Shown: in pieces, positions 1-51,447 of the stretch | Numbering within the stretch: position 1 is the first letter of the stretch | Layout: each line of letters starts with the position of its first letter | Virus record (IMG/VR): IMGVR_UViG_3300042154_002918 | Coordinates: 1-51,447 of that record | Direction: 5' to 3' (one strand) | Length of the DNA stretch: 51,447 nucleotides | Source: a virus | Translations under genes and position numbers: made by a program | The notes under the pieces: generated by a model | Databases searched by the model: none | The model's input: the letters and a program-made list of their open reading frames with translations, nothing else | What the model was told of the DNA's origin: nothing

Positions 1-611
1 AATCAACCAAAACACTTAAAACTGATTTGGAAGAATTGGTGAATTCAGACGGTGCTATGTCAAACTCAGCAATTCCAATTCTTGACCCAAAACTTCACCC
101 AAAGAAAACGATGGACCAAACCATAGCAGCAGCGAGAATTACAAACGACCCTATTGCTCGTGGTTATAGAACATATTATGGGGAATCAGTTGAAGAAATT
201 GAGGAAATTGATATGTCCGGTGCATTTGGATATGAAGAAACTGAAGACATGGACGGTAAAGACACTTTTGAATATTTGGTAAACGATATGGGAATGGAAC
301 CGGAAGACGCTGAAGAAAGAACAAAACAAAAAGGTCAAGACCCAACAGGTAAGAAAGATAAAAAGTCCCCTTATTATAAGGACCCAAATTTTATAACAAG
401 AGCAACATTATCTGAAATACAAAAACAAAAAGCAATTAAAGTTGTTGAGGATTTATTAGTTAAGAAAAAATCGTCAAACAATGCCGATGTAAATAAAAAA
501 GAATTGGAGACTTCAAGAATGTTGAAAAGAAATTTATTGGTTTTGAAGAAACAAGCGGAAAAGGAAGGTATTTCAGTTTCTGAATTAATTAAAATGTTAA
601 AAAGTGAATAA
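1..611 (+). CDS. Unassigned phage protein, 5'-truncated by window edge
   Basis: The reading frame is open from the first complete codon at position 3 to the TAA at 609-611, so the gene enters from the left; the internal TTG at 27 is not needed as a start. About 200 visible residues are hydrophilic, with an acidic middle part (EEIEEIDMSGAFGYEE, EDMDGKD) and a Lys-rich helical C-terminus ending SVSELIKMLKSE. No signal peptide, membrane segment or enzyme motif is visible. It overlaps the next gene by 8 bases, so the two are probably co-transcribed. It may be a virion or assembly protein by position, but I do not recognise the family. Confidence 0.75.
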   Translation, partial: STKTLKTDLEELVNSDGAMSNSAIPILDPKLHPKKTMDQTIAAARITNDPIARGYRTYYGESVEEIEEIDMSGAFGYEETEDMDGKDTFEYLVNDMGMEPEDAEERTKQKGQDPTGKKDKKSPYYKDPNFITRATLSEIQKQKAIKVVEDLLVKKKSSNNADVNKKELETSRMLKRNLLVLKKQAEKEGISVSELIKMLKSE

Positions 612-1080
612 AGACCTATACAATTCATCCAAAGGTGAAATCGAATTTCCTAAAGAAAAAAAGGAACATATGAAAAAATGTTTCCATATGGTTAAAGGTG
701 CTGATGAGAATACGGAAGGTTTTAACAGAAATAAGGAATTACAAAATCAAAATTTTATAGAATACAAACAATTAAAGAGAATTAAAAACTTCTTTGATAA
801 TTTTATTGGAAATCAAAATGAACCGTCATTTATTTTGAATGGTGGTGTTGTTATGAAAAATTGGGTTAATGATGAACTTCGTAAAATGAGAGAATTTGGA
901 GATTTAACCAAAAGAAACAAAAAAGATACGGGGATGCAAAACTCATACATTAAACCTCACGAGAAAAAAGATTTTACAAATGTAAGAAAATCTCAAGAAC
1001 ATTCTAAAACTGTTGAACGATATGATGAGGCGGTTACGAATACTTTAAAAAGAATAAACGAAATAATGTTAAAATTATAA
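604..1080 (+). CDS. Unassigned phage protein (158 aa), GTG start
   Basis: This basic, helix-rich protein starts with GTG inside the end of the preceding gene (8-base overlap), a translational-coupling arrangement. The sequence is rich in Lys, Asn and Glu, with a short hydrophobic patch (FILNGGVVMKNWV) near residue 75-90 and a Lys-rich second half. No catalytic motif, signal peptide or transmembrane helix is visible. Only 2 bases separate it from the next gene. It belongs to the same small-gene run as its neighbours and is probably a structural or assembly accessory protein, but this is positional inference only. Confidence 0.7.
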   Translation: MNKDLYNSSKGEIEFPKEKKEHMKKCFHMVKGADENTEGFNRNKELQNQNFIEYKQLKRIKNFFDNFIGNQNEPSFILNGGVVMKNWVNDELRKMREFGDLTKRNKKDTGMQNSYIKPHEKKDFTNVRKSQEHSKTVERYDEAVTNTLKRINEIMLKL

Positions 1081-1082
1081 TT

Positions 1083-1382
1083 ATGGCAACCGAAATTACA
1101 GTGGATTTATCACAAAATGTTGAAAACAACCTTTCAGCCATTGCTGAAATGGAAAGAGCTAAACTAATACCTAAAAATGATTACAACGCCGCAGGTAACG
1201 AATATTCTTCAGTGAATAAAGATGCCGTAGCAGATGGAGATAATAAAGGTAGAGGGACAGGAGTATTCCTTGATGTGTATAATACAGCAGCAGGTACTGC
1301 TCAAGATATTATCGAAAGAAAGGACGATATTAAAATAAATAAATTTAATTCATCTAACACTTACCCGAACTTTCAACTATAA
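1083..1382 (+). CDS. Unassigned small phage protein (99 aa)
   Basis: A 99-residue protein with a helical N-terminal part (about residues 6-35) and a Gly/Ala/Asn-rich remainder containing KGRGTGVFLDVYNTAAGTAQD. It shares its last base with the ATG of the next gene (TAATG junction), so the pair is probably translationally coupled. No known domain is recognised. The compact soluble composition and location in a run of unassigned genes suggest a virion-associated or assembly protein, with low certainty. Confidence 0.65.
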   Translation: MATEITVDLSQNVENNLSAIAEMERAKLIPKNDYNAAGNEYSSVNKDAVADGDNKGRGTGVFLDVYNTAAGTAQDIIERKDDIKINKFNSSNTYPNFQL

Positions 1383-2041
1383 TGAAACTGCAAAGCTCTC
1401 TTAAAAGTTTAATATTAGAAATTGCGTCAATCGAAAGTGTTATTGACGCAATCAAAAATAAACGAGTAATGGGTACTAGTTACGATGGTGACGAACCAGG
1501 TGGTAAAGGTCAAAGACTAATAGAACCTGTTTGTGTCGGAGTCAGTAAAGCTGGTAACCGAGTTGTTCGTGCTTGGGAAAGAGAGGGAGCATCTCACACC
1601 GCAACAATTGGTTCACAACCATTACCCGGATGGAGACTTTTTAGATTAGATAAAACATTCACTTTCCTACCAACATCAGACGTTTTTGATGAAATGAGAC
1701 CAGGGTTTAATCCTAATGGAGATAAAAGTATGGTTTCTGTTGAGATAGTTGCTAATTTTACCACACCACCAACACCTTCTATAATACCTCAACAATTTCA
1801 ACAAACACCTGAAACTCCGGAAACACCACAGCCAAACAATGATGAGGTTATTGATAGAACAATTGATTCATTAACAAACGAGTTTACACAGAAATACGGT
1901 GAAGGTGGATTTGATTTATCCAAATCAGCTGAAGCGTTCAAACGAATCTACGCAGCAATAGAATTAGAAACCGGAAATAAATTAACAGACGCCGAAAAAG
2001 CGTCATTAAGAACAATAATAACAAACAAATTACAAAAATAA
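1382..2041 (+). CDS. WYL-like domain protein with Pro/Thr linker
   Basis: Residues about 14-100 resemble a WYL-type SH3-like beta domain: an I-x-x-A-I-x-x-K-R-V-M opening, then RLIEPVCVGVSKAGNRVVRAWE and GWRLFRLDKTFTF, the order and spacing seen in WYL ligand-binding domains. A disordered Pro/Thr/Gln linker follows (about 125-150, TPPTPS, TPETPETPQP), then a helical C-terminal part. There is no helix-turn-helix, so it is unlikely to be a classical WYL transcription factor. The start overlaps the previous stop by one base. The WYL resemblance is a visual judgement; the function is unknown. Confidence 0.65.
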   Translation: MKLQSSLKSLILEIASIESVIDAIKNKRVMGTSYDGDEPGGKGQRLIEPVCVGVSKAGNRVVRAWEREGASHTATIGSQPLPGWRLFRLDKTFTFLPTSDVFDEMRPGFNPNGDKSMVSVEIVANFTTPPTPSIIPQQFQQTPETPETPQPNNDEVIDRTIDSLTNEFTQKYGEGGFDLSKSAEAFKRIYAAIELETGNKLTDAEKASLRTIITNKLQK

Positions 2042-2061
2042 TTTTAACCTTATAATGACAA

Positions 2062-2083
2062 AATCATAAATTCGTTTATGATT
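2062..2083 (+). other. Perfect hairpin with TTCG loop
   Basis: AATCATAAA, a TTCG loop, then TTTATGATT: a perfect 9-bp inverted repeat filling most of the 61-base gap before the next gene. TTCG is the sequence of an exceptionally stable RNA tetraloop. No T-run follows, so a classical terminator is unlikely. It could be an RNA processing or stabilising hairpin, or a protein-binding palindrome. Confidence 0.5.
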
Positions 2084-2102
2084 ATATTAAAATTCAAAAC
2101 TT

Positions 2103-2726
2103 ATGAGTGATTTAATGCAAAAATTAGCAATGTCAAACGCTAAAGCCCTAATGAGAGAAACCGATAGTCCAAGAAGAATGGATTCATCATCACAATCAAT
2201 GGTTCAACAATTTGACGTTCCAAACGTAAAATATAACATACCACAAGAATATCTACAAGAAAGTCCTCAACAATCGGCACAACCATACCTTTCATCATTA
2301 CCTGTTGAAAATACTAAACCTGTTGGTGTACCTACGGTTGACGCAATTAAAAATTCAAAACTACCGGATGAAATCAAAAAATTAATGATGGAACATCCAA
2401 TTGCTCAACCAAACCAATCTCCTACAATGACAATGTCTAACGAGTTAATTGAAAAATCAAGAAGATTGATGGGTCATAACGAAGGAAGTTATATTCCTGA
2501 ATCCGCAAAACCAAAATCAGCACCTATTCAACAATCGGAACCAACTCAAAATACCGGAATTAATTATAAATTAATTCAAAAAATGATTAATGAGGCGGTT
2601 ACTAAATCATTAAAAGAAAATGGTTTGATTGCTGAAAGTACAGAAAAATCTAACGAAACGTTTAGTTTTAAAGTCGGAAAACACGTATTTGAAGGTAGAG
2701 TAACAAAAATTAAAAAAATGTCTTAA
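2103..2726 (+). CDS. Unassigned phage protein, Gln/Pro-rich with C-terminal beta motif
   Basis: A 207-residue, mostly disordered protein. Residues 1-160 are rich in Gln, Pro, Ser and Met. A helix at about 153-178 reads YKLIQKMINEAVTKSLKENG, and a short beta-rich tail follows (FSFKVGKHVFEGRVTKIKKMS). The helix resembles the short Lys/Glu helices found near the ends of several other proteins in this window, which may be assembly or capsid-targeting tags. No enzymatic motif is present. It lies between two intergenic hairpins as a small unit of its own. A virion or core protein is plausible but unproven. Confidence 0.65.
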   Translation: MSDLMQKLAMSNAKALMRETDSPRRMDSSSQSMVQQFDVPNVKYNIPQEYLQESPQQSAQPYLSSLPVENTKPVGVPTVDAIKNSKLPDEIKKLMMEHPIAQPNQSPTMTMSNELIEKSRRLMGHNEGSYIPESAKPKSAPIQQSEPTQNTGINYKLIQKMINEAVTKSLKENGLIAESTEKSNETFSFKVGKHVFEGRVTKIKKMS

Positions 2727-2749
2727 CGACTTTCTTTCTACGACATAAA

Positions 2750-2775
2750 TTATTATATTTTAGTGAATATAATAA
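2750..2775 (+). promoter_or_regulatory. Perfect AT palindrome in front of glycosyltransferase gene
   Basis: TTATTATATT, loop TTAGTG, AATATAATAA: a perfect 10-bp inverted repeat ending 6 bases before the ATG at 2782. It could be an operator, a leader hairpin that occludes the start codon, or a promoter element. It marks the beginning of the long glycan operon. Confidence 0.4.
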
Positions 2776-2781
2776 ATAACT

Positions 2782-3993
2782 ATGTCAAAAATAAAAGTAT
2801 TAGTCGTACCATCCGACAGAAGCGGAGTTGGTAAATTTAGGTCAGTTGACCCACACATTTTCTTACAAAATCTTTATGGGGGTGATTTTCATATCGATAT
2901 CATCTATGACCCGTCCTATGACGATATGAACTTTTGGAAAAAATACCAAATTGTTAGTTTCCATAGAAGTATCGGTCCTGATTTTGAAAAGTCTCACGAA
3001 TTAATCCAAAAATTAAATACTATGGGTATCATAACTGTTTGTGATATCGATGACTATTGGATGCCTGGTAAAGAACATCCTATTCATGACATTATCATGT
3101 TTAATAAAATAAACGAAAAGATAGTGGCAAATCTTAAGGTTGCAAAATATGTTACTACAACAACCACACTATTTGCCGATGAAATTAGAAAATACAATAA
3201 AAATGTTTTTGTATTACCAAACGCAATAAATCCTAACGAACCTCAATTTAAAGAACCAACATTAGAATCTGATAGATTAAGATTCGGATGGTTAGGGGGT
3301 TCATCTCACTTACACGACATTCAAATATTAAACGAAGGGTTTAATAAATTAACAAAATACCAAGATAAAGTACAATATGTTCTTTGTGGTTTTGACACTA
3401 GAGGTACGGTAACTGAAATCAATTCACAAACCGGAGAACACGTAAAACGAAATATTAAACCTGACGAAACTGTTTGGGCTCAATATGAAAAAATCTTCAC
3501 ACAAGATTATAAAATAGTTTCAGACGAGTATAAAAAACATTTGCTATTATACAATCAAGATATATTTCCTAATGAGATGGCAGAATCTTACTTAAGAGTT
3601 TGGACAAAACCTGTTACATCTTATGCAAAAAATTATTCAAAATTTGATGTATCTTTGGCACCAATTAAAAACCATATGTTTAATAGAATGAAATCTCAAT
3701 TAAAAGTAATTGAGGCGGGATTCTATAAAAAAGCATTAATCGCCTCTAATGTAGGTCCTTATAGTTTAGATTTAAAACATTGTTTAAAAAATGGGGAATT
3801 AGTTGACGGAAATGCGTTATTAGTTGATGAGGTTAGAAATCATTCTGATTGGGCAAAATACATGGAAAAATTAATCAAGAACCCTAATATGGCAAAAGAT
3901 ATGGGGGAAAGATTGTATGAGACAGTTAAAGACAAGTACGATTTAAATATCGTAACAAAAGACAGAGCAGAATTTTATAAATCAATACTATGA
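2782..3993 (+). CDS. Glycosyltransferase, GT-B fold, GT4-like
   Basis: A 403-residue protein laid out like a GT-B (GT4-type) glycosyltransferase. The N-terminal Rossmann-like half has beta-strands such as IKVLVVPSDRSGVGKFRSVDP and the phrase VCDIDDYWMPG. The C-terminal half begins near RFGWLGGSSHLHDI and carries a nucleotide-sugar-site-like stretch (VIEAGFYKKALIASNVGPY) and a closing helix. SLAPIKNHMFNRMKSQLK resembles the region just before the GT4 E-x7-E motif. It is cytosolic, with no signal peptide. It is the first glycan gene of the operon and overlaps the exonuclease gene by 4 bases. Donor and acceptor cannot be deduced. Confidence 0.8.
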   Translation: MSKIKVLVVPSDRSGVGKFRSVDPHIFLQNLYGGDFHIDIIYDPSYDDMNFWKKYQIVSFHRSIGPDFEKSHELIQKLNTMGIITVCDIDDYWMPGKEHPIHDIIMFNKINEKIVANLKVAKYVTTTTTLFADEIRKYNKNVFVLPNAINPNEPQFKEPTLESDRLRFGWLGGSSHLHDIQILNEGFNKLTKYQDKVQYVLCGFDTRGTVTEINSQTGEHVKRNIKPDETVWAQYEKIFTQDYKIVSDEYKKHLLLYNQDIFPNEMAESYLRVWTKPVTSYAKNYSKFDVSLAPIKNHMFNRMKSQLKVIEAGFYKKALIASNVGPYSLDLKHCLKNGELVDGNALLVDEVRNHSDWAKYMEKLIKNPNMAKDMGERLYETVKDKYDLNIVTKDRAEFYKSIL

Positions 3994-4691
3994 TAAACAT
4001 ACCATTAAACAAGATTTTATTTTTAGACATTGAAACTGTTGGTATTGAACCAACGTGGGAGTCACTGTGTTTAAATCGACCTGAACTCTCATTCCAATTT
4101 GAAAAATATTTTGATTGGTTTCAAAAAAGATTTCCGGAAGATGCGGATGAGGGTCCGGGTAAAATGTTTGTAAACAGAGCGGCATTAGTTCCGGAATTTT
4201 TACGAATTGCCTGTGTTAGTGTTGCGTTTGTGGCACCTGATGGTACTACAAAAATGGAATCATATAGTAATGTGGACGAAAAAGAACTATTAAAAGATGT
4301 TCAGAAAATGCTTCATCGTACCGGTGAATTAGGATTCTTCCTATGTGGTCATAATGTTAAAGGGTTTGATATTCCTGTTCTTGCAAAAAGAATGATTATG
4401 AATGGATTATTACCTCCAAAAATATTACCAGGTCATGACACTAAACCTTGGGAGATTAAAGCTCTTGATACCAAAGAAGTTTGGCAATATGGTGGTTATG
4501 GGTCAATCGCGTCATTAGAACTGATGTGTGTTTGTTTAGGTGTTGAATCTTCAAAAAATATGGAAGTAACAGGAAACAAAGTTCACGAAGCTTTTTGGGA
4601 TAAAAAAGACATTAAAGGAATTGTTGAGTATTGTGAAAAAGATGTTGAAGTGTTGATAGAAGTAATTAAAAAATTAAAAGAATTAGTATAA
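3990..4691 (+). CDS. DnaQ-like 3'-5' exonuclease (PolB-exonuclease-related)
   Basis: All three exonuclease motifs of the DEDD superfamily are visible: Exo I as FLDIETVG (D13, E15), Exo II as GHNVKGFDIPVLA (D127) and Exo III as YCEKDVEVL (Y214, D218), the DEDDy arrangement. At 233 residues with no polymerase part, it matches stand-alone predicted exonucleases related to the PolB proofreading domain. It probably degrades DNA or RNA 3' ends during phage replication or repair, using two metal ions. It overlaps the upstream glycosyltransferase by 4 bases (ATGA) and the dUTPase by one, so it belongs to the same transcript. Confidence 0.88.
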   Translation: MINIPLNKILFLDIETVGIEPTWESLCLNRPELSFQFEKYFDWFQKRFPEDADEGPGKMFVNRAALVPEFLRIACVSVAFVAPDGTTKMESYSNVDEKELLKDVQKMLHRTGELGFFLCGHNVKGFDIPVLAKRMIMNGLLPPKILPGHDTKPWEIKALDTKEVWQYGGYGSIASLELMCVCLGVESSKNMEVTGNKVHEAFWDKKDIKGIVEYCEKDVEVLIEVIKKLKELV

Positions 4692-5314
4692 TGCAAAATT
4701 TAGATGGATTAGGGTTTGACCCCGAAATGATGGCAAGTTTTCAAAAACAATTAGAAGACCTTCAAGAACAAGCCGATGTTGAAATTGATGATGAATACCA
4801 AAAAGAATTAGAAAAATTAATTGGTATGACTTATGAAGAAATGAATGAAGATATGATGTTAGCATTAAAAAGTAAAACACTTAAAGTGGAATTACTTAAT
4901 GATGAAATACCATTCCCGGAATACGCTTACCCAAGTGATTCGGGATTTGATTTATTTTCAACAGAAGAAATAATATTACAACCATTTGGTAGAGCACTGG
5001 TACCAACCGGTATTAAATTGTCAATACCTGAAGAATTTGAAATTCAAGTTAGACCTAAAAGTGGTTTGGCAATTAACCAAGGATTAACCGTATTAAACAC
5101 ACCCGGAACTGTGGATTCAGGATATAATGGTGAAATTAAAGTAATCATTTTCAACACAAATAACATATCGGTCTCAATTCCTAAAGGAACTAAAATTGCT
5201 CAAGCGGTTTTATGTCCTGTAGTTAATGGAAAATTTGTCAACTTAGTTCAAGTTAATAAGATTACTGATGGTGATAGAGGAGATAATGGATTTGGTAGCA
5301 CAGGATTGATATAA
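4691..5314 (+). CDS. dut: dUTPase with N-terminal extension
   Basis: All five trimeric dUTPase motifs are present in order: YPSDSGFDLFS (80-90), RPKSGLA (121-127), GTVDSGYNGEIKV (139-151), KGTKIAQAVL (165-174) and the C-terminal P-loop-like GDRGDNGFGSTG (194-205). The enzyme hydrolyses dUTP to dUMP and PPi, keeping uracil out of phage DNA and feeding dTMP synthesis. About 60 residues before the catalytic core are an extra acidic, helical extension (LEDLQEQADVEIDDEYQKELEK in part) absent from standard ~150-residue dUTPases; it may mediate a protein interaction. The ATG overlaps the previous stop by one base. Confidence 0.93.
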   Translation: MQNLDGLGFDPEMMASFQKQLEDLQEQADVEIDDEYQKELEKLIGMTYEEMNEDMMLALKSKTLKVELLNDEIPFPEYAYPSDSGFDLFSTEEIILQPFGRALVPTGIKLSIPEEFEIQVRPKSGLAINQGLTVLNTPGTVDSGYNGEIKVIIFNTNNISVSIPKGTKIAQAVLCPVVNGKFVNLVQVNKITDGDRGDNGFGSTGLI

Positions 5315-5315
5315 T

Positions 5316-7259
5316 ATGATAACAGTAGGATATTCAACAAGAAAACATAACCCCGAATTTATTGAGTACTTAAAAATAAGTTCAGGGGTTAAAAATATTG
5401 AAGTAATTGAAAAGATTAACACCGGAAATAAATCATTATCTCAAACTTATAATGAAATATTATCAGAATCTAAAAATAATATTGTTGTATTATGTCACGA
5501 TGATATTTATTTCGATTCAAAAAAGTGGGGTGAAAAAATTTTAAAACAATTTCAAAAAACCAATTATGGTATTTTAGGAGTTGCTGGAACAACTTTATTA
5601 CCTGAATCCGGTCAATGGTGGGAAGACCCCTCAAAAATGGTTGGGATTGTAAACCATGAAAATGAAGGAAAAAAATGGGAATCAAGATATTCAGAAGATA
5701 TCGGTATTAAAATACAGAAAACAGTAATTGTTGATGGTTTATTTATTGGTATAGATAAAACAAGGATTAAAAAAACTTTTGACGAAAATGTTAAAGGATT
5801 TCATTTTTATGATGTGGATTTTTGTTTTAATAATTTTTTAGAAAAGGTTGAAGTTGGTGTTGTTTTTAATGTTCGAATAACCCATAAATCAATTGGCCAG
5901 ACAAATGAACAATGGAATGAAAATAGAAAATTATTTTCAGAAAATTTTAAAAATAATTTACCTTCAAAGATAACATTAAATTCAAATGACGATTTAAAAC
6001 TTCTGTTCTTTATTGAAAATCACTTAGATTATATTGATGAATTTAAATTATTAACAAAATCTAATAAAGAAATTGTTGTAATTTCAAATAACATTAACAA
6101 AGAAAATGTTAAAATTTTAAATAAATTAAGAATAAAATCGTACAAAGACTCTGAAATACCTGGTTTTAGATTAGGTGACGGAAAATATATGGTTAAAACA
6201 TCTAATGGTACAATAAAAAGTGAATTAGGCCAATACTATAAAATATCTAATATTAATTATGATTTAATATTTTCAGATAGTTTTGAAAGTTTTAATAAAA
6301 TTAAAGTTCTATACCCTTTTGTTCCAAAAATTTTTAATATAAAAGACGAAAATAAAATACCATACCACGATTCAATAATTAATTATTTAACATTTAATGA
6401 TAATTTAAATGATAACCTTGGAAATATTATTGTTGATTCATTAAATGAGTTAAAACCTAAAACACAAAAAGTTAAAATATTAACCGGGTTTTCTGAAAGA
6501 GGTGGTTCTACGACTGCCTTAATAAATTTAACTAATTTATTTAACGAAAATGGTATTGATTGTACGTTTTATGGACCTCATAATTGGCACTTAGATAAAT
6601 GTAAATCAGATTTGATTTCTAATTTAAAATTAGACCCATCAGATAAAGTTATTACTCATGCGGTTAGGCCTGAAACACGATTACCTGTTGATACAGTAAT
6701 ATTGGCGTCTCATGAAAAATGGTGGTTCCCGGTAGGTAAAATCCCTCAACATTGGGATAAAGTAATTTTTTTACACGAAAATCACAGAGAATATCATGAA
6801 GACTATCATGGGGAATATGATATAATACCAAATTTAAAAGAACCTTTGGTATCAAACACTAAAAAAGAAAATGTTGATTTAATTGCAGGTGTGATAGGAA
6901 CTATTGAAGATAGAAAACAAACTCACAAATCAATCGAACGAGCACTTGAAGACGGATGTGAAAAAGTGATTTTATTTGGTAAAATAGGTGATGAAAACTA
7001 TTATAATGATTTAGTTAAAGATTTATTAAATGACCCTCGTGTTGAAATGTCGGGTTATCAAACAGATAAACAATCTATGTATGATTCAATTGGAAGAGTT
7101 TATCATAGTTCAAAAGGTGAGGTGGCATGTTTAGTTAAAGATGAATGTTATTTAACTAACACTAAATTTTACGGAAATGAAGAGACCAACCATGAAGTGT
7201 CTCCATTAACAAACAACGAAATATTAGAAAAATGGAAACAAGTATTAAGAATGAATTAA
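5316..7259 (+). CDS. Two-domain glycosyltransferase (GT-A plus GT-B fusion)
   Basis: A 647-residue protein that reads as two glycosyltransferase modules. The first about 230 residues look like a GT2-type GT-A domain: MITVGYSTRKHNPEF, then VVLCHDDIYFDSKKW (DD acid motif), and VDGLFIGIDKTRI with FHFYDVDFCFNN further on. After a linker, residues from about 388 (VKILTGFSERGGSTTALINL) to the end look like a GT-B/GT4 domain (phosphate-binding Gly/Ser loop, later a Rossmann half with GVIGTIEDRKQTH and ILFGKIGDENYYNDL). It may add two sugars in sequence. It starts 1 base after dut and overlaps the next gene by 28 bases. Confidence 0.78.
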   Translation: MITVGYSTRKHNPEFIEYLKISSGVKNIEVIEKINTGNKSLSQTYNEILSESKNNIVVLCHDDIYFDSKKWGEKILKQFQKTNYGILGVAGTTLLPESGQWWEDPSKMVGIVNHENEGKKWESRYSEDIGIKIQKTVIVDGLFIGIDKTRIKKTFDENVKGFHFYDVDFCFNNFLEKVEVGVVFNVRITHKSIGQTNEQWNENRKLFSENFKNNLPSKITLNSNDDLKLLFFIENHLDYIDEFKLLTKSNKEIVVISNNINKENVKILNKLRIKSYKDSEIPGFRLGDGKYMVKTSNGTIKSELGQYYKISNINYDLIFSDSFESFNKIKVLYPFVPKIFNIKDENKIPYHDSIINYLTFNDNLNDNLGNIIVDSLNELKPKTQKVKILTGFSERGGSTTALINLTNLFNENGIDCTFYGPHNWHLDKCKSDLISNLKLDPSDKVITHAVRPETRLPVDTVILASHEKWWFPVGKIPQHWDKVIFLHENHREYHEDYHGEYDIIPNLKEPLVSNTKKENVDLIAGVIGTIEDRKQTHKSIERALEDGCEKVILFGKIGDENYYNDLVKDLLNDPRVEMSGYQTDKQSMYDSIGRVYHSSKGEVACLVKDECYLTNTKFYGNEETNHEVSPLTNNEILEKWKQVLRMN

Positions 7260-7999
7260 CTGTTGACACATTTATTTTTGTTCATGACCAAGAAATCATA
7301 TTGGATTTTGTATCTAAAAATAAGTTTAACGATTTTAAAAATTTTAAATGGGTATTTTTGGGAGATAAACCTTATGATAAAATACAAAAATTAGATAATT
7401 TAATTATCGTAAGAAATTTAGAACACAATATAGAACAATATCCAAAGTTAACTTCATTTACCGGATGGTATGCATTACATAAAAACAACTTGATAACCAG
7501 TAATTATGTTAATTTTTTTGAATACGACATTAATTATGTCCCTGAATTTGTAGATATCAATAAAGAGATGATTAAAAGAAATTTTGATTTTATTGGATAT
7601 TTCCCTATGATTATTTCAGACATTGTATATATTAAACAAGAACAATATAGCATCGAATTAATTAATTCAGTTAGAGAAAAAACAGGATTTGACATAACTA
7701 AAATGATAAATAATCTTCAAAGTAATAATCCAAGAACTATGTGGAGTTCTTCAAGTAATTCCACTTGGAAAGTATCTGAGTTAAAAAATTACATTGAATG
7801 GTTTGCCGACCATCTGAATAACATTGTTAAAAGTAATTTTTCAGGACATATTCATGAAAGGTCTTTGAGTTTTTATTATTTTATGAAAAATTTAAAAGTT
7901 TTTTTAGCACAAAATTTAATGATTCATGTGCAATTAAATTCTCACGGGACATCACCATTACCACCTGAAAGGGCAAAAGAATTATATAAATTATTGTAA
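7232..7999 (+). CDS. Putative glycosyltransferase-like protein
   Basis: A 255-residue protein whose central part (SFTGWYALHKNNLITSNYVNFFEYDINY) resembles GT-A-like proteins that use an acidic E-x-D segment at the sugar-nucleotide site. The start ATG lies 28 bases inside the preceding gene and is the only ATG near that boundary in this frame. Aromatic and Asn-rich, with no signal peptide or membrane helix. The glycosyltransferase call rests on that motif and on flanking glycosyltransferases, so it is tentative. Only one base separates it from the next gene. Confidence 0.6.
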   Translation: METSIKNELTVDTFIFVHDQEIILDFVSKNKFNDFKNFKWVFLGDKPYDKIQKLDNLIIVRNLEHNIEQYPKLTSFTGWYALHKNNLITSNYVNFFEYDINYVPEFVDINKEMIKRNFDFIGYFPMIISDIVYIKQEQYSIELINSVREKTGFDITKMINNLQSNNPRTMWSSSSNSTWKVSELKNYIEWFADHLNNIVKSNFSGHIHERSLSFYYFMKNLKVFLAQNLMIHVQLNSHGTSPLPPERAKELYKLL

Positions 8000-8000
8000 A

Positions 8001-8663
8001 ATGAAATATGTTAGTTTTAGTTTATGGGGAGATAAACCAATATACAATATTGGAGCAATTAGAAATGCAGAACTCGCAAAAAACATATATCCGGAATGGA
8101 AAGTTGTAATTTATTATGATAATTCGGTCCCGTCTAAAACAATTGATTTATTAAAAAATTTAGATGTTCTGTTAATTGATATGTCAACAGAAACTGTTGC
8201 AGGTCCGTTTTGGAGATTTTTAGCATCTGAAATAAATGATTGCGAATTTGTAGTTTTTAGAGATACTGATTCAAGAATATCTGTAAGAGAAAAAATGGCA
8301 GTTGATGAGTGGATTTTAAGTGGCAAATCATTACATATAATGAGAGACCACCCTTATCATTATATTCCTGCGGGAAATAATGAAATGGGTATTTTAGCGG
8401 GAATGTGGGGGATTAAAGGTAATATAATAAAAATTAGAGAAATGTTAAATAATTTCAACTTATCGAATTCTTATAATTACGGATACGACCAAACATTTTT
8501 AAAACAAATATATTTATATTTTCAAAATGATAAAATCACACACGATGAATTTTTTGAAAAAAAACAATTCCCGATTAAAAGGGAAAATCAAAGATTTATT
8601 GGTGAAAGAATTGACGAACACGACAATCCATTAACCGATGATTATAAATTATTAATAAATTAA
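8001..8663 (+). CDS. Putative GT-A glycosyltransferase with DTD motif
   Basis: A 220-residue protein with a classic GT-A layout: an N-terminal strand and sugar-nucleotide loop (FSLWGDKPIYNIGAIRNAEL), a strand WKVVIYYDNS, and FVVFRDTDSRIS, which supplies the D-x-D motif expected to bind the metal and sugar nucleotide. Later, MRDHPYHYIPAGNNEMGILAG and GYDQTFLKQ match the acceptor-side part of small capsular or LPS transferases. It lies in a chain of like genes spaced 1-3 bases apart. The transferred sugar is not predictable. It is small compared with typical GT-A enzymes but appears complete. Confidence 0.7.
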   Translation: MKYVSFSLWGDKPIYNIGAIRNAELAKNIYPEWKVVIYYDNSVPSKTIDLLKNLDVLLIDMSTETVAGPFWRFLASEINDCEFVVFRDTDSRISVREKMAVDEWILSGKSLHIMRDHPYHYIPAGNNEMGILAGMWGIKGNIIKIREMLNNFNLSNSYNYGYDQTFLKQIYLYFQNDKITHDEFFEKKQFPIKRENQRFIGERIDEHDNPLTDDYKLLIN

Positions 8664-8666
8664 CTA

Positions 8667-9455
8667 ATGAAAATAGATAGAGTCATTTTAATCTCTAATA
8701 CCAACAAAACTTATTACGAGTTTTGGAATCAATTATCTTATACATACAAAGAAAAATTTGGAATAACTCCAACATTAGTCTTTTTTGGAACTGAAGAAGA
8801 ATTTACCAATTTAGGTTTATCAAAAGAATACGGTGATGTGTTTTTTGAAACCGCAATTCAGGGTGTGGGTGTTTGGCAATACACATGGGCACTTTTTTAT
8901 TACACTAAATTTTTTCCAAATGAAACTTGCGTATTAATGGGTATTGACCAAATACCTTTAGGAACTTATTTTTTAAAAGATTTAATTAAAAATATCGATG
9001 AAAATAATTATCTTATGTTAATTGATGATGCCTATGTTACTACCGGTCAAACGGATAAAGATTGGAAATCAGGAGGGTTTAGTCCTTCTGCTTACCACAT
9101 ATCAAAAGGTTCGGTATTTAATGAAATTTATAAATTTGAAGATTCGTTTGAATCTGAAATTTTAAAAATTAAAAACTTAAATGTTAAAACAATGTGGTCA
9201 GATGGATGGGGAACTGACGAAGGATATAGTTCATCAGTATTGTATAATTACGAAAAAAAAGAAAAAATAATTTGCTTAAGTCAATTTAATGAATTAATGT
9301 TAAAAAGGATTGATTGTGGTAGAGACCATGAAATACCTTACAATGTTGATTTATTAAAAAATGACCACTACATTGAATGTCATTCGTGTCGACCATATTC
9401 AAGTCATAAAAATTATTTAGACACAATGTTTAATAATATACCAAAATACATTTAA
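8667..9455 (+). CDS. Putative GT-A-like glycosyltransferase
   Basis: A 262-residue protein beginning KIDRVILISNTNKTYYEFWNQ, with central ETCVLMGIDQIPLGTYF and YLMLIDDAYVTTG, which look like a GT-A strand-plus-acid layout, and a late TMWSDGWGTDEGYSSSVLY segment like the catalytic-base region of GT-A enzymes. No signal peptide or membrane helix. It is spaced 3 bases from the previous gene and 1 base from the next. The family is not recognised by name. The call leans on fold-like pattern and genomic context. Confidence 0.6.
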   Translation: MKIDRVILISNTNKTYYEFWNQLSYTYKEKFGITPTLVFFGTEEEFTNLGLSKEYGDVFFETAIQGVGVWQYTWALFYYTKFFPNETCVLMGIDQIPLGTYFLKDLIKNIDENNYLMLIDDAYVTTGQTDKDWKSGGFSPSAYHISKGSVFNEIYKFEDSFESEILKIKNLNVKTMWSDGWGTDEGYSSSVLYNYEKKEKIICLSQFNELMLKRIDCGRDHEIPYNVDLLKNDHYIECHSCRPYSSHKNYLDTMFNNIPKYI

Positions 9456-9456
9456 A

Positions 9457-9930
9457 ATGAAAAACGTACAAATACACCCAACGTCAATTATTGAAACCGA
9501 AACGATTGGAGAAAACACTAAAATATGGGCATTTTCACACATATGTAAAGGTGTGATTATAGGTGAGAACTGTGTAATCGGAGAAGGAGTTTATATTGGA
9601 CCAAATGTTGTCATTGGTAATAATGTAAAAATACAAAATAATTCCCTAATATATGAAGGGGTAACTATTGAAGATAATGTGTTTATTGGTCCTAATGTTG
9701 TAACAACTAATGACATTTATCCTGATGTTAGTAATGATTGGAAACATAGATTTAGAACAACTTTATTTAAAAAAGGGTGTAGTATTAGCGCGAATTCAAC
9801 CATAATTTGTGGTAATGTAATTGGTGAAAATACACTAATTGGTGCAGGGTCGGTAGTTAGTAAAAGTATGCCACCAAATTCAATATGTTTTGGAAACCCT
9901 TGTAAATTTAGAAGTGTGAAAAAAATATGA
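9457..9930 (+). CDS. Left-handed beta-helix acyltransferase (WbpD/WlbB-like)
   Basis: A 157-residue protein built almost entirely of hexapeptide repeats ([LIV]-G-x4 rungs: IGENTKIWAFSHICKGVIIG, IGEGVYIGPNVVIGNNVKI). It ends with SVVSKSMPPNSICFGNPCKF, the usual C-terminal cap of sugar N-acetyltransferases. Length and the opening IHPTSIIETETIGENTKIW match the WbpD/WlbB group, which acetylates a 3-amino group on a UDP-sugar using acetyl-CoA. That reaction needs an amino sugar, yet the only DegT-fold enzyme in the window (13135) carries His where an aminotransferase needs Lys, so the substrate is open. It overlaps the next gene by 4 bases. Confidence 0.85.
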   Translation: MKNVQIHPTSIIETETIGENTKIWAFSHICKGVIIGENCVIGEGVYIGPNVVIGNNVKIQNNSLIYEGVTIEDNVFIGPNVVTTNDIYPDVSNDWKHRFRTTLFKKGCSISANSTIICGNVIGENTLIGAGSVVSKSMPPNSICFGNPCKFRSVKKI

Positions 9931-10733
9931 AACAAGAAGATTTAATTTATCCTAATAGATTTACTGAATTACATAATAATGAAACAATATTTTTTTGTAA
10001 AAGAGATTTTATTGTTGATGAGTACATTAAATTATCAAAATTAAATCATAATGTAATATTAATTGTAGGTAATGGTGATTATTCATTTGACGAATCTTTA
10101 TTGCAAATTAAACCAGACAATGTTAAACATATTTTTGCAAACAACTCACTATGTCATAACGAGTTTATAACCCCATTACCTGTTGGTATTGAAAATATAA
10201 CAAACTCAAAAAGGGAAGGTCACGGAATCATTAACCAAGAGGTTTTTGGAAAATTACCTTTTATGTTAAATGATGAAATCTTCAAACCTTCAACAGATAA
10301 GATTGATAAGTTATATGCAAATTTTAATGTTTTAACTAATTTAGGATTTCGTAAAATGGTTAGAGATATCTGTATAAATTCTGAAAACATTGACTTTGAA
10401 ACCGGTTTAACGTATTCTGATTTTGTTTCTAAAACTAAATCATATCTCGGGTCTATTTCACCTGAAGGTAATGGTATTGAGTGTATTAGGACTTTTGAAA
10501 CTTTATATGTTGGTGAAATACCTATATGTGTTGGAGATTATTCTAAATACAAATCTGTTTATGAATCAATATATAAACATTTACCTATTGTATATGTTGA
10601 CAACGCTAATGATTTATCAGACCACTCAAAAATAAAAACAGAAATAAATAAGGTTAAAAACAATTCCACAGAGATGATGTATTTTGATTTTTGGCGTGAT
10701 AAAATCAAAATGTTTGAAAAAAAATTATTATAA
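9927..10733 (+). CDS. Exostosin-like glycosyltransferase
   Basis: A 268-residue protein whose second half carries SPEGNGIECIRTFETLYVGEIPICV, the pattern (S-P-x-G-N-G-x-[DE]-x-x-R-x-[WF]-E-[AT]-L-x-x-G-x-I-P) typical of exostosin-like GT-B enzymes that bind a nucleotide sugar. Earlier, PLPVGIENITNSKREGHG resembles the linker region of the same group. No signal peptide, so it acts in the infected cytoplasm. It overlaps the acyltransferase by 4 bases and lies 9 bases before the GT11-like gene. Donor and acceptor are unknown. Confidence 0.72.
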   Translation: MKQEDLIYPNRFTELHNNETIFFCKRDFIVDEYIKLSKLNHNVILIVGNGDYSFDESLLQIKPDNVKHIFANNSLCHNEFITPLPVGIENITNSKREGHGIINQEVFGKLPFMLNDEIFKPSTDKIDKLYANFNVLTNLGFRKMVRDICINSENIDFETGLTYSDFVSKTKSYLGSISPEGNGIECIRTFETLYVGEIPICVGDYSKYKSVYESIYKHLPIVYVDNANDLSDHSKIKTEINKVKNNSTEMMYFDFWRDKIKMFEKKLL

Positions 10734-10742
10734 TATAATTCA

Positions 10743-11501
10743 ATGTCAGTATCTATAAAACATAACGGTAGATTGGGTAACCATTTATTCCAAAATGTGG
10801 CAGCATTTATATTTGCTAAAAAATTTAATCTTTCCTTAAATACAATCTCTGTCGACTCTCAATTTAATTTACCTCAATTAAATGGCTCTGTATATACGAA
10901 CAATAAATTAATTGTTAATGATTCTAATTTTTTGAATTTATTAAACTCAGATACAATTGAACCAAGACATTATATTTTTGATGGTTTTTTTCAAATAAAA
11001 GGTTTTGTATTAAATTATAGAGAGGAAATTAAATCTTTGTTTAATTTATCTTATGATAAAACTGATAAAGATGATGTTTTTGTTATGTACAGAATTGGAG
11101 ACATCGAAGGTCTTAGACAAATGTTACCGATAGAATTTTATCAAAATGCGTTAAACAATTTATCCTCAAAAAAAGGATATATTACATCAGACTCTCCTTC
11201 TCACCCCAATGTAATTAAATTATCAAAAGAATTTAATTTAACAATTTATAACGATACACCATCAGAAACTATTAATTTTGGAAAAAATTTTAATAATTTA
11301 GTATTAAGTGAAGGCAGTTTTAGTTGGTGGATTGGTGCACTAAGTAATTCCAAAAACATATATTATAATCAAAGGGAACGATTTTGGCATGGTGATATTT
11401 TTGTTTTCCCTGAATGGACTCCTCTTCATTATGATTGGACACCTGAATGCGTTGTATCAAATAATAAACTTATATGTGATAAAATAATTAATAATTCTTA
11501 A
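10743..11501 (+). CDS. GT11-like alpha-1,2-fucosyltransferase family protein
   Basis: The three landmarks of GT11 are visible: the N-terminal GRLGNHLFQ (9-17, like GGLGNQMFQ), MYRIGD (115-120, in place of H-x-R-R-x-D; the first Arg is kept and the second is Ile), and SEGSFSWWIGAL (189-200), the hallmark S-x-F-S-W-W motif. GT11 enzymes transfer L-fucose (or a related 6-deoxy-L-sugar) from its GDP form. The GDP-sugar cassette at 13135-16161 on the same strand could supply that donor. At 252 residues it is slightly shorter than bacterial GT11 enzymes. An 88-base spacer without recognisable features follows. Confidence 0.82.
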   Translation: MSVSIKHNGRLGNHLFQNVAAFIFAKKFNLSLNTISVDSQFNLPQLNGSVYTNNKLIVNDSNFLNLLNSDTIEPRHYIFDGFFQIKGFVLNYREEIKSLFNLSYDKTDKDDVFVMYRIGDIEGLRQMLPIEFYQNALNNLSSKKGYITSDSPSHPNVIKLSKEFNLTIYNDTPSETINFGKNFNNLVLSEGSFSWWIGALSNSKNIYYNQRERFWHGDIFVFPEWTPLHYDWTPECVVSNNKLICDKIINNS

Positions 11502-11589
11502 TATTATATGAAACTACTAAATTTAAGATAAATTCTTTACATATTTCCTCAAAAATATTAAATTTAAATCTAAACTAAATTAATTAAAA

Positions 11590-12354
11590 ATGAAAAACTA
11601 CGACATAGTAATTGTTTCCCACGAAAAAGATTTTAACAACATTAAATTTATTGTTGAATATTCTCAAAAAAATTTAAAGTTTGATTCGATTCATTTAATT
11701 TTAAGTGAACGAAAAGAATTTACCGATTTAGAATTGGTAAAAACTTTAACAGATAAACCAGTGTTCTTACATATGGAAAGTGATGTTTTAAAAATAGATA
11801 AAACAAGAATTAATTATAGACCAAATTGGATTTATCAAATGATGCTTAAAATATTTCAAAACGTTACTAATAATGACGATTTTTTAATTATAGAATCAGA
11901 TTGTCTAATCCTTAAAGAAATTAATTTTTTTGAAGATGACAAAACTTGTTTATATTTGTGTCGAGACCAATATCATGAACAATATTTTAACTTCAACAAT
12001 TTATTAGGTTTTGGTAGAGAATATAACCATTCTTTTATTTCTGAATTTATGATGTATAACAAACAAATTGTCAAAGACATGTTATCAAAATCAAATTGTA
12101 ATGATGTTAATGATTTTTTAGAAATAGTTTATAACAACACCAATAAGAATTGTTATCCCGCAGATTATGAATTATATGGTAATTTTTGTTTTAAATATCA
12201 TAGAGATAAAATAGATTTAAAACATTTAAACTACAATTTTTTTGGTAGAGATGTTGGAGAGAGACCTTTTTGGGAAGACAATGAAATTATAAATTTAATT
12301 AACACTAATTCAGATAAAGAAGTTATTAGTTTCCATACTTGGGGAGCAAATTAA
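11590..12354 (+). CDS. Putative GT-A glycosyltransferase
   Basis: A 254-residue protein opening YDIVIVSHEKDFNNIKFIVEY and carrying DDFLIIESDCLILKEINFF, a GT-A strand with an E-S-D acid motif. PNWIYQMMLKIF upstream and NCYPADYELYGNF downstream resemble the acceptor and base regions of DUF6492-type transferases. The C-terminal FHTWG is a typical edge motif. No signal peptide or membrane helix. It begins after the only sizeable gap inside the glycan run and is followed 5 bases later by the SDR gene. The family assignment is tentative. Confidence 0.62.
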   Translation: MKNYDIVIVSHEKDFNNIKFIVEYSQKNLKFDSIHLILSERKEFTDLELVKTLTDKPVFLHMESDVLKIDKTRINYRPNWIYQMMLKIFQNVTNNDDFLIIESDCLILKEINFFEDDKTCLYLCRDQYHEQYFNFNNLLGFGREYNHSFISEFMMYNKQIVKDMLSKSNCNDVNDFLEIVYNNTNKNCYPADYELYGNFCFKYHRDKIDLKHLNYNFFGRDVGERPFWEDNEIINLINTNSDKEVISFHTWGAN

Positions 12355-12359
12355 TTATT

Positions 12360-13145
12360 ATGTCAGATAAAACATCTTTAGTTATTGGTAATACCTCTCA
12401 ATTAAGTTATTACTTCCCTAATAATTTTGAAAAAATATCGTCTAGAAATATAGATTTTACAAAACTTTGTTCTAAAAAATATGATAAAGTTTTTTTATTA
12501 TTTGCCGAACAACGAACTTTTCTAAATGAATCAGACGATTTTTTTATAAAGACTAATTTTGATTACACTTTGGAGGTCATTAATAAATTTAAAGACATTT
12601 CAAATAAAATTATCATCTATTCAACATCTGAATTATGGAATAAATATGAAGGTTGTATTACGTTAGACGATAAGTATAATTATAATTATTCACCATATAT
12701 TAAATCAAAAGAAATTCTTTGTAACTATATTAATAACAATAGAGACATTTACAACAATGTCATAATAATTTATCCATTTAATTTTAATTCAATTTATAGA
12801 AAAGAAGGTTTTCTTTTTGGTAAAATATTTGACTCAATATTGAATAATAAGAAAATTTCAATAGGGGACATAAATTTTAATAGAGACATAACTCATCCAA
12901 AAAATATTGTGGATATTTCATTAGAAACTGATAAAGATTGCATTATTGGTTCCGGAGAATTAATTAATGTTCAAAAATTTATTGAAGACATTTTTACAAA
13001 ATTAAATAAAAAAATTATAGATTACATAGAATATGATGAATCTAACAACCTAAAAATAAAAAGAGGTGGTTATTATAGTTGTGAGAAAACAATCGACTAT
13101 AATGAACTAATTAACTTAACAATTAAAGACATATATGAGTATTAA
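12360..13145 (+). CDS. Divergent extended SDR (sugar epimerase/reductase-like)
   Basis: A 261-residue Rossmann protein. The expected G-x-x-G-x-x-G near the N-terminus is degenerate (VIGNTSQLSYYF), but the catalytic Y-x-x-x-K is present as YIKSK, preceded by IIYSTSELW (the Ser/Thr position). NFNRDITHPKNIVDI matches the late cofactor/substrate region of NAD-dependent sugar epimerases and reductases. I chose the ATG at 12360; a TTG 21 bases earlier would extend into the previous gene. It overlaps the DegT-fold gene by 11 bases, so it may be the ketoreductase for the GDP-sugar made by the next three genes. Confidence 0.7.
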   Translation: MSDKTSLVIGNTSQLSYYFPNNFEKISSRNIDFTKLCSKKYDKVFLLFAEQRTFLNESDDFFIKTNFDYTLEVINKFKDISNKIIIYSTSELWNKYEGCITLDDKYNYNYSPYIKSKEILCNYINNNRDIYNNVIIIYPFNFNSIYRKEGFLFGKIFDSILNNKKISIGDINFNRDITHPKNIVDISLETDKDCIIGSGELINVQKFIEDIFTKLNKKIIDYIEYDESNNLKIKRGGYYSCEKTIDYNELINLTIKDIYEY

Positions 13146-14286
13146 ACTAGTAAAAGATACTATTGATTTTGACGATATTAATAAATTAATAGAATGGTTA
13201 AAAACTAATCCGAGATTAACTAAAGGAGAATTAACCACAACGTTTGAGAACTTGTGGTCTAAATGGTTAGGATGTAAGTATTCAATATTTGTAAATTCAG
13301 GCTCATCGGCTAATTTAGCGGCAATATATTCATTAATTTTATCAGGTAAATTAAAAAATAATAAAATTATTGTACCAGCAGTTTCTTGGGTGACAACCGT
13401 AACACCGGCAATACAATTAGGGTTAACCCCTATTATGTGTGATTGTGATATGGATAATTTAGGTTTGGACATTAACCATTTAAAAACATTAATTAAAGAA
13501 GAAAACCCATCTGCAATCATTTTGGTTCACGTATTAGGATTTCCAAACCATATGACAGAAATTATCGAACTATGTAAAGAAAATGATATTTTATTAATTG
13601 AGGACACTTGTGAATCAATTGGTTCAAAATATGATGAAAAACATTTAGGTACTTTTGGTGATTTATCAACATTCTCATTTTATTTTGGACATCATATGTC
13701 AACAATTGAAGGTGGTATGATATCAACAGACAATGAAGACTTATACCATATATTACTATCCATTAGGTCACACGGGTGGGACAGGGACTTACCAATATCA
13801 AAACAAAAAGAATTACGTGAAAAATATAAGGTTGACGATTTTAAATCGTTATACACCTTCTATTACCCCGGATTTAATTTAAGGGCAACTGACTTACAAG
13901 CATTTATTGGGATTCAACAGATGGATAAATTAAACCATATTGTTGAATCTAGAAATAAAAACTATTTGAAATATAAAGAAGGAATTAAAAATAATTTTTG
14001 GAACATATCACCAACAAGTAATTCTTATGTTTCAAATTTTTCCTACCCAATAATTACTAAGAATCTTGACAAATTAATATTTGAATTACAAAACAACAAT
14101 ATAGAGTGTCGACCATTAATTTGTGGCTCAATAAATGAACACCCATTTTGGTATGAAAGATATGGTAAACAAGAATTACCAAATTCAAAATTAGTTCACG
14201 AATATGGATTATACTTACCAAATAACCATCAAATGACAGAAGAAGAAATAAATAAAGTAATTAAAATTGTTAACGAGAATATATGA
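13135..14286 (+). CDS. DegT-fold PLP enzyme with His at Lys position (ColD-like 3-dehydratase)
   Basis: A full-length 383-residue fold-type I DegT/DnrJ family protein: NSGSSANLAAIYSL (PLP phosphate loop), PAVSWVTTVTPAIQLGLTPI, IEDTCESIGSKY, and STFSFYFGHHMSTIEGGMIS. In aminotransferases of this family the last segment reads S-F-H-x-x-K-N-I-x-x-x-E-G-G with Lys holding PLP; here H186 (followed by H187) is at that position, as in GDP-4-keto-6-deoxymannose 3-dehydratase ColD and the E1-type deoxysugar dehydrases. RSHGWDRDL also fits. No iron-sulfur cysteine set is seen, so ColD-like is preferred over E1-like. It lies directly before the fcl/colC-like and gmd genes. Confidence 0.85.
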   Translation: MSIKLVKDTIDFDDINKLIEWLKTNPRLTKGELTTTFENLWSKWLGCKYSIFVNSGSSANLAAIYSLILSGKLKNNKIIVPAVSWVTTVTPAIQLGLTPIMCDCDMDNLGLDINHLKTLIKEENPSAIILVHVLGFPNHMTEIIELCKENDILLIEDTCESIGSKYDEKHLGTFGDLSTFSFYFGHHMSTIEGGMISTDNEDLYHILLSIRSHGWDRDLPISKQKELREKYKVDDFKSLYTFYYPGFNLRATDLQAFIGIQQMDKLNHIVESRNKNYLKYKEGIKNNFWNISPTSNSYVSNFSYPIITKNLDKLIFELQNNNIECRPLICGSINEHPFWYERYGKQELPNSKLVHEYGLYLPNNHQMTEEEINKVIKIVNENI

Positions 14287-15185
14287 AAAAATTATTAGTG
14301 ACCGGAGGAAACGGTTTAGTTGGCTCATCAATAAATGCTGACATTAAAATTGGGAAACAATATGACTTAAAACTCACTGATGAAACAAATAAAATGTTTG
14401 AGTACCATAAACCAACACATGTTATTCATTGTGCAGGTAAAGTTGGAGGTGTAGGAGGAAATATGAACTATAAAGGAGAATATTTTTATGATAACATAAT
14501 GATAAACACCAATGTTATTGAATCTGCAAGAAGAAATGGTGTCGAGAAATTAGTATCTTTCTTATCAACGTGTGTGTTTCCGGATAATATAGAATACCCT
14601 TTAACTGAATCTAAAATTCATTTAGGTGAGCCACATAATTCAAATTACCCTTATGCTTATGCTAAGAGAATGGCCGATATTCAAATTCGGGCGTATAGAG
14701 AACAATATGGTTTAAATTATGTTTCGGTTATTCCAACAAACATATACGGTCCAAATGATAATTTTTCATTATCTCAAGGTCACGTAATGCCGATGTTAAT
14801 ACATAAACTTTATTTGGCACAAAAAAACAATACCGATTTTACAGTATGGGGTTCAGGTAAACCATTAAGAGAATTTATATTTTCAAAAGATGTTGCAAAA
14901 TTATCAGAATGGGCAATTGACAACTATAATGAATCTGAACCTATAATATTTAGTACATCTGAAGAGATTAGCATAATGGATTTAGTTGATTTATTAGTAA
15001 AAGAATTTAACTTTAAGGGTAATGTGATTTTTGATTCATCAAAACCTGACGGACAATTTAGAAAACCATCAGATAATTCAAAATTAAAATCATATTTACC
15101 AGATTTTAAATTTACACCCATTGAGGATGGGATAAAAGAAACCGTTAATTGGTTTATAACAAATTATGAAAATGCAAGAAAATAA
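14283..15185 (+). CDS. fcl: GDP-L-fucose synthase / ColC-like epimerase-reductase
   Basis: A 300-residue extended SDR. NAD(P) loop GGNGLVG (8-14); S95-T96-C97 in FLSTCVFP; Y124-x-x-x-K128 in PYAYAKRM; H167 in QGHVMPML; and PTNIYGPNDNFS, all matching GDP-4-keto-6-deoxymannose 3,5-epimerase-4-reductase (GMER/WcaG). The Ser, Cys, His, Tyr and Lys used by that enzyme are all kept, so it should be active. With Gmd it would give GDP-L-fucose. If ColD acts first, the homologous ColC reaction would give GDP-L-colitose; sequence alone cannot separate the two. It overlaps the DegT gene by 4 bases and gmd by 20. Confidence 0.9.
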   Translation: MKKLLVTGGNGLVGSSINADIKIGKQYDLKLTDETNKMFEYHKPTHVIHCAGKVGGVGGNMNYKGEYFYDNIMINTNVIESARRNGVEKLVSFLSTCVFPDNIEYPLTESKIHLGEPHNSNYPYAYAKRMADIQIRAYREQYGLNYVSVIPTNIYGPNDNFSLSQGHVMPMLIHKLYLAQKNNTDFTVWGSGKPLREFIFSKDVAKLSEWAIDNYNESEPIIFSTSEEISIMDLVDLLVKEFNFKGNVIFDSSKPDGQFRKPSDNSKLKSYLPDFKFTPIEDGIKETVNWFITNYENARK

Positions 15186-16161
15186 AATAGCTCTTATTAC
15201 AGGAATAAACGGTCAAGATGGTTCTTATCTTGCCGAATTTCTTTTAGAAAAAGGATATGAAGTACATGGTACTTTAAAACGTAATTCGGTTGCGGAAAAC
15301 CAAACATCACGTCTTGATTCTATTTATTCTAAATTAAAATTACATTACGCAGATTTAACTGATTTATCATCATTAATTAGTGTGATTCAAAAATGTAATC
15401 CAACTGAAATTTATAATCTTGCAGCACAATCACATGTTAGAATTTCATTTGACCAACCAATCTATACTGCGAATGCAACCGGTGTTGGTACTTTAAACAT
15501 GTTAGAGGCTGTTAAATTAATCAACCCTAAAATTAAAATCTATCAAGCATCTTCATCTGAAATGTTTGGAAATTCAATAGATTCTGACGGATTTCAAAGA
15601 GAAACAACTTCCATGAATCCAGTATCCCCTTATGGTTGTTCAAAAGTTTTTAGTTATCACATTTGTAGAAATTATCGTAATTCTTATAATATGTTTATTT
15701 CTAACGGAATTTTATTTAATCATGAATCCCCAAGAAGAGGAACAAATTTTGTAACTAATAAAGTATGTAAAGAGGCGGTTAAAATAAAATTAGGATTAAG
15801 TAATGAATTAAAATTAGGTAATTTAGATGCAACAAGAGATTGGGGACACGCTAAAGATTATGTTAAAGCAATGTGGGAAATACTTCAATTAGATGAACCT
15901 AATGACTTTGTTTGTTCAACAGGAATTTCTCACTCAGTTAGGGATTTATGTGATTATGTTTTCACTAAATTGGATTTAAATTATGAAGACTACGTTAAGC
16001 TTGATGAAAAATTTTTAAGACCTGAAGAATTAAATAACTTAAAAGGAGATTCCAACAAATTAAAAGAATTGACAGGGTGGTCACCAACATACACATTTGA
16101 AACAATGTTAGACGAAATGATTGAACATTGGTTAGGTCACTATAAATTAAATAAAAATTAA
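15166..16161 (+). CDS. gmd: GDP-mannose 4,6-dehydratase
   Basis: A 331-residue extended SDR with the family signatures: TGINGQDGSYLAEFLLEKGY (cofactor loop), AAQSHVRISFDQP, SSSEMFGN, Y-x-x-x-K as YGCSK, NHESPRRGTNFVTNKV and LDATRDWGHAKDYV. It converts GDP-D-mannose to GDP-4-keto-6-deoxy-D-mannose with internal NADP recycling, the entry step to GDP-fucose, colitose, perosamine and rhamnose. The gene starts 20 bases inside the preceding one; ATG codons at 15166 and 15172 are both possible. It supplies the substrate for both neighbouring sugar enzymes and is followed 2 bases later by phoH. Confidence 0.95.
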   Translation: MKMQENKIALITGINGQDGSYLAEFLLEKGYEVHGTLKRNSVAENQTSRLDSIYSKLKLHYADLTDLSSLISVIQKCNPTEIYNLAAQSHVRISFDQPIYTANATGVGTLNMLEAVKLINPKIKIYQASSSEMFGNSIDSDGFQRETTSMNPVSPYGCSKVFSYHICRNYRNSYNMFISNGILFNHESPRRGTNFVTNKVCKEAVKIKLGLSNELKLGNLDATRDWGHAKDYVKAMWEILQLDEPNDFVCSTGISHSVRDLCDYVFTKLDLNYEDYVKLDEKFLRPEELNNLKGDSNKLKELTGWSPTYTFETMLDEMIEHWLGHYKLNKN

Positions 16162-16163
16162 AA

Positions 16164-16904
16164 ATGCAAAAACCGACAAGAGGTACGAAACCAAAACCAA
16201 CTTCAACACCATTAAGTGATAAAGTTGATACAAGAACAAAAAAACAACTAATTTGTTCTTTGGTTAAAAAGAAAACTAAACAAAAGTTTCTATCGGAGAG
16301 TCAAAGAAAATATTATGATATTCTAAATAATAATCAAATTACAATTTGTTCAGGACCCGCAGGGGTAGGTAAAAGTTACATAGCAATGAAAGCGGCGGTG
16401 GACTTATTATTAGACGAGAACAATGCGTATGAAAAAATAATCATTGTTAGACCAGCGGTTGAAGCAGAAGAAAAACTTGGAAGTTTACCCGGAGGTGTTG
16501 AAGAAAAATTAGACCCTTACATTTTTCCATCATATTATCTTTTAAATAAAATAATTGGGAAAGAAACAAGAGAAAAATTAAAAGAAATTGAGGCGATTGA
16601 AGTTTTTGCGTTAGCGTATATGAGAGGGATGAATATTGACAATTCAATATTAATTTTTGAAGAAGCCCAAAATTCAACACCTAGTCAAATGAAACTTCTT
16701 CTAACAAGAATTGGATTTAATTCAAAATTCTTTATTTCGGGAGATTTAGAACAATTTGACAGACATAAAGATAAAACACAAACAGGGTTATGGGACGCAT
16801 TAAAAAAGTTTCAAGATTTAGATGATGTCGGGACGTTTGAATTTAATCCGGAAGACGTAGTGAGAAATCCACTAATTTCTAAAATATTAAAAAGATACGA
16901 ATAA
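16164..16904 (+). CDS. phoH: PhoH-like P-loop ATPase
   Basis: A 246-residue PhoH family protein: Walker A CSGPAGVGKS (62-71), VRPAVEAEEKLGSLPGG, the Walker B region ILIFEEAQNSTPSQMKLLLTRIG, and ISGDLEQFDR, all typical. PhoH proteins are common in large marine and freshwater phages and are predicted ATPases acting on RNA or nucleic acids; their role in infection is unsettled. A Lys/Thr/Pro-rich tail of about 40 residues precedes the ATPase core. It lies 2 bases after gmd and shares its last base with the next gene, so it is expressed with the glycan operon. Confidence 0.92.
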   Translation: MQKPTRGTKPKPTSTPLSDKVDTRTKKQLICSLVKKKTKQKFLSESQRKYYDILNNNQITICSGPAGVGKSYIAMKAAVDLLLDENNAYEKIIIVRPAVEAEEKLGSLPGGVEEKLDPYIFPSYYLLNKIIGKETREKLKEIEAIEVFALAYMRGMNIDNSILIFEEAQNSTPSQMKLLLTRIGFNSKFFISGDLEQFDRHKDKTQTGLWDALKKFQDLDDVGTFEFNPEDVVRNPLISKILKRYE

Positions 16905-17500
16905 TGAGGATTGCAATCGAATTAAATGGAGTGTTGAGAGACACTCTTAAAAAAATACAACAGGAATATGAAAAATGGTATATTGAAAACCCGTTTAATG
17001 ACCCTGAAGAAGAATTTGAATATCAAGTAATTTCAGAAATTGAAAGTTTAGAAATTGGGAATCATTTAAAATTTAAAAATGAGGATGAGTTATATAATTT
17101 TTTATATAAAGAACATACCATGGAAATTTTTGGTCACGCAGGTTCTGTTGAAGTATCAAGTATGATGGATTTTAATGAATTTTATTTAGATGTTAGAGAT
17201 AATCATGATATTTTAATTGTCTCAGATGAAATGGGTAAATCAAAACCAGCATCTTTATTTTTTATCTCTAAATTTGGTTGTTTGGTTGAAACTGTAAAAT
17301 TTTATAGTGAATCTACAATTAATTCACTATGGAATTCTATAGACGTTTTACTTACTGCAAATCCTAAACTATTATTACAACATCCTGAGGGTAAAATGGT
17401 AATTAAATTTAACACCAAATATAACTCAGAAATTAACACCGAGCACTCAATATCAAGTATTAAAGAGCTCAAATCTAAAATATCTGAAATTTATGATTAA
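16904..17500 (+). CDS. Degenerate HAD-like protein
   Basis: A 198-residue protein opening IAIELNGVLRDTLKKIQQEYEKW, which copies the HAD motif I frame (h-h-h-D-x-D-G-V-L-R-D-T) but with Glu and Asn where the two catalytic Asp residues belong. HDILIVSDEMGKSKPASLFFISKFGC resembles motif II (S) and the following Lys region. The fold is probably kept and phosphatase chemistry lost, or substantially changed. A long acidic insertion (about 25-60) lies between. It overlaps phoH by one base and the next gene by 8, so all three should be co-expressed. A binding or regulatory role is plausible. Confidence 0.65.
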   Translation: MRIAIELNGVLRDTLKKIQQEYEKWYIENPFNDPEEEFEYQVISEIESLEIGNHLKFKNEDELYNFLYKEHTMEIFGHAGSVEVSSMMDFNEFYLDVRDNHDILIVSDEMGKSKPASLFFISKFGCLVETVKFYSESTINSLWNSIDVLLTANPKLLLQHPEGKMVIKFNTKYNSEINTEHSISSIKELKSKISEIYD

Positions 17501-17771
17501 TGTATTAGGAGAAACTTATTATGTTGACTTAGACTTAGTTGAAGAGTACATTGGAATACCAAACAACGAAGTGTCGATATCAGGTGAAACATCTGAAATG
17601 AAAATAAACATTATTAAGTTTGACTTGGTTAAAATGTTGTTGGACACAGTATTAACTGAACATGAAGACGGTGATGAAACTTTAGGAATGAAACAATCAT
17701 CAAACACAAGCATTCCGTTTAGAATCGCATTCAACAGTTTATTAAATAAAAAACTTATAAATCACTATTAA
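17493..17771 (+). CDS. Unassigned small phage protein (92 aa)
   Basis: A 92-residue acidic soluble protein (YVDLDLVEEYIGIPNNEVSI, then a helix VKMLLDTVLTEHEDGDE). No signal peptide, membrane helix or known motif. It overlaps the HAD-like gene by 8 bases and lies 3 bases before a glycosyltransferase gene, so it travels in the glycan transcript. The function is unknown. Confidence 0.65.
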   Translation: MINVLGETYYVDLDLVEEYIGIPNNEVSISGETSEMKINIIKFDLVKMLLDTVLTEHEDGDETLGMKQSSNTSIPFRIAFNSLLNKKLINHY

Positions 17772-17774
17772 AAT

Positions 17775-18827
17775 ATGGAAAATTCGTTAGAAGAAAAAGT
17801 AAAACAATCCATTCAAACATTAAAAGACAAACAAGCAAGAATTTATCTATTAGTTCAAGACACTAAAGGTAATGCAAGAGCTTCTGTCCGTTATATGTAT
17901 CAAATGGGAAAAACATTAAAAGACAATGGGTTTAACCCAATCATACTTCATGAAAAAGCTGATTATGCAGGTGTTGTCGCATGGTTAAGTGAAGAGTATA
18001 TGGAGTTACCTCATAAAGCCATTGAAGGTCAAAACTTGGAAATATCTCCTGAAGATTTTTTAGTTATACCTGAAGTATTTGGTTATGTTATGGACCAAGT
18101 AAAACAATTACCATGTGCTAAAATTGTATTAACACAATCTTACGCATATATGTTGGAGACATTACAACCAGGTCAAACTTGGGCACAATTTGGGTTTATG
18201 AAATGTATCACAACTAATAACAAACAAAAAGATTATATTGAGAAAGTTATGAGAAATTGTTCTTTTGATATTCTTGAACCTTATATTAGTGAGTCATTTG
18301 AACCTAAATCTTTACCACCAATGCCAATTATTGGTATTCATACTAAAGACCAAAGTGATGCAGTTAATTTAATTAAAACGTTTTATTTAAAATTTCCACA
18401 ATATCGTTGGTTTACATTTAGAGATTTACGAGGTTTGTCTGAAACTGAATTTGCAAATTCACTTAAGGATTGTTTTGTAAGTGTTTGGGTCGATAACGAA
18501 AGTGGTTTTGGAACATTCCCATTAGAATCTATGAAATGTAATGTACCGGTTATTGGTAAAGTACCTAATTTACCGCCTAGTTGGATGAATGAAGATAATG
18601 GAATATGGATAACGGACCAAACGTTACTTGCAGATGTTGTTGCAGATTTCATTCAAAATTGGTTAGAAGATAACATTAAACCTGAAGTTTATGAAGAAAT
18701 GAAAAAAACATCAGAACAATTTTCAGATAAACAAAAATTCGAATCAACTGTAGTTACCCTATTTGAAGGTTATTTAAACACAAGAGCTGACGCATTCGAA
18801 CAACAAATAACAAAAACAGAAGAATAA
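17775..18827 (+). CDS. Putative GT-B glycosyltransferase
   Basis: A 350-residue protein with a GT-B-like two-lobe layout. The first half reads ARIYLLVQDTKGNARASVRYMYQMGKTL, a nucleotide-sugar-type first lobe with a Gly/Ser/Tyr-rich loop. The second half has PMPIIGIHTKDQSDAVNLIK and a late WVDNESGFGTFPLESMKCNVPVIG, the E-x7-E-like acidic stretch plus P-V-I-G of GT4 enzymes. No signal peptide. It is followed 1 base later by a GT2 gene. Donor and acceptor are not predictable. Confidence 0.7.
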   Translation: MENSLEEKVKQSIQTLKDKQARIYLLVQDTKGNARASVRYMYQMGKTLKDNGFNPIILHEKADYAGVVAWLSEEYMELPHKAIEGQNLEISPEDFLVIPEVFGYVMDQVKQLPCAKIVLTQSYAYMLETLQPGQTWAQFGFMKCITTNNKQKDYIEKVMRNCSFDILEPYISESFEPKSLPPMPIIGIHTKDQSDAVNLIKTFYLKFPQYRWFTFRDLRGLSETEFANSLKDCFVSVWVDNESGFGTFPLESMKCNVPVIGKVPNLPPSWMNEDNGIWITDQTLLADVVADFIQNWLEDNIKPEVYEEMKKTSEQFSDKQKFESTVVTLFEGYLNTRADAFEQQITKTEE

Positions 18828-18828
18828 T

Positions 18829-19635
18829 ATGGAAAACAAATTATCACTTTCAATTATATTACCAATTAAATCCTCAAAAGTGAAAGATTTTGAAGATTAT
18901 TTTAACAAAGCAATTGAGTCTATTAAAAACCAACAAGTTGGTATTGAGGAATTAGTTATTATACACACTCCGGAAGAGTCGTTAGTGTCTCATTTAAATG
19001 GATATGATTTTGGAGAATTAACCGTTACTAAATTACTTTGGGATAAAGACCCAAGTTATATGGACCAAGTTAATTACGGAATTAAAAATGCTAAAGGTAA
19101 ATGGGTTTCATTGTTTGAGTTTGATGACGAGTACTCATCAATTTGGTTTAAAAATGTTAAAACATATTCCGAGGCTTATCCTGAAATACAAATGTTTTTA
19201 CCTGTAGTTGTTGAAACTGACGATAAAGGGGTATTTGCGGGGTTCACAAATGAAGCAACATTTGCTGCTAACTTTACTCAAGAGGTTGGATTTTTAACTA
19301 ATGACACATTACAAAATTATCAGAATTTTCAAACTGCCGGTTCAGTATTTAAGAAAGAAATCATTGAAGATTTTGGTGGTTTCAAATCATCAATTAAATT
19401 AACATTTATTTACGAATTTTTATTAAGGTTAACGTATAATTCAGTTTCAATTATGACTATCCCTAAACTTGGTTATAAACATATCAATATGAGGGAAGGT
19501 TCAATATTTTGGAATTATAAGTTTGGAGAATCTGTAATGACAGAAGATGAGGTTAAGTTTTGGATACAAACAGCAAAACGAGAATATTTCTTCGTTGAGG
19601 ATAGAGCCATAAAATATGAACTATCAAATGAGTAA
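18829..19635 (+). CDS. GT2-like glycosyltransferase
   Basis: A 268-residue GT-A protein: SLSIILPIKSSKVKDFEDYFNKAIESI (GT2-type first strand and helix), then KGKWVSLFEFDDEYSSIWF, whose acidic FDDEY stretch is the D-x-D equivalent, and QNFQTAGSVFKKEIIEDFGGF, the GT2-type acceptor segment. No signal peptide or transmembrane tail, unlike processive GT2 synthases, so it probably adds a single sugar in the cytoplasm. It lies 1 base after the previous glycosyltransferase and its stop abuts the sigma-factor start. Confidence 0.78.
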   Translation: MENKLSLSIILPIKSSKVKDFEDYFNKAIESIKNQQVGIEELVIIHTPEESLVSHLNGYDFGELTVTKLLWDKDPSYMDQVNYGIKNAKGKWVSLFEFDDEYSSIWFKNVKTYSEAYPEIQMFLPVVVETDDKGVFAGFTNEATFAANFTQEVGFLTNDTLQNYQNFQTAGSVFKKEIIEDFGGFKSSIKLTFIYEFLLRLTYNSVSIMTIPKLGYKHINMREGSIFWNYKFGESVMTEDEVKFWIQTAKREYFFVEDRAIKYELSNE

Positions 19636-20382
19636 ATGCAAGAAACTCTATCTGCGTCAACAGAAGATGTTTTATCAAAAAAAAGAGGTAGGAAAACCGT
19701 TAACTTAAACTATTTTGCGGAAAGAGAAGAATTAGCAGTAAGAAATTTTTTAATTGCCGAAACCTTTGAGGAAAAAAATAAAATTTATAATGAATTTTTA
19801 AGAGCACCTCTAGATAAAATGATATCTTCTATTATTAGACGATACAAATTATACCGTAAGGATATGAATTTTATTGAAATTCATACAGACACTCATTCTT
19901 TTTTAATGACTAAAGTTGATAAATTCAAACCGGCAAAAGAAAAGAAAGCATATTCATATTTTGGAACTATTTGTAAAAATTATCTAATGGGTCAAATAAT
20001 TAAAGACCAAAAAGAAACAAATAGAAAAGTGTCTTATGAAGATATTTCCGCGAGTATTGAAGAAAGACCTGATATGATATATAGAATTGATGACGACATT
20101 GTTGATACAAATGCCGTTATCAATGAATATTTAAAAGAATTAAAATTATTCATAGATAAAGAATCCTTGAATGATAATGAAAAAAAATTAGGTTATGCTC
20201 TTATTGATTTATTCGATAATTACGAGGAAATTTTTTCGGGAGCGGACAACAATAAATTTAATAAAAATGTCATCCTTTTATCATTAAGAGAAATGACTAA
20301 TTTAAGTACTAAAGAAATTCGTAGTTCAATTAAAAGATTTAAAAAACTTTACTTAATAATACAAATTAAAATGAAAAATTAA
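19636..20382 (+). CDS. T4 gp55-like late sigma factor
   Basis: A 248-residue protein whose region 90-140 (KFKPAKEKKAYSYFGTICKN, then YLMGQIIKDQKETNR) aligns by pattern with the core-binding region of T4 gp55 (F-D-x-x-K-x-x-x-A-Y-I-T-x-x-C-x-N, then I-x-x-x-x-K-E). Gp55 is the divergent sigma-70 relative that directs host RNA polymerase to TATAAATA late promoters. The C-terminal NKNVILLSLREMTNLSTKEIRSSIKRFKK looks like a helix-turn-helix and could be a region-4-like module, longer than in T4. It begins immediately after the GT2 stop. It is the best candidate to recognise the TATTTATA octamers listed separately. Confidence 0.8.
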   Translation: MQETLSASTEDVLSKKRGRKTVNLNYFAEREELAVRNFLIAETFEEKNKIYNEFLRAPLDKMISSIIRRYKLYRKDMNFIEIHTDTHSFLMTKVDKFKPAKEKKAYSYFGTICKNYLMGQIIKDQKETNRKVSYEDISASIEERPDMIYRIDDDIVDTNAVINEYLKELKLFIDKESLNDNEKKLGYALIDLFDNYEEIFSGADNNKFNKNVILLSLREMTNLSTKEIRSSIKRFKKLYLIIQIKMKN

Positions 20383-20383
20383 T

Positions 20384-20953
20384 ATGGATAATTTAATAGA
20401 AACAATACCGGGATTAGGTTGGTCTCAGATAGATAAAAGAGCTTTTGAACATGATGGATGTGTTGTTGATGTTGGATGTTATATGTGGGATTGGTCTAAC
20501 TCTTTAATTGGAAAAAAAAGAATAGTTGGAGTTGACCCTTTGGAAGAAAATATACCTAATGGTGTTGAAATGTTTAAAGGTCTTTTAGGACCTTTTAATT
20601 GTGAATTACCAGTTACTGGTGAAGGTATTTCATTATCTGTTGATAATCATTCGGATGATATCACATTAAAAAAATCACAAATGTTATCTTGGAAAACTTT
20701 TTGCAAAAAATTTAATATAGGTAAAATTTCAATCTTAAAATTAAATATTGAAGGTTCTGAATATACATTATTGAATAGTATGGATACTGATGACTTTAAT
20801 CAAATTGACCAAATTGCTGTTAGTTTTCACGATTGGTTAAATCCTAAATATAAAAATTTAACAGAATCATCTTTAAATTTATTAAAAAATTCCGGTTTTA
20901 AAGTTGTTTCGATTTATGAACCTTACGGATGGTATTTAGCAACCAAAGAATAA
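20384..20953 (+). CDS. FkbM-type methyltransferase
   Basis: A 189-residue class I SAM-dependent methyltransferase. CVVDVGCYMWDWSNSLI is the SAM-binding strand-loop, with an Asp pair in VGVDPLEEN, and ISILKLNIEGSEYTLLNSM is the FkbM hallmark (L-K-x-D/N-x-E-G-x-E). FkbM enzymes O-methylate sugars or related hydroxyls, fitting the glycan operon. The usual Asp in L-K-[ID]-D is replaced by Asn (LKLNIEG), which may affect substrate handling. It is shorter than average but includes the complete Rossmann core. It follows the sigma factor by one base. Confidence 0.82.
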   Translation: MDNLIETIPGLGWSQIDKRAFEHDGCVVDVGCYMWDWSNSLIGKKRIVGVDPLEENIPNGVEMFKGLLGPFNCELPVTGEGISLSVDNHSDDITLKKSQMLSWKTFCKKFNIGKISILKLNIEGSEYTLLNSMDTDDFNQIDQIAVSFHDWLNPKYKNLTESSLNLLKNSGFKVVSIYEPYGWYLATKE

Positions 20954-20968
20954 AAATTAATTAAAAGG

Positions 20969-20976
20969 TATTTATT
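20969..20976 (+). promoter_or_regulatory. TATTTATT, variant of the recurrent octamer
   Basis: TATTTATT lies 3 bases before the ATG at 20980, where the glycan operon gives way to the tail/baseplate run. It differs by one base from the TATTTATA octamer found before seven other genes. AAAAGG lies immediately upstream. Confidence 0.3.
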
Positions 20977-20979
20977 ATC

Positions 20980-21345
20980 ATGGCAAGACCTACAAGAAAA
21001 GAAATTAATTTTTCTAAAGATTCTATATTATCGCTTATGCAAGAAATCTATAATGAACTTGTTGAGCAAAGACAGACTGCAATTAGAATCCAAAACAAAA
21101 TGTTGGCAATGTTGAAAGACCCTTCGGACATGATAACTATTGGACCTGTAATTGAAAAACAACAAAAAATTGTTAATGATTGTGTTGAAAAGAAAATTAG
21201 TCTTTCTAAATTACAATCAAGTATTTGGGAAAAATCTAATAATAATACTGAATCATTTTCAATGGCAGATTTGGATGAAGATTTATTAAATAATCTTATT
21301 GACAAAGATGTTTCTGAAGATTTAGAAAATTATAAAATGAAATAA
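20980..21345 (+). CDS. Unassigned coiled-coil-like phage protein
   Basis: A 121-residue, almost entirely helical protein (SKDSILSLMQEIYNELVEQR, VIEKQQKIVNDCVEKKISLS) with a short acidic tail. No cysteine motif or membrane segment. It heads a run of tail/baseplate genes: the next gene starts 1 base later and the gp5-like hub is two genes further on. A chaperone, tape-measure accessory or baseplate subunit would fit the position; the family is not recognised. Confidence 0.68.
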   Translation: MARPTRKEINFSKDSILSLMQEIYNELVEQRQTAIRIQNKMLAMLKDPSDMITIGPVIEKQQKIVNDCVEKKISLSKLQSSIWEKSNNNTESFSMADLDEDLLNNLIDKDVSEDLENYKMK

Positions 21346-21346
21346 G

Positions 21347-23470
21347 ATGCAGAGTTTATCATCCAGTGCTCCACCACCATCATCCGGTGGAATGGTAGAC
21401 CTAAATAATTCGGAAGAGTCCATAACGGCAAGAATAAAGGCCTATAAAACTTATAGGGAAGTATCTGGTGCCGAAACAAAACTAAGAAAAACAAATGGGG
21501 ATTCATTATCTAAATCTACTGCTCAATTAGCGACACAACTTGATAAAATAAAAGACCTTCAAAAACGTTATTTAAAAGACCCTCCAAATTCAACCGATAA
21601 ATTGTTAGATTTTTTGGGTGAAACACGAGGTAATGGTAGTGAAACTACAAAATACCTTAGAACTAAAGTATTAGAAGTTGCAGCAAAAATAGAACCAAAA
21701 ATAGCGGGTATTGTTAAAGAACAAACAATAAAGGCGTTAGGTTGTTCTCAAGAACAAACATATAAAGGACTATCAGTTAATTATAATCCTAATATAAGAC
21801 CATTATCACAATTACCCGCAGGAGATGGAATTTATATACCAATACAATCAATTGACTTTGCTTCAAGTTTAAAGTTATCTCCTAAAACTTCTTTTGGTCA
21901 GATTTTTTATGAAACTGAACAACCGTCTGCCAGTCCAATTTTTAGACCTTATGGTGGTACTAAAGCGTTTCCGATGAATAAACAATTGTATATTTTAACG
22001 GAATCTCAATATTCTAATCAATCGTTTGGACAGATTAATGGTCAAACATATAAAGGTAAATCCGGAAGAAATTTATTTGATTTACAATACACCAAAACAA
22101 ATAATTTAGGATTAACCGGTGATTTTTATCGTGTTGCATTAATTGATAGGTTAGATAATAATGGTAATGTTTCAAATAATGTTGGTGAGTTTTTATCTGA
22201 TTATTATAGTACAATCAAATTAGTAGATTCAACCGATATTGAAATGAGATTAATTAACTTATTATCAGGTGCGATTAGTATTAATTCACAAATCGGTAGT
22301 GGCCCTTTGTCATCTCAATCAAAATTTTTTATAATTGCACAAAGAATTTTAGGGTTATGTTTTGATTCAAGACAAGAAATAGATGTTAGTGGTACTGCAA
22401 AAATTGCGGAATTAGATGGTGTTGATGATAGTTTTTTTGAATTAACCGAAATTGACTTAAGAAATATCGACAACGAAATTTCTAATGTTCAAAATGGGGT
22501 TATGGAATTTGAAGATTGTGAGAACGTAAAATTACCCGTAGATACTCAAGTATTAATTGACCAACTTATTAATTTTAGAGACGAGTTGAGTGGTCAAACT
22601 ACTCAACAACAAGTTGCTTCAATGTCAAATATTATTGACTCAATTTCACAAAACCCTAAATGGGACCCTTTAATACCTTCTAATTTTAATGCATCTGTCG
22701 CCATTGATAAAAATGTTATTAAACAAATACCAATGGCGGTTGCGTCAGCGGTATTATCACCTAAAGTTTTATTACCATTATACACATTAATGGCAACGGT
22801 ACAATCGGCTGCAACTTACACTTATAATCAAAATGTTACAAGTGCTAATACAGTAATTCAATCAGGTAATACAGTCGGGGGTGAGGCAAGTAATGTTGTT
22901 ACAAGTGGTGCCGATTTTTTAAACAAATTTAGAACATTTTCAATTCAAACAATATCTTTAATTAACAATGAATTTTTAAAGATACTATTCCAAGAATTAA
23001 AAAAAGACATTTTAAATTTAGTTGCAATTATCATTAAAGATGTTAGCCAATCTAGTCGACTAAAAAAATATACGATTATTTTAAAATTAATACAAATTGT
23101 TTTAATAGTTGCACAATTAGTTAATGACTATCGAAAATGTAAATCTTTAATGAGTAATATACTCGCGTTATTAGACGCGGTAAATAATATTGGAATTAAA
23201 CCACTAATTTCACGTTCGGAAATACCCGAAGCGTTAGTTAGATTCGCAGATTTTCTTCCAGGGTTTTCTCCTGAAAGAGCAACTATTAACACAATTCAAC
23301 TTTTACAGGCGGTCGGAATCCCTACAGGAACTTTACCTGACGGTACTCCAAATTTAATGTTAATATATAATTTAGCATCAAATAGAGGTGTTACTAAAGA
23401 AAGAGCAGAAAACGAAAAAGTTGAGGTAGTAATGAAAACCTTATATACCGGAATAGGAAAACCATTTTAA
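21347..23470 (+). CDS. Large tail/baseplate structural protein, unassigned
   Basis: A 707-residue protein next to the gp5-like hub. After a Ser/Pro-rich N-terminus there is a helical segment (about 25-130), a beta-rich middle (FRPYGGTKAFPMNKQLYILTE region), then a hydrophobic helical part (about 545-620: LNLVAIIIKDVSQSSRL, IILKLIQIVLIVAQLVNDY). That pattern is unusual for a soluble virion protein and could insert into membrane or pack inside the baseplate. No lysozyme or protease motif is seen. It is spaced 1 base from the preceding and 2 bases from the next gene. A baseplate or tail-hub role is inferred from position only. Confidence 0.7.
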   Translation: MQSLSSSAPPPSSGGMVDLNNSEESITARIKAYKTYREVSGAETKLRKTNGDSLSKSTAQLATQLDKIKDLQKRYLKDPPNSTDKLLDFLGETRGNGSETTKYLRTKVLEVAAKIEPKIAGIVKEQTIKALGCSQEQTYKGLSVNYNPNIRPLSQLPAGDGIYIPIQSIDFASSLKLSPKTSFGQIFYETEQPSASPIFRPYGGTKAFPMNKQLYILTESQYSNQSFGQINGQTYKGKSGRNLFDLQYTKTNNLGLTGDFYRVALIDRLDNNGNVSNNVGEFLSDYYSTIKLVDSTDIEMRLINLLSGAISINSQIGSGPLSSQSKFFIIAQRILGLCFDSRQEIDVSGTAKIAELDGVDDSFFELTEIDLRNIDNEISNVQNGVMEFEDCENVKLPVDTQVLIDQLINFRDELSGQTTQQQVASMSNIIDSISQNPKWDPLIPSNFNASVAIDKNVIKQIPMAVASAVLSPKVLLPLYTLMATVQSAATYTYNQNVTSANTVIQSGNTVGGEASNVVTSGADFLNKFRTFSIQTISLINNEFLKILFQELKKDILNLVAIIIKDVSQSSRLKKYTIILKLIQIVLIVAQLVNDYRKCKSLMSNILALLDAVNNIGIKPLISRSEIPEALVRFADFLPGFSPERATINTIQLLQAVGIPTGTLPDGTPNLMLIYNLASNRGVTKERAENEKVEVVMKTLYTGIGKPF

Positions 23471-23472
23471 AC

Positions 23473-23685
23473 ATGAAAAAAGAAGAATTTGAAAATATAA
23501 TTAAAGAACAACCAAATCTTAAAGATTTACCTAATCAAAAGTTAGTTGAATTTATGGATTTATTATCTTCAGATTTTGAAGGTACTAAAGAGAATATTAT
23601 TAATTCAACTCGTTATTTAGATAAATTAGAAGAATTATACAATAACACTTTAAAAGTATACCAAGAAAGAAATAACAATGAGTAG
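23473..23685 (+). CDS. Small unassigned phage protein (70 aa)
   Basis: A 70-residue acidic helical protein (MKKEEFENIIKEQPNLKDLP, then EGTKENIINSTRYLDKLEEL) that overlaps the gp5-like gene by 8 bases. No motif recognised. Small acidic proteins next to baseplate-hub genes are often assembly chaperones; that is only positional inference. Confidence 0.65.
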   Translation: MKKEEFENIIKEQPNLKDLPNQKLVEFMDLLSSDFEGTKENIINSTRYLDKLEELYNNTLKVYQERNNNE

Positions 23686-25186
23686 ACCAATATTTTTTCA
23701 ATGTATTGTATTAGATAATCAAGACCCTCTAATGCTTGGAAGAGTTAGGGCAAGAATTGTTACGGATAATTACGAAGACATATTAAAAAGTGTTGATAGC
23801 CCAAAATGGAATCCTGAAACAGACCCATGGTCCCCAAGAGACCCTTTAGTTTTTAATACATTATTACCTTATTTTGTTTATCAAGTACCAAAAATAAATG
23901 AGTTAATTCAAGTTTTTTATGTAAATAGAGATTTTAAATATCAAAATCAATATTACATACAAAATAGTTTTTCAAGTCCAAGAGCATCATATGGTGAGTT
24001 TAATTTTGGTGCGAATGTACATACCGGTACAGGGTTACAAATTCAAAATCCTCAAGATTTAAAAAATAAAGATGGTAGTTTAGCTAATTCAATATCTAAC
24101 GGGGTTTTTCCTGAACCAGGTGATAATGCAATATTAGGCCGTGGTAGTGCCGATTTAATTGTAAAACAAGATGAGGTTTTATTAAGGGCAGGTAAATTTA
24201 CTGATAATACTTTACAACCAACAATACCACCAACAGGTAACGAAAATAGAGGTTATTTACAATTGACTCGTTTTAGTAGTACTAAAGAAAGTTTGTCCCC
24301 TAAAACTTATTTTGAATTTAAAGACAGGGTAATTTTAAATAATTATTTAATTGAATGGACATTATCAAACCCTGAAAATACTCAAAATAAATTTACAGGT
24401 TCGGTTTATTTATATCAATTAAAACCCGATTCATCGGTTAACACCAAAAATTTAACGGTAGGGAGTGTTGTAAGTGAAAATTTAAAAAAATTAGTTTACA
24501 CACAACAATTCACATTATTATCAAAGGTCGATACAATAAAATTCATAAATGATTTTATTAAAACTTGTAATTCTAAAAATTTTAGTTCTACCGGTGATAG
24601 ATTATTTCCATCTGTTGGTACAAAATTTCCAATATTTTTTAGACCAACAAATTTAATGTATAATAAGTTAAAGTCGAATAATTCCACCGAAGTTAAAAAT
24701 GTCTCAGAAATATACAAAGCAACTAAATTAAATAGTGCTGACCAAGGAGGTTATGGTATAATTATAAGTCAAGATGTAGTTAGTTTAACAACTCCATTAA
24801 CACCTGTAAAAGTGGTTGTACCTCAATCAAGAGAAATTGTTGGTATGACAACCTATGGTGCTTTAGGTAGTGATGCTTTATTTTTACTTTCAAATACTTC
24901 TCAAATTCCGGGTAAAAACAAAATTAATTTAAAAGACACATTATATGGAATTTCTTCTGATGTATTTGCAAATGAAATAATTCCAAATACTTCAAGTATG
25001 GTTCGTGGTGAAGAACTTTTAGAGTTAATTAATTTGATTGTTAGATTCTTAGTTAGTCATACCCACGCTTATCCTGGATTAGCACCAGTTAGTATAACAG
25101 AAGACGGTTCAAACGTTTCAAACATCTTACAAGAACTACAAAATGCATATACTAAAATACTTAATACAACTATTCGACTTAATTGA
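23678..25186 (+). CDS. gp5-like baseplate hub / spike protein (OB-fold)
   Basis: A 502-residue protein opening RPIFFQCIVLDNQDPLMLGRVRARIVTD, then PWSPRDPLVFNTLLPYFVYQVPKINELIQVFYVN, matching the N-terminal OB-fold of T4 gp5/VgrG-type hubs (D-P-x-x-x-G-R-V-[RK]-x-R-I ... W-x-x-x-x-L-P ... P-x-x-G/N-[ED]-x-[VI]-x-[VI]). The rest is extended and beta-rich; the lysozyme domain of T4 gp5 is not evident. The C-terminal LINLIVRFLVSHTHAYPG is typical of phage hub proteins. This protein should form the trimeric centre of a contractile-tail baseplate. Confidence 0.75.
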   Translation: MSRPIFFQCIVLDNQDPLMLGRVRARIVTDNYEDILKSVDSPKWNPETDPWSPRDPLVFNTLLPYFVYQVPKINELIQVFYVNRDFKYQNQYYIQNSFSSPRASYGEFNFGANVHTGTGLQIQNPQDLKNKDGSLANSISNGVFPEPGDNAILGRGSADLIVKQDEVLLRAGKFTDNTLQPTIPPTGNENRGYLQLTRFSSTKESLSPKTYFEFKDRVILNNYLIEWTLSNPENTQNKFTGSVYLYQLKPDSSVNTKNLTVGSVVSENLKKLVYTQQFTLLSKVDTIKFINDFIKTCNSKNFSSTGDRLFPSVGTKFPIFFRPTNLMYNKLKSNNSTEVKNVSEIYKATKLNSADQGGYGIIISQDVVSLTTPLTPVKVVVPQSREIVGMTTYGALGSDALFLLSNTSQIPGKNKINLKDTLYGISSDVFANEIIPNTSSMVRGEELLELINLIVRFLVSHTHAYPGLAPVSITEDGSNVSNILQELQNAYTKILNTTIRLN

Positions 25187-25194
25187 TATTTATA
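25187..25194 (+). promoter_or_regulatory. TATTTATA octamer before structural gene
   Basis: Exact TATTTATA ending 13 bases before the ATG at 25208, with AAAAAGG in between as a possible ribosome-binding purine tract. Candidate late-promoter element for the tail gene that follows. Confidence 0.4.
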
Positions 25195-25207
25195 ATTAAA
25201 AAGGTAA

Positions 25208-26710
25208 ATGTCAATTTTAAGGTCTTACATAGATAAAAACAACACCATCATTTCAAACTCTTATGTTAATACAGGAAGGAACCCTGTTATTGAGTTAAAT
25301 TTTGGTGCATCTGATTTAATAGTTCCCAACTTTGGTTATACAAGATTCATCTTTGATTTAGATTTATCTCTACTACGCCAAAACATCCAATCCGGAGTAA
25401 TATCAACAGGATGTACTACGGGGATGACTCATACACTAAACATGACTAACACATCTTCGTTTGACAATGAATTGTTAAATACATTCATGACTAACGAAAG
25501 AAGAAGAGCGACCTCATTTGATTTAATCTTATTTAGAATACCTCAAATATCCGGAACTACCGGAGGTGCTCAACAATGGGATGAAGGTGTTGGATATGAC
25601 TATAATAATTTTAACTTATCTCAAGGAAGTGCTAATGGTACATCAACCCCATTAACATTTGTCGATAGTCGTGCATATTCATCAAGACCATCAAACTGGT
25701 ATCAAACAACAACAATTAGTAATTGGTCACAACCGGGTGTTTACGATAATAATAATCAAGGTATTGTAAATTATTCAGGTTTAACAATTGTTGCACAACA
25801 ACATTTTGAATTAGGTAATGAAGATTTAAATATGGATATGTCCGGTGAAATAAACGGAGTATTAAATGGAACTATTACCGGTGTGACAGGATGGGGATTG
25901 GCATATCTACCTCAACTTGAAAATATATCGGGTCTTACCGATAGTTATAGTGTTGCATTCTTTTCAAGACACACACAAACTTTTTACCAACCATTTCTAC
26001 AAACAACGTATGATGATTTAATTCAAGACGACCGAAATATATTTTTAAAGAACCAAGAAAATAAATTGTTTTTATACATTTATCAAAATGGGGATTTAGT
26101 TAATTTAGATTCAGACCCGTTTGTTAGAATTGAAGACCGAAATGGTGATGTGGTTAGTGGTATGTCATCACTAAACACTTGTTTAAAGGCAAAAGGAGTT
26201 TATGAAGTTATAGTACCTAATGGATTTAGTGGAAGTCCGGCACCTTGTGTGTTCTACGATGTATGGTCAGGTTTGACAATTAATGGTCAGGCAATACCTA
26301 ATGTCCAAAATCAATTTATTCTTCAAGAATACAACGCAGGAATACAAATTGGGTCAACATCAAGAGAACCTCAAAAATACGGATTTGATTTCTATGGTAT
26401 TTTACAAAATGAACAAATTCTTAATACGGACATTAGAAAGGTTGGTGTGACAATTAAAAAGGCATACACCGGACAACAATTATTGTTGGACGTTTCATCT
26501 TTCTATAGAGTATATGTTAAAGAGGGAACTACTGAAGTTTTAGTTCAAGATTGGACACCTATCAATAGAACACCAAATGAATATTACTTTATGTTTGATA
26601 TGAGGGATAAAATACCAAATCAATATTATGTTGATATTCAAGTGAACACTTCAGGTGAAAAAGATACTTATAAGAAACAATTAACATTTAATATCGTAAA
26701 TACAAAATAA
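25208..26710 (+). CDS. Unassigned tail/virion structural protein
   Basis: A 500-residue beta-rich protein, high in Gly, Asn, Thr and Tyr (NPVIELNFGASDLIVPNFGY, TPLTFVDSRAYSSRPSNWYQ), the composition of phage virion proteins. The C-terminal part (about 385-500) has KYGFDFYGILQNEQIL and YRVYVKEGTTEVLVQDW, looking like repeated Ig-like or carbohydrate-binding beta units. No signal peptide. It follows the gp5-like hub with a 21-base gap containing a TATTTATA octamer, so it may have its own late promoter. Baseplate wedge or fibre-attachment protein are options; not resolved. Confidence 0.72.
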   Translation: MSILRSYIDKNNTIISNSYVNTGRNPVIELNFGASDLIVPNFGYTRFIFDLDLSLLRQNIQSGVISTGCTTGMTHTLNMTNTSSFDNELLNTFMTNERRRATSFDLILFRIPQISGTTGGAQQWDEGVGYDYNNFNLSQGSANGTSTPLTFVDSRAYSSRPSNWYQTTTISNWSQPGVYDNNNQGIVNYSGLTIVAQQHFELGNEDLNMDMSGEINGVLNGTITGVTGWGLAYLPQLENISGLTDSYSVAFFSRHTQTFYQPFLQTTYDDLIQDDRNIFLKNQENKLFLYIYQNGDLVNLDSDPFVRIEDRNGDVVSGMSSLNTCLKAKGVYEVIVPNGFSGSPAPCVFYDVWSGLTINGQAIPNVQNQFILQEYNAGIQIGSTSREPQKYGFDFYGILQNEQILNTDIRKVGVTIKKAYTGQQLLLDVSSFYRVYVKEGTTEVLVQDWTPINRTPNEYYFMFDMRDKIPNQYYVDIQVNTSGEKDTYKKQLTFNIVNTK

Positions 26711-26711
26711 T

Positions 26712-27173
26712 ATGGCAAGAATAGTAAAATTAACAGAATCAGATTTAACAAGATTAGTTGAGAAAGTTCTCAAAGAACAAGAAGTTGCTGATTATATGTT
26801 TTTCAGTAATCTACAACAAATTAAAAGACAATGTGAAGTATTGTTAGAAATGGACCCTCAACAAATTGATGAAATTATTAATGAAGGAGGACATGATTGG
26901 GCTGATGACCATGTAACTGAAGCTAAAAATAATATGGACCAAGTATTCGATTTCTTAATGAATGAAACAAAAAAAGAATATATTGATTACGAAGACATTA
27001 CAGAAGGTAGAAAGAAAACCGGAACTAAATTATGTGCAAGAGGTATGGCATCCGCCAAAGCTAAATATGACGTGTACCCCTCAGCTTATGCGAATGGACA
27101 TGCTATTCAAGTATGTAAAGGTAAAATAAAAGGACTTGATGGTAAAAAACATTGTTCAGGAGCATATTGTTAA
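26712..27173 (+). CDS. Tagged Cys-containing small protein
   Basis: A 153-residue protein in three parts. The N-terminal helix (KLTESDLTRLVEKVLKEQ, residues 6-23) ends in L-K-E, a T4-type prohead protease site. The middle is acidic (QQIDEIINEGGHDWADDH). The C-terminal block of about 50 residues runs GTKLCARGMASAKAKYDVYP and SAYANGHAIQVCKGKIKG to a CSGAYC end, a compact basic Cys-containing module I recall from other environmental phage proteins. The tag type recurs at 27702 and 43663. Plausibly an internal head protein or DNA-binding virion component. A terminator follows 8 bases after the stop. Confidence 0.72.
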   Translation: MARIVKLTESDLTRLVEKVLKEQEVADYMFFSNLQQIKRQCEVLLEMDPQQIDEIINEGGHDWADDHVTEAKNNMDQVFDFLMNETKKEYIDYEDITEGRKKTGTKLCARGMASAKAKYDVYPSAYANGHAIQVCKGKIKGLDGKKHCSGAYC

Positions 27174-27180
27174 AAACTAA

Positions 27181-27210
27181 AAAAAACCTTCAAACTTGGA
27201 GGTTTTTTTA
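27181..27210 (+). terminator. Rho-independent terminator
   Basis: AAAAAACCT, short loop, AGGTTTTTT followed by more T: a hairpin with a T-rich tail 8 bases after the stop at 27173. It ends the long plus-strand transcript. Confidence 0.75.
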
Positions 27211-27236
27211 TTTTATAAATTATTTTTTTATTATGT

Positions 27237-27267
27237 TTTGGTAATATCAAAAATATGATTATCTTTG
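27237..27267 (+). promoter_or_regulatory. Bacteroidota-type promoter (-33 TTTG / -7 TATCTTTG)
   Basis: TTTG at 27237-27240, a 19-base spacer, then TATCTTTG at 27260-27267, matching the primary sigma consensus of Bacteroidota. It lies across the ATG at 27255, which argues that this ATG is not used and that translation starts at 27291, about 23 bases after the -7 box. Confidence 0.72.
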
Positions 27268-27290
27268 TGGTGTTAAAAAATACTAAACAA

Positions 27291-27701
27291 ATGAGAAGAT
27301 ATTTTAAAAGATTATTTAAGAGATTATGTTTAAGAATCTATTTAAGATTTAAAAGCATATCAAGAACTAATATGTCGTCTGTTGATGCAAATGAAATTAA
27401 GTCCTCCGCGATTTGTAGAAAATTAATTGCACATCCGGATTCAACTTTTTTAATTGCACCATTATCTCAGAAAAGATACATCAAAAATGATTCTTTAGGT
27501 GTGTTTATTGTTTTATCCAACAATAGAATTAACATTACCAATCACGTTTATAATTACGACGTTAATTTAAATCAAACTATTTCCGATAAACTAAATGGTA
27601 TTTTTGATAAAAAAGTGGAAGCTTTACGTTTAAAATTTGAAACTGAAATTAAAAGTCAAATTAAACATTCGTTAACCACAATACTTGAAAGACTAACCTA
27701 A
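27291..27701 (+). CDS. Unassigned accessory protein with basic N-terminus
   Basis: A 136-residue protein. The first about 25 residues are Arg/Lys-rich and amphipathic (MRRYFKRLFKRLCLRIYLRF), then a compact alpha/beta part (ICRKLIAHPDSTFLIAPLSQ, DSLGVFIVLSNNRINITNHV), and a C-terminal helix. The start was chosen at 27291 because the upstream ATG at 27255 overlaps the promoter; the ATG of MSSVDANEIK is a further option. It has its own host-type promoter and follows a terminator, i.e. a self-contained unit. It converges with the 27702 gene with no gap and no obvious terminator between them. Function unknown. Confidence 0.68.
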   Translation: MRRYFKRLFKRLCLRIYLRFKSISRTNMSSVDANEIKSSAICRKLIAHPDSTFLIAPLSQKRYIKNDSLGVFIVLSNNRINITNHVYNYDVNLNQTISDKLNGIFDKKVEALRLKFETEIKSQIKHSLTTILERLT

Positions 27702-28388
27702 TTAATTTTTATATTGTTCCTTAATTACTTTGATGATTAAACCTCTTAACGATTCGTTTTGAGGTTTTTTTGGTTTATAACTAACCATAGTTGGTTTGTT
27801 ACCCTTACCAATTTTTGGGTCTTTCTTTTCTTCTCTACGTTTTTGAGAACAAGCAGATTTTTTTTGACTATCACTCATTTTTCCCGCAACTCCAGCTGCC
27901 CGACATTTTGGATAACCTTTTGAATTTGCATCAGGTCGACCACATGGTGGATGTTTTCCGTCAACTTTACGACAAATATTAACCCAAGGACCACTTGGTT
28001 GTTTAGACCCTTTAGGTTTTTTCTTTGTACCAAACCAAACCGCTAAATCTTCTCTTAATAAATCTTCTTTCAATGGTAATCCATCCATAGTTGGATTAAC
28101 CGCAGAACCTTCTTCATCATTTTGTCCTCGGTAATCTTTCTTTTGTTTCATTAATATTTTGGAAATTTTTATTGTTCTATTTTCAATTTCTTTTCGTTTT
28201 TGTGGTGTTTCTTTAAAATCACCAGCAGCCTCCTCATAAGCCAATTCAGCATTCGTATATTCGTACACATTATCAGTAAAAGGGCCTAATTGGTTTTTTT
28301 CCCAAATTTGAGGTGCTAATACTATTGGAACTTTAATTGAACCTGAATTTCCTGAACCGGTTGCTTCACTAATCTTATTCTTTTTCAT
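27702..28388 (-). CDS. Cys-rich basic protein with C-terminal helical tag
   Basis: A 228-residue protein. The N-terminal half is helical and charged (NAELAYEEAAGDFKETPQKR). A basic Cys-rich module follows at about 130-185 (GPWVNICRKVDGKHPPCGRP, then GYPKCRAAGVAGKMSDSQKK and a further Cys), suggesting a small metal-binding or disulfide fold. It ends SLRGLIIKVIKEQYKN, the same V-I-K-E-Q helix that begins the protein at 26712, here at the C-terminus. No signal peptide. It could be a packaged DNA-binding protein. Divergent from 28426, convergent with 27291. Confidence 0.7.
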   Translation of the reverse strand: MKKNKISEATGSGNSGSIKVPIVLAPQIWEKNQLGPFTDNVYEYTNAELAYEEAAGDFKETPQKRKEIENRTIKISKILMKQKKDYRGQNDEEGSAVNPTMDGLPLKEDLLREDLAVWFGTKKKPKGSKQPSGPWVNICRKVDGKHPPCGRPDANSKGYPKCRAAGVAGKMSDSQKKSACSQKRREEKKDPKIGKGNKPTMVSYKPKKPQNESLRGLIIKVIKEQYKN

Positions 28389-28425
28389 ATATTTGACTTA
28401 TTAATAAATATACAATTTAACAATA

Positions 28426-28674
28426 ATGGAACACGAAAGACAACCAATCGGATTATTATTTGATAGTGTGGGGTACAATTCACCTGATGATGTAGATAAA
28501 TTAACAGATGAAATGACAATCGCACAATCTTTTTACCTTTTAACCGAAGCATTACATTATGTTCACAAAACTAGATTATTCACAATGCAAGAAACAGAAT
28601 TGGTTTCAAAGTCATTAAGAATATTACATAAGGTAATATCGGACAATTCCAATGAATCCGAAACAACAGAATAA
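28426..28674 (+). CDS. Small unassigned phage protein (82 aa)
   Basis: An 82-residue acidic helical protein (MTIAQSFYLLTEALHYVHKT, then ETELVSKSLRILHKVISDN). Its start lies 37 bases from the divergent gene 27702, in a gap containing an AATAAATA stretch. It is followed directly by a bidirectional terminator. No recognised domain and no signal peptide. Probably an accessory protein; function unknown. Confidence 0.65.
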   Translation: MEHERQPIGLLFDSVGYNSPDDVDKLTDEMTIAQSFYLLTEALHYVHKTRLFTMQETELVSKSLRILHKVISDNSNESETTE

Positions 28675-28700
28675 AAAAAAAGGTCTCACGGGACCTTTTT
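28673..28700. terminator. Bidirectional terminator
   Basis: A/T-flanked hairpin with stem AAGGTC/GACCTT, preceded by an A-run and followed by a T-run, so it can terminate the convergent genes at 28674 (+) and 28707 (-). Confidence 0.7.
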
Positions 28701-28706
28701 CTGTTT

Positions 28707-29492
28707 TTATAATTTATTACCACAAGACGGACAAAACTTAAAGTTTGATTTTGTTTTGACCCCGCATTCAGTACAATATTGTCTAATATCCTGAGATGTC
28801 TTATTTTTAGTGGTTAGTGGTTGTATCTTATACAATATCTGATGAGAAGTATAAGAATTAAATTCTTCATATGAGTTTTGGAAATTTTGGTCCGATTTCC
28901 CACCTTTTTCAACTCTACCAGTCTCAATTGATTTTTTGGAACGAGTACGAGGTATACTCAAATCAACTGATGATGTATTAGTATAATATGCGTTTGAACC
29001 TCCAATAATACTTGTTGTATTAGTTGTAAATGTTGTTGGAGAAACATATCCACCTGTATGGTTTAAATTTCCGTACAATACATCATTCGCCCATGGACGA
29101 TATGTACCGGAATGATTCAGATTAAGGTTATTCACATGAACAACTCTTTCGTCGTAGAACTCTACCCTAACATCCCCGTTTAACGATATTGCCGATTGAT
29201 TTTCGGAAGTATTATTAACAGAGTAGGTACTGAACTGAAATTTGTTATTAGTGTCTAAAAACCTCTCTAAAAAGATTCTTTCACCCGGTCTTAAAACTAA
29301 ACCACTTTGAGAGATATAATCTCCGTTCAATTTAATTTTACAAAGTACTGTTTTTTTTGTTGGGTTATGAATTTCGAATTCGAAATTGTCTTGGTCTTCC
29401 ATGAAGACTACGTGTCCATTGTAGATTTTTAGACGCGATTTTTTCTTTGTGATGTGAGCGTTTGGTTTGCTCACCGCAGTTGTGTAATTCAT
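28707..29492 (-). CDS. Beta-domain protein with C-terminal zinc ribbon
   Basis: A 261-residue protein in two parts. Residues about 20-115 are a beta-rich domain (RLKIYNGHVVFMEDQDNFEF, EIHNPTKKTVLCKIKLNGDY, GLVLRPGERIFLERFLD), a recurring pattern in large environmental phages. Residues 115-235 are a Ser/Thr/Asn-rich linker. The last about 25 residues are a clear zinc ribbon: C-x2-C ... C-x2-C (YCTECGVKTKSNFKFCPSCG). Zinc ribbons bind nucleic acid or protein. It may be a virion decoration or nucleic-acid-binding protein. No signal peptide. It follows a terminator and a 172-base gap that also carries the promoter of the next plus-strand gene. Confidence 0.72.
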   Translation of the reverse strand: MNYTTAVSKPNAHITKKKSRLKIYNGHVVFMEDQDNFEFEIHNPTKKTVLCKIKLNGDYISQSGLVLRPGERIFLERFLDTNNKFQFSTYSVNNTSENQSAISLNGDVRVEFYDERVVHVNNLNLNHSGTYRPWANDVLYGNLNHTGGYVSPTTFTTNTTSIIGGSNAYYTNTSSVDLSIPRTRSKKSIETGRVEKGGKSDQNFQNSYEEFNSYTSHQILYKIQPLTTKNKTSQDIRQYCTECGVKTKSNFKFCPSCGNKL

Positions 29493-29616
29493 TTTACTTA
29501 ATTTTATAATAGTTAATGACTATGTTACTGATACCTTCGTGTCCGTGAATACTCAAAAGTCAAAATGACTCGGGACCAATAATCTAAAATCTATGAATAA
29601 ATATATGTGAAAAAAT

Positions 29617-29647
29617 TTTGTGGTGTAGTGAAAAGTATTTATATTTG
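29617..29647 (+). promoter_or_regulatory. Bacteroidota-type promoter (-33 TTTG / -7 TATATTTG)
   Basis: TTTG at 29617-29620, 19-base spacer, TATATTTG at 29640-29647; the ATG at 29665 lies 17 bases further on. Same architecture and spacing as the promoters at 27237 and 31141. Confidence 0.82.
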
Positions 29648-29664
29648 TAGAAAATTTATAAATT

Positions 29665-29937
29665 ATGAAAAAATTATTTATTACTTTAGTATTACTTGTT
29701 GGAACATTAACATTTTCTCAAACTAAACCAAAAACAAAAGACATCGATAAGGATATCAATGTCTTATTAGATTCGTTATCTAAAGTCTATAAAGTAAAAG
29801 TTGGTTCAGTTATTGTTGAGGATTATCCTAATTTAAGAGTCACGTCAATTGCCTATTATCAAAACGATGAATTAACCTACAAAGTTATTCAAACAGAAAA
29901 AAACCCAACAAAAAGAAATATATTTGGCAACTATTAA
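29665..29937 (+). CDS. Small secreted protein (signal peptide)
   Basis: A 90-residue protein with a textbook Sec signal peptide: positive MKK, hydrophobic LFITLVLLVGTLT, then FSQ as a Flavobacteria-style cleavage region near residue 19. The mature part is about 70 residues, basic and alpha/beta-like (DIDKDINVLLDSLSKVYKVK), with no Cys. It should be exported to the periplasm or beyond. It has a host-type promoter and overlaps the end of the convergent gene by 4 bases. An accessory (moron-like) gene acting on the host envelope or against competing phages is likely; the function is not known. Confidence 0.82.
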   Translation: MKKLFITLVLLVGTLTFSQTKPKTKDIDKDINVLLDSLSKVYKVKVGSVIVEDYPNLRVTSIAYYQNDELTYKVIQTEKNPTKRNIFGNY

Positions 29938-31106
29938 ATAGTTTTATTACAGTTTGCGGTGACACTATATCCGGTTTTAATCTTATATGTTCCAATTGGT
30001 GAATAAACTTTAAGTCCTGATTCACCAGAAGGTCCATTAAAATTTAAAGTTACTGGGCCTGTTTGTTGTGTATAAACAACAAATTCTTTAACACCTTGTT
30101 CACATAAACGTTTAAGGTCGTCTAATGGGTCACCAACTTCATCATTTCCTCCACCAAAACTTTTTGTTGGGTCTATTAAAAGTTGTTTAAATAATTCTTC
30201 ATAACTATTGGCAGTTATTTTAATAATTTTACTACCACTAACCGATACATTATTTTTTAAATTAATAAGTGTTAATTGGTAAACATATAATGGAACCCAT
30301 TTAAAATTTCTATATACATGAGCACGTGTTGTAACATATCCGGTGTCTTGAGTTATTACATTATTTTTATTAGTAACAATTAATCTATCAGGAATACTTC
30401 CGGTATCAAAAGTTATAACACCTTTACCAAATAATTTTTCATTGGTTAACACATAATCATACCTTTCTTCACCTTGTCCTGCGTTTATTTTTCTACCGGG
30501 CCATTGACAAATATTTTGGGAATCCGAATCTCTAACCTCTCCAGTTCCTTTAATATCGAAATTAACAAATTGTTCCTGTTTGTATAATTTAATTAATTCA
30601 GGATTTTTACTGTCACCTTTAGTTTTATCATATGGTGTTTTACCTAAAACAACTTGGCTAGCATCCTTAGGTCCTTCAATAATTAAAGTACCGTTTTCAA
30701 TTAACTCAGGAAATATTTCTTGAAAATATTGTTTAACCGAATTGGCTCTTGCCAAAGCTAAACTTCCTTTTGTTTCAAACCCTTTTGGATTTGTCACATT
30801 TGATTCTCCCGCACTAATATTTACAATAAATTCGTTACCACCACTTTTTTTAATAAATTCTTCAATTTTAGGTTTTAAAGCCTCAATAGAATTTTTAACA
30901 ACATCAGATTGATATTCACCAAATTTAAATTGATTTCCAATTTTTTGTGTTGGAAATACCGTATTAGCAGATGATGTAGTTGTTTTAGTTGCAATTGGTT
31001 GTACCGCCTGTTCTAAAGTTAAATATTGTCTATTTGTTGCGGATTCATGAAGATTTAATATCCTATTTCTTTCATCTTCATCTATATTCCATGTTTGTTT
31101 AATCAT
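29934..31106 (-). CDS. Tagged OmpA-like domain protein (390 aa)
   Basis: Residues 1-32 are a charged tag (MIKQ-W-N-I ... RILNLHESATNRQYLTLEQ) almost identical to the tag of the protein at 31622. Residues about 60-135 look like an OmpA-type peptidoglycan-binding core (FKFGEYQSDVVKNSIEALKP, GSLALARANSVKQYFQ). The C-terminal 240 residues are beta-rich and unassigned. There is no Sec signal peptide, unusual for OmpA-like domains. L-H-E and T-L-E at the end of the tag fit a T4-type prohead protease site, so it may be packaged in the capsid and acquire its mature N-terminus there. A TATTTATT box lies upstream. Confidence 0.78.
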   Translation of the reverse strand: MIKQTWNIDEDERNRILNLHESATNRQYLTLEQAVQPIATKTTTSSANTVFPTQKIGNQFKFGEYQSDVVKNSIEALKPKIEEFIKKSGGNEFIVNISAGESNVTNPKGFETKGSLALARANSVKQYFQEIFPELIENGTLIIEGPKDASQVVLGKTPYDKTKGDSKNPELIKLYKQEQFVNFDIKGTGEVRDSDSQNICQWPGRKINAGQGEERYDYVLTNEKLFGKGVITFDTGSIPDRLIVTNKNNVITQDTGYVTTRAHVYRNFKWVPLYVYQLTLINLKNNVSVSGSKIIKITANSYEELFKQLLIDPTKSFGGGNDEVGDPLDDLKRLCEQGVKEFVVYTQQTGPVTLNFNGPSGESGLKVYSPIGTYKIKTGYSVTANCNKTI

Positions 31107-31120
31107 TTTAACTATTTTAT

Positions 31121-31128
31121 AATAAATA
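31121..31128 (-). promoter_or_regulatory. TATTTATT, variant of the recurrent octamer
   Basis: On the coding strand TATTTATT lies 14 bases before the start at 31106. One mismatch from the consensus seen upstream of other late genes. Confidence 0.3.
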
Positions 31129-31140
31129 TAACCAAAAAAT

Positions 31141-31171
31141 TTTGTGGGTAATTAAAAAATATTTATATTTG
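31141..31171 (+). promoter_or_regulatory. Bacteroidota-type promoter (-33 TTTG / -7 TATATTTG)
   Basis: TTTG at 31141-31144, 19-base spacer, TATATTTG at 31164-31171, ATG at 31197. Sequence and spacing match the other two promoters of this kind in the window. Confidence 0.82.
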
Positions 31172-31196
31172 TACAAATATTAAAACATCTACACAT

Positions 31197-31586
31197 ATGA
31201 AAAACTTAATTACCATCATTCTTTTTATTTTTATTTCAAATTTATCATTTGGTCAAATTCAAGCCGTAAAAGCGGGGAACTATTATGAATTAAATGATTT
31301 GTGGAAACGTGATTCCATATCAGTTAAACAATTAATGGATACCTACAAATTAGATATCTCTAATTTAGTTTATGTTAAATTTTTTGGCGATTTTGAATTA
31401 AGTCAAGAATTACACGATAACTACTCTTACACAACATATGTTTATGCACTAGACAAGAAAACAGGTGTTGTCACTATGGAATCAATTCCTCACGTAAATA
31501 AAATACCAAAACCTAACAAATATGTTATGGTTTATTGTTTTGATAATTATACTGACAGTAAAATTATTAATATTAAGGTATTTTAA
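31197..31586 (+). CDS. Secreted accessory protein (signal peptide)
   Basis: A 129-residue protein with a Sec signal peptide (NLITIILFIFISNLSFGQ) whose cleavage region FGQ is near residue 20. The mature part is about 109 residues, aromatic and beta-rich (SNLVYVKFFGDFELSQELHD, YSYTTYVYALDKKTGVV). It has one Cys, so no disulfide within the chain. It has a host-type promoter and a bidirectional terminator right after the stop: an independent moron-like cassette. It is probably exported to the host envelope. I do not recognise a family. Confidence 0.82.
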   Translation: MKNLITIILFIFISNLSFGQIQAVKAGNYYELNDLWKRDSISVKQLMDTYKLDISNLVYVKFFGDFELSQELHDNYSYTTYVYALDKKTGVVTMESIPHVNKIPKPNKYVMVYCFDNYTDSKIINIKVF

Positions 31587-31587
31587 T

Positions 31588-31623
31588 AAAAAAAAAAAGG
31601 GTCTTAATAGACCCTTTTTTTTT
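31588..31623. terminator. Bidirectional terminator
   Basis: A-run, GGGTCT, TAAT loop, AGACCC, T-run. It lies exactly between the convergent genes ending at 31586 (+) and 31622 (-) and works in both directions. Confidence 0.85.
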
Positions 31624-32728
31624 ATTGTTGTTGTTTCATTATTTGAGGAAGTTTAATAATTAATCTTCTATTAGGTGCCGTTTGATTTTCATCTGTTACG
31701 TCAGGCCATTTTTTACCCTTAGCAAATTGGTCAGTTTCTCCAATACCTTTAGGTATAAAATTTAATTTAATTCCCGGTAAACTATTTTTAAGAAGTGAAG
31801 CAATTGTTTCTGCTCTTTTTTTAGATAAATCCATATTATAATCTTTTCTTTTTTGACCTGTTTTAAGTTTACCTTCAGGGTCTTCATCGATAGATGCTGA
31901 TGATATTACTTCTACATCTCCTGTAGCATCAGAATAATTAGTTTTAATTGATTTGATAAAATCTTTAAATTCTTGTTTAGCCTCATCTGTTAAATTAGTC
32001 TCATTAAATCTAAATGGACTTTCAATATTTAATTCAAATGGTATATCTGTTGGTATGTCTTCAGGTGTTTCAGGTGTAGGTTTATTTGAAAAATATTTAG
32101 CACTAACACCAGGAAACAATTGTATTAAAATTCCTTTATTACCTTTTTTAACATACATTACTGGTGATATTGTATCATCTTCAGATTCTTCATACCTACC
32201 TTCTAATAAAGTTATATCCATCGCCACTATTTTTGCGGTATAAACTGTTGGTACTCCAACTTTTGTTTTGTCAAGTGCATGTGGAAGTCTTTTGTCTGAG
32301 AATGGGGGTGACATGGCAATAAGTTTATATTCAACATTATTATATTGCATAGGCCTAATACCTTGTGAGGATAACGAAGTTGCACCAATTTCATTCCAAT
32401 ATTCGTCAGTAATTTTAAAATTTAAACCCCAACCTTTATCGGAAATTAACTCCCCTGATTTATAATTAACTTTAAAATTATATAAATCACCACCTATATA
32501 AGTCCAAGGAGTCGCCTCTTTATTTTTTCTATCATCCCATACTGAACAGTATAAGTAACCTTCGTTAATTTTAAAATATAGTGGAGTATTAACTATTTGA
32601 TAATAAGAATCATCTATTACTTCTTCGTTTTCTTGTTCTGATAAGTACAATCTTTTAGTTGCACTCTCATGAAGATTTAAAATTCTATTTTTTTCATCCT
32701 CATTTATATTCCAATTCTGTTTAATCAT
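31622..32728 (-). CDS. Tagged OmpA-like domain protein (368 aa)
   Basis: The N-terminal tag MIKQNWNINEDEKNRILNLH-ESAT is nearly identical to the protein at 29934, followed by RLYLSEQ; L-H-E and L-S-E both fit the (L/I)xE consensus. Residues about 40-225 are an unassigned beta-rich region. Residues about 235-365 are a clear OmpA-like peptidoglycan-binding domain (FRFNETNLTDEAKQEFKDFI, then LSKKRAETIASLLKNSL and NRRLIIKLPQ), with the usual A-x-x-V/I helix and final basic N-R-R. There is no signal peptide. Transcription starts near a TATTTATA box. With 29934 it forms a paralogous pair. Confidence 0.82.
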   Translation of the reverse strand: MIKQNWNINEDEKNRILNLHESATKRLYLSEQENEEVIDDSYYQIVNTPLYFKINEGYLYCSVWDDRKNKEATPWTYIGGDLYNFKVNYKSGELISDKGWGLNFKITDEYWNEIGATSLSSQGIRPMQYNNVEYKLIAMSPPFSDKRLPHALDKTKVGVPTVYTAKIVAMDITLLEGRYEESEDDTISPVMYVKKGNKGILIQLFPGVSAKYFSNKPTPETPEDIPTDIPFELNIESPFRFNETNLTDEAKQEFKDFIKSIKTNYSDATGDVEVISSASIDEDPEGKLKTGQKRKDYNMDLSKKRAETIASLLKNSLPGIKLNFIPKGIGETDQFAKGKKWPDVTDENQTAPNRRLIIKLPQIMKQQQ

Positions 32729-32742
32729 TTCTATTGTTTTAC

Positions 32743-32750
32743 TATAAATA
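32743..32750 (-). promoter_or_regulatory. TATTTATA octamer before OmpA-like gene
   Basis: Exact TATTTATA on the coding strand, 14 bases before the start at 32728. Candidate late-promoter element. Confidence 0.4.
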
Positions 32751-32762
32751 CTTCGAAAAAAA

Positions 32763-32790
32763 AAAAGAGGACAAATATTTGTCCTCTTTT
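32763..32790. terminator. Terminator hairpin after capsid gene
   Basis: A 28-base perfect palindrome (AAAAGAGGACAAAT and its complement) 21 bases beyond the stop of the capsid gene, flanked by A and T runs. It probably ends the head transcript and insulates it from the OmpA-like gene. Confidence 0.82.
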
Positions 32791-32811
32791 TGGTATATCA
32801 TAAGATATTGA

Positions 32812-34644
32812 TTATCTCAATTCTCTTAAGTCGAATGTTCTAACACCATCAACTGTGATACGTCCGTAGAATCTGTTGTTAACCATTTTCTTAGCGTAAC
32901 GTGTCATAATACCTTTGATAGGTGTAAAGTTGAATGGGTTGTACATTGTTGGAGTTAATTGTAACGGTACGTATGGTGCGTAGATGTATCCTGTGTCTAA
33001 CAATGATGTTCCTTTGTGTCCCATTAACACTTGGTTTGGTGGGAAGTAAGGGTCACGGTAAACTTGGTAACGTCCTGCAAGAGTACCAACTCTTTCAATA
33101 CCCATGTTGTATTGGTCTTGCTCAGGAGAAGCGTTTGATACGTGGAAGTATTCTAAATCGTCAAAGATAGCTGAGATTTCAGAAGAAACTACAATCCAGT
33201 TCGCTCCACCTCTTAATGTAGATTTGTGGATTTGAGCAGAGATTTGGTTAATCGCTGTGATAAGCGTTTGGTTCCAGTCTTTTTGAGTATAAGGAACTGC
33301 AGAAGACCCTAAACGTTTCCAACCATTGTAATCCCAACGTAAGTTCCATGCTGCACCTTTACGTAAATCTCTTAAGATTTCACGGTCGATTTCAGCCGCA
33401 ACTTGCTCAGATAATAAAGCTGTTAATTCAGCTTCAGCATCGATGTTGTGGAATGCAGCAACGTCTTGAGCCATTTCAGGAGACCATTGTGCTCTTAATT
33501 TTCTTTCTGTTACAGAAACAGTTACCGACATTAAGTCAAAAGAAACCTCACCAATTCTATCTTCAAACTCTAAGTTTTTGTAGATTCTATAACTAGCTAC
33601 AAATGAAGTGTTTGATGTAGTATTAGATGAGAATGTTGAACCTGTATAACCGTCCATTGAACCACCACAAGTAATACATACTGGTACTTGTAAATCAACT
33701 TCTAAGTAAATTTTACCTTCAGCATCACATAAGTCATCATATTGACCACCACCTGTTTTACTACCAGGGAATGTTAATGAAGTGTTATTGTTTCCGTATT
33801 CAACAATACCTTTACCATATCTTTGAGTAACAACTCTAAATAAGTAAGGGTTATTTGTATTTGCTGAAGTTGTTGTGTTTGTATTAATACCTTTAATTGT
33901 CAAATCAGCTAAGAAAGATTCATTGTCCATTGGTTGACCATCAGGACCGATTAATTTACCTGCTCCCGCAGATGCAAAACCTGACATAACAATTAATACT
34001 TTTCTATAATCAGATAATCCATATCCTGAAACAACTAATTGGTCTCCCTCCCACGCAACAGTCTGAACTTTAGTACCATTAGTACTTAAATGAGTAACCG
34101 CTGAGAATTGTCCTTTTGAATAGTCATATAAACCTGGTGGGTCTAAAGCTGGTTCATTACCTTCATAGAATCTATCGTAAAGGTCTTTAGTGTTGTTGTA
34201 GTCGTAACCACTTCCTGGTCCATCAGGTCCATCAACTGCGTCGTCATATCCAGGTGCCCCATAAGGTTTACGGTGAATACCATTAGTAGTTGTTGAATTT
34301 TCAGTGTACGCTTGAATGTTAGGTACGAAGTAGAATAATTTACCAATTGGTAAGTTCATTGCTTGTACAGAAACGATGTCGTTAGATAATAATTTAGAGA
34401 ATACTCTTCTAACAATTGGGAAAACCACTGTTTCAAATGCACCTGTATCAGATGTAGATGATGCTTCGTTAATTAAATACGATGCTTGGTTTTCATATAA
34501 TTGTGCAACGTTTTCTCTCATGTGACCTTTAAGACCCTCTAAGAATCCTAATTTGTCCCATTTGTTGATTGTGTCTTCTTTGATAACTTTAAGGTGTTTC
34601 AACCCGATGTTACCAACTAATCCTGATTCTAATAATGCTCCCAT
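32812..34644 (-). CDS. Major capsid protein, T4 gp23-like
   Basis: A 610-residue protein. Residues 60-130 (TGAFETVVFPIVRRVFSKLL, then VSVQAMNLPIGKLFYFVP) copy the T4 gp23 core region (I-x-M-x-M-V-R-R-x-x-P-x-L-x-x-x-D-I-x-x-V-Q-P-M-x-x-P-x-G). FYGRITVDGVRTFDL at the C-terminus is also typical. YLINE then A61 at residues 56-61 gives an I-N-E site at nearly the same distance from the N-terminus as the gp23 maturation cleavage. The long middle (140-400) is Gly/Asn/Thr-rich, probably an inserted domain. It is the last gene of the head operon, followed by a strong terminator. Confidence 0.92.
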   Translation of the reverse strand: MGALLESGLVGNIGLKHLKVIKEDTINKWDKLGFLEGLKGHMRENVAQLYENQASYLINEASSTSDTGAFETVVFPIVRRVFSKLLSNDIVSVQAMNLPIGKLFYFVPNIQAYTENSTTTNGIHRKPYGAPGYDDAVDGPDGPGSGYDYNNTKDLYDRFYEGNEPALDPPGLYDYSKGQFSAVTHLSTNGTKVQTVAWEGDQLVVSGYGLSDYRKVLIVMSGFASAGAGKLIGPDGQPMDNESFLADLTIKGINTNTTTSANTNNPYLFRVVTQRYGKGIVEYGNNNTSLTFPGSKTGGGQYDDLCDAEGKIYLEVDLQVPVCITCGGSMDGYTGSTFSSNTTSNTSFVASYRIYKNLEFEDRIGEVSFDLMSVTVSVTERKLRAQWSPEMAQDVAAFHNIDAEAELTALLSEQVAAEIDREILRDLRKGAAWNLRWDYNGWKRLGSSAVPYTQKDWNQTLITAINQISAQIHKSTLRGGANWIVVSSEISAIFDDLEYFHVSNASPEQDQYNMGIERVGTLAGRYQVYRDPYFPPNQVLMGHKGTSLLDTGYIYAPYVPLQLTPTMYNPFNFTPIKGIMTRYAKKMVNNRFYGRITVDGVRTFDLRELR

Positions 34645-34686
34645 TTTAAAATATTTTGTTTTTAATTTTTTATTTATTTATTTTGA

Positions 34687-36267
34687 TTACCCTAATTTAC
34701 TCATTAAATCTTTCATTCTCATGAATTGCGGATTTTCGTAAGTTTTTGATTCAATTAAAGTAGTCGATGAACCTGTAGATACTGTTTTTTGAATTCTGTT
34801 TTCTACTGATTCACTAAGTGATTTTTTAATTTCCGGTTTAGATAATTCACCTTTGATTGACTGATAAAGATTTTTAGATTCTTTTAAAGTTTCAACATCG
34901 TCAAATCTTCTTAAGATATTAATTTTCTCTTTTTTAGTAGTCGAATGTTCAGTAAACAATCTAGTTGCATATGCCAAGTTTGAATTGAAGATTGCAACTT
35001 CGTTAAGTTTTTCTCTGAAAACATTTAACGCTTTTCTGTATTCTTCATTTTTTTCTCTTAACATAGTCACCTCTTGAGTAGATTCTACTTTTACTCCATT
35101 TTTACCGTAAACATAATTTCTGTTATTAGTAATCGCTTTTCTAAGTCCTCTACCTTCTTTGGAACCCATTCCGTATGTTCTAGCAGCTTCTTTTGTTTCT
35201 TCTTTTTCAAAAGCTTTTCTTTTTAAAGTATCACCTTTTTTAGTAGTGTAATCTTCTTTACCTTTCATGGTTCTAGATTTTTCACCCTTATTCATTCCGT
35301 AATCACCTTCTTTTGTTTCTGCCTTTACAACTTTGGATTTTCCTTCCATATTTCCACCCTCTTTGTATTCGAATTTAGCTTTACCTGTACCTACAGATTT
35401 TGGACCTTCTTTTTTATTTTCATCGAATCCACCACCGGCTTTACCTTTGTAAGTAAATTTAGGTCCTGAGCCAACTATACCTTTAGGTTTAACTGTTGAT
35501 TTTCCTTCTCTCACAGCTCTTCTTGGGTTGTAAGACTCTCCTAAGTCCTCTCCGTCCTCTAAGTCCACCATGTCTTCACCGTCTTCTTCGTCGATAAATT
35601 TTTCTTCTTCATCGTCTTCAAATACAATTTCGAACATAATTCCTTCAGAATCTTCAGAATCTTCGATATCGTCAACATCACCGTCAGCAAAAATTGCATC
35701 AATAACGTCATCAGTTGTTTGGTCATCCATTTCACCTAATTCTTCAAAATTAAATTCCGTGTCATCCATTTCTTCATCCATATTATACTCATAGATATCG
35801 TCTTCAGATTCACCAAGTTTAACTAAATACTCTTCATCAGTATCATTATCAGTTAAGTGGATATCATCACCGTCTTTTTTTACAATGATTCCATCTTCTT
35901 CACCCATAGCTTTAAATACTTTCAAAATTTCTTCATCTGATGCACCTGTTAAGTCGATTGGACTTTCGTCTGAATCCATGTCCATATCAAAATCCATTTC
36001 AATGTCCATTTCATCTTCGTCTTCATTATCAGTATCCATATCAAAATCCATTTCCTCTTCATCAGAGTCCATTTCATCATCCATGTCAACATCTAATTCA
36101 ACCTCATCATCTTCTAAATCTTGTTCAGAAAGAGATTCTTTTACTAGCTGATTGATTTCTTCCTTCATAGTTGAAGCAAGTATTCCTTTTGCATTCTCGG
36201 CAATAGCTTCTTCAACTTGTCTCATTTGAATAAGCGCCTCTTGTACTAATTTGTTATTTTCTTGCAT
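34687..36267 (-). CDS. Prohead scaffolding protein, gp22-like
   Basis: A 526-residue, extremely acidic protein. The N-terminal helix ends KEEINQLVKESLSEQD with an L-S-E site. Residues about 52-260 are an Asp/Glu/Met-rich tract (MDSDEEEMDFDMDTDNEDED), 260-380 a Lys/Gly-rich tract, and the C-terminal 130 residues a coiled coil (LREKNEEYRKALNVFREKLN) ending in the MCP-binding-like SKTYENPQFMRMKDLMSKLG. Position between protease and capsid protein is the same as T4 gene 22. It forms the core of the prohead and is cleaved and lost during maturation. A TATTTATA box precedes it. Confidence 0.85.
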   Translation of the reverse strand: MQENNKLVQEALIQMRQVEEAIAENAKGILASTMKEEINQLVKESLSEQDLEDDEVELDVDMDDEMDSDEEEMDFDMDTDNEDEDEMDIEMDFDMDMDSDESPIDLTGASDEEILKVFKAMGEEDGIIVKKDGDDIHLTDNDTDEEYLVKLGESEDDIYEYNMDEEMDDTEFNFEELGEMDDQTTDDVIDAIFADGDVDDIEDSEDSEGIMFEIVFEDDEEEKFIDEEDGEDMVDLEDGEDLGESYNPRRAVREGKSTVKPKGIVGSGPKFTYKGKAGGGFDENKKEGPKSVGTGKAKFEYKEGGNMEGKSKVVKAETKEGDYGMNKGEKSRTMKGKEDYTTKKGDTLKRKAFEKEETKEAARTYGMGSKEGRGLRKAITNNRNYVYGKNGVKVESTQEVTMLREKNEEYRKALNVFREKLNEVAIFNSNLAYATRLFTEHSTTKKEKINILRRFDDVETLKESKNLYQSIKGELSKPEIKKSLSESVENRIQKTVSTGSSTTLIESKTYENPQFMRMKDLMSKLG

Positions 36268-36289
36268 GAAAAATTATTGTTATTTTCAT

Positions 36290-36297
36290 TATAAATA
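36290..36297 (-). promoter_or_regulatory. TATTTATA octamer before scaffold gene
   Basis: Exact TATTTATA on the coding strand, 22 bases before the start at 36267. The scaffold and capsid genes need strong late expression, so an extra late promoter here would be sensible. Confidence 0.4.
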
Positions 36298-36315
36298 TTA
36301 CCAAAAGCAAAAAAA

Positions 36316-36348
36316 GTTTATTTTATCTAACTATTAGACAAAATAAAC
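36316..36348. terminator. Long hairpin between DUF4494-like and scaffold genes
   Basis: GTTTATTTT ... AAAATAAAC with an inner TCTAA/TTAGA stem and 3-base loop; one mismatch in the stem. It is the second of two tandem hairpins in this 145-base gap and may be a weaker terminator or an RNA processing site. Confidence 0.45.
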
Positions 36349-36366
36349 CTTAATTAAGAGTAAAAA

Positions 36367-36392
36367 AAAAGTGGTCAAATATGACCACTTTT
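36367..36392 (-). terminator. Terminator after DUF4494-like gene
   Basis: AAAAGTGGTCA, short loop, TGACCACTTTT with a T-run on the minus strand, 21 bases after the stop of the 36413 gene. Confidence 0.75.
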
Positions 36393-36412
36393 GTTAAATT
36401 GGATTAAAACAA

Positions 36413-36622
36413 TTATTGAATTACTTCATCAATTTTACTTTCAGAGACTGAAGTGATTCTCCACTCATGTGAAAACCCCTCATATTTTTTTGTAACTTTG
36501 GCTTCAACATCTGTTACTGAATACCCTTCTACAAGTTTTTCTTCTCTAATTTTTTTAATTTTACCTGTTTTATCATCAGGTAAGTCATACTGAATTTTTG
36601 CTACGAAATACTTTTCTTCCAT
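36413..36622 (-). CDS. DUF4494-like small protein
   Basis: A 69-residue protein, EEKYFVAKIQYDLPDDKTGK then REEKLVEGYSVTDVEAKVTK and HEWRITSVSESKIDEV, matching the pattern of DUF4494 (W-[FY]-x-x-K-[IV]-x-[YF] ... E-x-Y-L-V-x-[AG]-x-S-[FV]-T-[ED]-x-E-A). That family is essentially found in Bacteroidota and their phages, which supports the host assignment. Function unknown. It sits between the protease (8 bases upstream) and the scaffold, so it may assist head assembly. Confidence 0.78.
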   Translation of the reverse strand: MEEKYFVAKIQYDLPDDKTGKIKKIREEKLVEGYSVTDVEAKVTKKYEGFSHEWRITSVSESKIDEVIQ

Positions 36623-36630
36623 GTGTTTTT

Positions 36631-37347
36631 TTATTTTCCTAAAAAGTCGTTTAATTTTTTCATTAAGTCAACTGACTTCTCTACATAATCGTCTTTTTGT
36701 TTATATTTTTTTTCTTCTTCAAGATTTTCTTCATACTTGTCTCTATCATCAGCATTTGTAAACAAATACGCTCCCGGTGTTGATGGTGATGATACTAAGT
36801 CAAAACAAATTAATTCAAAATCATCTTGAACTTCATTCCTTTCACCAACTTTTTTAAGTGAACCAACCCCACGAGAAGAAATACCTAAAGTAACCCCTTG
36901 TCTCATTAAGTTTGCCGCTTGGTCTCCTTTGGTTGAAACAATTCCTCTTTCATGAAATCCCGGGGAAGTTAGCAATTTAAGTTTTCCCATTAATATGTTT
37001 CTGTCCCACCATACGTCAGTAATGATATGAGATACTCGGTCTAAATCAATTAAAGATGATTCAGGGTGATTTAACTCTGATGTTGATAACCCTTTTTCGA
37101 TTGCAATTTTATAATTGTCGGCCTCTCTTTTTAATATCCTTTCAGGATATGTTCTACCGTTTCTATTAGGTGTGTCATATTTTTGTAAAACAGCATAAAA
37201 TTCAAATGGGTTTCTATAATCCATTTCTTTCGCCTCTTTTAAAACTTTTTCATTATGTTTGTCTTTTGGTGAAACCCAACCTGCGTCTGCCTCAACTAAT
37301 ATACCGTGTCCGGTTTCGGTTGCCTCTAATATTCTTAATTGTTTCAT
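36631..37347 (-). CDS. Prohead core protease, gp21-like
   Basis: A 238-residue serine protease of the herpes/T4 prohead type. H94 in STSELNHPESS is the catalytic His (N-H-P motif), S157/S158 in LGISSRGVGS carries the nucleophile, and D183 in FELICFDLVSSPSTPGAYL may complete the site. YDTPNRNGRTYP is a typical N-terminal substrate-shaping segment. It cleaves scaffold, capsid and other prohead proteins after (L/I)xE sites. Gene order protease, (small), scaffold, capsid is as in T4 21-22-23. A TATTTATC variant lies 13 bases upstream of the start. Confidence 0.9.
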   Translation of the reverse strand: MKQLRILEATETGHGILVEADAGWVSPKDKHNEKVLKEAKEMDYRNPFEFYAVLQKYDTPNRNGRTYPERILKREADNYKIAIEKGLSTSELNHPESSLIDLDRVSHIITDVWWDRNILMGKLKLLTSPGFHERGIVSTKGDQAANLMRQGVTLGISSRGVGSLKKVGERNEVQDDFELICFDLVSSPSTPGAYLFTNADDRDKYEENLEEEKKYKQKDDYVEKSVDLMKKLNDFLGK

Positions 37348-37360
37348 TAATTCTTTTTAA

Positions 37361-37368
37361 GATAAATA
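37361..37368 (-). promoter_or_regulatory. TATTTATC, variant of the recurrent octamer
   Basis: TATTTATC on the coding strand, 13 bases before the protease start. One mismatch from the consensus. Confidence 0.3.
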
Positions 37369-37384
37369 TATCAATTATGATACT

Positions 37385-37825
37385 TTACAAGATAACCTCT
37401 TTTTTTGTGGTTGAAAATTCAAAATATTTGTTTGTTGTGATGTTATTATCATAGATAGATTGGACTATATTTTTTACGGAGTCTTTAATTTCTATGGATT
37501 TAAAATCTAATTCATTTGTCGTGTATAGATTTATTTCTAAATTAAAGAATGATTTTTTACCGTGAGATATTCCACTGGTCCTTAAATCTAAATCCACAAT
37601 ACTTTTATTTTGGAATAAATTGGTGTTAATGGATTTATAAACAGAATGTTTAATTTCTCGACTTAAATTGGAAACAACTCGATTCCAATTATCGTATTCT
37701 TCTTTTGGGGTCACCCATGATTGAATGTTTATGTAAACTGATTTTAAGTTTTTTGAATCTACGGTACCATAGACCGATTTAATTGGATTGTATAAATTTA
37801 ATTTTACACTTTTTCCTTTTTTCAT
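37385..37825 (-). CDS. Unassigned phage protein in head cluster (146 aa)
   Basis: A 146-residue protein with beta-strands and amphipathic helices (KSVYINIQSWVTPKEEYDNW, SREIKHSVYKSINTNLFQNK, KSFFNLEINLYTTNELDFKS). No known motif and no signal peptide. It lies between the protease and the 232-residue protein. Upstream there is a CATTTATA box 13 bases before the ATG. Its position suggests a neck, completion or head-accessory protein. Confidence 0.65.
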   Translation of the reverse strand: MKKGKSVKLNLYNPIKSVYGTVDSKNLKSVYINIQSWVTPKEEYDNWNRVVSNLSREIKHSVYKSINTNLFQNKSIVDLDLRTSGISHGKKSFFNLEINLYTTNELDFKSIEIKDSVKNIVQSIYDNNITTNKYFEFSTTKKEVIL

Positions 37826-37838
37826 TAATGTTTTTCAT

Positions 37839-37846
37839 TATAAATG
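37839..37846 (-). promoter_or_regulatory. CATTTATA, variant of the recurrent octamer
   Basis: CATTTATA on the coding strand, 13 bases before the start at 37825. One mismatch from the consensus. Confidence 0.3.
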
Positions 37847-37901
37847 TTTATTGGTTATAATAAAAATATAATTGAAATTATTGTGTATGTCAAAAAAAAA
37901 A

Positions 37902-37935
37902 AAGTGTTTTTACCGTTTAAATTGCAAAAACACTT
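37902..37935 (-). terminator. Terminator after 232-residue head-cluster gene
   Basis: AAGTGTTTTT, 14-base loop, AAAAACACTT, preceded on the plus strand by a run of A, i.e. a T-tract for minus-strand transcription. It starts 26 bases after the stop at 37962. Confidence 0.65.
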
Positions 37936-37961
37936 ATTGAATTATAATGTAATATGTTAAA

Positions 37962-38660
37962 TTAAATAGATTCTTCTAAATTTTTAAGTTTTAAAAAATT
38001 CATTTGGTCAAACTTTTCATCTTTCAATCTATCGATAGTTTCAGAAATTTTTGTTTTTATTTCAGACTCTTGTTCAGTATCTAACATCCCTTTAAGTTTT
38101 GTGATTGTATTCTCACGTAAAGTCTCAAATTTAGTTTCAAGAGTTTTAGTGTCTTCAGATATTAATTGAAAAAATTCTTTTTTAGAGTTTTCATCTAAGT
38201 TTTCAATATATCCTCTTAATGTTTGGTTAGCAATACTAACCATCGATTTAATTGGAATATTAATAGATTCTTTAACCGTTTCTTTTTTAGTTGTTAAAAC
38301 TTTAATTATGTTCTTCTTAGCATTTACTCTTTCAAGTAAATTTAATTTGTTTGAATACGCCAATACATCTAAATCAGAATAATTATTTTTAATTGTTTCT
38401 GATAAACTTTTTGGTGATTTTATTGTTGGTAAAATCTTATGTAATAAACTAATCCCTTCTTCTAAAAATTCTTTAGCATCCTGTTCAGATAAACCTTGAG
38501 GCGTACTTAATTGGTCATATAAAGCATAAGCCTTTGACATAGATTTATTGTTCAGAACATTATGTTTGAACTCTCTTAAAGATTTTTTGAAATCTTTCTC
38601 GTCACTATATGACTCAAGTAGATTTTTTTCGATTATGGATTTTAGGTTTCCGAAGGTCAT
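37962..38660 (-). CDS. Unassigned helical protein next to portal gene
   Basis: A 232-residue protein almost wholly helical (GNLKSIIEKNLLESYSDEKD, KEFLEEGISLLHKILPTIKS, EFFQLISEDTKTLETKFETL). The first 16 residues (FGNLKSIIEKNLLES) end in L-L-E-S, again a (L/I)xE match following an amphipathic helix. It lies 25 bases downstream of the portal gene. It resembles a core or scaffold component more than an enzyme. A TATTTATT box precedes it. Confidence 0.65.
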   Translation of the reverse strand: MTFGNLKSIIEKNLLESYSDEKDFKKSLREFKHNVLNNKSMSKAYALYDQLSTPQGLSEQDAKEFLEEGISLLHKILPTIKSPKSLSETIKNNYSDLDVLAYSNKLNLLERVNAKKNIIKVLTTKKETVKESINIPIKSMVSIANQTLRGYIENLDENSKKEFFQLISEDTKTLETKFETLRENTITKLKGMLDTEQESEIKTKISETIDRLKDEKFDQMNFLKLKNLEESI

Positions 38661-38677
38661 TACGCTTAATTTTATTA

Positions 38678-38685
38678 AATAAATA
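38678..38685 (-). promoter_or_regulatory. TATTTATT, variant of the recurrent octamer
   Basis: TATTTATT on the coding strand, 17 bases before the start at 38660. Confidence 0.3.
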
Positions 38686-40548
38686 TTAGGAATTTAGTAA
38701 CTTATCCAATTCTTTTGAAATTTCTCCTAAAGAATCTTGACCATGACCTAAATTAATCATTTGAGCACCATCAATTAGGTTATTTTCAACTAACATATTT
38801 AAGTTATTCATTCGTGATTCCGGAGTTATTTCAGCCTCACCTCCCGCCGGTGGTGGTGCAACAGTTTCCTCACCCGCTGGCGGTAATTCTTCTCCTCCAC
38901 CTAAATCAGCGGTTTCAAATCCACCTCCTCCAAATGATGTCTCCGGTTCTGATGTTTCAGTCGCAGTTGCAGACGCGGTTCCTCCTGAAGTATTACCATA
39001 AAGTTTATCAATATTATCAAATAAACCTGTTTTAGTTATAACAGTCGCAGTTGCTTTAAGTTCTTCACCAACAGCTCTTTCAATTCTTTGTTGTTGTAAA
39101 TCTAAACGAACCTCTTCGTCAGACCATCCAAATATGTGTTTCTTAGCCCATGTTGATGATGTTGCTTGAATACCATTTCCTGGGTCGGAAACTAAATCTT
39201 TGTATAATAAAACTTTTTCTTTCCAAACATCAATTTTTAATAAATCTGCCTGTGTTGAAGGGTTTGATAAACCTAATGTAAAATTATCTAATTCATCTTC
39301 GAATCCAAGTAAAAATAAATGTACAATTGCAATTTTATTTAATTCCGCAACCATACTTTTTTGAATTCTATTGATAGTTCTTGCAAAACGAATATCTTGT
39401 AATGATAAATTTTTACCATCTCCAACTACTTCTTCAAATCCTAAGAACGCCTTAGGAACACGAAGAGCGGTTAATAATTTCTTTTGGATGTATTCAATAT
39501 CCGCAATCTCTGAAAGGTTTGTTGCTCCCGGTAATGTTGTGATAGGGTCCGGTGCTGATGGGTCTCTAACAGGAATGAAATAATCTTGGTCAACCGCCAT
39601 TTGATTAAACCTCATATCTACGTTACCTGTTTTATTATCAACTACTTGTTCTCTTTTGAATTTGTTCGCAACACGTTGTACATACGCCTCAACATCATCA
39701 TCGTTCATATTACCTACGAATACTTTAAACATTCTTCTCTCAGGTGCTCTTGATGTACGATAAATCAACATCGCATCCTCAGATAATAATAATTGTTTCC
39801 AAATACGTCTTGCTTTTTCTAACATAGACGTACCATAAGGAAGTTTTCGGTCGTCCCCTAATAATCTAAAGTGACCAATCTCCCATGATTGAAATTCCAT
39901 GTTTTTATTCTTCCAAGTAAAATGAAGTGATTTTTTATCTTTATCCATTTCCTTAGTAATATCTGTTGAGATTTTTGCACTAACACCTACTTCATGACGT
40001 TCAATTTCAATGGTAGGTAATTGTTGTACACCAACAATACCCTTTTCAGGGTCTAATTTTAAATAAATAAAGTTATCACCATACTTACAAGTGTTTCTTG
40101 TCCACATTGGTAAGTTAGTGTTAATATCAAGTGAGTTATTAAATAAATCTGCTAATACTCCTTTTATTCTTTTTGATTCAGAATAAATTTGTAAAATAAA
40201 ACCATCTTCATTTGTTGTTGTTGATTCTTCTGCGTAGATATCTAACGCAGCTGAAATCTCAGGAGTATACTCCATTGACTCGTAATCATATTGTGCGGAT
40301 AATCTGGATGGTTCGTAATAGATTGCTTGTGAATATAAATTATTCTCAACTTTCGCCCATTGGTTTGTTAAGTAAAAGGTTTGTTGTGCCTGTAACTTCT
40401 CTTTTTCGTATTCTTCCTTACTTTTGGTACGTAATAATTCCTTCTTATCAAACTTAAATGTTGGATAATCTTGGTTTAATAGAGAATTTGGTCCAAATGT
40501 TTGGGACAATCTCTGCCATACCGTCATATTATTTTGTTGTTCACTCAT
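38686..40548 (-). CDS. Portal protein, T4 gp20-like
   Basis: A 620-residue protein matching T4 gp20: an N-terminal region with R-L-S-A-Q-Y-D-Y-E-x-M-E-Y-T-P-E-I-S-A-A-L-D-I-Y-A-E-E-S-T-T (residues about 63-92), then WTRNTCKYGDNFIYLKLDPE, RIWKQLLLSEDAMLIYRTSR, APERRMFKVFVGNM and VPKAFLGFEEVVGDGKNLS. The last about 90 residues are Gly/Ala/Thr/Pro-rich, an extension not in T4. It forms the dodecameric DNA channel and joins head to neck. It follows terminase with a 39-base gap holding a TATTTATA box. Confidence 0.93.
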   Translation of the reverse strand: MSEQQNNMTVWQRLSQTFGPNSLLNQDYPTFKFDKKELLRTKSKEEYEKEKLQAQQTFYLTNQWAKVENNLYSQAIYYEPSRLSAQYDYESMEYTPEISAALDIYAEESTTTNEDGFILQIYSESKRIKGVLADLFNNSLDINTNLPMWTRNTCKYGDNFIYLKLDPEKGIVGVQQLPTIEIERHEVGVSAKISTDITKEMDKDKKSLHFTWKNKNMEFQSWEIGHFRLLGDDRKLPYGTSMLEKARRIWKQLLLSEDAMLIYRTSRAPERRMFKVFVGNMNDDDVEAYVQRVANKFKREQVVDNKTGNVDMRFNQMAVDQDYFIPVRDPSAPDPITTLPGATNLSEIADIEYIQKKLLTALRVPKAFLGFEEVVGDGKNLSLQDIRFARTINRIQKSMVAELNKIAIVHLFLLGFEDELDNFTLGLSNPSTQADLLKIDVWKEKVLLYKDLVSDPGNGIQATSSTWAKKHIFGWSDEEVRLDLQQQRIERAVGEELKATATVITKTGLFDNIDKLYGNTSGGTASATATETSEPETSFGGGGFETADLGGGEELPPAGEETVAPPPAGGEAEITPESRMNNLNMLVENNLIDGAQMINLGHGQDSLGEISKELDKLLNS

Positions 40549-40576
40549 GATATAAATTTACTTGTTTCCTCAGTAA

Positions 40577-40584
40577 TATAAATA
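40577..40584 (-). promoter_or_regulatory. TATTTATA octamer before portal gene
   Basis: Exact TATTTATA on the coding strand, 28 bases before the start at 40548, inside the gap between terminase and portal. Candidate late-promoter element. Confidence 0.4.
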
Positions 40585-40587
40585 GTA

Positions 40588-42348
40588 TTACCCACCAAAT
40601 AACCACCCATACTTTTGGTAATCTTCTCTAGTCGCCCCTTGGTTTATTGGATTTTGTCTACCCATTTGAGGTACCATTGGATTAAAAAACTCAGACGCGT
40701 TTTTATTTTCATTTACCGCAGTAGACCAAGAATTTAACATTGCTCTGGTATGGTTGGTAACTTTTTCTAATGATTGGAATGATTTTTCTGCAACATATAT
40801 TGCCATTGCAATACTCATAATACAGTCGTCATGATGCATCTTTTGATGGTCAGGTCGTCCATTAATGTAAACAAACGTATTCATTTCGTTATAAAGACGA
40901 CTTGAATAAATTCTAAACTTATGTCTCATCGCTTCTTCAAACGCAGCAATAATCTGAACTCTTTTTGAATTAAAGTTAATTCCCGGAATTTTTTCATTTA
41001 TTTTTGGGTCATACTTCCACTTATTGGTTGTATCAACACCATCAACATATAATCCACCCTGATAATTCATTTCTTGTAATTTTCTTGCGGTTGAAACTCC
41101 CATACCACCAGTAATATCCACAACACAATAAGCATTATACATAGTACCCCACTTATATGCAATCTCCGCTAAAATGTCCGGAGGGACTTTTCCAACATAT
41201 TCTAACACCTGTTCTCTAGTATCAAAATCAATAATCTCAACACTTGAAAAATCTTCGGAATCCCCACGAGATACATCACAACCCATAACATATTTGTGTT
41301 CATTTACAGGTTCTTTCCATATCCATAAACCACCACCCATCATTTTAGCCATTGGTTCTTTAACTTGATTTTTGGCAATGTCTTGCATCAAATCAGAATC
41401 AAATACGTTATCTCCGGAACCTAAGAAGTTACATTCTAACTCTTGAGCAACCTTACGTCTATCATATTTCAATTTTTTTACCATTCCTTCAAACCAGGCA
41501 GAACATGGTTTGTATCCATCTTCAATATATTTGGTTACAATTGAATGGTCTCTCTCAAATGGATTGGACATTGATAAGTCAATAATAACATCATCAAGGT
41601 TATATTCTTCTCTATTTAATAAAAAGTGAACTAAATCGTGTGTTTTAACCATATACAAATCTTTTGTATATCGAGGGTCACGGTACCAAAACATTTCAGA
41701 AATTTTGAAGTCATTCATATTTCTAAGTGACTGGTCATAAATTTCATAATAAATTGCGTCATAACCATTTGGTGTGGAAACTACAATTACTTTACCCCCC
41801 GTAGATAGGGATGCCATACACGCTGACCAAAAATCTCCGTCAGCCTCGATAAACGCCGCCTCATCAAAGATAAGAATGGTTGGGGTATAACCCCTCAATG
41901 CATCTCGAGAAGTTGCAACTGCCTTAACCTCACACCCATTTGTTAGTTTGAAATGTCGTTGTGCATTTTTTTCATTAGAAAAACCGACACCAACCCAACT
42001 AGGCCATTGTTCGGTAAAACTTCTAATCTTATTTGCCATCTCCATGGACGTATCCAATTTATTGGCAATGATTAGAATTTTTTCAGGCTTAGTTTTTTTT
42101 GCAAATACAAGTTTTTTGGACGCCCAAGCTGCTGTCACAGTAGATACACCTGCCTGTCTGTACTTAAGGGCAATATTCTCATTATATTTGTCGTAATCCT
42201 CAATCAAGGATACTTGGTCGGGGAATAAATCTAACGGTACGTATTTTGATACCGTATTATCGTATGTCTGTAAATAAGTACGAAGTGCGTAGGGTGTATT
42301 CCTCATGCACTTCGTTATCTCAATTATTAATTGTTCTTTATTATTCAA
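40588..42348 (-). CDS. Terminase large subunit, T4 gp17-like
   Basis: A 586-residue protein with both terminase domains. ATPase: Walker A as YRQAGVST (63-70; degenerate, as in T4-like enzymes), Walker B ILIFDEAAF with D162/E163, motif C STPNG (191-195). Nuclease: D358 in MGCDVSRGDSEDFSSVEIID, D411 in CVVDITGGMG, and a late M-H-H-D-D-C segment for the third acid. It cuts concatemers and pumps DNA through the portal. Transcribed directly before portal; tail sheath and tube genes that lie between 17 and 20 in T4 are absent here. Confidence 0.95.
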   Translation of the reverse strand: MNNKEQLIIEITKCMRNTPYALRTYLQTYDNTVSKYVPLDLFPDQVSLIEDYDKYNENIALKYRQAGVSTVTAAWASKKLVFAKKTKPEKILIIANKLDTSMEMANKIRSFTEQWPSWVGVGFSNEKNAQRHFKLTNGCEVKAVATSRDALRGYTPTILIFDEAAFIEADGDFWSACMASLSTGGKVIVVSTPNGYDAIYYEIYDQSLRNMNDFKISEMFWYRDPRYTKDLYMVKTHDLVHFLLNREEYNLDDVIIDLSMSNPFERDHSIVTKYIEDGYKPCSAWFEGMVKKLKYDRRKVAQELECNFLGSGDNVFDSDLMQDIAKNQVKEPMAKMMGGGLWIWKEPVNEHKYVMGCDVSRGDSEDFSSVEIIDFDTREQVLEYVGKVPPDILAEIAYKWGTMYNAYCVVDITGGMGVSTARKLQEMNYQGGLYVDGVDTTNKWKYDPKINEKIPGINFNSKRVQIIAAFEEAMRHKFRIYSSRLYNEMNTFVYINGRPDHQKMHHDDCIMSIAMAIYVAEKSFQSLEKVTNHTRAMLNSWSTAVNENKNASEFFNPMVPQMGRQNPINQGATREDYQKYGWLFGG

Positions 42349-42361
42349 AAGTCATTTTTGG

Positions 42362-43660
42362 TTATTTAGGTCTCGATATACCCAAACTACCCAAGAAATC
42401 ATCTAATCCGTCGTCTTCGTCTTCATCAGAATCAATCCCTTCTTCTTCTTTGTAATCTTCAAACTCCTCTTTCATTTTGATAGCCTCTCTCATAATTTCA
42501 TCAAATTTTGAGGTTGCTTTCGCCACTTTTGAAGAATCTTCAGAGATTGCGTTTCCGATAATTTCTAAAAACTCTTGGGCTTCAATTTGGTATAACAAAG
42601 TATGAAACCAGTTTATCAAACCTTTGTTCTCAGGTTCGTACATTTTATCAGGTAATGCAAACCTTATTCTTTCCACGATTTCCGGACCTATTCTCAACTG
42701 CATTGGTTCATTACTTAATGTATCAGTTTGTCCCATAACTCGTTGAGCCATCTCAGGGTCTTTAGGTAATCCGTGTCTACCTTTCGCCTCTTCTAATCCT
42801 TTGATTATTTCATGACATAAAATTGGGAAGATTAAACCAAACGCTTTTATCACTGTGTCCGGAGTTTCTTCTCCTTCTTCTCCTTCTTCACCCTCTTCGT
42901 CATTATCATCTAATTCAACTTTTCCCGCAATTCCTTGACCTGTTTGACTCATCATTTCAATCATTTGTTCCATACTAAAGTATAAGAAATCATTAATTGC
43001 CATAATACCTAAGTAATCACCATAAAGAGATGGGTCAATTTCGTCAAGTCTTGCTTTAATATCCGGTTTTTGAAAAATATAATGACCTTTTTTCGCAGCA
43101 CCCTGAATAATTGCATTAATTATGTTTCTTTTATGTTTTTCTAATTCAAAAATTTCGTCCTCAGTTAAATCCTCAATATCAAAAGACGGAATTTCCATTT
43201 CTTCTTCCTCATCTTCTTCCTCTTCATCATCCTCTTCTTCAGGTTTCATTCTAAAGTTAGACGTATCAATCGGTTCTCTATTTAAATAAGCTTCAATTTT
43301 ATACCAATCAACAGGTACTTCAGATTCCTCTAACGCCGCCTCAATTGCTAATTCTTCAAGTTCATCCCTATGTGCCGCCTCAATTCTCATGATGTTAGGT
43401 AATTTTCTCATCATCTCTTGGTATATCATACCTTGAGTTTGTTGAGAACTTAAATTTTGAATACCTGTAACATCACTTAATTTTTCAGCAACTTTTTGAA
43501 ATCGATTACTAACTAATCTTTGAACGTCACCCTCTTTCTTTTTCATTGCGGGATTCTGAGCATATAAACTTTCAGGACTTGCAAGTTTTCTTTCCAAATT
43601 TGGGTCCATTCTTTCAGGTCTATCCCCGTAATCTAATTGTTCTTTAATTTTCTTTGCCAT
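42362..43660 (-). CDS. Unassigned acidic protein upstream of terminase
   Basis: A 432-residue protein with two Glu/Asp tracts (about residues 140-160: EEEDDEEEEDEEEEMEIPSF, and 250-265: DDNDEEGEEGEEGEE), separated by helical segments and ending in a third acidic stretch. Non-acidic parts (AINDFLYFSMEQMIEMMSQT and GLIFPILCHEIIKGLEEAKG) look like a folded helical core. Position just before the terminase gene (13 bases) suggests a packaging or head protein, possibly in the place of a small terminase subunit, but no coiled-coil HTH typical of gp16 is evident. Function not known. Confidence 0.68.
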   Translation of the reverse strand: MAKKIKEQLDYGDRPERMDPNLERKLASPESLYAQNPAMKKKEGDVQRLVSNRFQKVAEKLSDVTGIQNLSSQQTQGMIYQEMMRKLPNIMRIEAAHRDELEELAIEAALEESEVPVDWYKIEAYLNREPIDTSNFRMKPEEEDDEEEEDEEEEMEIPSFDIEDLTEDEIFELEKHKRNIINAIIQGAAKKGHYIFQKPDIKARLDEIDPSLYGDYLGIMAINDFLYFSMEQMIEMMSQTGQGIAGKVELDDNDEEGEEGEEGEETPDTVIKAFGLIFPILCHEIIKGLEEAKGRHGLPKDPEMAQRVMGQTDTLSNEPMQLRIGPEIVERIRFALPDKMYEPENKGLINWFHTLLYQIEAQEFLEIIGNAISEDSSKVAKATSKFDEIMREAIKMKEEFEDYKEEEGIDSDEDEDDGLDDFLGSLGISRPK

Positions 43661-43662
43661 TA

Positions 43663-44499
43663 TTATTTTTCTAAGATTTGCATGATTACATCCATAATTT
43701 TGTCTTTAGCCTCTTCCGGTGAAGGTTTTTTAGCCTTTGGTGCCGGATTAGTTCCCGGATTTGGGTTCTTACCAGGATGACTTGGTCTTGTACCAGGTTT
43801 TGTTGTCGGTTTTGTTCTCGTCGGTGCGGTCTCAGTACCTGCCTCGTTTAAATAATTCATAAGCTCCTTTTTAGTTATTTTTGGTGGCAAATTTCTTTCC
43901 ACAATTTTAATAATTTCATTCTCAAGGAACAAAGATACGGGATTTTTTTGTTCTTTCAAAGATTTTTTTACATCCTTAACGCATCTCTCATATTTATTAT
44001 TTTCTTTAGCACTCCATAAGTGTCTTTCTCTAGTACCAAACTCTTTACCTAACTGAGATGTACAAATTGCCCATGGATTATTTTCATCTTTTTTTGATTT
44101 CTTTTTTTCTTCAGACATACCAATCATTTTACTATCGTGATTTTCCGGTGATGTATCATCATCCATACCATCATCTGATGCTTGGTACTCATCGTGAGAA
44201 CCTTGTTGACCAGTATATGCTTGGTCCGCGTCTAAATTAAAATCATCATCTTCAGACATTTCACCTTCCGTAGCAGTTACCATAACTTCTTTAGTGCTCG
44301 GGTCTTGTGTAATATTTAAATTACCAACCTTACCACCTGCTGGTCCTACTTTATATGTTTTTTTACCGGGTACCTCAGTAACTTGTTCACTAGCAAGTTT
44401 ACTATGTAATACATTGATTTGAGATTCTGTTAATTTCCCAACAGTTTTAGAGGATAACCCCTTTTCGATAAGTTCTAATGCTTTAATATTAATTTTCAT
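43663..44499 (-). CDS. Tagged acidic/basic protein with Pro-rich tail
   Basis: A 278-residue protein with a helix GKLTESQINVLHSKLASEQ near the N-terminus (same K-L-T-E-S start as the protein at 26712), an acidic middle (DYQASDDGMDDDTS-like), a basic Cys module (NPWAICTSQLGKEFGTRERH, KYERCVKDVKKSLKEQKNP) and a Thr/Pro/Lys-rich tail. The start is placed at MKINIKAL; an ATG 18 bases upstream (44517) is possible and overlaps the previous gene more. The Cys module resembles one I recall beside similar tags in other phages. Probably a packaged or head-associated protein. Confidence 0.7.
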   Translation of the reverse strand: MKINIKALELIEKGLSSKTVGKLTESQINVLHSKLASEQVTEVPGKKTYKVGPAGGKVGNLNITQDPSTKEVMVTATEGEMSEDDDFNLDADQAYTGQQGSHDEYQASDDGMDDDTSPENHDSKMIGMSEEKKKSKKDENNPWAICTSQLGKEFGTRERHLWSAKENNKYERCVKDVKKSLKEQKNPVSLFLENEIIKIVERNLPPKITKKELMNYLNEAGTETAPTRTKPTTKPGTRPSHPGKNPNPGTNPAPKAKKPSPEEAKDKIMDVIMQILEK

Positions 44500-44884
44500 A
44501 AATAACTTTCTTTTCAAATTCTAATACCAAATCTCTTTCGTAGAGTTTGTCTTTTATTTTTTGTTCCGGAACACCAAATCTGAAAACCATTCTTTTTTGA
44601 TTAGTCTCATCTTCTGTTTCCCATGCTAATGCAATTATGTCGTCCATTGCATCCATCACTGAAAAAAAATCGGAGTTTTGAATCAATTCTAATTTTACAT
44701 CAGTATCTCTCAAAACTCCTACTTTTTTAATATATTTTAAATCGGGTGGTTGAGGATATCCATTAGATGGTCGATTATCCCACGATTCACCCCACACGTC
44801 TAAAGTGTCCGAGAATATGAATTCGTAAAGATTATCCCCTTTATAGTTAGGACCTAAACCATTTACGTAAATCAAATAACTCAT
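44489..44884 (-). CDS. Unassigned phage protein (131 aa)
   Basis: A 131-residue alpha/beta protein (YLIYVNGLGPNYKGDNLYEF, IFSDTLDVWGESWDNRPSNG, DFFSVMDAMDDIIALAWETE). It overlaps its upstream neighbour by 4 bases (ATGA) and its downstream neighbour slightly, so all three are co-translated. No motif identified. A packaging or head accessory role is inferred only from position. Confidence 0.7.
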   Translation of the reverse strand: MSYLIYVNGLGPNYKGDNLYEFIFSDTLDVWGESWDNRPSNGYPQPPDLKYIKKVGVLRDTDVKLELIQNSDFFSVMDAMDDIIALAWETEDETNQKRMVFRFGVPEQKIKDKLYERDLVLEFEKKVIYEN

Positions 44885-46194
44885 GACAATAATCCTTCAG
44901 GTGTGATTTTAATTTCTTTTCCTTTATTTTCAAAAACTAAATTATTTTTATTAGTTTTCCCTATAATTTTTGCTCCTAAGTTTTCTTCTAAAAATTTTTG
45001 AGAAGCTAATTCTTGTTCAATAGTTTCAGTTAATTTAACAACTGATTTCATTTGTCTTCTAACCTCAGTAATTGTTTTGGTTTTTCTTTCCGCAGTTTTT
45101 TGTCTATTCTCAACAATTTCTTTTTTAGAAACTTCAAAATATTTTGATAATACTTTATCTACTTTAGACTCTCCAAAAATACTATCAAAGATAGCTCCGT
45201 TTCCGTAATCTGAATCTTTTTTCTTGAATTTAGAATATTTGTACGAATCCTCATCATTATAAAAATCATCAGGATTAACATCATTAACATCGTCGTACTC
45301 ATAACCTTCTCCCATATCACCTTCAACAGCAACATCCATATCAGCTTGGATATCTTCAACTTCACTATCGTCAGTTAAGTCTTCACCATCCATATCGTCA
45401 CCACCTAAATCTTCAGTATCATCTTCAAATTTAGATAAAATATCTTCTCTATCTTCTTCAGTTAATTCATTTAAATCAAATGAAGATAACACCATATTAA
45501 TAACGTATTTCATATTCTCAGAAGTCATTCCTTCTTCAGAATCTAATGTTCTAATTTTTTGAGTTAATTTACCCGTTAACTTTTGAATTGTTTTGAAAGT
45601 CACTTGTTCGTTAGAACCTCCTTCATCTTCCACGTCAACTTCAGTATCAACATCAACTTCAGTATCTTCTAACCCTAAGTCATCATCAGACATATCTTCC
45701 ATACCTGCGTCTTCCATACCCATATCACCCATTGGTGATGGTGGTAATTCCGGTGATGGAACTGCTGGTGGTGCCGACGGAACCGCTGCCGGTGCCGGAG
45801 CATCTATCTGCGGTTTTGGTGTTTTTAATGTGAATTTTTTTTGTTCACCATATAAAGACAAACCTTCTTCATTTTCGTTAAGTCTATTTAACTCACCAGC
45901 AACTAAGTTTAATCTTTTGAATGCTTGCGAATATGAAGAATAGTATTTTCTATTTTTCATTGGCTCCATATAATCTGTTTCAGATTCTGAAATAGTTTTC
46001 TTAATGATATAACCTTGTCTCTCTTTAACAATTTCATATTTATTACCATCAGCAAGACTAATAGAATATTCTGATGTCGCATTTTCGTTTATACGATTAG
46101 GAATTACTTCATTGAAACGAGCAATTTCCATAATTCTTTTTAATTTTTGGTCCCCTGTTAGTTTTTCACTACCAATTGGTTTTAAATTTCCCAT
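44881..46194 (-). CDS. Unassigned acidic core-like protein (437 aa)
   Basis: A 437-residue protein: a basic helical N-terminus (KLTGDQKLKRIMEIARFNEV, then R-I-N-E-N), a Pro/Ala-rich linker (PAPAAVPSAPPAVPSPELPP), a strongly acidic middle (DDDLGLEDTEVDVDTEVDVE and a second block), and a basic coiled-coil C-terminus (ENRQKTAERKTKTITEVRRQ). This layout mirrors the gp22-like scaffold at 34687 without its capsid-binding end. It may be a second prohead core protein or a chaperone. I cannot place it in a named family. Confidence 0.68.
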   Translation of the reverse strand: MGNLKPIGSEKLTGDQKLKRIMEIARFNEVIPNRINENATSEYSISLADGNKYEIVKERQGYIIKKTISESETDYMEPMKNRKYYSSYSQAFKRLNLVAGELNRLNENEEGLSLYGEQKKFTLKTPKPQIDAPAPAAVPSAPPAVPSPELPPSPMGDMGMEDAGMEDMSDDDLGLEDTEVDVDTEVDVEDEGGSNEQVTFKTIQKLTGKLTQKIRTLDSEEGMTSENMKYVINMVLSSFDLNELTEEDREDILSKFEDDTEDLGGDDMDGEDLTDDSEVEDIQADMDVAVEGDMGEGYEYDDVNDVNPDDFYNDEDSYKYSKFKKKDSDYGNGAIFDSIFGESKVDKVLSKYFEVSKKEIVENRQKTAERKTKTITEVRRQMKSVVKLTETIEQELASQKFLEENLGAKIIGKTNKNNLVFENKGKEIKITPEGLLS

Positions 46195-46216
46195 TGTATA
46201 TTAATTTGTTTTGTTT

Positions 46217-47062
46217 TTAATTATTTAATCCGTTAAATCCACCTAACGTAATTGCGTTTAACTGAGCGTATGGTACTCCATATGCGTCGGTATAGATAGG
46301 GTGTGGTGCAATTCCATTTGCCGGTCCTCCCTCAGTAATTGACCCACCACTAAAGTTACCTAATATTTCAACAGTATACGCATATTGATTATCAACACTA
46401 ATTCCTGACAACGGCCATGGACTTGGTGATGGTGTTTGAGTTTGTGTTGGTGTTGGCGTGTTTGTCGGCGTATTTGTTGGTGTACCCGTATTTGTTGGTG
46501 TATTTGTAGGTGTAGGTGTTTGAGTACCTGTATTAGTCGGTGTGTTTGTAGGTGTAGGTGTTTGAGTACTTGTGTTAGTCGGAGTATTGGTTGGCGTACT
46601 TGTATTAGTTGGTGTATTTGTTGGAGTAGGAGTTTGAGTATTTGTTGCCGTTACAGATGGAGTTGGTGTATTTGTTGGAGTATTTGTTGGTGTACCTGTC
46701 TGAGTCTGAGTTTGAGTTTGAGTTGGCGTTTGAGTTGGTGTTGGAGTTGAGGTATTTGTTGCAGTTACCGATGGAGTTGGGGTATTTGTTGGAGTTGAAG
46801 TTTGAGTCGGTGTCGGTGTTGGAGTTGGATTAGCATCTAAACACGGTATACATTCACTATAATTTGTTGACATGGTTGCAACATAATCTGAACCCGTTCC
46901 TGGTTCCGCAGTATCAACTACTTCATAACATCCCTGAGTTGTTACACCTGTGAATGTTAAATAATAATTTCCTCCCACTGCTGGAAGTGATGAACCGTTA
47001 AATTCTACGGTTAGTGATGAACCACCCGCGCAAGGTGCTATAAGATATGTAACGAATGCCAT
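46217..47062 (-). CDS. Thr/Pro repeat protein with two flanking beta domains
   Basis: A 281-residue protein. Residues 1-78 are a beta-rich Cys-containing domain ([43 protein letters not shown]). Residues 79-215 are uninterrupted TPT/TNTPT/TQT repeats; the last about 65 residues are a second beta-rich domain ([20 protein letters not shown]). The repeat tract could be an extended mucin-like stalk and would offer many O-glycosylation sites, in a genome full of glycosyltransferases. It resembles surface or fibre proteins of environmental phages. The repeat DNA is a candidate for length variation. Confidence 0.75.
46418..46828 (-). repeat. Thr/Pro-coding minisatellite
   Basis: About 411 bases of imperfect short tandem units encoding TPTNTPT, TPTQT and TPSVTAT-type repeats (residues 79-215 of the gene at 46217). 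On the plus strand it reads as GTTGGTGT / GTATTTGTTGG / GTTTGAGT-type units. Repeat number could change by slippage or recombination. Confidence 0.85.
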
Positions 47063-47075
47063 TTAATTTTTTATT

Positions 47076-47083
47076 TATAAATA
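47076..47083 (-). promoter_or_regulatory. TATTTATA octamer before Thr/Pro-repeat gene
   Basis: Exact TATTTATA on the coding strand within a longer palindromic TATTTATAAATATA, 13 bases before the start at 47062. Confidence 0.4.
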
Positions 47084-47116
47084 TACGATTATTAACAATT
47101 ATTGAAATTTTACCAA

Positions 47117-47848
47117 CTAATCCTCCATTTTTCTTTCAACGGATAGTTCTTTGTCGGTACCTTTATTTATTGAATTAAATAATTTTTCAATATGTTCGGA
47201 CCTTCTCAAATATTTAAACACCAAATTTTCATAGGATAATTCCCCATCACCATCCAATCCGGATTGTCGATATTTCTTTAATTTCTCTTTAAGTGATTCA
47301 AGAACTTTGACATTACCATTCTCTACGGCAGTATCAATTTTTTCAACCCAATTTTGTATTTTATCCTCAAGAACTTTTTTATCTATTTCTAAATTCATTT
47401 TCTTTGGGACATTAATCCATTTGTTATTCATCACAGAATAAACACCTGAACTAGTATGAGGTTCTTCGGCATCTTGGGCGTATAATTCAACATCATATCC
47501 AAATATTTTAATATTGTGTTTGTCGTTAAAAAGTTGTTTTTTTAAATTGAATAGTTCTTTGTATAATTCATCCTCATCTCCGTATTCGTCCATGTCAACA
47601 ATAATGTGTAAATCAAAATCAGAAAATTCCGACCAATTAAAATTTGAAAGAGAACCGGTTAGGACAACATCTTCAACAAATACATCATCACCCAAATAGT
47701 TGACAAATTCCTCAGCAATACGCTCAAGAGCTTTTCTAACTTTAGGAATCATAGTTGACTTTTTAGGGTCAGTAGGATTTTCCCATACTTTTGGGTTAAG
47801 TGTATCTTTAATAGTGAAACTATTAAGTATTTGTTGTAATTTACTCAT
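47117..47848 (-). CDS. Nucleotidyltransferase (Pol-beta superfamily)
   Basis: A 243-residue protein with the Pol-beta NTase signature at residues 61-85 (VVLTGSLSNFNWSEFSDFDL, then HIIVD): GS at 65-66 and the D77-x-D79 metal pair; a third acid is available in DVELYAQDAEE. Such enzymes add AMP or other nucleotides to proteins, RNA or small molecules; family members include toxin-antitoxin and antibiotic-modifying NTases. C-terminal helices (about 135-240) would be the substrate domain. No partner antitoxin is adjacent. Its start is 3 bases after a TATTTATA octamer, giving a very short or absent leader. Confidence 0.82.
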   Translation of the reverse strand: MSKLQQILNSFTIKDTLNPKVWENPTDPKKSTMIPKVRKALERIAEEFVNYLGDDVFVEDVVLTGSLSNFNWSEFSDFDLHIIVDMDEYGDEDELYKELFNLKKQLFNDKHNIKIFGYDVELYAQDAEEPHTSSGVYSVMNNKWINVPKKMNLEIDKKVLEDKIQNWVEKIDTAVENGNVKVLESLKEKLKKYRQSGLDGDGELSYENLVFKYLRRSEHIEKLFNSINKGTDKELSVERKMED

Positions 47849-47851
47849 TAT

Positions 47852-47859
47852 TATAAATA
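47852..47859 (-). promoter_or_regulatory. TATTTATA octamer before nucleotidyltransferase gene
   Basis: Exact TATTTATA on the coding strand, only 3 bases before the ATG at 47848. If it is a -10 element, the transcript would be leaderless. Confidence 0.4.
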
Positions 47860-48102
47860 CTACAGTTTCTTATACTTGTAGGCTTTTGATATATCAGTTA
47901 CAAAATATTTTCCTTGAGACTCTGCTGCTCTGAATTTTGTGTAGGTTTGGTGTGGAACTTCATCATACTCATACTTGAATCCATTGTTAAATTCAACAAT
48001 CATTTTTTTTGTTTCAGTATCGTATTCTGTTCGTTTAATGTTTGACGATTTTATTTCATTAATAATCTTCGTCCCCTTGATTTCCTCTCTCGTAATCCCC
48101 AT
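47860..48102 (-). CDS. KTSC domain protein
   Basis: An 80-residue protein whose residues about 19-80 match the KTSC domain (S-S-N-I-K-R-T-E-Y-D ... L/M-x-V-x-F-N-N-G-x-K/Y-Y-x-Y-x-x-V-P ... F-x-x-A-x-S-x-G-K-Y-F). KTSC domains are small beta-rich modules linked to lysyl-tRNA synthetase in some bacteria and found alone in phages; their activity is unclear. The only available ATG lies 44 bases inside the upstream gene, giving an unusually long overlap. Confidence 0.8.
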   Translation of the reverse strand: MGITREEIKGTKIINEIKSSNIKRTEYDTETKKMIVEFNNGFKYEYDEVPHQTYTKFRAAESQGKYFVTDISKAYKYKKL

Positions 48103-48391
48103 CGCTTAGTGGTGTTAGTTCGTTTATGTTTTTTAAAATAGGTTTCAAATATTCATTAAAATCCTCTTTTTCTACCTCAAAACCTAAGTCCTTCATCTGT
48201 TGAAGTAAATCTCTTATTTCACCACCAAATTTTTCATGAAGTGTCATTAATTGTGCCGAGTAATATGGTGGCCTTTCTAAATCCTTTTCACTCCACCCTT
48301 CTGATTGGAAATATTGTCTTATCTTAAGATATATTTCAATTATGCGTTGTAACCCAACACTACTAACTAAAAAATTTTCAAATGGTCTCAT
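48059..48391 (-). CDS. Unassigned small phage protein (110 aa)
   Basis: A 110-residue soluble helical protein (GLQRIIEIYLKIRQYFQSEG, LMTLHEKFGGEIRDLLQQMK) with an acidic C-terminus. No motif recognised. It starts the minus-strand head/assembly transcript, 3 bases after a TATTTATA box, and overlaps the KTSC gene by 44 bases. It is divergent from the plus-strand hydroxylase gene. Confidence 0.68.
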   Translation of the reverse strand: MRPFENFLVSSVGLQRIIEIYLKIRQYFQSEGWSEKDLERPPYYSAQLMTLHEKFGGEIRDLLQQMKDLGFEVEKEDFNEYLKPILKNINELTPLSDGDYERGNQGDEDY

Positions 48392-48394
48392 ACT

Positions 48395-48402
48395 TATAAA
48401 TA
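48395..48402. promoter_or_regulatory. TATAAATA / TATTTATA between divergent genes
   Basis: Reads TATAAATA on plus (identical to the T4 late -10 consensus) and TATTTATA on minus, where it lies 3 bases before the ATG at 48391. The plus-strand ATG at 48408 is 5 bases away on the other side, so it could serve either gene. Confidence 0.4.
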
Positions 48403-48407
48403 TAACT

Positions 48408-48977
48408 ATGGACGTAACTGAAACATTTATTAAGCACGGAGATTACAATGTCGAGAATATTTTAAAAATAATTAAAGACAATAATTTGGATTGGGATGAA
48501 TTCACCGATAGACAAAAAAGGTATAATTCTGAACACGTCCACACAAAAACAATTCCAATAATTTTTGATAAGTCATTTAATTTTAACCATTTAAAAATAA
48601 TCCCAACTACTCATTACCCTTTATTTAAAGAAGAGATTACCAAAATTGAGGATATTATTAAACTCAATACCGGAGAAAATGGCAGAATTATGAGGGCTTT
48701 ATTAGTTAAGTTAACTGCCGGAGAATCCATCAGACCTCATGTTGATATTGTAGGATTTAGTTTGGTTATTTGCCGAAGAATCCACATACCAATTCAAACA
48801 AATGAAGATTGTTTTTTTACGGTAGGTGATGATAAAAGAAATCTAAAATTAGGTGAGCTATGGGAAATTAACAACGACAAACAAAAACACTCTGTTGATA
48901 ATTTTGGGGAAACCGATAGAATACATTTAATTGTTGATTGGATTGAAGAATCTTTATTTGAATCATATGGTATCTAA
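48408..48977 (+). CDS. Asp/Asn hydroxylase-like 2OG-Fe(II) oxygenase
   Basis: A 189-residue protein with the iron site of the aspartyl/asparaginyl beta-hydroxylase family: H111-x-D113 in SIRPHVDIVGFS, distal H161 in NDKQKHSVDNFG, and R171 for 2-oxoglutarate; RRIHIPIQTN and GELWEINND are also family-typical. I chose the ATG at 48408; an upstream in-frame ATG lies inside the divergent gene. It could hydroxylate an amino acid side chain or other small molecule. It overlaps the sulfotransferase gene by 11 bases, so the two are translated together. Confidence 0.85.
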   Translation: MDVTETFIKHGDYNVENILKIIKDNNLDWDEFTDRQKRYNSEHVHTKTIPIIFDKSFNFNHLKIIPTTHYPLFKEEITKIEDIIKLNTGENGRIMRALLVKLTAGESIRPHVDIVGFSLVICRRIHIPIQTNEDCFFTVGDDKRNLKLGELWEINNDKQKHSVDNFGETDRIHLIVDWIEESLFESYGI

Positions 48978-49644
48978 AACACAAAAAATAATATTTTTAT
49001 ATCCTCCAAAAACAGCATCTAATTCTTTACGTGTTAGTTTAAATAATAATGGGTTTATTGAAGACACACAAAATGACACATATCTTACACCAAAACTTCA
49101 CTTAAAATTAGATGAAATTATGGTTGCCTATGATATCGAGTCTCTTGACGGATATAAAGTTATACAAGTAACTAGAAATCCTTATGATAGAATGATATCC
49201 GGATATTACCATCAAATTAGGATTTTTAATCGACCTGACTTTGAATCAAGTGCTTCGATTAGTGGATACACATTTGACCAATTTTTACTTCATTTAAACT
49301 CAACAAAAAATTCTGAAAATTTTATTGATGATTTTTATTGTGATTCATCTCATCACATCAACTATGTTATTGAAAATAAAAAATCATGGGGAGGAATTCG
49401 ATTTTACTACACTCAAAGTAGTTGGAAAAACGTAGATTGTGATTTTTATCATTTTAAGTTAGAGGATTTAAGTAAAGACATCAAACCGTTAAGTGATTTA
49501 ATCAACTTACCTTTGTCCCCCTTATATCAAATTAACCCTAACCCTATAAAGGTTAATTATGAAACCCACAAAACACCTCAAAATAAATTAATCATTCAAA
49601 ATTTATTTTCAGAAGATTTCGATACTTTTGGATATGAAAAATAA
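48967..49644 (+). CDS. Sulfotransferase family protein
   Basis: A 225-residue protein with both PAPS-binding motifs of sulfotransferases: the 5'-phosphosulfate loop FLYPPKTASNSLR (10-22) and the 3'-phosphate region VTRNPYDRMISGYYH (68-82, R-x-P-x-x-R-x-x-S-x-Y). The start at 48967 is preferred over an in-frame ATG 36 bases upstream. It would transfer sulfate to a hydroxyl on a sugar or polymer, extending the glycan theme. No PAPS-making genes are present, so it depends on host PAPS. A strong terminator overlaps the stop. Confidence 0.85.
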   Translation: MVSKTQKIIFLYPPKTASNSLRVSLNNNGFIEDTQNDTYLTPKLHLKLDEIMVAYDIESLDGYKVIQVTRNPYDRMISGYYHQIRIFNRPDFESSASISGYTFDQFLLHLNSTKNSENFIDDFYCDSSHHINYVIENKKSWGGIRFYYTQSSWKNVDCDFYHFKLEDLSKDIKPLSDLINLPLSPLYQINPNPIKVNYETHKTPQNKLIIQNLFSEDFDTFGYEK

Positions 49645-49668
49645 AACCCCACCTAATGGGCGGGGTTT
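49644..49668. terminator. Bidirectional GC-rich terminator
   Basis: AAACCCC, inner loop, GGGGTTT followed by T-runs, between the convergent genes ending at 49644 (+) and 49673 (-). Confidence 0.85.
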
Positions 49669-49672
49669 CTTT

Positions 49673-50050
49673 TTACTTCTTTAATTTCTTTAATTCATCA
49701 CGAATTTCAATTGACCTTTCAAAATTATGGTCCTTAATTGTTTGTTTCAACTCTTCTTCAAGTTTCGTAATGGTTTCTTGATTAAGTTCCATTTTTTTAA
49801 TTTGGTCTCTAATTTCAACCGCTTTTTCAAAGTCTTCATTTTCGATTGCCAACTCAAGTTGTCGTTTTAAACCATTTGCACCTTTATGTGTCTTTGGTTC
49901 ATTACTTCTATAATAAGTAGTAACTTTCATAGTACCATCTTCAGATACTTTAGTTTGTGATTTCCATTCCCCTAAACGAGAATCGAACTGAGCGAACATA
50001 TCATCAAACGCTCTTAAAATGTCATTAAAGTTTTTTTCGTTTCCAAACAT
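49673..50050 (-). CDS. UVR-motif protein (McsA/UvrB-type helices)
   Basis: A 125-residue protein with two UVR motifs: LELAIENEDFEKAVEIRDQI (63-82) and LKQTIKDHNFERSIEIRDEL (101-120), the helix-loop-helix pattern L-x-x-x-[IM]-x-x-x-x-[DN]-F-E-x-[AS]-x-x-[IL]-R-D. UVR motifs occur in UvrB/UvrC and in McsA-type adaptors and ClpC proteins. The N-terminal third is helical and lacks the McsA zinc-finger cysteines. The divergent neighbour is a ClpC-like ATPase which itself has a UVR-type helix, so an adaptor role is a reasonable hypothesis. Confidence 0.82.
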   Translation of the reverse strand: MFGNEKNFNDILRAFDDMFAQFDSRLGEWKSQTKVSEDGTMKVTTYYRSNEPKTHKGANGLKRQLELAIENEDFEKAVEIRDQIKKMELNQETITKLEEELKQTIKDHNFERSIEIRDELKKLKK

Positions 50051-50058
50051 AATTTTAT

Positions 50059-50089
50059 TTTTTTATTCAGATTTATTTTTATACCTTTG
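50059..50089 (+). promoter_or_regulatory. Possible Bacteroidota-type promoter before clp gene
   Basis: TACCTTTG at 50082-50089 fits the -7 consensus; at the right distance upstream (19 bases) there is TTTT rather than TTTG. It would give a leader of about 125 bases for the Clp gene at 50223. Confidence 0.4.
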
Positions 50090-50122
50090 TACTATTCAAA
50101 TAATATACCATTCGAATAAATA

Positions 50123-50164
50123 TGTCAATATGTCAGGTTAAAAAAAATTTACTGACAATTTGTC
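50123..50164. promoter_or_regulatory. TGTCA/TGACA repeat cluster
   Basis: TGTCA at 50123 and 50131 (8 bases apart), the inverted TGACA at 50153 and a reduced copy TTGTC at 50160, with TGTCAG/CTGACA forming a 6-bp inverted repeat. Placed between the UVR and Clp genes it looks like an operator array; the binding protein is not known. Confidence 0.35.
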
Positions 50165-50222
50165 GAAAAATTAGGATAAGAATAAAATTTGATGGACCTT
50201 TGTAAAATAAAATTAGAAAACT

Positions 50223-51447
50223 ATGAACGACTTAATGGACGAAAACGACAAATCAGGTAACAGAGCTCAAAAACAAGCTATGGACACAAATACTCCTGTA
50301 TTAGACAATTTCAGTAGAGATTTAAACAAACTAGCGGAGGCAGGTAAATTAGACCCTGTAATTGGTAGAGATGCCGAGATTTTGAGAATCGCACAAATCC
50401 TTTCTCGTAGAAAAAAGAATAACCCTATTATCATAGGTGAGCCCGGGTGTGGTAAAACTGCACTTGTTGAGGGTCTTGCCATGAAAATCGTAAGTGGAGA
50501 ATGCCCAAGAAACTTAGTGGACAAAAGAATCGTGAACCTTGATTTAACTTCAGTTGTTGCAGGTACCAAGTATCGTGGACAATTCGAAGAAAGAATGAAA
50601 GTGATTATTGAAGAACTAAGTGCAAATCCAAACATCATCGTGTTTATTGATGAGATTCATACATTAGTTGGTTCAGGTAATTCATCAGGTTCAATGGATG
50701 GTTCAAACATCTTCAAACCAGCACTTGCTCGTGGTGAGGTTCAATGTATTGGAGCAACAACTCTTGATGAGTTCCGTAAGAACATTGAAAAAGACGGAGC
50801 ATTGGAAAGAAGATTCCAAAAAGTAGTTGTGGAACCATCAACAGTTGAGGAAACAATCGAAATCCTTAAAAATGTTCGTGATAAATACGAATCATACCAC
50901 AAGGTATTGTACAGTGACGAAGTTGTTGAAACTTGTGTTAAATTGGCGGACCGTTATATTACCGACCGTGAGTTTCCGGATAAAGCGTTTGATATCTTAG
51001 ATGAGGTTGGGGCTCGTATGCAAACCGAGATTAAAGTTCCTGAAGTTATTGAGGAATTGAAAAAGAAAGCTGCGGAGATTAAAATTGAGAAAATGGAAGT
51101 AGTTAAAAAACAAAACTACGAACAAGCGGCCCAACTTAGAGATAAGGAGAAAAAATTGTTAATCAAACTTGAGGCGGAAAAAGAGAAGTTTTCAAAACAA
51201 ATGGATTTGGAAAAACAAACTATTGTTCTTGAAACTGTTTATCAAGTTGTATCAAGTATGACTAAGATTCCTGTGAATAAAATGGACGCAGATGACTCTA
51301 AAGCATTGATGAATTTAGATAAATCAATCATGGGTAAAGTAATTGGTCAAGACGCGGCTGTTGTTAAGATTGCTAAATCAATCAAGAGAAACCGTTTAGG
51401 TATCAAAGACCCTAACAGACCTATTGGTTCATTTATCTTCTTAGGTT
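50223..51447 (+). CDS. ClpC/ClpA-like AAA+ unfoldase, 3'-truncated by window edge
   Basis: 408 residues visible, continuing past the right edge. The first AAA+ module is complete: LDPVIGRDAEILRIAQILSR, Walker A GEPGCGKT (72-79), pore loop GTKYRGQFEER, Walker B IIVFIDEIHT, and the sensor region ALERRFQKV. A UVR-type helix (MEVVKKQNYEQAAQLRDKEK) sits between the two AAA+ modules as in ClpC. The second module begins at KVIGQDAAVVKIAKSIKRNR. There is no Clp N-domain before the AAA+ start, unlike ClpA/B/C. It probably unfolds proteins; a ClpP-interacting loop lies beyond the window if present. Confidence 0.9.
   Translation, partial: MNDLMDENDKSGNRAQKQAMDTNTPVLDNFSRDLNKLAEAGKLDPVIGRDAEILRIAQILSRRKKNNPIIIGEPGCGKTALVEGLAMKIVSGECPRNLVDKRIVNLDLTSVVAGTKYRGQFEERMKVIIEELSANPNIIVFIDEIHTLVGSGNSSGSMDGSNIFKPALARGEVQCIGATTLDEFRKNIEKDGALERRFQKVVVEPSTVEETIEILKNVRDKYESYHKVLYSDEVVETCVKLADRYITDREFPDKAFDILDEVGARMQTEIKVPEVIEELKKKAAEIKIEKMEVVKKQNYEQAAQLRDKEKKLLIKLEAEKEKFSKQMDLEKQTIVLETVYQVVSSMTKIPVNKMDADDSKALMNLDKSIMGKVIGQDAAVVKIAKSIKRNRLGIKDPNRPIGSFIFLG

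Follow-up and report, generated by a model that had tools for sequence, protein, structure and literature searches.

Among the closest described systems are the tailoring enzymes of lasso peptides. According to excerpts of one review, the 2-oxoglutarate (2OG) enzyme CanE hydroxylates the lasso precursor of canucin, and sulfotransferase genes occur in some lasso clusters of Firmicutes (PMC8498205). An excerpted gene-presence table gives adjacent cluster numbers to a lasso B2 protein, a nucleotidyltransferase, a sulfotransferase, an aspartyl beta-hydroxylase, a sulfotransferase-domain protein, a PqqD protein and an asparagine-synthase-related protein (PMC10040529), entries which presumably correspond to neighbouring genes. 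As regards viruses, an excerpt of a third article describes the role of phage sulfotransferases as still uncertain (PMC10580990), which fits the remark in an earlier sequence-only reading of this locus that sulfation by phages is rarely described. Annotated sulfotransferases are known in the cyanophages P-SSM7, S-T4, Sf-CH8 and ACG-2014f, with two genes in the last. None of these five genes, in four genomes, has an annotated 2OG oxygenase directly adjacent; tail or glycan genes lie around them, and one of the two in ACG-2014f is located within a sugar-nucleotide/glycosyltransferase operon. The ACG-2014f genome (NC_047714) also carries a glycosyltransferase gene adjoining a 2OG oxygenase gene, between collagen-repeat and tail-fibre genes (L287, 3869-15416). 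In the literature searched, mostly outside subscription journals, none of four phrases naming a phage- or virus-encoded sulfotransferase occurs.

At the locus considered here, enzymes of two known families form a viral couple that recurs and that was not found described in the literature searched. The window, meaning the whole stretch of DNA that was analysed, is a virus record of 51,447 bp, probably a fragment, with a ClpA gene truncated at the record end. Matches of its portal, major head and head-protease genes to phage families place it among the T4-like phages; the nearest named portals are those of Microcystis phage Mel-JY01 (40.5%) and Flavobacterium phage immuto (37.1%). On the plus strand, a gene for a 189-aa 2OG-Fe(II) dioxygenase of the Asp/Asn/Pro-hydroxylase type (H; 48408..48977, longest-start ORF 48342-48977) is followed by a gene for a 225-aa PAPS-type sulfotransferase (S; 48967..49644, longest-start ORF 48931-49644). 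The two share 11 bp on the plus strand (48967..48977), and a hairpin terminator readable both ways follows (49643..49669). The earlier description of a hydroxylase-like and a PAPS-type sulfotransferase gene overlapping by 11 bases and ending at a terminator agrees with these coordinates and with the Pfam scores given below.

The two enzyme families

H matches PF05118 with an E-value of 2e-14 and 54.2 bits, against a curated cut-off of 22.6. The 19 aligned sequences all share residues H111, D113, H161 and R171, and we take the first three to be the iron triad HxD...H and R171 to be the 2OG-binding residue. The AlphaFold model (pLDDT 91.1) adopts a double-stranded beta-helix fold, and its top Foldseek match is an L-proline cis-4-hydroxylase (E 2.8e-9), the enzyme which is likewise the best match by sequence. 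Comparison with the L-proline cis-4-hydroxylase structure 4p7w using VIA-align gave a Z of 13.7 and an rmsd of 2.8 over 164 residues, within a near-tie (Z 13 to 15) that includes a nucleoside-antibiotic hydroxylase at 14.7 and P3H, cis-P4H and AspH, all at about 13.7. The predicted fold leaves the substrate undecided, with protein- and nucleoside-acting enzymes of the family found at equal Z. H shares with the PF05118 dioxygenases (4p7w; AspH, 5apa; the nucleoside-antibiotic hydroxylase, 7v4m) the PF05118 core, the HxD...H...R residues and the double-stranded beta-helix, but shows only 12-19% identity to them over aligned residues and, unlike them, is followed by a sulfotransferase gene. Compared with the mammalian-type AspH, it is shorter (189 aa) and has no TPR region, its model aligning to the oxygenase domain only. 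Among named phages, six records gave distant partial matches to H; in bacteria, 56 pattern matches in genome contigs contained no true relative.

S matches PF03567 over residues 1-223 (E 3.2e-8, 34.4 bits, cut-off 22) and PHROG 3347, named 'Galactose-3-O-sulfotransferase', at 5.4e-11. P13, K15, S20, H45 and S78 are invariant in 13 of 13 sequences and R70 is nearly so; K15 is presumably the lysine of the PAPS-binding loop, with R70 and S78 forming the Arg/Ser 3'-phosphate site. A sulfotransferase fold is also predicted by the AlphaFold model (pLDDT 89.0), the nearest structures being heparan-sulfate sulfotransferases (Z 9.6 to 8.7 over 167-187 residues, at an rmsd of 3.6-4.0), with 3bd9 at a Z of 9.6 and an rmsd of 3.8 over 179 residues; SULTs follow at Z 8.0-8.5. 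The modelled fold gives no acceptor, whether glycan or peptide. Predicted sulfotransferases of cyanophages and giant viruses are among its Foldseek matches. When compared to the carbohydrate sulfotransferases of PF03567 and to PHROG 3347, S has the same PAPS-fold, P-x-K...S loop and R...S site; it differs from the PF03567 enzymes in its length of 225 aa, in lacking a close relative of solved structure by sequence (best 0.28) and in being coupled to 2OG oxygenases. Searches among named phages gave no relative of the window S at E 0.01, and likewise none for the S of record G011 at 1, for those of L334 and L330 at 0.1 and for that of L285 at 0.001. Family, predicted fold and conserved catalytic residues together bear out both of the enzyme assignments first made from the sequence.

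A cargo site beside ClpA

To the left of the pair, on the minus strand, lie the genes for P110, a protein of unknown kind that forms the left border of the site (48059..48391), for a KTSC-domain protein (PF13619; 47860..48102), which serves as the left anchor, and for NT. The start codons of P110 and H are 16 bp apart on opposite strands. To the right there is a single minus-strand gene, encoding a UVR-motif protein (49673..50050) that forms the right border, and then the plus-strand gene for a ClpA/B-type ATPase (50223..51446), truncated by the window end, which provided the right anchor and the source of the tree. In relatives, the gene preceding ClpA alternates between one for a UVR-motif protein, as in the window, and one for an HSP20 chaperone (L062, 6560-6958).

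The interval from KTSC/P110 to UVR-or-HSP20/ClpA varies among T4-like relatives. Clustering at 97% identity reduced 220 loci with both flanks to 105 distinct sites, with H and S together at 17, H only at 7, S only at 1 and neither at 80; in the 96-cluster subset reached through the flanking genes, the corresponding counts were 9, 7, 0 and 80. Record G011 (L152) was scored as having neither gene at the site, though its H sits just past ClpA and its S 14 kb off. In three close relatives (L123, L194 and L196), which lack the pair cleanly, the P110 start is followed by a short spacer and the terminator, at a position where the window has about 1.24 kb extra. H and S form a cassette that T4-like phages gain or lose at this single cargo site, which carries other genes too, singly or combined. 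An S profile applied to eight H-only records, all of them fragments, detected an S-like stretch in one.

A ClpA tree of 104 clusters required 14 changes for H and 12 for S. Eight independent pairs drawn from it gave 6.0 concordant, 1.0 opposed and 1.0 with no difference, with a median p of 0.125 that is not significant alone. The association of H and S at the site is confounded by kinship. Applied to the 105 clusters, a Fisher test gave p 3.5e-13; it was set aside, since its rows are related and some had been fetched with H or S itself.

The sequence-only reading had taken the overlap and the terminator to mark a two-gene unit. Overlaps are ordinary in this phage: of 28 successive ORF pairs on the plus strand between positions 27 and 23470, 12 overlap (longest-start reading). 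The hairpin, which appears on the minus strand only in the terminator listing and was folded separately for both strands, has a predicted energy of -14.0 kcal/mol on the plus strand (z -3.1) and -18.2 kcal/mol on the minus strand (z -4.8), and it is retained by L123, L194 and L196, which have no pair; it is a property of the cargo site and not of H and S. As proof of a two-gene unit, overlap and terminator are therefore weak. What goes beyond chance is the conservation of the pair, and not the overlap itself. S follows H in 21 of the 22 loci found with H, the remaining one being truncated by a contig end, and the junction in the 21 uncut loci is an 11-bp overlap in 15, a 17-bp overlap in five and a 6-bp gap in one. 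Rough estimates of dN/dS suggest that both genes are in general under purifying selection, with values of 0.05-0.19 for H (8 of 10 pairs with finite dS) and 0.12-0.24 for S (10 pairs), many dS values being above 1. Distances of H and S are correlated across 20 pairs (Mantel r 0.62, reached in 0 of 2000 permutations), a result that plain co-inheritance predicts as well.

Recurrence of the pair beyond the site

The last scan with S returned 34 loci: in 30, H is no more than 60 bp away on the strand of S, three abut another 2OG-type oxygenase and one does neither. Two of the three (L304, L308) have S adjoining an oxygenase-like gene, OX2, on the opposite strand; the OX2 call has no supporting Pfam match and was made by eye from HxD...H...R. 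In the third (L303, from record G011), S lies 2 bp behind a PF13640-like oxygenase gene, under the cut-off, which is itself behind a PF13759 oxygenase gene. In this record, two different 2OG-oxygenase-type genes and then S are found at 1295-3245 of L283, with a PF05118 gene 14 kb away behind ClpA. The only locus of the 34 where no oxygenase is adjacent to S (L336) has a PF13640 gene about 2.5 kb upstream.

The pair has also been found in other backgrounds. In two contigs of another phage type (L334, L335), H precedes S and overlaps it by 4 bp; the genes around them were read as queE-, folE- and polymerase-like, the L334 polymerase matching phage PolB. L330 shows the S-H order, with a PF05118 gene (1.3e-14) after S in an array of oxygenase-type genes; this array includes three PF13640 genes above the cut-off (4.9e-11, 2.7e-7 and 3.2e-9) and several other oxygenase-like ORFs under Pfam cut-offs. 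Overlapping oxygenase-type genes, together with PF03567, PF05118 and a radical-SAM gene, extend over 1698-8830 of this locus. Two further L330 ORFs (2247-2936 and 7798-8355) were read by eye as sulfotransferase-like and have no Pfam match, the first also giving no meaningful PDB match. A more distant S occurs in two near-identical loci (L285, L286), where it is followed by an oxygenase-like ORF recognised by motif only (6471-7028 in L285, called by eye from HxD...H...R, with no supporting Pfam match and no PDB match).

Among 15 long records, PF03567 and PF05118 were both present in eight and both absent from seven, a co-occurrence that includes G011 with the two genes 14 kb apart. APS kinase (PF01583) was found in two of the 15, both without S, and in none of the eight with both families, while PF01507 was found in none of the 15; a host source of PAPS is therefore assumed. 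The two APS-kinase-type genes (G007, 33083-33448; G009, 261156-261464) belong to relatives of 309 and 326 kb, in which no PF03567 was found.

One bacterial copy was detected: a scan of genome contigs with the S profile returned 25 pattern matches and a single relative, on a Flavobacterium metagenome-assembled contig (L337). Here S (6001-6666) precedes H (6656-7183) with an 11-bp overlap, and this H matches the phage H profile at 2.1e-37. S starts 11 bp past a PF00733 gene (7.3e-24) that encodes a 597-aa asparagine-synthetase-like protein, and the same stretch holds matches to PF13471 (3.5e-10) and PF05402 (6.6e-11); all three matches are above the cut-off, and together these genes can be read as the lasso-peptide core set B1, B2 and C. 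An ORF of 40 aa (1538-1660), read by eye, could be a candidate precursor; an HPr-kinase-like call for a neighbouring gene has no real support (match 0.59). The contig also encodes an APS kinase (1.1e-49) and a second, SULT-type sulfotransferase (1.3e-13); having this kinase alongside both sulfotransferases, the stretch at 1-8447 would possibly yield a sulfated lasso peptide. By analogy, this context points to a polypeptide rather than a sugar as acceptor. The likeness to lasso tailoring enzymes such as CanE would lie in the 2OG hydroxylation of a ribosomal peptide precursor, L337 being a lasso-type locus with the same pair; the differences are that the couple of hydroxylase and sulfotransferase is not described in the excerpted text of that work (PMC8498205) and that the cyclase is absent from the window record. 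As a PF00733 search found no such gene in the window record, the B1/B2/C context found in L337 does not carry over directly to the phage.

The genetic coupling of H and S is well supported. Of the two-gene unit first proposed, joint working draws support from the recurrence of the pair, in either gene order, within gene contexts that are unrelated, and none from the overlap or the terminator.

Candidate acceptors and competing explanations

The reading preferred here, held tentatively and at a little under even confidence, is that H and S form a mobile two-enzyme module for polypeptide tailoring, in which H hydroxylates and S sulfates the same polypeptide, most simply on the newly made hydroxyl. 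We infer the enzyme activities, the order of the steps, the shared substrate and its identity, its polypeptide nature in the phage and the purpose of the modification as follows. H, as an Fe(II)/2-oxoglutarate dioxygenase, would hydroxylate the side chain of an amino acid within a polypeptide; S would then move sulfate from PAPS, supplied by the host, to an oxygen of the same polypeptide, in the simplest case the hydroxyl made by H. The target in the phage may be a phage-made or host surface-exposed polypeptide, which would gain extra negative charge, and virion proteins, including a Pro/Thr-repeat protein (46217-47062), would be candidates. The polypeptide nature of the target is suggested by the bacterial locus. 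In collagen, a lysyl hydroxylase and a glycosyltransferase follow a similar logic, the oxygenase making a hydroxyl that the transferase decorates; the proposed scheme has the same order, a hydroxyl being made and then decorated by a neighbouring transferase, but the transferase is here a sulfotransferase. The glycosyltransferase and 2OG oxygenase genes that adjoin in ACG-2014f would be a phage analogue of the collagen scheme.

A two-step hydroxylation and sulfation had been suggested from the sequence; it is supported in part, more strongly through the recurrent coupling than from the sequence alone, and is tentatively the best reading. Against it are the sites where H occurs alone (7 of 105) and the scarcity of S-like stretches in the H-only records, as well as the carbohydrate enzymes nearest to S in fold and the cyanophage sulfotransferases that have no adjacent annotated 2OG oxygenase. 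The confounding by kinship, the 14 kb between H and S in G011 and the lack of a PF00733 gene in the window record also count against it.

The product of the gene at 46217-47062 has extended repeats of Thr, Pro and Asn (TPTNTPTPT...); many relatives keep such a gene close to the cargo site, and the protein may represent a mucin-like target. A Pro/Thr-repeat gene lies close to the site in 23 of the 25 clusters that have H or S and in 52 of the 77 that have neither, with similar repeat content; two clusters with too little sequence and one without the NT gene are left out of this count. The evidence for this protein as the target of H and S is weak and confounded by kinship, and it is kept as a lead only.

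The main rival is a separate glycan acceptor for S. Under this explanation, which we judge unlikely, S would sulfate a phage-encoded or host glycan and H would hydroxylate a protein, for example a virion fibre, the two genes travelling together only because each adds a decoration to the particle or to the host surface. The window phage probably makes its own glycan, judging from a sugar-nucleotide island (10743-16161) with GT11-like and DUF6492 genes, a GDP-mannose 4,6-dehydratase (6e-119), an epimerase, a DegT aminotransferase and glycosyltransferases. These genes favour the rival, as do the ACG-2014f sulfotransferase within a sugar-nucleotide/glycosyltransferase operon, the heparan-sulfate sulfotransferases at the top of the fold comparison and the name of PHROG 3347. 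The linkage of H and S is, however, tight and repeated, in both orders and on unrelated contigs, and the bacterial copy lies behind a lasso-type cyclase gene and not in a glycan cluster. A sugar had also been offered at the outset as the acceptor of the sulfate, which the sugar-nucleotide genes of the phage keep possible, but the lasso-type context of L337 points to a polypeptide.

It is also conceivable, if improbable, that the cargo site gathers unrelated genes and that H and S are merely co-inherited as neutral passengers. The other cargo found at the site, alone or combined, is consistent with such hitch-hiking, as are the non-significant test on independent pairs and the sites with H alone. 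The pair nevertheless recurs beyond the site and the phage group, with other overlaps and in reversed order, and most S genes that lack a neighbouring H adjoin some other gene of oxygenase type. Most improbable of all is a small-molecule chemistry in which the substrate of H is an amino acid, free or bound to a carrier, hydroxylated in the manner of cis-proline-4-hydroxylase, and S sulfates the product to give a metabolite, signal or inhibitor, as suggested by the proline hydroxylase that leads both the sequence and Foldseek matches of H and by a weak match, far under the cut-off, to TIGR04531 (putative nonproteinogenic amino-acid hydroxylase), since protein- and nucleoside-acting family members fit at equal Z and the bacterial copy lies in a locus with core genes of a ribosomal peptide pathway.

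Returning to the module for polypeptide tailoring, a broader proposal, which we regard as rather doubtful, is that phages have acquired such a hydroxylation and sulfation module, similar to those that accompany peptide-tailoring genes, and modify a host peptide or their own particle with residues that are both hydroxylated and sulfated. S would stay linked to an oxygenase while swapping partners (PF05118, OX2, PF13640-like), and couples of oxygenase and sulfotransferase would make up a general and undescribed class of viral post-translational modification. The finding of an oxygenase-linked S in a bacterial lasso-type cluster as well as across several phage backgrounds provides a testable chemistry, in which a hydroxyl would be made and then sulfated, with the acceptor narrowed, and the bacterial locus lets the substrate be guessed from its gene cluster. 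If the proposed chemistry is true, sulfation would join the modifications that viruses carry out, and a peptide-tailoring enzyme pair would be on offer.
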